A DNA stretch of 36,434 bases from a virus: positions 1 to 36,434 of the IMG/VR virus record IMGVR_UViG_3300030106_006127; one strand, 5' to 3'. The notes beneath the pieces were generated by a model, which saw nothing but the letters and a program-made list of their open reading frames with translations, did not search any database and was not told the DNA's origin. Shown piece after piece: positions 1-36,434 of the stretch (position 1 is its first letter; the number at the start of each line of letters is the position of its first letter). Both the position numbers and the translations under genes were made by a program.

Positions 1-231
1 TCGACAGCTAAGATTTTTGTCTACCACAAAAACGCGGTCGGATACGCTATCCAAAAGTCCGAATTCGCAAACGTGGCCGCCGGCGAAAATGTCGCTGCAG
101 ACATTACGTGGCACGGCGATCGCGCTGCGTACTTCATCAACCATATGATGTCGGGTGGTGCCGTCATGATCGACGACACTGGCGTGATTGAGGGGAACCT
201 CAATGACACAACCGCCATCGCCACGAGCTAA
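1..231 (+). CDS. Probable major capsid protein, C-terminal fragment
   Basis: This is an open frame running in from the left edge; 76 codons and a TAA stop are visible. The fragment ends with a short beta-rich pattern (tryptophan-histidine-glycine-aspartate, then GGAVMIDDTGVIEG) of the kind found at the C-terminus of phage coat proteins. The call rests mostly on position: it is followed at once by a small head-type protein, a strong terminator and then the tail tubular genes, which is where the coat gene lies in T7-like virion modules. The N-terminal part is outside the window, so the fold cannot be judged. The alternative is another abundant head protein. Confidence 0.6.
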   Translation, partial: STAKIFVYHKNAVGYAIQKSEFANVAAGENVAADITWHGDRAAYFINHMMSGGAVMIDDTGVIEGNLNDTTAIATS

Positions 232-245
232 AGGAGAACTTAGAT

Positions 246-512
246 ATGGCTTTTACTGCATCTACATTATCCCAGCTCGCGCATGGCAATAATTGGAAAC
301 TCTGGGTCTATACCTCGGGCTCCGACAATATTGCCGCGATTAACAGCAGCGGGTACTTCAACGACGCTAGTGACATGCTGGGGGTTCGCGACCTGATTAT
401 TGTCGCGGACACGGCAACACCGACGACCAACTTTTGCACAGTATTGAGCAACAGTGGCGGTGTTGTGGACGTTTCGGACGGCACAGCCGTCGCAGAAACG
501 GACGGCGATTAA
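246..512 (+). CDS. Small head-associated protein (possible capsid decoration protein)
   Basis: The product has 88 residues and is acidic, rich in Ser, Thr, Gly and Asp, with no membrane segment or cysteine cluster. It begins MAFTASTLSQLAHGNNWKLW and ends in an acidic tail. Small proteins of this type (a tryptophan and aromatic pair near the N-terminus, a central SGYFNDASDML-like stretch, then alternating beta strands) are commonly encoded next to phage coat genes. The start has an AAGGAG ribosome site about nine bases upstream, directly after the coat gene stop, and a strong terminator follows, so it closes the coat transcription unit. That arrangement suits a protein made in coat-like amounts. 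The decoration role is inferred from position and size only. Confidence 0.6.
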   Translation: MAFTASTLSQLAHGNNWKLWVYTSGSDNIAAINSSGYFNDASDMLGVRDLIIVADTATPTTNFCTVLSNSGGVVDVSDGTAVAETDGD

Positions 513-519
513 CGCTACA

Positions 520-546
520 GGGGCGACTTTCGGGTCGCCCCTTTTT
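520..546 (+). terminator. Rho-independent terminator after the coat unit
   Basis: An 8-bp perfect GC-rich stem (GGGGCGAC at 520-527, GTCGCCCC at 534-541) with a six-base loop TTTCGG is followed by five T residues (542-546). It lies eight bases after the stop of the small head protein and 24 bases before the next start. It probably lowers read-through into the tail genes relative to coat expression. Confidence 0.9.
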
Positions 547-569
547 CTTAAACAGACAGGAAGGGTGCC

Positions 570-890
570 ATGCACGTTCGTTCCAGACCTGAAGATATTG
601 AATACATCAGCCGCCTCAAGTTCGGCTCGACGTTTAATTATACTCCCAGCCATCACACTATGAAGGACGTGGAGACACCTAATTACTTTCACAATTTGGC
701 GAACCGGTATTTTGCGCCAGGCGACGAGATTCGCATCAACATTAAGAATGAGGACAAGAGCTGGTCAAAGCGCATGTACCAGGTCATCTCCATGACACCG
801 GAAAATACCGTCATCGAGCCCATGGATGCATGGATCACGTACAACGCGCCAAAAAAGACCAAGCCCACCGCCGTCAAGAAGGCTGCCTAG
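570..890 (+). CDS. Hypothetical protein, virion region
   Basis: The product has 106 residues and I do not recognise a family. It is predicted to be soluble, with a mixed charged/aromatic body and a lysine- and alanine-rich C-terminal tail ending KKAA. The middle (GDEIRINIKNEDKSWSKRMY, then QVISMTPENTVIEPM) looks like a small beta-barrel or adaptor fold with regular hydrophobic alternation, but that is only an impression. The ribosome site AGGAAG precedes the ATG by a normal distance, and the gene sits between the coat terminator and the tail tubular A gene, three bases before the latter. Position suggests a head-completion or head-tail joining protein. Confidence 0.6.
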   Translation: MHVRSRPEDIEYISRLKFGSTFNYTPSHHTMKDVETPNYFHNLANRYFAPGDEIRINIKNEDKSWSKRMYQVISMTPENTVIEPMDAWITYNAPKKTKPTAVKKAA

Positions 891-893
891 CCC

Positions 894-1520
894 ATGGCGA
901 GCGAGGTAGGGATCTGCAATATTGCATTACAGCTTATAAAGCACAGCAAACAAATAACCTCATTAACCTCTGGTACAAAAGAAGCCAACGCCTGCGAAAT
1001 TGTATATGACGAGCTCAGAGACCTCTGCCTCGATATGCATCACTGGAACTTCGCCACGCGCAGGGTCGAGCTCGCCCAACTGGCGGCGGACCAAGCTCCG
1101 GCATTTGAGTGGGACCACGCATACGGGCTACCAGCGGATTTCATCCGCGTTATCAGCGTCCATGAGCACGATCACGGCGACGACAACATCCCTTACAAAA
1201 TAGAAGGTGATCAGATCCTGACCGACGCAGACGAGCTGTATCTACGCTACGTGGCGCGGGTCGAGGATCCGAACAAGATGCCACCTACATTCCGGAGGGC
1301 GTTGTCAAAGATTATAGCGGCACAACTGGCGACCGCCTTATCTCAAAGCACGTCGCTTGGCAAAGAGCTGTTTGCCCAATTCCATGATCAAGATTTGCCG
1401 TTCGCAAAAAGCACCGACGCTATTCAAAACTACGCAGACCAGCTTCCCGAATCCGACTTCATCATGGCACGGTTCGGTGGGCGGGCTACTTATGAGCCAG
1501 GGGATCCGCCCGCCTCATGA
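894..1520 (+). CDS. Tail tubular protein A (T7 gp11-like adaptor)
   Basis: The 208-residue product matches the usual length and layout of T7 gp11-like tail tubular A proteins. It opens with EVGICNIALQLIKHSKQITSL, continues with a helix ending in YDELRDLCLDMHHWNFATRR (residues ~42-60), then a YGLPADFIRV segment near 85-95, and a C-terminal helical region (FRRALSKIIAAQLATALSQS, ~140-160). In this family the protein forms the ring joining the portal to the tail nozzle. The stop overlaps the start of tail tubular B (ATGA at 1517-1520), so the two are translationally coupled, as expected for partners needed in fixed proportion. Confidence 0.9.
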   Translation: MASEVGICNIALQLIKHSKQITSLTSGTKEANACEIVYDELRDLCLDMHHWNFATRRVELAQLAADQAPAFEWDHAYGLPADFIRVISVHEHDHGDDNIPYKIEGDQILTDADELYLRYVARVEDPNKMPPTFRRALSKIIAAQLATALSQSTSLGKELFAQFHDQDLPFAKSTDAIQNYADQLPESDFIMARFGGRATYEPGDPPAS

Positions 1521-4225
1521 GCATTCAGACGCAAGTCAACCAGGAAAGTTTTAACGCCGGCGAGTTCGGCGAGCGTATGGCAGCGCGGACGCAGTTTGCC
1601 AAGTATGCCAATGCCGGTGCTCAATACGAGAACATATTACCACTACCGCAGGGCGGTTTTGCCTATCGCCCCGGCACACGTTTTATAGCGGCCGCAAAAT
1701 CAAATGCCGAGCGACCCTGGTTGCTGCCCTTTATCTTTTCTAATATTCAGAGCTACGTGATGTCGTTCTCGACGAACGCCATCCGGTTTTTTAAAGACCA
1801 GGCGCAGATTGTGGCACCGGATATCGGCGCGGCAATCACCAACGGCACCTTCGCTGACAACGTCAGCAACTGGACCGCAGCGGCCGGCTCTCTGACCCAT
1901 GACGCCACAAACGATCGTATGGTGATCTCCGCATCAGGCGGGAGGGCACAACAGTCCGTAACGACCTCGACGGTCGACGTGGAACACGTGCTCCGGTTTG
2001 AGGTGTGTGGTTTAGCCGGCGATAAACTAACGGTACGGGTCGGCAGCAGTGCCGGCGGCTCGCAGCTCCTCGCCGACACCTCGGCGAAGACCGGCTACCA
2101 CATGGTGTCTTTTACGCCCGCGGCCTCTCCGTTTTACGTGGAGTTCCAGAACGACATGGCAAAAACCGTGTCGATCGATAACATCGAGCTCCTGGACAAC
2201 ACACCTATCGAGCTGGTCTCGCCCTACGCCGAGGCAGATCTTCCCAATATTTCTTATGTGCAATCGGCCGACCGCATGTATCTGGCCCTCGGAGGCAGCA
2301 CCCACGTATACCGGCTGGACCGGTTCGGGCATTCATCGTGGTCGTTGACCGAGGTGCTTTTTTCTGACGGGCCCTACTTGGACGAGAACACCACCACCAC
2401 GACGCTGAGCAGCTCGGCCGGCACAGGCCTCGGCGTGACCATTACCGCAAGTGCGGTCACGGGTATCAACGATGATGCGGGTTTCCGAGCAACCGATGTG
2501 GGTCGATTGGTTCGTATTAAAAACGGCTCGGACTTCGGCTTTGCACAGATCACCGCCTTCACTGATACCACCCACGTGACCGCCGACGTGCTGGGCGAAA
2601 GCCTGCCGACGGGCACAACAACCGACTGGCGGCTAGGGGAATATAACGATACCGACGGCTGGCCCAGTGCGGTCAGTTTTATCCAACAACGCATGGCGCT
2701 GGGATCAACCACAAAAGAGCCGCAGAAGTTTTGGCTTTCCGTCTCCGGCGATATTGAAAACTTCGCCGACTCTGACAAGACCGGCGATGTGCTTGATGAC
2801 AGCTCCATCGTCTTTAAGCTGGCAGCCCAGCGGGTCAACACAATTTTGTGGTTTGCCACCAGGAAAAAGCCCATCATCGGAACGCAGGATGGGAACTGGA
2901 CCCTGCGAAGCGACGGCGCCATTCTCAAGCCGAGCGACATCGCAGCCGACTTTGAAGTAACAAGTGGGTGTGCCAAGATCCCACCGATCGAGATCCGCTC
3001 GAGGTTAGTGTTCGCACAGCGCCAGCGTCGCAAGATCGTCGAGTTTGCGGATGTCATTCAATCAAACGGGCTCGAAGGTTTTGATGCGTTTGACCTGACG
3101 CTGCTTAACGACAGAATACTTAAAGACGGTATTATACAGATGGCCTACGCTCAGGAGCCTGACAGCGTCATATGGTGTGTCCGCGGTGACGGCCAGCTCT
3201 CTTGCCTGACATATCAACCAGATCAAGACGTGCTTGGCTGGTCTCGGCAAATTATAGGCGGGACGTTCCACGGCGGAGACGCGGTGGTGGAAAGCGTGGC
3301 GGCGATACCCGGCCAGGACGGTTCGGGGCAGTTTAAATCGAGCGTCGAGCGTGACGAGGTATGGGTCGTCGTCAAGCGTGAGATCAATGGATCAACCACG
3401 CGCAGTATTGAGTGTATCGAAAAACATTTTACCAGCGTCGAGGATTTGCAGGAGGATGCTTTCTACGTCGATAGCGGGCTGACGCTGAACAACCCGGTTA
3501 CCATCACCGCGGTTACTAAAGCCAACCCTGGTGTTGTGACGGCTGCAAACCACGGCTTCAGTAACGGCGACGATATCCGCATCACCCGCGTCAAAGGCAT
3601 GACCGAGTTAAACAACACCAGCTTTAAGGTGGCCGGCGTCACGACCAACACGTTTCAGTTGCAGGACACTAGCAGCGTCAACCTGAACACCACGGGCTTC
3701 TCGACCTACAGTGCGGGAGGCGAGGTTCGTAAAAAAGTTAGCAGCGTCTCCGGCCTGACGCATCTCGAAGGTGAGACCGTGCAGGTATTAGCCGACGGTG
3801 CGGTGCAAAACACCAAAACCGTGAGCAGCGGCGCCATAACATTAGACAGTGCTGCCAGCCAGGTGCATGTTGGTTTGGGCTACACACGAAAGTTTAAGAG
3901 CTTGAAGCTGGCGTTTGCTGCCAAGGATGGCACAACCATAGGCCGGCCCAAATCCATCGCCGATGTAATACTGGTGGTCATGGAGACCGGCGAGGGAGCG
4001 TTATCCCTTGCAACGATCGAGGACGGCATACAGGGCACGAGCACCGAGCTTGACCTGCGGTCCGCCAACGACATCGACGGAGACCCGGTAAATTTCTTCT
4101 CAGGCGAACTGAGGCTGGGCGTGACCGCAGGATTTGATGACGATATCCGCATACTGCTATCCGGAACTGCGCCGCTGCCTGCCACTATTCTTGCAATGTC
4201 ACCGGAGCTCGAGACCAGCTCATGA
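1517..4225 (+). CDS. Tail tubular protein B (T7 gp12-like nozzle) with inserted domains
   Basis: The 902-residue product starts with a signature typical of this family: NQESFNAGEFGERMAARTQF, then a GGFAYRPGTRF segment by residue 55 and the PFIFSNIQSYVMSF strand. T7 gp12 forms the tail nozzle. Residues ~105-230 form an extra beta-rich block (NGTFADNVSNWTAAAGSL to FYVEFQN) resembling a carbohydrate-binding jelly roll placed in the N-terminal part. Residues ~658-740 (NNPVTITAVTKANPGVVTAA, HGFSNGDDI, TNTFQLQDTS) resemble the small beta domain often labelled E1-FCCH in phage tail proteins. It overlaps the upstream and downstream genes by ATGA. The core call is secure; the two insert assignments are by eye. 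Confidence 0.9.
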   Translation: MSIQTQVNQESFNAGEFGERMAARTQFAKYANAGAQYENILPLPQGGFAYRPGTRFIAAAKSNAERPWLLPFIFSNIQSYVMSFSTNAIRFFKDQAQIVAPDIGAAITNGTFADNVSNWTAAAGSLTHDATNDRMVISASGGRAQQSVTTSTVDVEHVLRFEVCGLAGDKLTVRVGSSAGGSQLLADTSAKTGYHMVSFTPAASPFYVEFQNDMAKTVSIDNIELLDNTPIELVSPYAEADLPNISYVQSADRMYLALGGSTHVYRLDRFGHSSWSLTEVLFSDGPYLDENTTTTTLSSSAGTGLGVTITASAVTGINDDAGFRATDVGRLVRIKNGSDFGFAQITAFTDTTHVTADVLGESLPTGTTTDWRLGEYNDTDGWPSAVSFIQQRMALGSTTKEPQKFWLSVSGDIENFADSDKTGDVLDDSSIVFKLAAQRVNTILWFATRKKPIIGTQDGNWTLRSDGAILKPSDIAADFEVTSGCAKIPPIEIRSRLVFAQRQRRKIVEFADVIQSNGLEGFDAFDLTLLNDRILKDGIIQMAYAQEPDSVIWCVRGDGQLSCLTYQPDQDVLGWSRQIIGGTFHGGDAVVESVAAIPGQDGSGQFKSSVERDEVWVVVKREINGSTTRSIECIEKHFTSVEDLQEDAFYVDSGLTLNNPVTITAVTKANPGVVTAANHGFSNGDDIRITRVKGMTELNNTSFKVAGVTTNTFQLQDTSSVNLNTTGFSTYSAGGEVRKKVSSVSGLTHLEGETVQVLADGAVQNTKTVSSGAITLDSAASQVHVGLGYTRKFKSLKLAFAAKDGTTIGRPKSIADVILVVMETGEGALSLATIEDGIQGTSTELDLRSANDIDGDPVNFFSGELRLGVTAGFDDDIRILLSGTAPLPATILAMSPELETSS

Positions 4226-4692
4226 AAATACGCCAGGTGGATTTTGGCCGGCAGGAGGACGTGCGCGACATGCTGGAGGGCGCCTGGAATTTTGTTGGCC
4301 GCATGGGCACGAACACCGAGTGGATGCCGGACAGCCGTGAAGAATTCGAGGATCATTTGCTGGAGCTTTTTAAAAACCCGGCGTTTGAGATCTTTGGGGT
4401 GGAGCACGAAGGCAAGGGCGTCGCCGGTATGGCGGTCGTCGCTTGTCCGTTCATGTGGAACCCGAAGTATTACTCGGTCGAGGAAGTATTCTGGTGGGCC
4501 TCTCCGGCAGCACCGCCGCACGCCGCTCTGGGGTTGCTCCGGCACGTCGTCGCCTGGGCGCGGGCACAGGCGGTCGACAGTAAAGTGGTTATCAGTATGA
4601 AGAGCCTGGAGACATCACCGCCAGGGGTAAGACATATCTACAATCGAATGGGTTTGACCCGACAGGAATTTACACACATGGGAGTTATTTAA
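4222..4692 (+). CDS. GNAT-fold acetyltransferase-like protein of the tail region
   Basis: The product has 156 residues and starts at an ATGA overlap with tail tubular B. The central part (EIFGVEHEGKGVAGMAVVAC near 52-72, then SVEEVFWWASP near 88-98 and a helix ALGLLRHVVAWARAQ) follows the strand-strand-helix order of GNAT enzymes, including the family's 'E-x-F-W' strand. Such genes are frequent between tail and internal virion genes in short-tailed phages, where their substrate is unknown. The acetyl-CoA pyrophosphate loop, normally R/Q-x-x-G-x-G/A, is not recognisable; the equivalent stretch reads SPAAPPHAALG. The protein may therefore be a structural relic or have an altered donor. Confidence 0.7.
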   Translation: MKIRQVDFGRQEDVRDMLEGAWNFVGRMGTNTEWMPDSREEFEDHLLELFKNPAFEIFGVEHEGKGVAGMAVVACPFMWNPKYYSVEEVFWWASPAAPPHAALGLLRHVVAWARAQAVDSKVVISMKSLETSPPGVRHIYNRMGLTRQEFTHMGVI

Positions 4693-4694
4693 AA

Positions 4695-5159
4695 ATGACA
4701 CTCACCGCAACACAGATGGCAATCATGTCCGCGATTTCGACGGTGGCTAAAATAGGCTCGAGCTTTATGCAGTCGTCCGGTCAGAGTGCCGGTGCCGGGA
4801 TGCAGGCTGAGCTGGCTCGCAGGCAGGCGGCTCGTGAAGCACAGATCGGTGCGATGCAGGCGGCACAACAACGTGAGCGAAACAAACGAATTGAAGGCAC
4901 ACAGCGTGCCCTGCTCGCCGGCGCCACGGGCGGCGATACGTCCACCGGATCGGCGCTATTGGTGCAGCCAGAGCTTGCCGAGGAGGGCGAGTTCTCTGCC
5001 CGCATACTCGAGAATAACGCTGCCGCTCGCGTCAACGCAGCCCGAGCAGAGGAAGTGCTGCAGCGATCGCGCATGAACCAGTTTAACCAGGCCGGCCTGA
5101 TGCGAGCAGGTAGTGCGCTTCTCAAGGGCGGATCGCAGATAGCGCAGCTCAAGTTTTAA
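4695..5159 (+). CDS. Internal virion protein (T7 gp14-like position)
   Basis: The product has 154 residues, is rich in Ala, Gln, Arg and Met, and is almost wholly helical. The N-terminal 30 residues (MAIMSAISTVAKIGSSFMQS) are weakly hydrophobic and glycine/serine-rich. A charged helix follows (ELARRQAAREAQIGAMQAAQ), with the motif GATGGDTSTGSALLV near residue 80 and a C-terminal helix ending in GGSQIAQLKF. This matches the small internal core proteins of T7-like phages, which leave the capsid first and enter the outer membrane to start DNA ejection. A GGGAG ribosome site lies about ten bases upstream. Its place just before two much larger internal proteins follows the gp14-gp15-gp16 order. 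Confidence 0.75.
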   Translation: MTLTATQMAIMSAISTVAKIGSSFMQSSGQSAGAGMQAELARRQAAREAQIGAMQAAQQRERNKRIEGTQRALLAGATGGDTSTGSALLVQPELAEEGEFSARILENNAAARVNAARAEEVLQRSRMNQFNQAGLMRAGSALLKGGSQIAQLKF

Positions 5160-5172
5160 ATAGAGGTAACGA

Positions 5173-6909
5173 ATGACTAAACTTCCCACCGCTGCCGATG
5201 TAATAGGCCGTGTGCAGCCTACGTCTGCGCCTCGTGTCACCGTGCCTCGTGACGCTTTTCCGGATTACACGGACGTTACCAGGGAGCTGACGGCGGAGGT
5301 CGATAGTTTCCTGCTCAAGCAGAAAAAGGCGAACGACGAGACCGAGGCGCAGGACCTATCAAACCAGTTCAATACCAAGGCTCGCCAGTTGCTGATCGGG
5401 AACGAAAAGGATCCAGGTGACCCAGATTATGAGCCTGGGTATAAATCTTATAAGGGCAAAACAGCCCTGGAGCGGCGGGCCGAGTACGAAAAGAAACTCG
5501 AAGATTTCAGGAAAGAACTGCTTACCAAGACCACGAACAATACTGTCCGCCGCACTCTGAACCGTGCTCTAGATGCGCGGACCGCACGGTTTCAAACGTC
5601 TACAGGCACACATTTTAACGATCAACGCAAAGCGTATCGGAAGACCACATTTGAGGCGACCAACGCCGAAGCAACCGAGAGCGCCATTGCTGACCACCTG
5701 GATCCTTCACACATCGACGATATTTATAACAACACTTTCAAGTATTATTCTGATCAGGGCTTTTCCCCGAAAGCGGCTCAAAGTATTGCTGAAGAGCAAC
5801 GATCAAAAGCCATCGCTAGTGTTATTTTTTCGCTGTCGGGTACAGACGCGAAAGCAGCACAAGAGTATATGGACGCGCAATCTAAAGCAGGTCGTATCGA
5901 CCTCGATGTCCTGGCCGCAGTCAAAACAAAGGTAAAAACGTCGCTCATGCGAAATGCGAGCATGGAAAAAACCGCTGAGATATTTGCAAAGTATCCAAAC
6001 CATGCAGACGCGATAAAGAGGTTGGACGAGGCACAAAAAATACCAAATGAAGAAATTCGAGAGGCGACCATAAAACGTATCGGCGCCCGTGATTATAGAA
6101 CTAAAACTGCAATGGAAATAAGCCGAAAATCGCAATACGAGGCTAATTTAAAAGCAATCACTCAAGATGGAAAAGACCCGGCTGATCTAGATACGTCCAA
6201 CCTAAGTGTGACCGAAACAAATAATCTCAATAAAGCACACCAGGCTCGTATGAATGCCAATGCCGGATTCGGTAAAGCCGATGACCCGACGGCGCTTGAA
6301 GCCATCCACAAGGCGATGGAACGCAATGAAGATATGAGAGTATTCGCCCTGGAAACCTTAAAAAAGAAACTCACACGCAAAACATACGACAAATACTTTC
6401 TACACCGTTCCCGCCTGTTGGCAAACGATCAAAAAGCTATAGCGGATGGTAAGATTTATGGGCTGGGTAATACCGAAGCCGATAAGACGGTCGACCAGAT
6501 GAAGCTCAATACTACTAAATCGAAAGCGCTGAAGGGCGCTTTAAAAATCTCTCTTAAAGATTTTGTCGACGACTTCAGAGAAGAAAATCAGGGCCGATAC
6601 CCCAATCGTGAGCTCATAAAAAGGCACATCGCCAAGCAGACGCTGACGGTTGATTTTGGCCTTTTTAGTACGCAGAGAGATGAAATGCGCGTTTATGCTG
6701 AACAACGCATGAAGCCATTTAGTATCGAGAATTACGATGAACCGTTGGTTCAAAAACAGATTGCAGAGGCTACAGGCTACAGACCCCAGGATGTTGCAAA
6801 AATCATATCGGCTCTGGAGAGATATCGACGGCCAATCACGATCGATCACATTACCGCTGTTTATAATTTATCGAGACGTGCGGCACGCAACGAAGAGGTT
6901 GACGATTAG
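5173..6909 (+). CDS. Internal virion protein (T7 gp15-like position)
   Basis: The 578-residue product is strongly charged and mostly helical, with long Lys/Glu/Arg coiled-coil stretches (e.g. EYEKKLEDFRKELLTKTTNN near 97-116) and no membrane segment. The N-terminus is proline-containing and extended (LPTAADVIGRVQPTSAPRVT), a common pattern in phage ejection proteins. The ribosome site GAGGTAACGA is well placed. Length and order match the second T7 internal core protein, which with its neighbours forms a channel across the cell envelope during DNA entry. The stop codon directly abuts the start of the giant gene, so translation of the pair is probably linked. The 3' half is visibly more A/T-rich than the flanking genes. 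Confidence 0.7.
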   Translation: MTKLPTAADVIGRVQPTSAPRVTVPRDAFPDYTDVTRELTAEVDSFLLKQKKANDETEAQDLSNQFNTKARQLLIGNEKDPGDPDYEPGYKSYKGKTALERRAEYEKKLEDFRKELLTKTTNNTVRRTLNRALDARTARFQTSTGTHFNDQRKAYRKTTFEATNAEATESAIADHLDPSHIDDIYNNTFKYYSDQGFSPKAAQSIAEEQRSKAIASVIFSLSGTDAKAAQEYMDAQSKAGRIDLDVLAAVKTKVKTSLMRNASMEKTAEIFAKYPNHADAIKRLDEAQKIPNEEIREATIKRIGARDYRTKTAMEISRKSQYEANLKAITQDGKDPADLDTSNLSVTETNNLNKAHQARMNANAGFGKADDPTALEAIHKAMERNEDMRVFALETLKKKLTRKTYDKYFLHRSRLLANDQKAIADGKIYGLGNTEADKTVDQMKLNTTKSKALKGALKISLKDFVDDFREENQGRYPNRELIKRHIAKQTLTVDFGLFSTQRDEMRVYAEQRMKPFSIENYDEPLVQKQIAEATGYRPQDVAKIISALERYRRPITIDHITAVYNLSRRAARNEEVDD

Positions 6910-9900
6910 ATGGCAGAACTCGACGATCTAGACCTAGACTTTAACGCAGCGGCACAGACGCTGGGCGAGGCTGATGACAACAACAACGTGCTCGACCTGG
7001 AGGGCGCGGCCCGTAATCTGAACAAATCACAGGCGGAGACAATCCTCGACGCTGTCGAGACCGAAGAGGTCGACCCTGACGTTGTGAAAGATCAACGCGC
7101 CGCAGCGCAGGAACTTAATGCTCCGGTCGAGGTTATCGAGGTTGATTTTGATGCAGCGGCCCGCGAGCTTAAACGCCGCCGCCGCAATGATACGCTGCAA
7201 GATCATCCCGCCACGCAAGATTTTCTAAGCAATCCCCCCAACGCGAAGATTGCCAGCGATGATGTTGCCGGCCTGTCGCGCATCGAGGACCTCCACAAAA
7301 AATCGTTCAGCGAAAAAACAGACATTATATTTAACGATCCAGTTAGCCGTTTAATCCGTGCGCCTGTCGCGGACTTTATTGGGTTTGGTGGTTCAGCGCT
7401 GGAAGGTATCGAGACCATCAGCGATGCGTTTGCAGGCTTAATTGATATATCTCCGGACGAGCAGGACCCACCGACAATCGGCGATATGATGTCGCCTAGG
7501 GCCCTCCTGATGCAGGGTCTATTAAAAGTTTTGCGCGAGACAGGCATGGACGTGCCCGAAACGCCAGGCGAAACTGTCCTGCAGACCACGACAATGACCG
7601 GCGAGGCGTTAAGTAAAGCCAGCGAAGCACTGAATATAGAAGACCGTTCTTTTGGTGAGGATGTCGCTGGTGCCCTCGGCCAACTGACTGCCCAGGTGGG
7701 CGCAACACTTCTCAACCCATTTCTAGGGATCGGCACCCTGGTGACGTCGGGCGCGACCGAGACGGAAAACATTATTGAGGAAATAAAGAAAGAAGGTAAG
7801 AAGCCGCGGTACGGGGAAACCGGCGAGCGGTTAGCCATACTAGGCGGTGCCCTGGTCACGGCCGCCGCGGAAAAGATTGGTCTGGACCTTCTCCTCAAAC
7901 GCGCACCGCCAGGCCTGAAAAACCGAGCAGCACGCTACGTGGCGGACAAGCTGATTGCCGGCGGCATCGAAGCAACGGAGGAGGGCGTCGAAGCTGCTCT
8001 CCGTGATTTCATTATCAGGGTTGGCGTCGATGAAGAGCGTGCCATCTTAGAGGACTTTACAGCCCGCGAAGCGGGTGTTGCCGGCACGGCCGGTGCTATC
8101 TTCCGCACCGTATTAGGCATCCGGTATGCCAAGACCAACCAGGAAAAATCAGCCGAGATGCTGGACACAGTGCGTGATGATATTTTGCGCCAACGTAGTC
8201 CAGAGGCTTTTGATCAGTTTTTCCAGAGCCTGGCCGACCGCGAAGGCGAGCCTAATGTGTTGCTGTCGGCCGAACCCATGGTCGAATACCTGGTCGGTCA
8301 GGGCGAAAACCCTGTCGAGTTCTTCCAGGAGCTTGGTGTCGACGAGAAATCCATGACTGTGGCGTATGAGAGCGGCGGCGATATCCAAGTGCCGGCCGGC
8401 AGCTTCTTTACAAAAATGGCCGACAACCCCTATCGCGATGAGGCTCTTTTAAATATCCGCGAGGGATCCGGTGCGCCTACGGTCGCCGAGATGGAGCTGC
8501 AGAGCCAGGAGGCGCAGGAGCGCTTAACCAAAGTGCTCGAGGAGATGGACAGCGAGGACCAGAAAGAGATTAATGGATCCATCAACCGTGTTCGTGAGCG
8601 TTTCAAACAAGACGCAATTGTGGCAGGACAGACAAAACCCGAGGCCGACAGCGCGGCGGCTGTATGGGATTCCACCTTTCGCACAGCGCTGGACGCCTAT
8701 GCCAACGATCCAAACCGCACCAGGCCTTTGCAGGAGATAGCACGGGATCTCGAGGAAAATGTTTTCAATGTGCGTACCAGAAAGATACAGTTCGCCGAGC
8801 GTGGCGAGCCGTTAGAGCAGACCCCCCAGCAACAGCGCCAGAGATTTAGAGATACGCTGTCCGACGACGTGGTGGAGAAAGTTGTTACTGCCGCTAACGC
8901 GGAAGCGACAGAGCGCATAGAGCTTGGCGTTGAATCCGATCTTTTTGACACTTTTGACATCGATCAGATCATCAGGGATGAGCTGAACCTAGCTGTCGAG
9001 CAGGATGGATTTGAAGCGTATGGTAGACTGGATGCCGCTAATGTGGTTCTTCCAATGGACGCAGCAACCGGTGACCGGATACCAATAGAATCGGCGATTG
9101 GCAACGCCATCCTCTATTTTCCAGACGGCAGCCAAAGGGACGGCTGGAAGGAAGACGCAAAAGACGATTTTGAAATTGATATTGTAAACCTTGAGCGCAA
9201 CCCGGACGGCACAGTCAATAACGACGAGAGTTTCTTTGAAGTTGTACCAAAGAATATAAATGAGATGGCTCGCCGGTATGCTGATGACAGCATTGCGGAG
9301 AGCCAGGTCGATACGATTGAGGACGCGCTGAACCACGAGGATCATCTGGTTCGTGCGAAGGCGTTCGGTACTCTCCTGGACGAACTCGGAATAGACTACT
9401 ACACGGACGGTTCATTAGTAGCCTCGTTCTATTATTATGTAGGGACCGGCACGTATGATCCGGATCTTGAAGAGTATACCGAAGACATAAAGATCCGTTT
9501 TGCTGATCACGGAAGACAGTCTAACAACCATGCTACTTCCGACTTTAATGTCTACGATAACGGCTACGACACAGCTATAGATGCAATAAACTTTATCCTC
9601 CGCGACCGTGGGATGATGGAGGCCCAAGAGACGTTCCAGGAAGTCGACACCTCCGACGCTAACATTCTCCACCAAACCATCAACGACGCAGCCGGCAAAC
9701 CGCTTGCTGTTGTACACAATATCTCGGAAGAAAAGCTCCGCCACGCCTTTAAGATGGGCGGGCTACCGGTGCCGTCCCTCGCAATTATTGACGCAAACCA
9801 GCGCTTTGAAAGTTTCGGCGAGATACAGCTCGTTGGATCACCTAGGCTGGTCGATCCACGGGCATCACGACGAAACAGAGTATTTGACGCCGACGTCTAT

Positions 9901-12900
9901 TCGACCCGTTATCCAAGCGGCGACATTGAGCGCACCGTGGATGGTGATGCCGCGGATGCTGCTCAGGTGGAGCTCGACGCTCTCGCAGAAGAGATAGGCA
10001 GGGGTGCGTATCGACCGGGGTGGTTGAAAGAGACATTATCTGATACCGGCACAAAGTTTTTAAAAGGCGAGCTACCTATACAAGTAGCTTTTCTACGATC
10101 TATTGGAGACAAGACGCGGTACGAAGCGACAACAACAACCTACGGAGCAACCGACGAGGCCATCGAAGGAAGAGAAGGCGAGTTCAATCAATTCATCGAA
10201 GACACTTATGGCTCCCTCATTACCAAAGAGCGCATACTAGATAAGATTACGGACACCGGTCGTAAGTATCTCCCCCATAACCTCGACAACGTCGTTAAAA
10301 TTATGAAACGCGACCTGCGTGGCGGAGAGAAATTTACCTATGGCGTTGGTACTATACGAGCCCAGGCTGCAAAAGAATTCCAAGGCCTTCGCGATATAAA
10401 AGACGCACGCGATCGAATTGTTACCGAAGCCGACATGCAAGCTTTCAAGGACGACACGGACGATGCTTTCGGAGAACTAGCTCAAGAGCTCACAGCGTTT
10501 TATTCGGGCGATCCGAATTCTTTTGGTTATCTCGATGTTGTTGTCGAGATGCTCTCGGACTTTGCACGCCGCGGCGAGAGTGCGGTAGAGGACAGCGGTT
10601 TTGAGAACGTCAGCGACGAGGCAAAACAAAACATTGTCGACTTCCTCGCTAATCTACGCGAGGCACCAACAGAATATTTTGAAGCGAAGATACAGCGAGC
10701 CGTTAGTATTGACGAGTTCGAGGGTGCTATTGTCGAGCCGGAAACACCGCAGGATATTCGAGACGCGCTAGAGGATGCCGGGCTGCGTGTCGTCGAGGCA
10801 TTTGGTGAAAAAAGTGAGGCGTTACAGGAATTTTTCTCGCAGGAGCTTTTCCAAGACGAACCGCGTTTTCAGGATACGCATAGAAACGATGATCGCGTGG
10901 AGCGCGATAAGAACAAACATGGGCTGATGCCTTACATCCGCGACTACTCGGAGAGCGAGCCAACCCGCGAAGGCAAACCCATTGTCATGAAATCAAACAA
11001 TAATAATGCAACCTCGGAACTCGGAAAAGTCGATGAGGTGCTGAACGCAAATCCAGACGCGCATACTTCCGTGGATGCCTGGAAAAAAATGATGGCGGAT
11101 GCCTACGTTACACAAGACGTGCCGATCCCGCCGTATCGATTTATTGAAGAAATAAACACGGATGGCATTGTCCGAAATCTCTCACGTTTGACGGCAGGCC
11201 AAATTAATGATGCTGACGAGGGTTTTAAAAACGCACGCGAGTTTCGCCAGGAGTATATATCCGGGCGCCTCGGCGTCGAGACCACCGGTAAATTGTTTAT
11301 GTGGTCGTTCTTATCTCGAGGCGTCAGCCCCTACGCGCAGGAAAGTTTGTTCATAGATGCCTTCCCGGAGGCTGATGTCTGGATAACCGCTGCCGCGCAG
11401 CCAGGGTTCGATGTCGATCAAACTGCTATTGATATTGATCTTGGCAGCGGTTCTGAGCTGCAGGCTCGAGAACAGCTCGTCACTCGTGCCAACCTCCAAA
11501 GCTGGAAGGAGACCAACAAGAAACGGAAGAAAGCCGGCAAGCGGGCGCTACCAAAACCAAATGATTTTAGGTTCCGCCGGAATGACGACGGCACTGTCAA
11601 TACAACCTACTCCGAATGGGCAAAGTCTGTTTCACCTAAAGGCAGCGGTCGCCCTGGTGCGGGAGCAACGCATAACCTGAATGCGTTCGGCAAGGACTTC
11701 CTGACAAAGATGTCTACCGATGTCGGAGACGGCACTGGCCGATCGAAGCTGCAATACATCCACGATCTCATGGAGGATCCCAACAGCACCGGCAAGATGA
11801 TCCGACGAGAGTTCGCAAAGATCGGCGAAGGCGTCGGCATCGACAACAAGGTCGTATCGTTCACGCTTCTTGTAGCAGGCTTCAATGATGTCATGGTGCT
11901 CGACCGGGTGCAGTTCAGGCAGCTTTATAACGACGGTCGATACGATGGCATCAACATATATGACGGCTATAAAGAACCCGGTAAGACGGGCTCTGTTACC
12001 GGCTCCGGCCTCGCGAAACAAGGCGACGGCACGCGAGGCATATTGATATACGAAGCATTTGAACGCGCCATTGAAGCGCGGATAGAGGACATATACGCCG
12101 AGCTGGGTCGAGAAGGCGTTGGTTCGGTTGGTCGGTATCATTGGGAAACATGGGTCGCCGACAGCGGACAGGAAGCAAGTCACGGTTCTATAGGCGCTAT
12201 ATTGCCGGACGCTCTCGGCGATAGAGATGCAATAAATAATGTCACGGCGAAGCAAGGGGAGTATGGGTCTTACGCTTACGGCGCACGCTATGGTGTGGAT
12301 GGACAAGGCATTAGTTACTTCCAATACACTACACCGTCTGGTAAAATATTGACGTTCACGGTGCCGCAATTTGTGGAGTTCATGGACGAGATTAAAAAGC
12401 CAAAAAATGGCGTAGTGCCGAAAGATTATAAAGTAACGGAGACAGAAAATGCCCCCTGGTACACGAGTGGAGAAGTCGACAGCAAAGCCCTCGACAAACT
12501 CGCCGAAAACCTCTCGGCAGGCGCGGCTGGAAAAAGAGCGGGAACTGTTCGGCAAGCTGGCAAAGACACGTCTCTTTCCGACAGATTTGCAGCCACTGAC
12601 ACCGAGCTCTATCAAACCCAAACAGTAGATCCCCCCACGGGCATAGGCAGGCTGTATAGCCAGGCACAACGGGCAACCCAATCGCTCCCACAACAAAAAG
12701 CCACTGCCAGTCAGTGGCTTTCGCATTTTAAGAAGAGCGGCGTCAAAGACGACGAGCTGGACTTTGTCGTAGGCCTGCAAGAATTTTTGAACTCACAGAA
12801 AACAATCGACAAGGATGACCTGCTCGCTTTCATCGAGCAGCGCGGCATCAAGCTGGACGAGGTTGAGCTCGGCGGGCCGGACACCGAAAGGCCGGCGTCA

Positions 12901-15900
12901 CTAGAGGCGGCGGGGGAGAATGTAGATCAGGCCCGAGAGCTTAGCAGACTCGAATACAAAAAACTGTCTTCTGCGCTCAGAGTTGTCGACCGTGAGATGC
13001 GGGGCGGGGAATATGCCGATTCAATCATAGGGACGGTCAATATACGTGGACCGTCGCATGTTCAGAAGTTTGAAGACAAAATACCCGGTATTTTTGAAAA
13101 GGCACAAAACTATTACAAGGCGTATCAAAATGTAGATAGAGCTTATGAAAAATACGTAGCTGAATTACAAAAATATGAAGACGCCCAAAATTTATCCGCG
13201 AAATTTGTGAAATTCACAGCACCCGGCGAAAAAATATCACCCGACCGCGAATTTTATTTGACCTTGCCTGCCGACCTCACAGAAGGCAACGCAGCTATTG
13301 ACGACTGGCTAGTTCCGCAACAACATCGCATTAACGATCCGGTAGCCGATGGTCGGCTCGTGGTGCGGATCCGCGCCAATGGTCGTAAACTTCAGGACGG
13401 TAGGCGTGCCCTGTTCATCGAGGAAATACAGGACGATCGTGGTCAGGAGGCTCGCAAAGAGGGCGTCCGCAAGCGCATCCCTGATCTAGAGGCACGACAA
13501 GAGGCATATCGTGAAGCCGTGATCGATGCGCAATTAGTAATGGACGAATATTTCACCGATGAGATAGACATGCGGACATCTGAGCGTCACCTTTATATTG
13601 ATAGTTTGCTCAGGACTGCAGCACGTAATGAAGAAATGGGCGATCGCTGGCTCACAAGTTCAAATTTTCGAGAGTTCGCTTTTACACCGGAAGAGATTGC
13701 GGACGTCGATCGCTTCATTGAGTTGATGGCCACTGAACCTGATGAGGTCAAACTTGGCGATAGTTACTTCCGCGACGGCGTCCCCGACCGCCCGTTCCTG
13801 GGGTCCAACAAGGTCGTACCGCTTGCGTTAAAACGCATGATGATCCAGGCGACAGAAGACGGCGCCGACGCTATCGCGTGGACGTCGGGGGAAATGCAGG
13901 CCGAACGATACGGGGGTTTTTCTCAAGGACGGCGGGGGGACGGTTTAAAGAAATTTTACAACCAGATCGCCACCAACGCGGCAAATAAAATAGGCAAGAA
14001 ATACAAGGCAAAAACCTATGCCGGCGCAATAACTGTCGACCCGGACATTGATCTGAGTGAAGGGAGAGCGGATCTTCTCGATGCGGCCGCGGCCGGCCAC
14101 AACGTCTGGGTTCTCCCGTTGACTGACCAGTTGAAGGAGACGATCCTCGGCGAAGGCCTGCCTATGATGCAGGCGGCCAAAAAGGATGATCCCATGGGAT
14201 CGTTTGATCCCGTTCGTCGTGTCATCAATCTCTTTGAAAAATCAGACTACAGCACCGTGCTCCACGAAAGCGGACACGCATTTGTCAACATACTTGAAAA
14301 CTTAGCCGAACGGGACGACGCGCCTCAACGCATACGGGACAACTACCAGGCTATGCTGGAGTGGGTAGGCGCCGAATCTTCCGCCGACATGGACCTCCGC
14401 ATTAACGGCGATAAAGCACGGGAAAAACAAGAGCGCCTCGCACGCGCTTTCGAGGCGTATCTCATGGAGGGTAAGGCGCCGAGCAACGCCCTACGTTCTG
14501 CGTTCAACCAGTTCAAGAACTGGCTGTCAAAAATCTACAGCAACCTGCGGCAACTCGACGTCACCATGGATGATGAAATCCGTCAGGTGTTTGATCGTAT
14601 GCTGGCGACCGACGCCGAGATCGACGATCTCATAGCCGTCAACGAATTTACAGCGGAAGCCAGCCCGAGCATCTTCGCTATGATGGACATGGAGGAGCGA
14701 GAGAAGGCAGCTTCCCTGCAGATATCGGCGCGAGACCGTGCCCGTGCTGCGGCTGCGCTCGAAAGACAGAAACATGACGCGCTTCTTAAAAGCGAAAAGT
14801 TTGCAGAAGAAACCGATTTCGTTCGTGCTGAGATCACGGATCAAGTTTATTCAGAACAGAAGTATGCCGCTTTCTATTTTCTGACTCGCGGCGAATATTA
14901 CGGCGATCGCGAGACACCGGACGCGCTTCGCGGTAAACGACTATCGCGGTCAAAACTTCTTGAGTTCGGTCTTACAAAAGAGGAGCTCCGGGCACTGCCT
15001 CGAGCAAACGGGAAAAGTGGAAAAGCTCTATACAGTGCAAACGAGGAGGACGCAGAAGATCCTGCAACTCTAGCAGCGTATTTCGCCTACGACACCTCCG
15101 AAGCTCTGGTCGCAGACATGCGGACGATTGTCCTGCCCGAGACCGAGATCGAGCGCCGAACCGCAGAGATCATGGCAGGCCGAGAGCAGTATTCCGACCC
15201 CGCCGAAGACGGCACGCTGCGGAGCATATCCGAGGCGGCGCTGTTCAATGCGGAGCAGGCAGAACGTCTCGAGCTTCAACTAGACGCATTGGCCCGCGAG
15301 GCCGGACAGGAAAAACAAAGCCGCGCATTTTTAAAAGCCGTGGCCGATCGTATGTTTGCGGAGGAGCCAATCGGCGATCTGTTGTCGCAATATAAATTTG
15401 CTGGCGCCAGCCGACGCGCAGCGCGAGCCGCTGAACGGGCCGCTGCTCGTAAAGATTTTCAGAAAGCCTTCATTGAGAAACGTAAGGAAATACTGAACTT
15501 TGAGCTGCACCGTCGGGCGGTGAAAGCAAAAGATGAGGTTGCAAAGGCACGCACTGAACTGAACAAACTGAAGCGTCAGAAAATTGACCCAAAGCGTGTC
15601 GCCGCCGATTACGCGGGGAACGTCAAAGCCCTTCTTAACTTTTACGAGTTCGGGGCTCAAAATAAGACAGGTGAAATCGATACCGCTGCCGCTCAAAACA
15701 TCGCAGATTTTATCCAGAAAAAGCAAGAGAGCAACGCGTCGATAATATTACCCGGCGATTTGATGTCTGTTGTTGGTAAGGACGCGGAGAGCGGTAACCC
15801 GATCCTGGCATTCCGGCAGAAGTTCTGGAAGACAATGACGTTGTCCGAGCTACGAGCCTTGCGTGACCTCACAAGAAATTTGATGAAGCAGGGAAGAGAC

Positions 15901-18114
15901 TCAAGCCAAAACGCAAAAGAAGCCAAAAAGCAACGAGGCCGAGAGCTTGCAGCGAATATTCTAAGCAGTACGAAGAAACGACGCGAACGACCCGAAGACA
16001 AAAAAGATCTACCGCGCAAAGATCTTTTGAAAAAGACGTTTCGTTTTGCCACTTTTGCCGAGCATCGAAAGCTGGAAAGTATGTTGCGCCAGCTTGACGG
16101 GTTTCAAGCAAACGGCCCGATGTGGACCGCAATATTCGACAAGCTCGCAGAGGCCAGTGACAACAAAGCCGTTTTGATCTCGACGCTTTTGAAACGGCAG
16201 GAGGAGATGGGCGACCTTCTAACAGAAAAACAACGCAAGAGCTTTGCAACTGGCGAGGGTGCTGTCGCCATTAAGGCGCTTGGCGGTTTTCAATTACGAT
16301 TGGAAACACGAATGGCCATAGCTCTCAACTGGGGCAGCGAAAGCAGTCGTGAGGCAATCCTCGACGATCAATATCAAAAAGCAAAATACGGCGATCTGTG
16401 GAACGAAACTGCAATTGAAGAAATTTTAGGCACCCTCGACGACAACGCTCTGAACTACATCGAAGCCACATGGAAACTAATCGATAGTTTTTGGGAGAAC
16501 GTCACGCTACCCAACGGCAGGGTTATCAGCGGCGTGAAAACGCTGGAGGAGCGCAACACCGGTATAGCTCCACCCAAGGTGGAACCTGTTTCATTTACTG
16601 TAAACGGTCGGATTATGAGCGGTGGTTACTACCCTTTAATTTACGATAACTTAAAAGACACGCGCGTCCAGAGTGAATCTGAAGACACGATGAAGAGATT
16701 AACTGAAACAGGCGGCTTTGCGAGGGCGCAAACCACCCACGGGCATACAATCGCCAGGATAGGCAGCGGCGGCAGGCCGGTACGCCATGATCTGGCAGTG
16801 ATAAACCAACATCTCGATCAAGTAACGCAGGACCTCACCTATAGGGAGGCAGTGCAAGAAGCCGCGGACGTCTTGCTTAATGCAGACGTCAAGGCTGCCA
16901 TTGAGACGACTATGGGCCGGCCCTTCTACGACAGTATGAAAGAAATCTTAGTGCGGACAGCGACCGGTCAGTTGGCCTCCACCGAGCTGGGACCATTTAA
17001 CAAACGCGTGATGAACGCGAGGATAAATTTTACGACCGCGATTATGGGGCTGAATGTCCGAACAATTCTTACACAACCTCTCGGGCTCAACCAGAGTATT
17101 GCAGAGATTGGCGTCAAAGACGTTGGTCATGGCATTGCTTGGTTCTACACGAGTGAGGGGGAAAAGATAGCTGACCAAGTCGCATATATACATTCGCTCT
17201 CTGCGTATATGGGTGAGCGGGCCAGAACCATGACCCGCGAGCTGGACGACATCGCTAATTCGCTCCAGCGTAAAAATGAGTTTGACAAGATACGCGCCAA
17301 AGGGTTTGCGCCCATGACCTATGTGGACATGGTGGCTGTGGCATACCCGACCTGGTTTGGAGCTTACAACAAAGCGATGCAGGGCCGTGTCGACGGCATA
17401 AATGAATCCGATCAGGTGCAAGCGATTAAATATGCAGATCAGGTTGTCCGCATAACCCAGTCAGCGGGCGGCGCCCAAAACATGAGCATGGTGCAACAGC
17501 GTTCTGAAACGATGAAGCTCATGACCTTGATGTACTCGTATTTTAATTCTACATACCAGTTGCAGGCCGAGGCCTGGGCCAGAGCACGACAGGACGGCTC
17601 GAGCGTACCGCGAGCGATGCTGAAGGGCGACTTCATCGCCCAGACGATGCTGCTTCAATTTTATCCGGCGTTGATGGGGTCAATCGTTTTGGATCTGTGG
17701 CCCGATGACGACGAGCAAGAGGAAGATGGGGTTTTATTTAGCTGGGCAAAATGGTCATTGAAATCCATTTTATCATACACATCGGGGCAGTTTGTATTTG
17801 TTCGCGATTTTGCTGGCTACGCAATCAACCCGCATTTCGGGATTGATCTCACGCCGATGGAAAGTGTGGCAAAATCAGTCGGTCGTGTGCCATCCAAAAT
17901 TGAAAAAGTTATCGAAGAGCCCGGCGTTGTCGAGACGAGTGAGCTGGCGAAGAGTTTGGTTATCGTAGGCGGCCAATTAAAGGGCGTACCTGGCACAAAC
18001 CAAATCGCGAAGATGGGTGACTATTTCTACAAATGGACCTTTGGCGAGCTCAAAACCCCGCCAGATTCTATAGCCGAGGGCGTATGGAAAGCCATTATGA
18101 CCGGCGACAGATAA
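6910..18114 (+). CDS. Giant polyvalent virion-associated protein with HExxH metallopeptidase domain
   Basis: One uninterrupted gene encodes 3,734 residues, about a third of the window. Residues 5-95 hold four copies of a short D-x-x-A-A-x-x-L motif. Hydrophobic, glycine/alanine-rich segments lie near 248-285, 304-328 and 387-407. Blocks known from large polyvalent phage and mobile-element proteins follow: ~807-905, ~935-1002 (VVHNISEEKLRHA, GGLPVPSLAI), ~1580-1765 (YHWETWVADSGQEASHG) and ~2150-2440 (LFIEEIQDDRGQEARKEG, then AIAWTSGEMQAERY at 2321-2334). A gluzincin-like site follows: HESGH at 2452-2456 with a probable third ligand E2515 in RAFEAYLMEG. A charged coiled-coil region spans ~2600-2900. 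The C-terminal block (~3367-3565) is of the type common in such proteins, with a possible membrane segment near 3575-3595. Position equals T7 gp16, so ejection into the host with the DNA is likely. No lytic transglycosylase motif was found. A GAAGAGG ribosome site lies 11 bases before the ATG. Confidence 0.85.
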   Translation: MAELDDLDLDFNAAAQTLGEADDNNNVLDLEGAARNLNKSQAETILDAVETEEVDPDVVKDQRAAAQELNAPVEVIEVDFDAAARELKRRRRNDTLQDHPATQDFLSNPPNAKIASDDVAGLSRIEDLHKKSFSEKTDIIFNDPVSRLIRAPVADFIGFGGSALEGIETISDAFAGLIDISPDEQDPPTIGDMMSPRALLMQGLLKVLRETGMDVPETPGETVLQTTTMTGEALSKASEALNIEDRSFGEDVAGALGQLTAQVGATLLNPFLGIGTLVTSGATETENIIEEIKKEGKKPRYGETGERLAILGGALVTAAAEKIGLDLLLKRAPPGLKNRAARYVADKLIAGGIEATEEGVEAALRDFIIRVGVDEERAILEDFTAREAGVAGTAGAIFRTVLGIRYAKTNQEKSAEMLDTVRDDILRQRSPEAFDQFFQSLADREGEPNVLLSAEPMVEYLVGQGENPVEFFQELGVDEKSMTVAYESGGDIQVPAGSFFTKMADNPYRDEALLNIREGSGAPTVAEMELQSQEAQERLTKVLEEMDSEDQKEINGSINRVRERFKQDAIVAGQTKPEADSAAAVWDSTFRTALDAYANDPNRTRPLQEIARDLEENVFNVRTRKIQFAERGEPLEQTPQQQRQRFRDTLSDDVVEKVVTAANAEATERIELGVESDLFDTFDIDQIIRDELNLAVEQDGFEAYGRLDAANVVLPMDAATGDRIPIESAIGNAILYFPDGSQRDGWKEDAKDDFEIDIVNLERNPDGTVNNDESFFEVVPKNINEMARRYADDSIAESQVDTIEDALNHEDHLVRAKAFGTLLDELGIDYYTDGSLVASFYYYVGTGTYDPDLEEYTEDIKIRFADHGRQSNNHATSDFNVYDNGYDTAIDAINFILRDRGMMEAQETFQEVDTSDANILHQTINDAAGKPLAVVHNISEEKLRHAFKMGGLPVPSLAIIDANQRFESFGEIQLVGSPRLVDPRASRRNRVFDADVYSTRYPSGDIERTVDGDAADAAQVELDALAEEIGRGAYRPGWLKETLSDTGTKFLKGELPIQVAFLRSIGDKTRYEATTTTYGATDEAIEGREGEFNQFIEDTYGSLITKERILDKITDTGRKYLPHNLDNVVKIMKRDLRGGEKFTYGVGTIRAQAAKEFQGLRDIKDARDRIVTEADMQAFKDDTDDAFGELAQELTAFYSGDPNSFGYLDVVVEMLSDFARRGESAVEDSGFENVSDEAKQNIVDFLANLREAPTEYFEAKIQRAVSIDEFEGAIVEPETPQDIRDALEDAGLRVVEAFGEKSEALQEFFSQELFQDEPRFQDTHRNDDRVERDKNKHGLMPYIRDYSESEPTREGKPIVMKSNNNNATSELGKVDEVLNANPDAHTSVDAWKKMMADAYVTQDVPIPPYRFIEEINTDGIVRNLSRLTAGQINDADEGFKNAREFRQEYISGRLGVETTGKLFMWSFLSRGVSPYAQESLFIDAFPEADVWITAAAQPGFDVDQTAIDIDLGSGSELQAREQLVTRANLQSWKETNKKRKKAGKRALPKPNDFRFRRNDDGTVNTTYSEWAKSVSPKGSGRPGAGATHNLNAFGKDFLTKMSTDVGDGTGRSKLQYIHDLMEDPNSTGKMIRREFAKIGEGVGIDNKVVSFTLLVAGFNDVMVLDRVQFRQLYNDGRYDGINIYDGYKEPGKTGSVTGSGLAKQGDGTRGILIYEAFERAIEARIEDIYAELGREGVGSVGRYHWETWVADSGQEASHGSIGAILPDALGDRDAINNVTAKQGEYGSYAYGARYGVDGQGISYFQYTTPSGKILTFTVPQFVEFMDEIKKPKNGVVPKDYKVTETENAPWYTSGEVDSKALDKLAENLSAGAAGKRAGTVRQAGKDTSLSDRFAATDTELYQTQTVDPPTGIGRLYSQAQRATQSLPQQKATASQWLSHFKKSGVKDDELDFVVGLQEFLNSQKTIDKDDLLAFIEQRGIKLDEVELGGPDTERPASLEAAGENVDQARELSRLEYKKLSSALRVVDREMRGGEYADSIIGTVNIRGPSHVQKFEDKIPGIFEKAQNYYKAYQNVDRAYEKYVAELQKYEDAQNLSAKFVKFTAPGEKISPDREFYLTLPADLTEGNAAIDDWLVPQQHRINDPVADGRLVVRIRANGRKLQDGRRALFIEEIQDDRGQEARKEGVRKRIPDLEARQEAYREAVIDAQLVMDEYFTDEIDMRTSERHLYIDSLLRTAARNEEMGDRWLTSSNFREFAFTPEEIADVDRFIELMATEPDEVKLGDSYFRDGVPDRPFLGSNKVVPLALKRMMIQATEDGADAIAWTSGEMQAERYGGFSQGRRGDGLKKFYNQIATNAANKIGKKYKAKTYAGAITVDPDIDLSEGRADLLDAAAAGHNVWVLPLTDQLKETILGEGLPMMQAAKKDDPMGSFDPVRRVINLFEKSDYSTVLHESGHAFVNILENLAERDDAPQRIRDNYQAMLEWVGAESSADMDLRINGDKAREKQERLARAFEAYLMEGKAPSNALRSAFNQFKNWLSKIYSNLRQLDVTMDDEIRQVFDRMLATDAEIDDLIAVNEFTAEASPSIFAMMDMEEREKAASLQISARDRARAAAALERQKHDALLKSEKFAEETDFVRAEITDQVYSEQKYAAFYFLTRGEYYGDRETPDALRGKRLSRSKLLEFGLTKEELRALPRANGKSGKALYSANEEDAEDPATLAAYFAYDTSEALVADMRTIVLPETEIERRTAEIMAGREQYSDPAEDGTLRSISEAALFNAEQAERLELQLDALAREAGQEKQSRAFLKAVADRMFAEEPIGDLLSQYKFAGASRRAARAAERAAARKDFQKAFIEKRKEILNFELHRRAVKAKDEVAKARTELNKLKRQKIDPKRVAADYAGNVKALLNFYEFGAQNKTGEIDTAAAQNIADFIQKKQESNASIILPGDLMSVVGKDAESGNPILAFRQKFWKTMTLSELRALRDLTRNLMKQGRDSSQNAKEAKKQRGRELAANILSSTKKRRERPEDKKDLPRKDLLKKTFRFATFAEHRKLESMLRQLDGFQANGPMWTAIFDKLAEASDNKAVLISTLLKRQEEMGDLLTEKQRKSFATGEGAVAIKALGGFQLRLETRMAIALNWGSESSREAILDDQYQKAKYGDLWNETAIEEILGTLDDNALNYIEATWKLIDSFWENVTLPNGRVISGVKTLEERNTGIAPPKVEPVSFTVNGRIMSGGYYPLIYDNLKDTRVQSESEDTMKRLTETGGFARAQTTHGHTIARIGSGGRPVRHDLAVINQHLDQVTQDLTYREAVQEAADVLLNADVKAAIETTMGRPFYDSMKEILVRTATGQLASTELGPFNKRVMNARINFTTAIMGLNVRTILTQPLGLNQSIAEIGVKDVGHGIAWFYTSEGEKIADQVAYIHSLSAYMGERARTMTRELDDIANSLQRKNEFDKIRAKGFAPMTYVDMVAVAYPTWFGAYNKAMQGRVDGINESDQVQAIKYADQVVRITQSAGGAQNMSMVQQRSETMKLMTLMYSYFNSTYQLQAEAWARARQDGSSVPRAMLKGDFIAQTMLLQFYPALMGSIVLDLWPDDDEQEEDGVLFSWAKWSLKSILSYTSGQFVFVRDFAGYAINPHFGIDLTPMESVAKSVGRVPSKIEKVIEEPGVVETSELAKSLVIVGGQLKGVPGTNQIAKMGDYFYKWTFGELKTPPDSIAEGVWKAIMTGDR

Positions 18115-18142
18115 ACGAATCTTTAACACTTAACTAGCGTTG

Positions 18143-18193
18143 AAACACAATATGTGGTAGGTTTTGTTAAACTTACCCCAACATATTGTGTTT
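18143..18193 (+). promoter_or_regulatory. Strong hairpin before the tail fibre gene
   Basis: A perfect 13-bp A/T-rich inverted repeat (AAACACAATATGT at 18143-18155, ACATATTGTGTTT at 18181-18193) is extended inward by GGTA/TACC (18156-18159 with 18174-18177). It fills the gap between the giant gene and the fibre gene and ends four bases before the fibre ribosome site. The right arm runs into TTTT, so it could act as a partial terminator. An RNA processing or stabilising stem, or a protein-binding dyad, are the alternatives. Confidence 0.75.
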
Positions 18194-18196
18194 TGC

Positions 18197-18211
18197 AAGG
18201 AGGCAAAATTG
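18197..18211 (+). promoter_or_regulatory. Ribosome binding site that fixes a TTG start for the fibre gene
   Basis: AAGGAGG (18197-18203) is a near-perfect Shine-Dalgarno sequence, placed five bases before TTG (18209-18211). The frame is open further upstream to another TTG at 18164, but that codon lies inside the hairpin and has no ribosome site. The downstream TTG is therefore the likely start, giving MVVSAETNKVSYAG, which matches the usual beginning of such fibres. Confidence 0.8.
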
Positions 18212-20299
18212 GTAGTTTCGGCAGAAACGAATAAGGTGAGCTATGCCGGCAACGGCAGTACGACGAGTTTTTCCACGTCGTTCACTTTTGCCGCCAACGA
18301 CGAGGTCACCGTCACCAAAGTCGTGACCGCGACAGGCGTGGAGACCGAGTTCACCCTGGGCACTGAGTACACCTTGAGCGGTGCTGGTACAGGATCCGCG
18401 GGCACGGTCACGATATCCACGAGCCCAAGCGATTACACGCCGGCCTCCGGCACAAAACTGGTTATTCAACTCAAGCCTGATTTTACACAATCGACCGACC
18501 TGCCAAGAGGCGGCACGGTGTCGCCGGCCGATACCCTGGAGCCGATGCACGACTCCCGCGTCCGGCAGATGCTTCGGTTGAAGGACGACGTTGACCGCTC
18601 GCTGAAACTGCCGATCGATGAAACCAGCGCAGCCGTGCTTCAAAACGCGACGCTCAGAGCAGGCAAGATTTTAAGTTTTAATGGCACAACAGGCGCACCG
18701 CAAACGACCGAAGAATTCGGGACGTTCCGCGGGAACTGGGCGGCGTCCACGGCCTACGTAGAGCGTGACCTCGTGAAGGACACAAGCACCAACAATATAT
18801 TCCAAGCCAACACCGCGCACACGTCGAGCGGGGCGCAGCCGCTGACGACAAATACGGATTCGGCGAAGTGGGATCTCATCGTAGACGCGGCCAGCGCGAC
18901 GACGTCGGCCACTAATGCCGCCTCGAGTGCGACGGCTGCCGCGACCTCGGCGACGACTGCCACGACCAAGGCCAGCGAAGCGGCAACGTCCGCCACGAGC
19001 GCAGCATCTAGTGCGACAACTGCCACCACAAAGGCCAGCGAAGGATCAACGTCGGCTTCAAATGCCGCAACGAGCGCTACCGCTGCCGCGACGAGCGCTA
19101 CCGCTGCCGCGTCATCAGCTACGGGTGCCGCAAGCAGTGCGACGAGCGCAACCTCAAGCGCATCGACGGCAACAACAAAGGCCAGCGAAGCCGCGACGTC
19201 TGCGACCGGCGCCGCCTCAAGCGCGACAACGGCAACCACAAAAGCCAGCGAAGCATCCACATCAGCAACAAATGCTGCATCGTCCGCGAATGCTGCCGAG
19301 GCAGCCGCTGCCGCCATCTTCTTTGAATTCGAGACCTCGACATCCATGGCCAACCCGTCGGCCGGCGGTGTTCGTTTCAACAATGCCACCATAGGGTCGG
19401 TGACACAGATCTGTTTCTCAGCGACCAGCGCTTCATCCGGTAACCCTGATGTCAGCGACTTCATTGTAACCTGGGACGACAGCACGTCGCCCGTCAAAGG
19501 GCACCTCGTCATTCGTGAGTCCGGAGCACCAGGCTCGAGCATCGTGTTCGCGATCAGCGGCACGGTGACCGATAACACGACGCACTTGATCGTACCGGTG
19601 ACTCACGTTAGTTCCGCTGGCGTTTCGTTGAGCGCAAGCGACGATCTCTATTTCGCTTTTACCCGAACCGGCGACGCGGGCAACCTGAGCGATCCAATGA
19701 CAACCCGCGGCGACATCATTGTTCGGAACTCGAGCAACGCCACGGCGCGTCTGGCGGTAGGTGCGGCAAACCGCGTTCTTATTTCCGATGGAACAGACCC
19801 GGCATATGGCCAAGTACCACTGGCGTCAGCGGTCAGCGGGGCGCTACCTGTTGCAAACGGCGGAACGGGATCGACGTCCGCCAGTGATGCCCGCACAGCA
19901 TTAGGTTTGGCGATTGGGACCAACGTACAGGCGCATGATGCAGATACCTTAAAAGCCGATACTGCCGACGAGCTAACCGCTGGATACTCAGGCGCGACTA
20001 CAGACGCAGGTACTAAATCCAGCGGCACCTTTACACCCAGCCCCGACACCAGCGGCGGCGGCATGTTGCACTTTGTGAATGGTGGCGCTCACACGTTGGG
20101 AGTACCGACAAAGAACTGTAGCATGGTATTGCTCATGAAGAACAATTCGTCAGCCGGAACGCTGACTACGTCTGGATTTACGTTAGTAGATGGAGACACG
20201 TTGACGACGACCAACAATCACGAATTTTTTCTCTATCTTACACGTTACTCTGACGGTTCTACTACATTCTCCGCATTGACGGTTAAGGCACTCCAGTAA
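18209..20299 (+). CDS. Tail fibre protein (T7 gp17-like N-terminus, Ala/Ser/Thr repeat shaft)
   Basis: With the TTG start the product has 696 residues. The N-terminal ~145 residues (KVSYAGNGSTTSFSTSFTF, VTVTKVVTATGVE, PADTLEPMHDSRVRQMLRLK) are the virion-anchoring domain of T7-like tail fibres. Residues ~160-225 hold a small beta block (FRGNWAASTAYVERDLVKD) common in phage fibres and depolymerases. A shaft of about 140 residues made almost only of Ala, Ser and Thr follows (~229-370), carrying four TTKASE units. The C-terminal part has the LPVANGGTGSTSASDARTAL module typical of tail fibres and ends in a compact beta domain likely to carry the receptor-binding tip or the adhesin platform. It is followed after one base by the adhesin gene. 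Confidence 0.88.
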   Translation: MVVSAETNKVSYAGNGSTTSFSTSFTFAANDEVTVTKVVTATGVETEFTLGTEYTLSGAGTGSAGTVTISTSPSDYTPASGTKLVIQLKPDFTQSTDLPRGGTVSPADTLEPMHDSRVRQMLRLKDDVDRSLKLPIDETSAAVLQNATLRAGKILSFNGTTGAPQTTEEFGTFRGNWAASTAYVERDLVKDTSTNNIFQANTAHTSSGAQPLTTNTDSAKWDLIVDAASATTSATNAASSATAAATSATTATTKASEAATSATSAASSATTATTKASEGSTSASNAATSATAAATSATAAASSATGAASSATSATSSASTATTKASEAATSATGAASSATTATTKASEASTSATNAASSANAAEAAAAAIFFEFETSTSMANPSAGGVRFNNATIGSVTQICFSATSASSGNPDVSDFIVTWDDSTSPVKGHLVIRESGAPGSSIVFAISGTVTDNTTHLIVPVTHVSSAGVSLSASDDLYFAFTRTGDAGNLSDPMTTRGDIIVRNSSNATARLAVGAANRVLISDGTDPAYGQVPLASAVSGALPVANGGTGSTSASDARTALGLAIGTNVQAHDADTLKADTADELTAGYSGATTDAGTKSSGTFTPSPDTSGGGMLHFVNGGAHTLGVPTKNCSMVLLMKNNSSAGTLTTSGFTLVDGDTLTTTNNHEFFLYLTRYSDGSTTFSALTVKALQ
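18895..19310 (+). repeat. Tandem coding repeats in the fibre shaft
   Basis: The DNA encodes a low-complexity Ala/Ser/Thr run in which the motif TTKASE recurs with its first codon at 18962, 19025, 19172 and 19235. The spacings are 63, 147 and 63 bases, so the basic unit is 63 bp (21 codons: TTKASE, then a serine/threonine/alanine spacer). Synonymous codons differ between copies, so the repeats are old or under selection at protein level. Equal 21-codon units could change fibre length by recombination without a frameshift. Confidence 0.85.
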
Positions 20300-20300
20300 A

Positions 20301-21047
20301 ATGTTAATGCCCATCGTGCAAGGCGGCGCAACAGATTTTGGCACGATCATAACGCTATCATCTGACGTCAACGACTATAACTTAGCGAATGATCTTACCA
20401 ACAATTATTCCTGGAACGGGTCTGACGCCATAGAGGTTGTTCTAAATATCAACTCAGGCGTTACAATATATTCCACGTCGACCGGTACTCCGAGCATCGT
20501 GGTCGATCTCGTAGCCGGCAGCACGCTGACGATCAACAACAGCGGGAACATCGTCGGAAAGGGTGGCGCGGCTCTCGGCGGCCAGCTCTCGACCGGACAG
20601 TCGGGGATTGCGGGAGGTCACGCGATTAGTCTTCAAGACGTGACTGTTGTGGTCAACAACCTAAGTGGCGCAAAAATACAAGGCGGGGGCGGCAGTGCGG
20701 GGTCCGGCGGCGGATCTCGCCACGCAGGAAGTACCGTAGACTCGGAGGGGGTTTGCCAGGATGGGGTGAACCGAATAGGCGGCGCGGGAGGGGCGGGCGC
20801 TGGTGCCACGTCCGCAACGTCCGCCGCTACGACGGGCAGTGCCGGCGCTACCGGCACGGGCGCGGGCGGAGATGGTGGTGATTTCGGAAGCGCCGGAACG
20901 GCCGGCGGTGGCGCGTCGAATTCGGGATGTAAAGTCGTCAACGCGAGTGGCGGACCAGGCGGTGCCGCCGGCAAAGCCATCCATCATGTTAGCTCTGTCA
21001 GTCAGACTCTCAACAATAGTGGCACGATCAACGGAGCAACGACGTGA
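20301..21047 (+). CDS. Glycine-rich Gp38-like tail fibre adhesin
   Basis: The product has 248 residues. The N-terminal half is beta-rich with repeated turn patterns (VVLNINSGVTIYSTSTGTPS, GSTLTINNSGNIVGKGG), as in the attachment domain of T-even Gp38-type adhesins. The C-terminal half is dominated by glycine-rich runs (GGGGSAGSGGGS near 132-143, GGAGGAGAGA, GAGGDGGDFGSAGTAGGG, SGGPGGAAGK). In that family such runs form a polyglycine-helix sandwich whose connecting loops bind the bacterial receptor. It starts one base after the fibre stop, which suits an adhesin mounted on the fibre tip. Two cysteines (in EGVCQDG and NSGCKV) are unusual for this otherwise low-complexity half and could form a disulfide. 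Confidence 0.75.
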   Translation: MLMPIVQGGATDFGTIITLSSDVNDYNLANDLTNNYSWNGSDAIEVVLNINSGVTIYSTSTGTPSIVVDLVAGSTLTINNSGNIVGKGGAALGGQLSTGQSGIAGGHAISLQDVTVVVNNLSGAKIQGGGGSAGSGGGSRHAGSTVDSEGVCQDGVNRIGGAGGAGAGATSATSAATTGSAGATGTGAGGDGGDFGSAGTAGGGASNSGCKVVNASGGPGGAAGKAIHHVSSVSQTLNNSGTINGATT

Positions 21048-21157
21048 TGCGTTTGGTCGTTTATTTTACATTAATAGCCCTCGCATTCGTTGGTGGAACT
21101 CTACTGGAGCGTGAGAGGGTACGAGTTTTAATGGAGCTTACAGATGATCTTAGGTAG
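21047..21157 (+). CDS. Small membrane protein (36 residues)
   Basis: The ATG at 21047 overlaps the adhesin stop (TGATG), and its last codons overlap the start of the next gene at 21144. The product MRLVVYFTLIALAFVGGTLL continues with a charged tail ERERVRVLMELTDDLR. It has one predicted transmembrane helix (~residues 3-20) with a positive N-terminus. A GGAG ribosome site lies about ten bases upstream. The double overlap, ribosome site and clean single-helix topology support a real gene. Its function is unknown; a small holin-like or anchoring peptide are possibilities. Confidence 0.6.
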   Translation: MRLVVYFTLIALAFVGGTLLERERVRVLMELTDDLR

Positions 21158-22829
21158 CAACCAATCGCCATCTGATATCGCCACGATGATTATGGTTTTG
21201 AACGATGCCGGTGATCGATTCGTTGAGCAATACAAGCCAATCGAAGAGGTCCGCGCTGTCGCGTTGCAGCGGCTTAACGCAATGTGTGCCGCAACAAAGG
21301 AGTGGCACTACGCGGCCAGCACCATAGAAAAAGAATGCAAAGAGTTTGTAAAAGGCACTCGTTTAATGTCGGAAGCATCGATGATCGATGGAGAGACCGT
21401 TGATGAAAAAGTGATCGCTGCTTTTAAGGAATTGAGAAAACCAGAAATACGCGCAGCACTCGACGGCAAACGAGACAAGATGATCGCCGAGATTAATGCC
21501 GAAACGGACCCGGTGAAGATGCTCGAAATAGCAGGGGATGAGTTAGGTTATTTAGAGGCGGCGTATGATGAAAAAGAATGTCCAGAGTGCCTGGCTTTCA
21601 CCGCAGCCGTACCAACCGGGGCCAATACAAGAAGTGTTTTTGAGAGGCTTGGAGCGAGTTGCGGTGCCGATGCGTTAAGAAAATTAACAGTAACGCTGGG
21701 GCAAGAAACTGTCACAAGCGAGACAGAATACAGTGGCACACTAGGTGACACACTACAGCTTGCTCGACCGGACATGATTGACGTTGCTGGCGTCACAGAT
21801 CACAAGCCGACCGCTGTCGAAAAGATAGCGCACGAAATTCATAATTTATGGGTGCCAGCGGACCGCAGTGGAACACTCGCATCACCGATTAAAATTACCG
21901 CACCAACGATTCCTGATGTTGGTTCATTCGATGGCACGTTCGCGGATACCGCTGACTTGCGGGCTGCGGGTCTGTGGGACGAGAACAAAAAACTATCGGT
22001 CTTCTGGTCGGGTGGAATTGACAGCACAGTGGCGCTAGTTGGTCTTTTGAAAACGGCGGCTGACCATCGTCTGTCAGATTTAACAGTCTATATGAACGAT
22101 GCGTCGATTACAGAATATCCAGATTTTTACAATGATTACATCAAGGACAAGTTGACCGTCTCGACAATCCCGTCAGTTGTAAAACCCACCGACCGCTACT
22201 GGGCAGAGAATGTTTTTCAGAGCAGCACCGTAAATCAAATCGCAAAAACGCTGAAGAACTCGTTGGTCGTCACCGGCGAACTTGGCGATCAGATTTTTGG
22301 CAGTGCCGGCTTTGCGAATGACATAGAGAAGATCAACAGCACAATTGATGAGGTGCTAATCGCTGCAAAATTAACAGGCATTCGAGACGAGATAAACGCG
22401 CTCAACGCAGCATGTCCTATACCCGTTAACAGCGTGACCACTATGATGTGGTTTTGGAACTTTGCGCTGAAATGGGGCGAGGTGCGCTTTCGAAGTCTGA
22501 CGGCTGTTACCGATAGCGCTGACTTCAATAACGTCCGTCACTTTTTTGACACAGATGATTTCCAGCGATGGTCTATCGCTAATGACGACCTCAAAATCAA
22601 AGACACCATCCAGTCTTATAAATTTACAGCCAAGGACTACATTCACGATTTTGCCAAGCATGATGACTACCGCGATCAAAAATTAAAGGTTGGATCATTG
22701 CGCGTCCGGTGGGGTTCGCCGCTTGCCATCGACAGCAATAACACAATCATCCGCGCCGGAGACACGAGCACTGACCTCGAGCTGATCGAGGAACGGTATG
22801 GCAATAGACTTAACAAATATGCGGTATGA
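21144..22829 (+). CDS. Asparagine-synthetase-like PP-loop protein with unknown N-terminal domain
   Basis: The product has 561 residues. Residues 289-295 read SGGIDST, the PP-loop that binds ATP pyrophosphate in asparagine synthetase, argininosuccinate synthetase and related adenylating enzymes. Residues 378-387 read GELGDQIFGS, matching the asparagine synthetase signature GEGSDEVFGG in spacing and in the key aspartate (D382), with Q in place of the second acidic residue. The glutaminase domain with its N-terminal cysteine is absent. Instead, residues 1-~265 form an unrecognised, partly helical region with a CPEC pair near 149-152. It lies directly after the fibre, adhesin and small membrane genes and before lysis. 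An ATP-dependent amide- or adenylate-forming enzyme is likely; the substrate cannot be told. It could act on a virion protein or be an accessory metabolic gene. Confidence 0.75.
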   Translation: MILGSNQSPSDIATMIMVLNDAGDRFVEQYKPIEEVRAVALQRLNAMCAATKEWHYAASTIEKECKEFVKGTRLMSEASMIDGETVDEKVIAAFKELRKPEIRAALDGKRDKMIAEINAETDPVKMLEIAGDELGYLEAAYDEKECPECLAFTAAVPTGANTRSVFERLGASCGADALRKLTVTLGQETVTSETEYSGTLGDTLQLARPDMIDVAGVTDHKPTAVEKIAHEIHNLWVPADRSGTLASPIKITAPTIPDVGSFDGTFADTADLRAAGLWDENKKLSVFWSGGIDSTVALVGLLKTAADHRLSDLTVYMNDASITEYPDFYNDYIKDKLTVSTIPSVVKPTDRYWAENVFQSSTVNQIAKTLKNSLVVTGELGDQIFGSAGFANDIEKINSTIDEVLIAAKLTGIRDEINALNAACPIPVNSVTTMMWFWNFALKWGEVRFRSLTAVTDSADFNNVRHFFDTDDFQRWSIANDDLKIKDTIQSYKFTAKDYIHDFAKHDDYRDQKLKVGSLRVRWGSPLAIDSNNTIIRAGDTSTDLELIEERYGNRLNKYAV

Positions 22830-22844
22830 ACATGGAGCAAAATC

Positions 22845-23219
22845 TTGGACGCATCAATCGATCTAAAGACAGTACTCAGCCTACTGATGGTCGTCGTCAG
22901 TGTGGTTGCAAGCTCTGCGGTTGCGAAGGCAAAAATAAAAGACCTGGTCGAACAACTAAAAGACGTCGAGCTTCGCCTGCGCCAGAGTAATCTTAAGATG
23001 GAAAAACTTTACACGATGACAGAAACGCAAGAGCAGAGAATCACTGTCCTCGCGTCGATGAGCTCGCCCGATCAAATGAGACGCCAACACATGGAGCAGG
23101 CCGAGCTAGAGACCTTCGTAAAAATTAACATAAAACGATTGCAGGAGGACGTTTTGCATTTGGCAAAAATGCACAATTCTGTACACCCGCCTGTTCCAAA
23201 TGAGCGGAAAGCGAAATGA
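22845..23219 (+). CDS. Membrane-anchored coiled-coil protein of the lysis block
   Basis: The start is a TTG, chosen because GGAG lies seven bases upstream and no ATG in this frame precedes the membrane segment. The product has 124 residues: a short N-terminus, one transmembrane helix (VLSLLMVVVSVVASSAVA, ~9-26), a charged coiled coil (~28-70) with a KIKDLVEQLKDVELRLRQSN heptad pattern, then a second helix. This is the layout of DUF2730-type phage proteins and of inner-membrane spanins. The stop overlaps the next start (ATGA), so it is coupled to the secreted protein downstream. Spanin subunit or lysis accessory are the best guesses. Confidence 0.6.
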   Translation: MDASIDLKTVLSLLMVVVSVVASSAVAKAKIKDLVEQLKDVELRLRQSNLKMEKLYTMTETQEQRITVLASMSSPDQMRRQHMEQAELETFVKINIKRLQEDVLHLAKMHNSVHPPVPNERKAK

Positions 23220-23548
23220 TTCGTAACCTCCTGCTCGCTGTTGTTTTTCTTACCGCACTACCAGCGGCAAGCGCGGAACCTGACTGGTCGATCGAGGTAA
23301 CAATCCCCTGCTATCTTAACGCTCAAGGCGTGACAACCGGCTTCAAGACTGATGGATTTGTCCGGAAAAGTAGCGCCGTATTTTTTGGGCTGAAGGAAAA
23401 GCGCGAAGGCATAACGGAAACGTATGTCCACGCGGACGGTCGCTATATTCAGATTGGCATCTTTCAGAACCCGATCTTCGTGGTCTGTCTTTTTTCAAAG
23501 GGCAATATGTACAGACATTTTATCCCGGATCTGTCCCAGGCTCGATGA
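23216..23548 (+). CDS. Secreted small protein with signal peptide
   Basis: The product has 110 residues. It begins with a clear Sec signal peptide (MIRNLLLAVVFLTALPAASA, cleavage expected after ASA at residue 20) followed by a mature domain of about 90 residues rich in beta-type sequence (DWSIEVTIPCYLNAQGVTTG, VFFGLKEKREGITETYV, YIQIGIFQNPIFVVCLF). Two cysteines could pair in the periplasm. It overlaps both neighbours by ATGA. No family is recognised. Export to the periplasm, combined with its place in the lysis block, suggests a role at the envelope: lysis, superinfection exclusion, or blocking adsorption. Confidence 0.65.
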   Translation: MIRNLLLAVVFLTALPAASAEPDWSIEVTIPCYLNAQGVTTGFKTDGFVRKSSAVFFGLKEKREGITETYVHADGRYIQIGIFQNPIFVVCLFSKGNMYRHFIPDLSQAR

Positions 23549-23931
23549 GCGTGCAAATAGGGCGAGCCGGTGTGTTTCTCACCTGCTCAAGGCTCGAATC
23601 CTTGGGCGTTCAAAGTACCATCGCCGACGCGCAGGGTTTTGATATTGTGACCTTCGTGCCCGAGGTTTGTCGGATCGAGGTCAAAGCCACATCACGACGG
23701 CCGAGTGGCGCGAACAAACTAGAATTCAACGCCTCAAAGGGCGGCCTCAAGCAGATAGTCACGTCGGAGCATTGTGACGTCATAGCCTTCGCATCGATGC
23801 ATTTTGGGGTGGTGCTTTTTCAGCACGTCACCGAGCTCAAACGAAAGATGATGAAAATCTCCGCGAGCTATTTTTGCGTGGAGCAAGAGGCAAAAAGCTG
23901 GGCCGACGCAGTTTCAAAAATCAAACATTAA
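23545..23931 (+). CDS. PD-(D/E)XK nuclease-like protein
   Basis: The product has 128 residues and is soluble. It opens with IGRAGVFLTCSRLESLGVQS, the first helix typical of restriction-endonuclease-fold proteins. It continues with a strand holding D33 (GFDIVTF) and, eleven residues later, E45-V-K47 (CRIEVKATS), giving the D-x(n)-E-x-K pattern of the fold. The following helix-strand part (LKQIVTSEHCDVIAFASMHF) also fits a predicted-nuclease layout. Similar small proteins in phages include Holliday junction resolvase-like and homing-endonuclease-like enzymes. It lies among lysis genes, coupled by ATGA to the secreted protein upstream, which is an odd place for a DNA enzyme. Confidence 0.6.
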   Translation: MSVQIGRAGVFLTCSRLESLGVQSTIADAQGFDIVTFVPEVCRIEVKATSRRPSGANKLEFNASKGGLKQIVTSEHCDVIAFASMHFGVVLFQHVTELKRKMMKISASYFCVEQEAKSWADAVSKIKH

Positions 23932-23942
23932 GGAGATAAAAA

Positions 23943-24068
23943 ATGAATTTTTACTATGAAGTCAAAGACACCGTGGTCGGTTTTCTACAGGATAACAAAA
24001 AGATCCTGATCGCTAGTGGAGCGAGCTTTGTTGTGGGTTGCGTCATTGGTTACTCGAGTGTCGTCTGA
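23943..24068 (+). CDS. Small membrane protein (41 residues), lysis block
   Basis: The ATG at 23943 has an AAGGAG ribosome site about seven bases upstream. The product is MNFYYEVKDTVVGFLQDNKK followed by a single predicted transmembrane helix (ILIASGASFVVGCVIGYSS, ~21-39) and a very short tail. An N-in/C-out topology with charged residues before the helix resembles small class III holins and antiholins. Its TGA stop lies within the first codons of the endolysin frame, so endolysin translation probably depends on it. Holin or antiholin is the leading guess, although a separate three-helix holin follows. Confidence 0.65.
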   Translation: MNFYYEVKDTVVGFLQDNKKILIASGASFVVGCVIGYSSVV

Positions 24069-24453
24069 TGACTTGCCGCGTCTCTACGCGCATTGGTCGC
24101 ATATCAAACAGAACGACTGGCCGGCACGTTTCTTCAAGCCCGCAGAACTTGCATCTCGTGGAGACGGATCGCTGCTCGTCGTTCGGCGAGCCATCAAGCA
24201 ACTCGATGGGGTACGAGCAGCGCTCGGAAAACCTATCAAGATCAACAGTGCGTACAGAGATCCTATCCACAATGCGAAAATTGGAGGAGCCCCGATGAGC
24301 AGGCATAAGTTTGGCGATGCATTCGATATCTCTCTGAGCAATCACGATAAGGATCGTCTGGTTGCTGTGTGCAGAGATAAAGGGTTCACGGGTTTTGGTT
24401 TGCGGTACAGGACGTTTCTGCACGTCGACTGCGGGCCGGCGAGGAGCTGGTAA
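24058..24453 (+). CDS. M15-family peptidase endolysin
   Basis: The product has 131 residues from the GTG at 24058. It has the M15 zinc peptidase pattern: the substrate-side segment INSAYRDPIHNAKIGGA, then S-R-H83-K-F-G-D-A-F-D90, and the third ligand H122 in FLHVD. This family cuts D-Ala-D-Ala or peptide cross-links in peptidoglycan. The N-terminal part (YAHWSHIKQNDWPARFF) is the usual entry segment. The start is uncertain: the frame is open back to a GTG at 24016 with no ribosome site, and a TTG lies at 24073. 24058 was chosen because it gives a typical length and overlaps the stop of the small membrane gene. No signal peptide is seen, so export would depend on the holin. Confidence 0.85.
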   Translation: MSSDDLPRLYAHWSHIKQNDWPARFFKPAELASRGDGSLLVVRRAIKQLDGVRAALGKPIKINSAYRDPIHNAKIGGAPMSRHKFGDAFDISLSNHDKDRLVAVCRDKGFTGFGLRYRTFLHVDCGPARSW

Positions 24454-24939
24454 ATGCTTGATATTCTAGGCGCCGTTTTCAGCGGTGGAATGACCGGCAT
24501 CCTGGGAAGCGCAGTCAGCGGGATCTTTAAATTTCTCGAAGTGCGTGAGGCCAACAAAGCCAAAGAGGCTGACCGTCAGCACGAGCTGAAATTGCAAGAT
24601 ATACAAATGAGGGCATACGCCCAGGAAACAGAACGCGAGCTGGCAATAGTTTCACAGCAAACAGTTAGCGAACAGCTCATGGGTAGTTACCAACACGATA
24701 GCCAGGCGGGGGAGGGCAGCCAGTGGGTGGTGAATACTCTTCGATTAGTCAGGCCTGTCATCACAATTTTGAGCTGGGTGATGGTGGCAACAATCTGGTT
24801 CACACTAAACCGTGGCTTCATTGATGAAGCGACACAAAGCGACGTGGTTCGTTATTTGATTATGACCACCGTGTACACGGCTTCCGCGGCCACATTGTGG
24901 TGGTTTGGAGATCGAGGAAGGAGCTTCAAAACCAAATGA
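24454..24939 (+). CDS. Three-helix holin (GTA/3TM holin type)
   Basis: The product has 161 residues. It has an amphipathic/hydrophobic N-terminal stretch (LDILGAVFSGGMTGILGSAV), a charged coiled-coil middle (NKAKEADRQHELKLQDIQMR) and two strong C-terminal membrane segments (VRPVITILSWVMVATIWFTL ~99-118 and YLIMTTVYTASAATLWWFGD ~133-152), ending in the WWFGDRG signature. This is the pattern of the 'holin of 3TMs' family common in alphaproteobacterial gene transfer agents and phages. GAGGAG precedes the start by eight bases. It follows the endolysin directly, as expected for a lysis pair. Confidence 0.85.
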   Translation: MLDILGAVFSGGMTGILGSAVSGIFKFLEVREANKAKEADRQHELKLQDIQMRAYAQETERELAIVSQQTVSEQLMGSYQHDSQAGEGSQWVVNTLRLVRPVITILSWVMVATIWFTLNRGFIDEATQSDVVRYLIMTTVYTASAATLWWFGDRGRSFKTK

Positions 24940-25208
24940 AAAATTTATTGATATCGATCAGCGTGCTCGGTCTCTGCTCAGGCTGCCTGCCGTTGCTGGC
25001 GGCAAGCGGGGCAAACTCAATTTATGGCTGGGAGAAAGACCGTGCTATCGAGAAGAGAGTGAGCAACCTGGAAAAGATATGCCTGCCTGGGGAACAGCCC
25101 GAGCAGGAGCAAGAGCCAGAACAGCCGTCTGCCGTCGCGGTTACACCAATAGCCAAACCATATACACCTCGAATGTGGTCCAGAAGCTGGAACCATGGCG
25201 CGAGATAA
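24936..25208 (+). CDS. Small lipoprotein (candidate outer-membrane spanin)
   Basis: The start is the ATG at 24936, which overlaps the holin stop (ATGA). The frame is also open upstream inside the holin gene, but only this start gives a signal sequence. The 90-residue product begins MKNLLISISVLGLCSGC, a lipoprotein signal with Cys17 as the probable lipidated residue. The residue at -3 is Cys, less usual than Leu or Ala. The mature part has a short charged helix (KDRAIEKRVSNLEKICL) and a Glu/Pro/Gln-rich stretch (GEQPEQEQEPEQP). Proline-rich small lipoproteins next to a holin and endolysin are typical o-spanins. The last codons overlap the methyltransferase start. Confidence 0.6.
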   Translation: MKNLLISISVLGLCSGCLPLLAASGANSIYGWEKDRAIEKRVSNLEKICLPGEQPEQEQEPEQPSAVAVTPIAKPYTPRMWSRSWNHGAR

Positions 25209-25695
25209 AAACGATTTTTACCCCACGCCACATTCGATCGTAAAACTATTAATCAATCATTTCGATTATGCTGGGCCGTATGTCTGGGAGCCGTGCGCTG
25301 GTGACGGCCGCCTGGTCGTAGCCCTCCAGGAGCGTCTATATAAGGTCATCGCCACCGACATCACCCAGGGCCAGGACTTCTTCGACTTTAAAGAAGCTCC
25401 ATGCCGACAGCTTATAACCAATCCCCCTTTTAAAAAGATCCGGCAATTCATTGATCACGCCTTCGCGATCGGTGTCGAGCGCATGGTGCTTGTCTGCCCG
25501 GAGCGCCTGTGGGCGTGCAAGAAAGGTTGGGAGCAGTTCCACCGCCATAGGCCTGCCAGGTTTATCAACTTAAGTTATAGAGAGGATTACCTGGGGAAGG
25601 GCGGATCTCCGGATCGAGCCTTGGCGATATCGATATGGGAAAGCCCACACGCCAGCCGCTGCCAGTACGAGGTATGGTCGCGTCCCGATGAGTGA
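25195..25695 (+). CDS. DNA N6-adenine methyltransferase
   Basis: The product has 166 residues. The N-terminal YPTP (9-12) is the usual entry of this phage methyltransferase type. Motif I reads E32-P-C-A-G-D-G-R (S-adenosylmethionine binding) and the catalytic motif IV reads N76-P-P-F. A target-recognition domain is not apparent. Enzymes of this size in phages act alone, methylating short sites to protect phage DNA or alter regulation. It is the last rightward gene before attP, starts inside the lipoprotein gene and is followed by a terminator. No restriction partner is visible, so it is probably an orphan enzyme. Confidence 0.8.
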   Translation: MARDKNDFYPTPHSIVKLLINHFDYAGPYVWEPCAGDGRLVVALQERLYKVIATDITQGQDFFDFKEAPCRQLITNPPFKKIRQFIDHAFAIGVERMVLVCPERLWACKKGWEQFHRHRPARFINLSYREDYLGKGGSPDRALAISIWESPHASRCQYEVWSRPDE

Positions 25696-25787
25696 CGATT
25701 ACTAAAACCCAGTTGGCCTCGTCACGGTATGCGTAGGTAACGCCATGACACGTTATGGTTTCTTACGGTATTTAAGCGTCGGCAATT

Positions 25788-25808
25788 GTTGAGTTTTCTC
25801 AACTTTTT
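25788..25808 (+). terminator. Rho-independent terminator closing the late operon
   Basis: GTTGAG (25788-25793), loop TTTT, CTCAAC (25798-25803) and a T5 tail (25804-25808). It terminates rightward transcription after the methyltransferase. It overlaps the integrase stop codon and ends three bases before the tRNA-derived core. There is no T-run on the opposite strand. Confidence 0.75.
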
Positions 25809-27103
25809 ATCGGCCTTCTAAGCCGGGGGTTGTAGGTTCGAGTCCTACCGGGGTCGCCACTTTTCTCTAATAAAGACAATGGCTTAACGGTATGTTGCCC
25901 TTCGGTCTGCCGAACTTGCCGAACCTTTTGCCGAACTTGCCGAACTTCAAGCGGATTAGCAGCCGAATCCGAATTGTCATTATCTAAATAATTCCCCATT
26001 TTGGCCCGTGCGTTTCGCGCTGTTTCTTTCGCCATCATTACATAATCTTGCAGAACAGGGCTGTTATAGGCATGACCAGAAAAGGAAACTATTTCCGCAT
26101 TGGTAGCAGATTTTGCAGCAAGCTCCGTTATGCCGGTTTTTCTTAAATCTTGAAACTTGACATCTTTGCTCACGCCCGCACGGTCTCTGCATCGGCGAAA
26201 TGCTTTATTAAATTGATTGCCGTTTGCATACGGTCTGCCTGTGCCCTCATAGCAAATGATGTGTGTCGAATTAACGCCACCTTTGAGCATCACCTCAAGT
26301 TCATGTATTACTTCATCAGTAAGTGGAATGTATAACGTAATCTTTCCGCGTTCTTTAATTTGCTGAACCGTAAAAGCCTCTCCGTCGAATTGATTCCATT
26401 TCAACGCTAAAATATCACCGAGCGGCAAAGTCGTGGTTACGCTTATCAAAACGGCAAGACCGACTGAAGGATAGATTTTCTTGTTATCTTTTGTATTGTC
26501 ATAGCTGGCGGCAATCACCGCCGTGACTTCATCACTGTTCCATATTATTTTGCGGCCTGGAATTTTTTTAAGGCCAAAATCAGCTAAGGGGTTTGCCTCG
26601 ATTATCTCAAGCTCACGCAACGCAAAATTGAAAAGTCTTCTGGTGCATTTTAAAACTTTACGAATTTTATGGTCCGACACACCGCTATCAATTAGTTGAG
26701 AGTGCCATAGCCGAAAGTGTTTTCTCTTAAAACTTCGTACAGCCACATCACCAAAACCAGCATCCTTCACAAACTGAAACACCAAATCGAACTCTTCCTG
26801 TGTGCGTTTTTCTTTTGAACGATAATAAGTAACATCATTTTCAAACCGCTGGATAAGCCACGACATTGTTTGTGCCTGTGATTTTGCAAAGACCTGAGTC
26901 CCCGCATCGAGCTTACTTTTTTGAGCTTTGATTTGTTTCCACTCAACATTGTATGCTTGAATATCCTCATAAGCCTGCTCACGTTTAGTACCGAAGCTGA
27001 CGGTTTTGAAACCATGATCTCGCATCGGCTTAGAAGGCGAGAATTGATATGTCTCGTTGCCCGCCGCGTTTTTACGAATTACTAAGTTAGATAATTTTTT
27101 CAC
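25799..27103 (-). CDS. int: Tyrosine recombinase integrase
   Basis: The product has 434 residues. The start is a GTG overlapping the xis stop (GTGA). The N-terminal ~90 residues are an arm-binding-type domain, followed by a core-binding SAM-like region (~70-180) and the catalytic domain. The visible catalytic set is LRKTGIT (box II Arg, with the preceding histidine replaced by Gln in FQDLRKTG), SGHAY (His) and Tyr354 in QDYVMMAK. The box I arginine is missing: the aligned segment reads T-T-L-P227-L-G-D-I-L-A-L-K-W, where relatives have Arg. Near the end are VRQVRQ repeats, and the last residues, GDPGRTRTYNPRLRRP, are encoded by the tRNA-derived attP core. The gene is A/T-richer than its neighbours. 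It probably integrates the phage into a tRNA-Arg gene. Confidence 0.92.
   Translation of the reverse strand: MKKLSNLVIRKNAAGNETYQFSPSKPMRDHGFKTVSFGTKREQAYEDIQAYNVEWKQIKAQKSKLDAGTQVFAKSQAQTMSWLIQRFENDVTYYRSKEKRTQEEFDLVFQFVKDAGFGDVAVRSFKRKHFRLWHSQLIDSGVSDHKIRKVLKCTRRLFNFALRELEIIEANPLADFGLKKIPGRKIIWNSDEVTAVIAASYDNTKDNKKIYPSVGLAVLISVTTTLPLGDILALKWNQFDGEAFTVQQIKERGKITLYIPLTDEVIHELEVMLKGGVNSTHIICYEGTGRPYANGNQFNKAFRRCRDRAGVSKDVKFQDLRKTGITELAAKSATNAEIVSFSGHAYNSPVLQDYVMMAKETARNARAKMGNYLDNDNSDSAANPLEVRQVRQKVRQVRQTEGQHTVKPLSLLEKSGDPGRTRTYNPRLRRPIKS
25811..25859 (+). other. attP core: 3' part of tRNA-Arg(TCT)
   Basis: The DNA folds as the 3' part of a tRNA. It shows an anticodon arm CGGC-CTTCTAA-GCCG (25811-25825, anticodon TCT at 25817-25819), a variable loop, a T arm GTAGG-TTCGAGT-CCTAC (25832-25848), a 3' acceptor strand CGGGGTC, the discriminator G and CCA. 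The 5' part (D arm and 5' acceptor strand) is absent, so this is not a working tRNA gene. It is the piece shared with the host tRNA gene that integration restores. It lies within the 3' end of int. Confidence 0.88.
25908..25946. repeat. Four TGCCGAAC repeats near attP
   Basis: TGCCGAAC(T) occurs at 25908, 25917, 25929 and 25938, with a three-base spacer after the second copy. The run lies inside the integrase coding end, where it encodes VRQVRQ-KVRQVRQ on the minus strand. It begins about 50 bases from the tRNA-derived core, so it could serve both as a protein linker and as an arm-type binding array. Confidence 0.7.
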
Positions 27104-27348
27104 GTAATCCCCAGTGCCTGTTCGAGTTTATTCAGCTCTGGGTCGACATTATCGTTTACTGCTGCGCCGCCTAGAGCCTTTTCAAGCTGTATAGTTGACC
27201 ACCGTTGCGGTCTGGAAAACCGTGCTATGGGCTGGGGCCAAATCCCACGACCCACCTCGCGACGAAATTGCCGGGCGCTTTTTGCGCCGACATATTTTGC
27301 TGCTTGCTCCACGGTCAACACTCTCGATTGTATGTCATGCATGGCCAT
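27100..27348 (-). CDS. Excisionase / AlpA-like DNA-binding protein
   Basis: The product has 82 residues. The start is the ATG at 27348, fixed by an ATGA overlap with the small membrane gene upstream; a GTG one codon earlier is in frame. A GAGGG ribosome site precedes it. The protein holds a winged helix-turn-helix of the excisionase/AlpA kind: VLTVEQAAKYVGAKSARQF as the helix-turn-helix, then REVGRGIWPQPI and SRPQRWSTIQLEKALGG as the wing and final helix. It overlaps int by GTGA and is therefore made together with it. Directional control of attachment-site recombination is the likely role. Confidence 0.75.
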   Translation of the reverse strand: MAMHDIQSRVLTVEQAAKYVGAKSARQFRREVGRGIWPQPIARFSRPQRWSTIQLEKALGGAAVNDNVDPELNKLEQALGIT

Positions 27349-27461
27349 CACTTCAATCCCTCAAGAGCAGCGTCGAAAACAGCGAGGTACAACGCCAACC
27401 AGAAGAAACTGGCCACCAAAGAGACCATTATCACGTCTCTTACCTTCTCCAAAAATCTCAT
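27348..27461 (-). CDS. Small membrane protein (37 residues) upstream of xis
   Basis: The ATG at 27461 has a clear AGGAG ribosome site seven bases upstream. The product is MRFLEKVRDVIMVSLVASFF followed by WLALYLAVFDAALEGLK, with one predicted transmembrane helix (~10-28). Its TGA stop overlaps the xis ATG (ATGA), so it leads a three-gene coupled operon with xis and int. No family is recognised. The coupling and ribosome site support a real gene. It may simply set xis translation, or act at the membrane during lysogeny. Confidence 0.6.
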   Translation of the reverse strand: MRFLEKVRDVIMVSLVASFFWLALYLAVFDAALEGLK

Positions 27462-27475
27462 TATTATCTCCTATG

Positions 27476-27504
27476 TATATGTACGGGTCACGGGTCACGG
27501 TCAA
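27476..27504 (-). promoter_or_regulatory. Possible promoter for the xis-int operon
   Basis: On the minus strand TTGACC (27504-27499) is followed after 17 bases by CATATA (27481-27476). The spacer holds a CGGGTCA direct repeat (seen on the plus strand at 27484 and 27491), which may be an operator. The expected start of transcription would fall within the ribosome site of the 37-residue gene, which argues against this exact placement or implies that this transcript mainly serves xis and int. Confidence 0.35.
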
Positions 27505-27515
27505 CGGACTCGGTA

Positions 27516-27548
27516 GGACGCCCGGCAAAGGGGTAAGACCGGGCGCCC
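27516..27548. other. GC-rich hairpin downstream of the DUF932-like gene
   Basis: Arms GGACGCCCGG (27516-27525) and CCGGGCGCCC (27539-27548) pair over ten positions with one A-C mismatch, around a 13-base loop. It lies just after the stop of the leftward DUF932-like gene. There is no T-run on either side, so it is not a standard terminator. It may protect the transcript end or slow the polymerase. Confidence 0.5.
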
Positions 27549-27559
27549 AGCCGAAGCCG

Positions 27560-28492
27560 CTAGGCCGCAAGCAGTGCCTGAAAGGGCTGCGAGCGTACCC
27601 ACCGCGATACTTCGGTTTGCCGGTCTGACAACGTGGTGTTAACGTTGTCATTGCCGGTCACCCTTACCGGGAACTCTTCCGAGTTATGCGAGCTGTAAAA
27701 GGTGAACGCGGACGTCAGCGCGTAGACGTTAAAGCCGCGATCAGCGCACTCTCGCGCAGCCCGCTCGAGGAGCTTCTCAGCCTTCTTATCTGAAACGCTC
27801 GGCAACGCCCGGACTGTCTCTTCAATTTGGGTCCAGGTAAGGCCGGTATCAGACCATTGTTTCATTGTCTCGACCTGCTCGCTAAACCTGGGGCCGAGGT
27901 CTTGAAGCCAATCCTCAAAAACTTCGGTCGTCGCATTCTTGGTGTGGCGCTTGCGGAAGAAGTCGACCGCGTTAAGGGCGGTCATCCCGTTATTGCAGAC
28001 GAGATCGATCGTGCCGATGTCGAGGCTAGTGCTCGATCCGCCATCAAACGACGTCGTAATGCTGCACGTCGCGGCGACTGTGGTTCCGACGGCAAGGCCG
28101 GCGCTGGTCTGGTTGCCATACTCAAGAGCCTCTTCGAAAGCCTTGACCACGTATTGCCTCTGTACCCAGGCCCCGCCTGCGGCAGACCGGTCACGGACCT
28201 CGATCCTAGAGAGCTGCTCGGGTGTGAACGCATCTTGCATGATCCGCTCGGCCGCAGTCGTCAGATCTCTCATTTGCACAACTTCGTATTTCTCAGAGAC
28301 AACACCGAGCGGCACCGGCTGTCCGTCGCGGACAGTGTACGTGCCAACAAAACCTGGCATGTCGAGCGGCTGCCCGTCGCGCCCTACACCTTTTATAGGT
28401 CGCGTCACTACCGGGCTCAGAATATTAGCGGCTGCGGAGCCGGCGAAAATTTCTGGCCGGGGGAGGTTGTCGTTGCTTCTAATAAACGTCAT
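27560..28492 (-). CDS. DUF932 / phage-plasmid-like protein
   Basis: The product has 310 residues, a normal length for DUF932 (phage/plasmid-like) proteins, whose biochemical role is unknown. Recognisable parts are VGTYTVRDGQPVPLGVVSEK (~49-68) and YEVVQMRDLTTAAERIM, the usual N-terminal 'Y-x-V-v-q' region. The centre has SFDGGSSTSLDIGTIDLVCN with NNGMTA (~148-172), where the family has a conserved 'V-C-x-N' strand. A helical C-terminal half ends with RWVRSQPFQALL. An AAGGA ribosome site is eight bases upstream. These proteins are common in phages and conjugative elements. Here it ends a leftward operon next to the immunity genes, a place often used for host-takeover or anti-defence genes. That role is inference. 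Confidence 0.78.
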   Translation of the reverse strand: MTFIRSNDNLPRPEIFAGSAAANILSPVVTRPIKGVGRDGQPLDMPGFVGTYTVRDGQPVPLGVVSEKYEVVQMRDLTTAAERIMQDAFTPEQLSRIEVRDRSAAGGAWVQRQYVVKAFEEALEYGNQTSAGLAVGTTVAATCSITTSFDGGSSTSLDIGTIDLVCNNGMTALNAVDFFRKRHTKNATTEVFEDWLQDLGPRFSEQVETMKQWSDTGLTWTQIEETVRALPSVSDKKAEKLLERAARECADRGFNVYALTSAFTFYSSHNSEEFPVRVTGNDNVNTTLSDRQTEVSRWVRSQPFQALLAA

Positions 28493-28556
28493 TCTGTTAG
28501 TCCTTGTGCTTTGCCGCTTTTGTCCTTCCAGAAGTGATGCGGCGAGGTTAAAGAGG

Positions 28557-28588
28557 GGGTCGACCAGAGTGACAGCTCGGGTCGACCC
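28557..28588. repeat. Inverted repeat between leftward genes
   Basis: GGGTCGACC (28557-28565) and GGTCGACCC (28580-28588) form a perfect 9-bp stem around 14 bases. Each arm also contains the self-palindrome GGTCGACC. It lies in the 102-base gap between the 89-residue gene and the DUF932-like gene. On the minus strand it is followed by CCTCTTT, so partial termination of the leftward transcript is possible; binding of a protein dimer to each arm is the alternative. Confidence 0.5.
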
Positions 28589-28594
28589 ATTTCG

Positions 28595-28864
28595 TTAGGC
28601 GTGCTTATCGAGAAACCTCTCGAGCTGTTTCGCCTCACGGTTGAGGATGCCATAGTCTGCTCGTGACACGTACCAAACGTCTCTGTGCATCACGGTGAGG
28701 TCGAGAAAATAACGTGCGCTCTCAATCAAAGTAGCGTCATCATAGGTCTCGTTCACGCAGGCCGGTGTCGCCTCGTCGAGGTACTTGTCAGGGACATCGA
28801 TGGTCTCGAACTGAACAACAAGTGCGTCACACTCGAAGGCGTCTTTGACTATTGGTCTAATCAT
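28595..28864 (-). CDS. Hypothetical protein, leftward accessory operon
   Basis: The product has 89 residues. The start at 28864 is chosen because it makes an ATGA overlap with the upstream gene and has AAAGGA about eight bases before it; an in-frame ATG six codons earlier lacks a ribosome site. The protein is acidic and soluble, with MIRPIVKDAFECDALVVQFE and then two helices rich in Asp/Glu and aromatic residues (TYDDATLIESARYFLDLTVM, RADYGILNREAKQLERFL). No family is recognised. A small acidic protein in a repressor-linked leftward operon could be a DNA mimic or a host-factor inhibitor, but nothing in the sequence proves this. Confidence 0.6.
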   Translation of the reverse strand: MIRPIVKDAFECDALVVQFETIDVPDKYLDEATPACVNETYDDATLIESARYFLDLTVMHRDVWYVSRADYGILNREAKQLERFLDKHA

Positions 28865-29175
28865 TTCGTAATCCTTTCCCATTCTGCTTTTAAAAATTTA
28901 TGACGCACGGGATGGCCGCCGATTTCGTCGTACACGACGTGGACCCATTTACGGCCAATGGTCGTAACCTTCACAGATCGCCACCCACTGCCGATTCGTG
29001 GCGCCTGGTCCGCGAGTTCAATCCGCACCAGGTCATCAGCAGGCTTCGGCATTTTTCGCCCCCAGCTCCATTTTTTTGGTCGAGGCTTAGGGCGCTTGGG
29101 CGCTGGTCCATCAACTTGCCGCCGGAGAAAGTCAGGTATCGGCGGCATTTCCCGATCAACAGGAGCGCCACTCAT
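28861..29175 (-). CDS. Hypothetical basic protein, leftward accessory operon
   Basis: The product has 104 residues. The N-terminal half is proline- and lysine-rich and probably disordered (DGPAPKRPKPRPKKWSWGRK, ~22-41). The C-terminal half is a compact beta-type domain (IGSGWRSVKVTTIGRKWVHV, ~61-80, then YDEIGGHPVRHKFLKAEWER). The basic, tryptophan-rich tail suggests nucleic acid or membrane contact. The start overlaps the stop of the upstream gene (TAATG) and the stop overlaps the next start (ATGA), so it is translated as part of a tightly coupled operon. No family is recognised. Confidence 0.6.
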   Translation of the reverse strand: MSGAPVDREMPPIPDFLRRQVDGPAPKRPKPRPKKWSWGRKMPKPADDLVRIELADQAPRIGSGWRSVKVTTIGRKWVHVVYDEIGGHPVRHKFLKAEWERITK

Positions 29176-29405
29176 TACGCGGTGCTCCCGCTGTGCGGAC
29201 GGAACAGATAATTACCAACATTCCGTTCAAAAAAATCTTCTAGTTGTGCTTGGTGAGATTCGGCTGCCGCCTTGGTGCTGAACGATCTGTCTGTATGCAG
29301 AATGTCGCCTTGCCAGTACTGAAGCCGGTAGTCTTTAAAGTTTTTGCCGCCGGCCACGTAATCCTTGTACCTGACGACTTTAAATTTTACGCCGTGCATA
29401 TTCAT
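29175..29405 (-). CDS. Hypothetical protein, leftward accessory operon
   Basis: The product has 76 residues and is soluble, with a beta-rich first half (VKFKVVRYKDYVAGGKNFKD, YRLQYWQGDILHT) and a helix carrying KAAAESHQAQLEDFFERN. It ends in a short polar tail. No family is recognised; the layout of several strands followed by a helix resembles small dsRBD-like or KOW-sized folds but is not diagnostic. Both ends overlap neighbouring genes as TAATG, supporting coupled expression with the YodL-like protein. Confidence 0.55.
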   Translation of the reverse strand: MNMHGVKFKVVRYKDYVAGGKNFKDYRLQYWQGDILHTDRSFSTKAAAESHQAQLEDFFERNVGNYLFRPHSGSTA

Positions 29406-29767
29406 TACGCAATGCTCCCTTGGAGCTCGTCAAATCCGATGTCTGCAACGATATGCCGGTTGCCGTGAGGGTCTTCAATAACGTCCCCGACGCTCACGCT
29501 GTGCATAACACCGAGTCGTTCGATACGCTTTTCAGGACCAATATTGCCGATCTCAAAAACGTCATCGAGACTGCCTGCTTCAATCCGACACGCTGGTGCG
29601 TAGTCGCCTGCATTCCAAGCTACGTTGACAGTCTTGGCAGAAGCGAAGACCGTCGTGTCTAAGTAGCGCTTATAAAAAGCAGGGTATTCGCCGGAGTTTC
29701 GACTTTCGCGGTTGACCTCATCAGACTGCTCGTCAGTGAGATTGATTTGATAGACTGTGTATTTCAT
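29405..29767 (-). CDS. YodL-domain-like protein
   Basis: The product has 120 residues. It starts MKYTVYQINLTDEQSDEVNR and contains FYKRYLDTTVF, the segment GSLDDVFEIGNIGPEKRIER, and then LGVMHSVSVGDVIEDPHGNR near 85-104 with IVADIGFDEL at the end. The 'H-S-x-S-V-x-D-V-i' core and the following 'd-x-G-F' are the signature of the YodL family, found in phages and mobile elements and of unknown function. A GAGGA ribosome site precedes the ATG by six bases. It is the first gene of the leftward operon, transcribed from a strong promoter that overlaps an operator-like palindrome, so it is probably repressed in the lysogen. Confidence 0.65.
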   Translation of the reverse strand: MKYTVYQINLTDEQSDEVNRESRNSGEYPAFYKRYLDTTVFASAKTVNVAWNAGDYAPACRIEAGSLDDVFEIGNIGPEKRIERLGVMHSVSVGDVIEDPHGNRHIVADIGFDELQGSIA

Positions 29768-29811
29768 TTTCGTTCCTCGTTTTCAGTTTAAAAAACCTGT
29801 CTACAAGAAAC

Positions 29812-29840
29812 ATTCTAATGTGCATTTTTGCACACTTCAA
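29812..29840 (-). promoter_or_regulatory. Promoter of the leftward accessory operon
   Basis: On the minus strand TTGAAG (29840-29835) and TAGAAT (29817-29812) are separated by 17 bases and match the sigma-70 consensus well (4/6 and 5/6). The spacer is almost wholly filled by a 16-bp perfect palindrome. The expected transcript starts about 38 bases before the YodL-like gene. Confidence 0.75.
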
Positions 29841-29883
29841 GCAGAAAAATGCTTATTCAGATAAAATACTGCAAAATAGTGCT
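29819..29883. promoter_or_regulatory. Left operator-like dyads
   Basis: Three dyads lie downstream of the repressor gene. TGTGCATTTTTGCACA (29819-29834) is a perfect 16-bp palindrome inside the leftward promoter. AGCA-N6-TGCT lies at 29840-29853 and TGCA-N6-TGCT at 29870-29883, the latter overlapping the repressor stop. They share the TGCA half-site and A/T-rich centre with the dyads on the other side of the repressor gene, so the same repressor (or the Cro-like protein) probably binds both. Confidence 0.6.
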
Positions 29884-30799
29884 ATATTTTCTGGATAGCA
29901 GCACGCACAATTGCGAGCACGCTGACGCTAAAGTCGCCAAGATCCTCTAATGGCAGAGGCGCGTGCGTCGGATTGTTTGATTCGGGCATGAGCACATAAT
30001 TATCTTTGCTGGCTGTTCGCACCAGGCGCTTAACCGTCACCTCAACTTGCTCGGTATGAAAGTGTCGACGCGACGCTATCACGTATTTATCATCCGGTAG
30101 CTGATCGTGCTCTTCATTAAAGGGTTCGCATAGGAGCACGGTGCCCTCCGGAAACTTTCGGTCCATAGAGTCGCCGCGGACTTGCAAGCCGAACAGATTG
30201 TCACCGTATACATTGTTAGGTACGGGGAGAGTAAGCTGATCCTCCTCGGCCAACTCAAACGCTTCGCGGAAAACGCCGGCCTCCACAACACCTAATAGCT
30301 TGGTTTCTTTTTTCTCCGCGGCTCGCTGCGCGATTCTTTTATAGTGTTGGTGCTTGCCTGGTATATTTTTAATGCTGTTACTAATGTCAAGCAGGTGAAA
30401 ATATCTTTCGCTCAGCTCGAAAATACGGCTGTCTGTGGTTGGCTTGAATGGTCCGGTATCCCCAAGCACTTCGAGGACAGCTCCATAATCGTCATCACTT
30501 ATAGAAGATTTGAAAGCGTCTATTTGCGTTTCGATAATTGTGCTCAGCGTACTCGCCTTGATGACGAACGCCTTGCCTGCGTAGCCGCGCCGAGCGTTAT
30601 CGGCCTGCCTCATAAAACGCGATACCGTCGTCGGCGCAAAGCCTGCCTCGGCCGCCAGGGTAGAGTAGGCTTTACCAGTGACTGCGCGGAGGTTCTTTAG
30701 CGCCGTCCTTGCTTTCGAGATCTCTTTCCATTTTGGATTATCACCTCCACCAAAATCGAGCAGGGTACGGCTTTCAATCTCTTTACTGGGTTTCGCCAT
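29882..30799 (-). CDS. CI/LexA-like phage repressor (S24 self-cleaving)
   Basis: The product has 305 residues. The N-terminal region (~25-65) contains a helix-turn-helix (YSTLAAEAGFAPTTVSRFMR). A linker follows, then the LexA/CI auto-cleavage module: cleavage bond A174-G175 in GVVEAGVFREA, catalytic S211 in VRGDSMDRKF and K257 in VTVKRLVR. This set indicates RecA-triggered self-cleavage, so the prophage should be induced by DNA damage. The protein is longer than lambda CI, with about 90 extra residues between the helix-turn-helix and the cleavage module. The gene is divergent from the Cro-like gene, with operators in both flanks. The ribosome site (GGAG) is about ten bases from the ATG. Confidence 0.9.
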   Translation of the reverse strand: MAKPSKEIESRTLLDFGGGDNPKWKEISKARTALKNLRAVTGKAYSTLAAEAGFAPTTVSRFMRQADNARRGYAGKAFVIKASTLSTIIETQIDAFKSSISDDDYGAVLEVLGDTGPFKPTTDSRIFELSERYFHLLDISNSIKNIPGKHQHYKRIAQRAAEKKETKLLGVVEAGVFREAFELAEEDQLTLPVPNNVYGDNLFGLQVRGDSMDRKFPEGTVLLCEPFNEEHDQLPDDKYVIASRRHFHTEQVEVTVKRLVRTASKDNYVLMPESNNPTHAPLPLEDLGDFSVSVLAIVRAAIQKI

Positions 30800-30819
30800 A
30801 AAGCAACGTCTCCGTTGGC

Positions 30820-30846
30820 CGACAGATCTCAGTGTGAAATCTGTCG
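30820..30846. promoter_or_regulatory. Hairpin in the repressor leader
   Basis: CGACAGAT (30820-30827) and ATCTGTCG (30839-30846) form a perfect 8-bp stem with an 11-base loop. It lies 21-47 bases before the repressor start codon, inside the expected mRNA leader. It could affect repressor translation or be a binding dyad of different sequence from the TGCA operators. Confidence 0.55.
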
Positions 30847-30864
30847 AATATTTAGGTGCCGAAG

Positions 30865-30893
30865 GTTATGCGTCAGAATGCACATATTTGCAA
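30865..30893 (-). promoter_or_regulatory. Candidate repressor maintenance promoter
   Basis: On the minus strand TTGCAA (30893-30888) and CATAAC (30870-30865) have 17 bases between them; each box matches 4/6 of the sigma-70 consensus. The -35 box lies in the operator at 30877-30894. The predicted leader is about 60 bases and contains the 8-bp hairpin. Confidence 0.45.
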
Positions 30894-30944
30894 TAGCAAA
30901 AGTGTGCATCATTTTTTGCCTTGCAGAATGCAGATAAATGCACT
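30877..30944. promoter_or_regulatory. Right operator-like dyads
   Basis: Three copies of WGCA-N6-TGCA occur: TGCA-CATATT-TGCA (30879-30892), AGCA-AAAGTG-TGCA (30895-30908) and TGCA-GATAAA-TGCA (30929-30942). The outer two also share a leading AA, giving AATGCA-N6-TGCA. The third fills the spacer of the rightward promoter and the first covers the -35 of the leftward one, a classic three-site repressor/Cro switch arrangement. Confidence 0.65.
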
Positions 30945-30949
30945 ATGTC
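30921..30949 (+). promoter_or_regulatory. Candidate rightward early promoter
   Basis: TTGCAG (30921-30926), a 17-base spacer wholly covered by the operator dyad, and TATGTC (30944-30949). The -10 box is weak by itself. The placement mirrors the stronger leftward promoter at 29812-29840, which also carries a TGCA dyad in its spacer. The transcript would start about 27 bases before the Cro-like gene. Confidence 0.5.
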
Positions 30950-30982
30950 TACTCACAACCAAAATTTTAGGCAAAAATCAGC

Positions 30983-31174
30983 ATGATCTACGATTTTAAA
31001 AAGTTAGTTAGCCGGGCCAGTGATGCAAACGTATCGGTCGCGCAGATTTGTCGTGACGCGGATATCAGTTACTCGACGGTCGTGCGTTGGATCCGGGGCG
31101 ATACAAACCCAACCCGGAAGATCGAGCGCGTCGAGCAGGCGCTCAGGAAATATGAGCAGGCTGATAATGAATAA
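30983..31174 (+). CDS. Cro-like helix-turn-helix protein
   Basis: The product has 63 residues: almost only a helix-turn-helix (VSVAQICRDADISYSTVVRW, ~17-36) with a following charged helix (KIERVEQALRKYEQADNE). It is the first rightward gene, divergent from the repressor and next to its operators, which is the position and size of a Cro or early regulator. The stop overlaps the next start. Sequence alone does not say whether it represses the maintenance promoter. Confidence 0.75.
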   Translation: MIYDFKKLVSRASDANVSVAQICRDADISYSTVVRWIRGDTNPTRKIERVEQALRKYEQADNE

Positions 31175-31403
31175 CGTCTACCCGCTCCGCAAAAAGATAC
31201 GCGACTTCGGATCACGGAAGGCGAACGAGGCGGCAGCCCTGCAGGTCAAAACTTTCTGGGCGGCAAAAGGCCACGACGTAAAGGTTGAGGTGATCGAACA
31301 CGGCTGGCGATGCTACTCCATTAAATCAGACCTATTGAATGGTCTGCCGCAGGACGTGTTCGTTAAACGCACAACAGCAGCAGCAATGGCGAAGGCGTCG
31401 TGA
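31167..31403 (+). CDS. Hypothetical early protein
   Basis: The product has 78 residues. The ATG at 31167 overlaps the Cro-like stop; the frame is open further upstream, but those codons lie within the Cro-like gene. The protein is basic with a helix (ADFGSRK-type region, NEAAALQVKTFWAAKGHDVK), a strand pair (VKVEVIEHGWRCYSIKSD) and a C-terminal helix ending in AAAMAKAS. No family is recognised. Co-transcription with early regulators and its small size suggest a takeover or regulatory role. Confidence 0.6.
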   Translation: MNNVYPLRKKIRDFGSRKANEAAALQVKTFWAAKGHDVKVEVIEHGWRCYSIKSDLLNGLPQDVFVKRTTAAAMAKAS

Positions 31404-31852
31404 TGAAGGTGCTCGGCGTGGACCCAGGCCTAACCGGCGCGATCGCGCTTGTGGGCGACGGCTACCTGGCTGTCCGCGACATACCCACCGCGGGCGAAAA
31501 GCGGCGACGTGTGCTCATGGCTGCCGAGCTGGCTGGTATCATAAAAGCCTGGGATCCTGACACGGCCGTTATAGAGAAAGTACACGCCATGCCTAAGCAG
31601 GGCGTGAGCAGCTCTTTCAGATTTGGCCAGGCACTGGGCGTGGTCGAGGGGGCATTAGGCGCCTTATTAATTCCTACAGAATATGTGACGCCACAGTCCT
31701 GGAAAAAACACTACCGCCTCACGGCACATAAAGAAGACGCCCGCCTGCGGGCGGCTCAAAAGTGGCCGCACATAAGCGAGCAACTATCACGAAAGCGCGA
31801 CGCGGATCGCGCCGAGGCACTCTTAATTGCAAACTGGAAAATCGAACAATGA
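31403..31852 (+). CDS. RuvC-like Holliday junction resolvase
   Basis: The product has 149 residues from the ATG at 31403 (TGATG overlap with the upstream stop). The RNase H-like fold with RuvC acidic residues is clear: D7 in VLGVDPGLTGAIAL, E58 in TAVIEKVHAMP, and D133/D135 in RKRDADRAEALLIA. The segment VSSSFRFGQALGVVEGAL is the usual DNA-contacting region of RuvC family members. It probably cuts branched DNA formed during replication or recombination before packaging. It is coupled to the next gene by ATGA. Confidence 0.88.
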   Translation: MKVLGVDPGLTGAIALVGDGYLAVRDIPTAGEKRRRVLMAAELAGIIKAWDPDTAVIEKVHAMPKQGVSSSFRFGQALGVVEGALGALLIPTEYVTPQSWKKHYRLTAHKEDARLRAAQKWPHISEQLSRKRDADRAEALLIANWKIEQ

Positions 31853-32133
31853 ACCAAACTAATCAGAGGAGTGCAGTAGATATTCTTGAGACTGCACTAA
31901 ACACATTCAAAGAACGCAACGCGGTGTATGGCAGTTGCTCCGTTCACTATCAGGAACTCAGCGATTTACAAAACGCCTACTTCTACAATGAACGCACGCC
32001 GCGTGACGTTGCCATCGCCAACGTGCTGGAGAAACTCGACCGTGCCCGTCGCGTGGACTGCGACTCCGAGACGTTTAAAGACAGCATCCAGGACGCCATA
32101 AACTATTTGGCCATAGCCTGGGAGGTGAGCTGA
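31849..32133 (+). CDS. DUF6378-like small phage protein
   Basis: The product has 94 residues from the ATG at 31849 (ATGA overlap with the RuvC-like gene). The pattern VDILETALNTFKERNAVYGS, then RTPRDVAIANVLEKLDRARR and a final helix DSIQDAINYLAIAWE matches the all-helical DUF6378-type phage proteins (ILEEA...YG...DV...K-x-A-R...D...Y). Some relatives are thought to resemble MazG-type nucleotide pyrophosphohydrolases, but the acidic metal-binding motif is not obvious here. It lies between a resolvase and a helicase. Confidence 0.6.
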   Translation: MNQTNQRSAVDILETALNTFKERNAVYGSCSVHYQELSDLQNAYFYNERTPRDVAIANVLEKLDRARRVDCDSETFKDSIQDAINYLAIAWEVS

Positions 32134-33548
32134 TGCTGCACTCCCTCAATATATACGAGCCCGATCAAAACGCGGCCGTCACGTTGATGCCCCATCAAGT
32201 AAAGGGCGTCGAGTTCTTGCTGGATAACCAGTCCGCTCTTTTGCACCACGACCAGGGGACGGGCAAAACCTACATCGGCGCCACAGCGGCCGGCGAAGCG
32301 CTGCGCCGCGGGGTCTGTCTCTGGATCGGGCCTGCCGTTAGTCGACGCAACGCGGCGCGGGAGATCCGCAAGATACACGGTGACGATTATAAAATTACCG
32401 TGCTCGAGAAGGGCACGGATTCAATGGGCGATGCGGACTTCATTGTTGTCAGCTACGACCTCATGACCCGGTCAAAGATTTACGAACAGCTCACAGATCT
32501 TGAGATCGATGTCCTTATACTCGACGAGCTACAGTATTTAAAAAACTATCGCGCCAAACGCACGCAACGGGTGCTAGGGCAGGGCGGTCTTGCCGAACAG
32601 GCCCGTCATGTCTGGGCCATGAGCGGCACGCCATGTCCGAACAACGTATCGGAAATTTATCCCTGGGTCCGATCTCAATTCCCGTCGATCATCTGCGAGG
32701 ACTGGTTGAGCGGCCTGGATCATCGTAACCGCACGCTCAACTATCACAATTTCGTCGACTATTTTTGCGCTACCATCGACACGCCCTACGGGAAGAAAAT
32801 TATCGGCAACCGTAAGGCCGAAAGCCGACAGCTCTGGACGGCATTGTCGCCGGCTGTCGATCGTGTCCGCAAAGAGGACGTGCTGAAGGACCTGCCGCCG
32901 GTGCGGTTTTCGCAGGTCGAGGTGGCGGGCGATAAGACCCAACGCGAGGTGCGGGCGCTCGAGGAAGAATACAGAGAGCAGCTCGAGCAGATAATAGATG
33001 GCGCCCGCGGGGGGTCGGAACTCGAGATGCATCTGACCACGCTGCGCCGCGCAACGGAAATGTGCAAGGTCGGCGACTGTATTGAGATGGTCAGGGCCGA
33101 GCTGGAAGACAACGCCATGGCGAAGGTCGTTATCTTTGCCAATTTCATAGACAGCATAGAAGCACTGGTCGAGGGGCTCAAAGGTTTTGGCGCCCGCAGC
33201 ATACACGGCTCTGTGAGCCCGACCAAACGGCAGCGTGCCATCGACGGTTTTCAGAAGATTGAAGACTACCGCGTGCTGGTAGGCCAGACACTGGCGGCCG
33301 GCACAGCGATCACGCTGCACGCGAACGGTGCGTGTCAGGATGTCGTGTTTCTGGGTTTTGACTGGGTGCCTGGCAACAACGCCCAGGCCGTCGCTCGGGT
33401 CCACCGCAAGGGGCAAACGAACCACGTTCACGCACGTTGTCTACACCTGAGCAACAGCCTGGACGAGGCGGTCCAGAGAACGCTCATGCACAAAGCACGC
33501 AATTTAAATGACATGTACGGAGAGAGGAACGAACACCATGCGGCCTAG
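32133..33548 (+). CDS. SNF2-family helicase
   Basis: The product has 471 residues and starts at TGATG. It carries the complete superfamily 2 set: LMPHQVKGVEFLLDNQ (Q-like motif), Walker A GTGKT at 42-46, DELQ at 131-134 (DExx box), SGTP at 164-167, VIFANFIDSIEALVEGL (motif IV) and QAVARVHRKGQ at 418-428 (motif VI, of the SNF2 type). Compact SNF2 proteins of this kind are frequent in phage early regions next to RuvC-like and DUF2800 genes, where they probably remodel forks or anneal strands (SMARCAL1-like). No extra domain is present. Confidence 0.92.
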   Translation: MLHSLNIYEPDQNAAVTLMPHQVKGVEFLLDNQSALLHHDQGTGKTYIGATAAGEALRRGVCLWIGPAVSRRNAAREIRKIHGDDYKITVLEKGTDSMGDADFIVVSYDLMTRSKIYEQLTDLEIDVLILDELQYLKNYRAKRTQRVLGQGGLAEQARHVWAMSGTPCPNNVSEIYPWVRSQFPSIICEDWLSGLDHRNRTLNYHNFVDYFCATIDTPYGKKIIGNRKAESRQLWTALSPAVDRVRKEDVLKDLPPVRFSQVEVAGDKTQREVRALEEEYREQLEQIIDGARGGSELEMHLTTLRRATEMCKVGDCIEMVRAELEDNAMAKVVIFANFIDSIEALVEGLKGFGARSIHGSVSPTKRQRAIDGFQKIEDYRVLVGQTLAAGTAITLHANGACQDVVFLGFDWVPGNNAQAVARVHRKGQTNHVHARCLHLSNSLDEAVQRTLMHKARNLNDMYGERNEHHAA

Positions 33549-33744
33549 CTACCAACTGGAACGACTGAACGACACGGACCTACTTAACATTGAGCTTGAG
33601 ATTAATCCCAGTCACGAGCTAGTGCGGGCATTGGTGCGCCGCATCCGCGAGCAGGAAAAACAGATTGATGTTATGGAGGACGAGTTCACGTCGCTGTTAA
33701 CGCTGGTCGACCCACCAAAAAAGGAGCAAGCCCGTGCCGGCTGA
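33538..33744 (+). CDS. Small hypothetical protein
   Basis: The product has 68 residues. The ATG at 33538 has an AGAGAGG ribosome site; the frame is open slightly upstream, inside the helicase gene. The protein is charged and helical (NDTDLLNIELEINPSHELVR, RRIREQEKQIDVMEDEFTSL) and probably a coiled coil. No family is recognised. It overlaps the helicase end and the DUF2800 start, suggesting a partner of one of these. Confidence 0.6.
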   Translation: MRPSYQLERLNDTDLLNIELEINPSHELVRALVRRIREQEKQIDVMEDEFTSLLTLVDPPKKEQARAG

Positions 33745-34903
33745 GCACAGCACTCTTATTGGGGGCTCGACGGCGGAGCGGCGCATGAACTGCCTCGCCA
33801 GCTACAAGCTCGAGGCCGCCGCGCCGGTGCCACCGACATCTAAATACGCGGCCGAAGGCACGATGCTGCACAGCGTTGTGCAGCGTTGCCTCGACGACGG
33901 CGTCGAGCCCATAAAATTAACAGGCTACACGGAAGGCGGTTCAACCATGACCGCGGCCCTGGCCACCGAGCTGGTCGAGCCGGCCCTCGAGGCGCTGGAA
34001 AAATTGTTCGATGCCTACGATGTCACAGATTATGACCTCATCACCGAAGCGCGGGTCAGCTACAACGGTTTTGACGGTTTCGGAACGTGCGACATTTTAA
34101 TATCAACCGACCGCTGGGTCTTTGTCGTGGACTGGAAATTTGGTCGTGGCGTCATGGTCCAGGGCGGCGCCAACAACCAGCAACTGAGGTTCTACGCAGG
34201 CGCTGCGATGGAAACGGTGCCGGAGTTTTTCGAAGGCGACAAGCAGATCGTCCTGGCGATCATACAGCCATCTGCACACCCAGCATTGTCGCACGGGATT
34301 ATCGAGCGCAGTGAGCTCGAGGAATGGGTCGTTGATATGCGTTCGACCATTGCAAAGATTCTCGACGACGACGATGTCGGCGACCCGGTGACAGGAAAGT
34401 GGTGCAGGTGGTGCAACGCCGCACCCACGTGTCCCTCAAAACACCGCCAGGTAAACGTCGCACTCGACACTGATATCGACGCGATGATCGATCCGATCGA
34501 ACTCGGCAAGCTGGTCGGGCAAGCGGCAGACGTGGAGCTCTGGGCGAAGAGCGTTCGACGGGCCGCGTACAACGAACTCACGAAAGGGCGCCAGGTCCAC
34601 GGCTACAAGCTCGTGGAGCGCCGCCGCACCCGTCGATGGGACGACGAGGAAGCGGCCTGCGCCGCGCTGCTCGAGCAAGGCGTGAACGATGTATTTGAGC
34701 AAAAGGTTATCTCTCCGGCAAAAGCGGAGAAACTTATCAAGGCCGCCGGTGGTGATAAAGCCGCCATCGATGACTTGATTGTCAGGCCAAGTGCTGGACT
34801 GACGATGGCTGCCGAAGACGACAAACGTCCGGCAGTATTTGAGCGTGGGGTCCGCGATGCGAGCCCTGCAGATTTAAAACTGAACTTAAACACACGAGGA
34901 TAA
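33734..34903 (+). CDS. DUF2800-type PD-(D/E)XK nuclease with Fe-S cysteines
   Basis: The product has 389 residues with a GTG start, supported by AAGGAG seven bases upstream. Residues 9-42 (IGGSTAERRMNCLASYKLEA, YAAEGTMLHSVV) and the nuclease core D120 (GFGTCD) ... D133-W-K135 (VVDWKFGRG) identify a RecB/Cas4-like exonuclease. C20 near the start and C224, C227, C233 (WCRWCNAAPTCPS) form the one-plus-three cysteine set that holds a 4Fe-4S cluster in Cas4 and AddB. The C-terminal third is helical (VISPAKAEKLIKAAGGDKAA). In phages this family is linked with helicases and ssDNA-binding proteins for recombination-dependent replication. Confidence 0.85.
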   Translation: MPAEHSTLIGGSTAERRMNCLASYKLEAAAPVPPTSKYAAEGTMLHSVVQRCLDDGVEPIKLTGYTEGGSTMTAALATELVEPALEALEKLFDAYDVTDYDLITEARVSYNGFDGFGTCDILISTDRWVFVVDWKFGRGVMVQGGANNQQLRFYAGAAMETVPEFFEGDKQIVLAIIQPSAHPALSHGIIERSELEEWVVDMRSTIAKILDDDDVGDPVTGKWCRWCNAAPTCPSKHRQVNVALDTDIDAMIDPIELGKLVGQAADVELWAKSVRRAAYNELTKGRQVHGYKLVERRRTRRWDDEEAACAALLEQGVNDVFEQKVISPAKAEKLIKAAGGDKAAIDDLIVRPSAGLTMAAEDDKRPAVFERGVRDASPADLKLNLNTRG

Positions 34904-34906
34904 ACG

Positions 34907-35587
34907 ATGAACGAATTACAAACTTTTGCCGACTCCGCTGTAGTAAGCCCTGCAGCTCTTGACGCCGCCATTGCCGCACACCGCAGCGAAGGCAACCTGG
35001 TCGCTGGCAACAACGGCGGCGTGCTGCTTCTACGTGTAGACCAGCGCGAGGGCTGCATGGTCTACGGCCCTGACAATGTTGTGGTCAGCGGGCTGAGCAA
35101 GTGGGCGGTAAATCCACACAGCCTGCAGATGGGCTGGGTCCTCTGGGTCGACAGCGTCAAAGAAGGCGAAGTCATGGCACCGATTGGCGAGGAGCTGGAC
35201 CGGCCGAAGGGTGAAGGCTGGCAGAAGCAGGTCAGCTTCGAGCTTACCTGCATCTCCGGTGACGACCAGGGTGAGCTGGTGCGTTTGCAGAACTCCAGCA
35301 AAGGCGCGTTGCAAGCGTGGGACAGCCTTCTTATGGAGATCAGCCGTCGACCAAACATCGACTTCATGTCGCCGGTCGTACAGCTATCCACCACGTCGTA
35401 CTACCTCAAAAAGTACAACCGCGATGTGCATAATCCACAACTAGCCGTCGTCGACTGGCTCAACCCTAATACTGGTGATGTGTTGAGCAGCGCGGAGGAT
35501 ATTCCGTTTGATTTACCAAAAGAGACCGACACAGATGCGCCGGCCTCTCCAGTTCGTGCCCGTGCTCGTAGTCGGAGCCGGAGCTAA
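34907..35587 (+). CDS. ssDNA-binding-like phage protein
   Basis: The product has 226 residues and begins after a short gap containing GAGG. The central region (LSKWAVNPHSLQMGWVLWVD, GEVMAPIGEEL, then SFELTCISGDDQGELVRLQN and GALQAWDSLLMEI) and the later VVQLSTTSYYLKKYNRDVHN ... VVDWLN follow a conserved pattern of phage proteins placed before DNA polymerase and thought to bind ssDNA. The tail is basic (RARARSRSRS) rather than the acidic tail usual for SSB proteins, which is odd. An OB fold is likely but not proven. Confidence 0.6.
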   Translation: MNELQTFADSAVVSPAALDAAIAAHRSEGNLVAGNNGGVLLLRVDQREGCMVYGPDNVVVSGLSKWAVNPHSLQMGWVLWVDSVKEGEVMAPIGEELDRPKGEGWQKQVSFELTCISGDDQGELVRLQNSSKGALQAWDSLLMEISRRPNIDFMSPVVQLSTTSYYLKKYNRDVHNPQLAVVDWLNPNTGDVLSSAEDIPFDLPKETDTDAPASPVRARARSRSRS

Positions 35588-35602
35588 AACATCGAGCGAA
35601 TG

Positions 35603-35628
35603 GGGGAGGGTGTTCGCGCACTCTCCCT
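35603..35628. promoter_or_regulatory. Hairpin before the DNA polymerase gene
   Basis: GGGAGGGTG (35604-35612) and CACTCTCCC (35619-35627) pair over nine positions (one G-U in RNA), with loop TTCGCG and one extra outer G-T pair. It fills the 62-base gap before the polymerase. There is no T-run, so a processing stem or expression brake is more likely than a terminator. Confidence 0.45.
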
Positions 35629-35649
35629 CACGAGCTTGATCTCCTTACC

Positions 35650-36434
35650 ATGACCCAAACAATAATGCACATCGATTACGAGACACGATCGCGGGCGCAC
35701 CTCTTTAAAGGCGGCGCCTACCGCTATGCCCAGGACCCTTCCACAGAAATAATCTGTATGGCCTACGCCTACGACGACGAGCCTGTGCAGCTCTGGAAAC
35801 CGGCGGACCCGTTGCCTAATGATGTCCGGCACTACATGGAGCAGGGCCTCGAGCGCTCGCTGCACGCCCATAACGCCCAGTTCGAGCGGCTCATTACAAC
35901 GCACGTGCTTGGTATCGAAACACCGATCGAGGCCTGGTACTGCACGGCAGCCCAGGCGAGGGCGCGTGCTCTGCCGGGCGGCCTCGATGACCTGGGGCGC
36001 TGCCTCGGCCTCGACATACAGAAAGACCAGAAGGGTAAGGCCCTGATCCAGGCACTGTCCGTGCCGTATATAAACAAAGACGGCGAGAGCACCTTTCGCG
36101 ATGATCCGGCGCTGCTCGAAGAAATGTACGACTACAACATCAAAGACGTTGAGGCGGAGCGTGCGGCCGAGCAGGCCAGCCAGCCGCTGACCGACGACGA
36201 GTTCAAGGTGTACCTGGCCAATGAGCGCGTCAATGATGCCGGCCTCAAGGTCGACCTGGATTTTGCAAAGGCCGCAGCGAATTATGCGGAGCAGGAAATA
36301 GCAGAGATAAGCCAGGACCTAAAGCGTCTCACACACGGTATCATTACCGGCCCGCGCCAGTTCGCACGGCTCAAGAAATTCGTGGAACCGATCGCGGAGA
36401 ACGACCCGCTGGTACGCGACGCTATCACGCGCAC
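35650..36434 (+). CDS. Family A DNA polymerase, N-terminal part (partial)
   Basis: The frame is open to the right edge: 261 full codons are visible. The proofreading exonuclease motifs are present: D9-Y-E11 (exo I), H-N75-A-Q-F78-E (exo II) and Y162-N-I-K-D166 (exo III). The rest fits phage family A enzymes that lack the 5' nuclease. Polymerase motifs A, B and C would lie to the right of the window. The start is uncertain, since no good ribosome site is seen; a second in-frame ATG at 35665 (MHIDYE) is possible. The enzyme is the replicative polymerase, following the nuclease and ssDNA-binding genes. Confidence 0.88.
   Translation, partial: MTQTIMHIDYETRSRAHLFKGGAYRYAQDPSTEIICMAYAYDDEPVQLWKPADPLPNDVRHYMEQGLERSLHAHNAQFERLITTHVLGIETPIEAWYCTAAQARARALPGGLDDLGRCLGLDIQKDQKGKALIQALSVPYINKDGESTFRDDPALLEEMYDYNIKDVEAERAAEQASQPLTDDEFKVYLANERVNDAGLKVDLDFAKAAANYAEQEIAEISQDLKRLTHGIITGPRQFARLKKFVEPIAENDPLVRDAITR

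Follow-up and report, generated by a model that had tools for sequence, protein, structure and literature searches.

The polyvalent proteins were described as a class in 2017 by Iyer et al., and processing of such proteins by a zincin was already proposed there (PMC5512222). P1 DdrB is cleaved prior to packaging (PMC5512222). N4 vRNAP, a protein of 383 kDa, is present at 4±1 copies per particle and is ejected; it is laid out as N-terminal domain, cargo, HExxH domain and large helical C-terminal domain (PMC12633501). Despite its HExxH domain it is packaged uncleaved (PMC5512222). The T7 gp16-like proteins are mosaic, and a peptidoglycan hydrolase moves between gp15- and gp16-like proteins (PMC8954989). 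Here we examined how a giant virion-region gene compares with these systems.

The DNA under study (the window) is an IMG/VR virus record of 36,434 bases. It looks like a temperate phage because genes for an integrase and an S24-type repressor accompany its podovirus virion module. Positions 6910-18114 on the plus strand are a single uninterrupted ORF of 3,734 aa with zero stops and a predicted mass of about 416 kDa. An earlier note, made from the letters alone, had placed the gene in the virion region. This was correct: it comes immediately after a phrog_418 gene and a 578-aa gene which weakly matches the phrog_1044 'endolysin' family and sits where BPP-1 has bbp11 (Table 1).

Table 1. Features of the giant gene and of the virion module of the window (aa numbers refer to the giant protein).
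Feature	Positions	Strand	Basis
Tail adaptor, phrog_394 (T7 gp11-like position)	894..1520	+	PHROG match
Tail nozzle, phrog_376 (T7 gp12-like position)	1517..4225	+	PHROG match
156-aa virion-module protein, phrog_1249	4222..4692	+	PHROG match
Internal virion protein, phrog_418	4695..5159	+	PHROG match
578-aa bbp11-position protein, without the transglycosylase region of BPP-1 bbp11	5173..6909	+	PHROG, sequence comparison
Giant virion-region protein, Bbp10 / phrog_9880 family	6910..18114	+	ORF; phrog_9880; tblastn to BPP-1-like phages
Constant N-module (aa 38-592), with LPD22 and hydrophobic segments at aa 263 and 310	7021..8685	+	HMM, Pfam, hydropathy
L-E-Q (aa 635-637), N-module/payload boundary	8812..8820	+	motif
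M1 (aa 921-1320): PBECR5 RNase-like (Pfam aa 928-1102) and linked C-terminal part (aa 1115-1296)	9670..10869	+	Pfam
L-F-Q (aa 1313-1315), M1/M2 boundary	10846..10854	+	motif
M2 (aa 1333-1845), predicted Ogg2-like HhH DNA glycosylase; fold match aa 1412-1758	10906..12444	+	AF2, VIA
K1647, predicted Schiff-base lysine	11848..11850	+	invariant 15/15; aligns with MjaOgg catalytic Lys
D1665, predicted catalytic aspartate	11902..11904	+	invariant 15/15; 18 residues past K1647
L-Y-Q (aa 1900-1902), M2/M3 boundary	12607..12615	+	motif
M3a (aa 1915-1991), small conserved payload domain	12652..12882	+	in 26 other ORF segments
M3b (aa 2140-2422), GNAT-like acyltransferase fold, weak	13327..14175	+	AF2, VIA
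M-M-Q (aa 2419-2421), conserved junction Q ahead of the zincin-like domain	14164..14172	+	family motif
Zincin-like metallopeptidase domain (aa 2423-2570)	14176..14619	+	VIA; CLCA_X seed
HESGH motif (aa 2452-2456)	14263..14277	+	H, E, H positions invariant 77/77
E2515, predicted third ligand	14452..14454	+	invariant 77/77
Constant helical C-module (aa 2571-3734)	14620..18111	+	constant HExxH-to-end length
Most hydrophobic segment (aa 3576-3594)	17635..17691	+	hydropathy

The phrog_9880 profile matched residues 2421-3723 with E=5e-227. By tblastn 42 phage records contain the C-terminal part, Bbp10 of BPP-1 among them; the identity of 22-32% extended over up to ~1,300 aa, and the homologous C-terminal module is ~1,240 aa long. 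The gene order of the window is that of the BPP-1 virion module, i.e. gp11-gp12-internal virion protein-bbp11-bbp10-tail fibre. In the relatives that were fetched the order was tail adaptor, nozzle, small internal virion proteins, a bbp11-type gene and the giant gene, usually followed by a tail fibre or spike. Judged by sequence and gene order, bbp10 of the BPP-1-like temperate podoviruses is the ortholog of the giant gene. Bbp10 of BPP-1 has the same C-terminal ~1,270 aa, the HESGH motif and the constant N-module; however, it comprises 2,052 aa with a small payload whereas the payload of the window protein is ~1,800 aa. The earlier note had the protein replace T7 gp16. This holds for position, as both are the last and largest ejection protein at the same place in the gene order. 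It is wrong in origin because the protein belongs to the Bbp10 family and the transglycosylase of BPP-1 sits in the neighbouring bbp11, where it is annotated; by sequence comparison that region is absent from the 578-aa counterpart in the window. Compared with gp16 the window protein is ~2.8 times the size, gave no useful sequence match and carries no transglycosylase domain. The latter had been noticed before, and in agreement with it no transglycosylase family of Pfam or PHROG matched the giant protein. PADLOC assigned it to no defence family, and neither phmmer with the full protein nor hmmsearch with profile A3 gave a useful match among PDB sequences.

The Bbp10 family is old and widespread. 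A profile scan confirmed at least 576 relatives in viral contigs, and 109 distinct complete ones span 1,822-4,075 aa. The product of an annotated gene of Nostoc phage Nsp-JY18 (29420-41458) has ~4,012 aa. The window protein is thus large, yet not the largest of its family; its kind is known, its load unusual. Likewise, a load of more than 400 kDa per copy, which had appeared unusual for a short-tailed particle, is not so in view of the 383 kDa of N4 vRNAP at 4±1 copies (PMC12633501). A search of the open-access literature for virion proteomics of any Bbp10-family protein gave no result. We infer that a Bbp10-type protein is, very probably, a virion ejection and effector protein which is packaged, ejected and brings its payload into the host.

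How are the proteins of this family organised? The stretch from HExxH to the C-terminus was 1,160-1,425 aa long in the 109 complete proteins (median 1,236, sd 39), and that before HExxH 624-2,881 aa (sd 484); as selection of this set partly required HExxH, a separate count of its presence is less biased. An HMM seeded on residues 1-640 of the window protein identified a constant N-module in 106 of these 109 proteins, ending near residue 600. In the window protein the N-module includes Pfam LPD22 at aa 49-129 (44.6 bits, cut-off 28.6) and hydrophobic segments at aa 263-281 and 310-328. The top 19-residue hydrophobic segment of the protein is at aa 3576-3594, i.e. the membrane-like C-terminal segment seen earlier was found again. 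With the N-module and the C-terminal part both constant the variability lies in the middle. The layout of the family therefore is an N-module of ~600 aa, a payload of less than 100 to ~2,300 aa, and a zincin-like domain with a helical C-module. A tetrapeptide, [FY][DN]x[AS], was considered as an N-terminal packaging signal and dismissed; it occurred within the first 120 residues in only 18 of 109 proteins.

Near-identical proteins exchange only the middle. First, two relatives, L053 and L056, have N-modules with 99% and C-modules with 98% identity; their payloads of 1,526 and 624 aa have little in common. Second, the proteins of the Vibrio phages 1.021.A and PS25B.1, with 97% (N) and 96% (C) identity, contain payloads of 182 and 347 aa, respectively. 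In measurable pairs similarity returned 24-43 residues upstream of HExxH, at the edge of the zincin-like domain. Among 48 payloads Pfam identified ART-PolyVal (21), PBECR5 (10), DUF7178 (8) and GGDEF (4), and more rarely GNAT (3), ddrB-ParB (2), RadC (2), Zeta toxin (1) and others.

This layout is shared with N4 vRNAP. Like the window protein gp50 of N4 has a membrane-type N-terminal domain, a cargo in the middle, HExxH and a big helical C-terminal domain, and its gene comes after two smaller ejection-protein genes. From HExxH to the end N4 vRNAP has ~1,273 aa (3,500-2,228) compared to the Bbp10 family median of 1,236. Unlike N4 vRNAP, the window protein has no T7-type single-subunit RNA polymerase domain according to Pfam. 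When the C-terminal domain of N4 vRNAP was compared with the family using single-sequence and 8-sequence profiles no homology was detected; with hhalign the family and N4 C1/C2 had a probability below 1%, and the top pairing aligned both HExxH motifs (E=0.065). Because of this profile comparison we consider N4 as a likeness in layout, not as membership. With the polyvalent proteins the window protein shares the combination of several unrelated enzymatic domains in one late-gene product and the domain types MPTase, PBECR and LPD; PBECR5, an Ogg2-like fold and a zincin motif are located in one chain next to virion genes.

The payload of the window protein starts with M1. The PBECR5 match (PF18814, aa 928-1102) scored 79.3 bits with a gathering cut-off of 25. 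Polyvalent blocks, which the earlier note had listed, are thus present, namely LPD22 and PBECR5. About a dozen family members have both M1 segments together. Nine aligned PBECR5 members share a His within an H-[NQ]-[IL] context. The unit is predicted to be RNase-like. The same PBECR5 unit is present in the giant proteins of two cultured phages, Acinetobacter phage Ab9 and Cobetia phage Carin1. For folding, M1 and M2 had also been aligned together; this alignment was dropped because MAFFT overlaid the C-terminal part of the PBECR unit on M2.

M2 had no Pfam match. It is present in 16 viral contigs (45-62% identity) within giant proteins of varied make-up, and one Opitutae bin has a relative with 37% identity; plasmids and the annotated phage set yielded no match. 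The M2 profile weakly matched two Ogg2 DNA glycosylases (E 0.22 and 0.6). We then compared an AF2 model of M2 (pLDDT 78, pTM 0.76) with known structures. The Ogg2-type structures TmOgg (3n0u), MjaOgg (3knt) and SsOgg (3fhg) scored VIA Z of 13.6, 13.1 and 12.9, with 202-207 of ~207 residues covered; the top match was 3n0u (Z 13.6, 207 residues, rmsd 3.5). OGG1 and other HhH glycosylases reached Z of 7.5-8.7, DUF2419 8.1, and other folds at most 3.3. Like these enzymes M2 has the catalytic Lys and Asp, and the spacing of K1647 and D1665, 18 residues, is identical to that of K129 and D147 in MjaOgg. Unlike them M2 contains insertions, has ~80-100 extra residues per side and is part of a giant multidomain protein. 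On the basis of the model we assign with high confidence an HhH DNA glycosylase fold to M2; a base-removing activity is a fairly probable prediction. A text search of Iyer et al. (PMC5512222) for a glycosylase was negative.

The Opitutae relative of M2 is part of a 1,532-aa protein (genome-bin contig, 5808-10403) which combines an inorganic pyrophosphatase, a methyltransferase and the M2 relative, and is another polyvalent carrier. Two further M2-bearing giants (L178, 3400-12324; L185, 3202-11697) have L-x-Q-x-x-R ~28 residues ahead of HELAH and HETTH, respectively. Apparently these constitute a related, more distant carrier family.

Of the remaining payload, M3b was modelled. It matched several unrelated GNATs with VIA Z of 5.0-6.3 over ~96-136 residues, a weak match, so that a GNAT-like acyltransferase is only suggested by the model. 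The PBECR5 unit, the Ogg2-like fold and the weak GNAT-like fold, all predictions, are in line with the earlier view of several effectors in one chain.

The HESGH motif and E2515 in the 3,734-aa ORF, first picked out in the earlier note, proved to be real and form a conserved motif of the gluzincin type. H2452, E2453, H2456 and E2515, i.e. residues of the metal-binding type, were unchanged in 77/77 aligned sequences, and E2515 in 16/16 annotated-phage relatives. With this invariance HESGH is not a chance HExxH. Eight relatives apparently devoid of HExxH were judged to result from spurious profile placement by their negative or near-zero domain scores, and the zincin-like domain is present in essentially every family member regardless of cargo. 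In an AF2 model of aa 2140-2600 two short strands and the HExxH helix were predicted with good local confidence (pLDDT around the motif mostly 83-96). When PDB chains were re-aligned by VIA, a zincin catalytic domain of the 4dv8 type was the only family which recurred for aa 2423-2570. The match to 4dv8 (Z 5.3, 99 residues, 19% identity) was under the caution level of the aligner, and the model supports a zincin fold weakly. Z 5.3 is weak alone, yet it agrees with earlier profile work on phage MPTases and Bbp10: residues 700-1000 of Bbp10 served as seed of the zincin-like CLCA_X family in a 2013 study (PMC3650047), and Iyer et al. unified phage MPTases with the zincin which was matched here (PMC5512222). 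As both papers had it, the zincin assignment is not new.

Do the module boundaries have a common feature? An L-x-Q or similar triplet is located at all four payload boundaries of the window protein (Table 1). In 122/133 relatives a Q is found close upstream of an R-G-type pair before HExxH, most often as L-x-Q, and in alignment A6 this junction Q is nearly invariant. Among 20 distinct internal boundary segments 14 contained L-x-Q, whereas 4.2 would be expected if windows were drawn at random from these payloads (p=4e-6; the relatives are not independent); no other tested residue was enriched in this position. After the N-module, L-[FYNEMD]-Q was present in 38/111 versus 15% expected (p=8e-7, the middle letters being picked post hoc). 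The figure for L-any-Q is the fairer one because the narrower set of middle residues was chosen after the junction had been seen. A general excess of L-x-Q was absent from giant proteins outside of the family and from N4 vRNAP. Judged by sequence the L-x-Q motifs are candidate processing sites; they could also be structural linkers. By text search neither the constant-variable-constant rule nor L-x-Q separators appear in Iyer et al. 2017, and a description of the payload domain and of the organisation rule was not found in the open-access literature searched.

We consider as the best explanation, with moderate preference, that this BPP-1-like temperate podovirus uses one of its ejection proteins also to carry injected, self-released effectors. 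The N-module with LPD22 and hydrophobic helices and the C-module with the zincin-like domain and ~1,160 helical residues would package the protein and thread it through the envelope, by analogy to the role suggested for these parts of N4 vRNAP, which has this layout too. The middle is an exchangeable cassette; here it contains the PBECR5 RNase-like unit, the predicted Ogg2-like DNA glycosylase and the GNAT-like domain with L-x-Q in between. Most likely, the zincin-like domain adjoining the cargo would cut the chain at the separators after ejection and free the enzymes, which may then target RNA, DNA and protein of the host at an early stage of infection. Cleavage at the L-x-Q sites by the zincin-like domain is, taken by itself, a tentative proposal. 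Even more doubtful is the extension to the Bbp10 family as a general self-processing effector chassis with fixed ejection ends, an L-x-Q-cutting zincin-like protease and a swappable middle including a DNA glycosylase.

Alternatively, the HExxH domain might be structural or regulatory, i.e. it might serve C-module organisation, packaging or cargo autoinhibition in a protein which stays uncut. N4 vRNAP is a precedent: its C1 domain contains HExxH, the protein is packaged without processing and the C-terminal domain autoinhibits the polymerase; further, the lengths from HExxH to the end (family median 1,236, N4 ~1,273) are close. We regard this as unlikely because three metal ligands and a general base kept in 77/77 sequences are beyond the needs of a scaffold and because L-x-Q separators at module boundaries are left unexplained. 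In another scenario processing precedes packaging, and the particle receives the 416-kDa chain only in part. The zincin-like domain is placed where it could split the payload from the C-module, and P1 DdrB is cut at this stage (PMC5512222); on the other hand, N4 packages a chain of similar size whole, and we consider such a sequence of events as quite unlikely. Very unlikely is a host-directed protease effector which cuts a defence or regulatory protein, the main idea of the earlier note and an option listed by Iyer et al. (PMC5512222) with zincin effectors known in other conflict systems, since in this family effectors swap freely while the zincin-like domain is in essentially all members whatever the cargo. 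That an invariant zincin-like domain adjoins ever-changing cargo favours self-processing over an attack on one host defence protein; it is not proof.

If self-release of injected effectors is correct, BPP-1 relatives inject a polyprotein with a cargo exchanged as whole cassettes, the protease and candidate cut sites are named, and the published proposal of zincin processing of polyvalent proteins becomes directly testable. For hundreds of phages this would provide an effector-finding rule: anything between the N-module and the LxQ-zincin junction. The predicted DNA glycosylase would join the enzymes which phages may deliver ahead of gene expression, as a new effector type.

Some minor observations concern other genes of the window. 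The phage has no obvious virion peptidoglycan hydrolase; an M15 peptidase is encoded further downstream at 24016-24453. Between the integrase and repressor genes a DUF932 protein is encoded (27560-28492, minus strand). The product of 20301-21047, a gene downstream of that for a 711-aa tail protein with a weak carbohydrate-binding match, barely exceeded the cut-off for Pfam GP38, a phage tail-fibre adhesin. The tail nozzle (1517-4225) contains E1_FCCH with a score of 52 bits; this fold takes its name from the ubiquitin-activating enzyme and is also annotated in related Vibrio phages.
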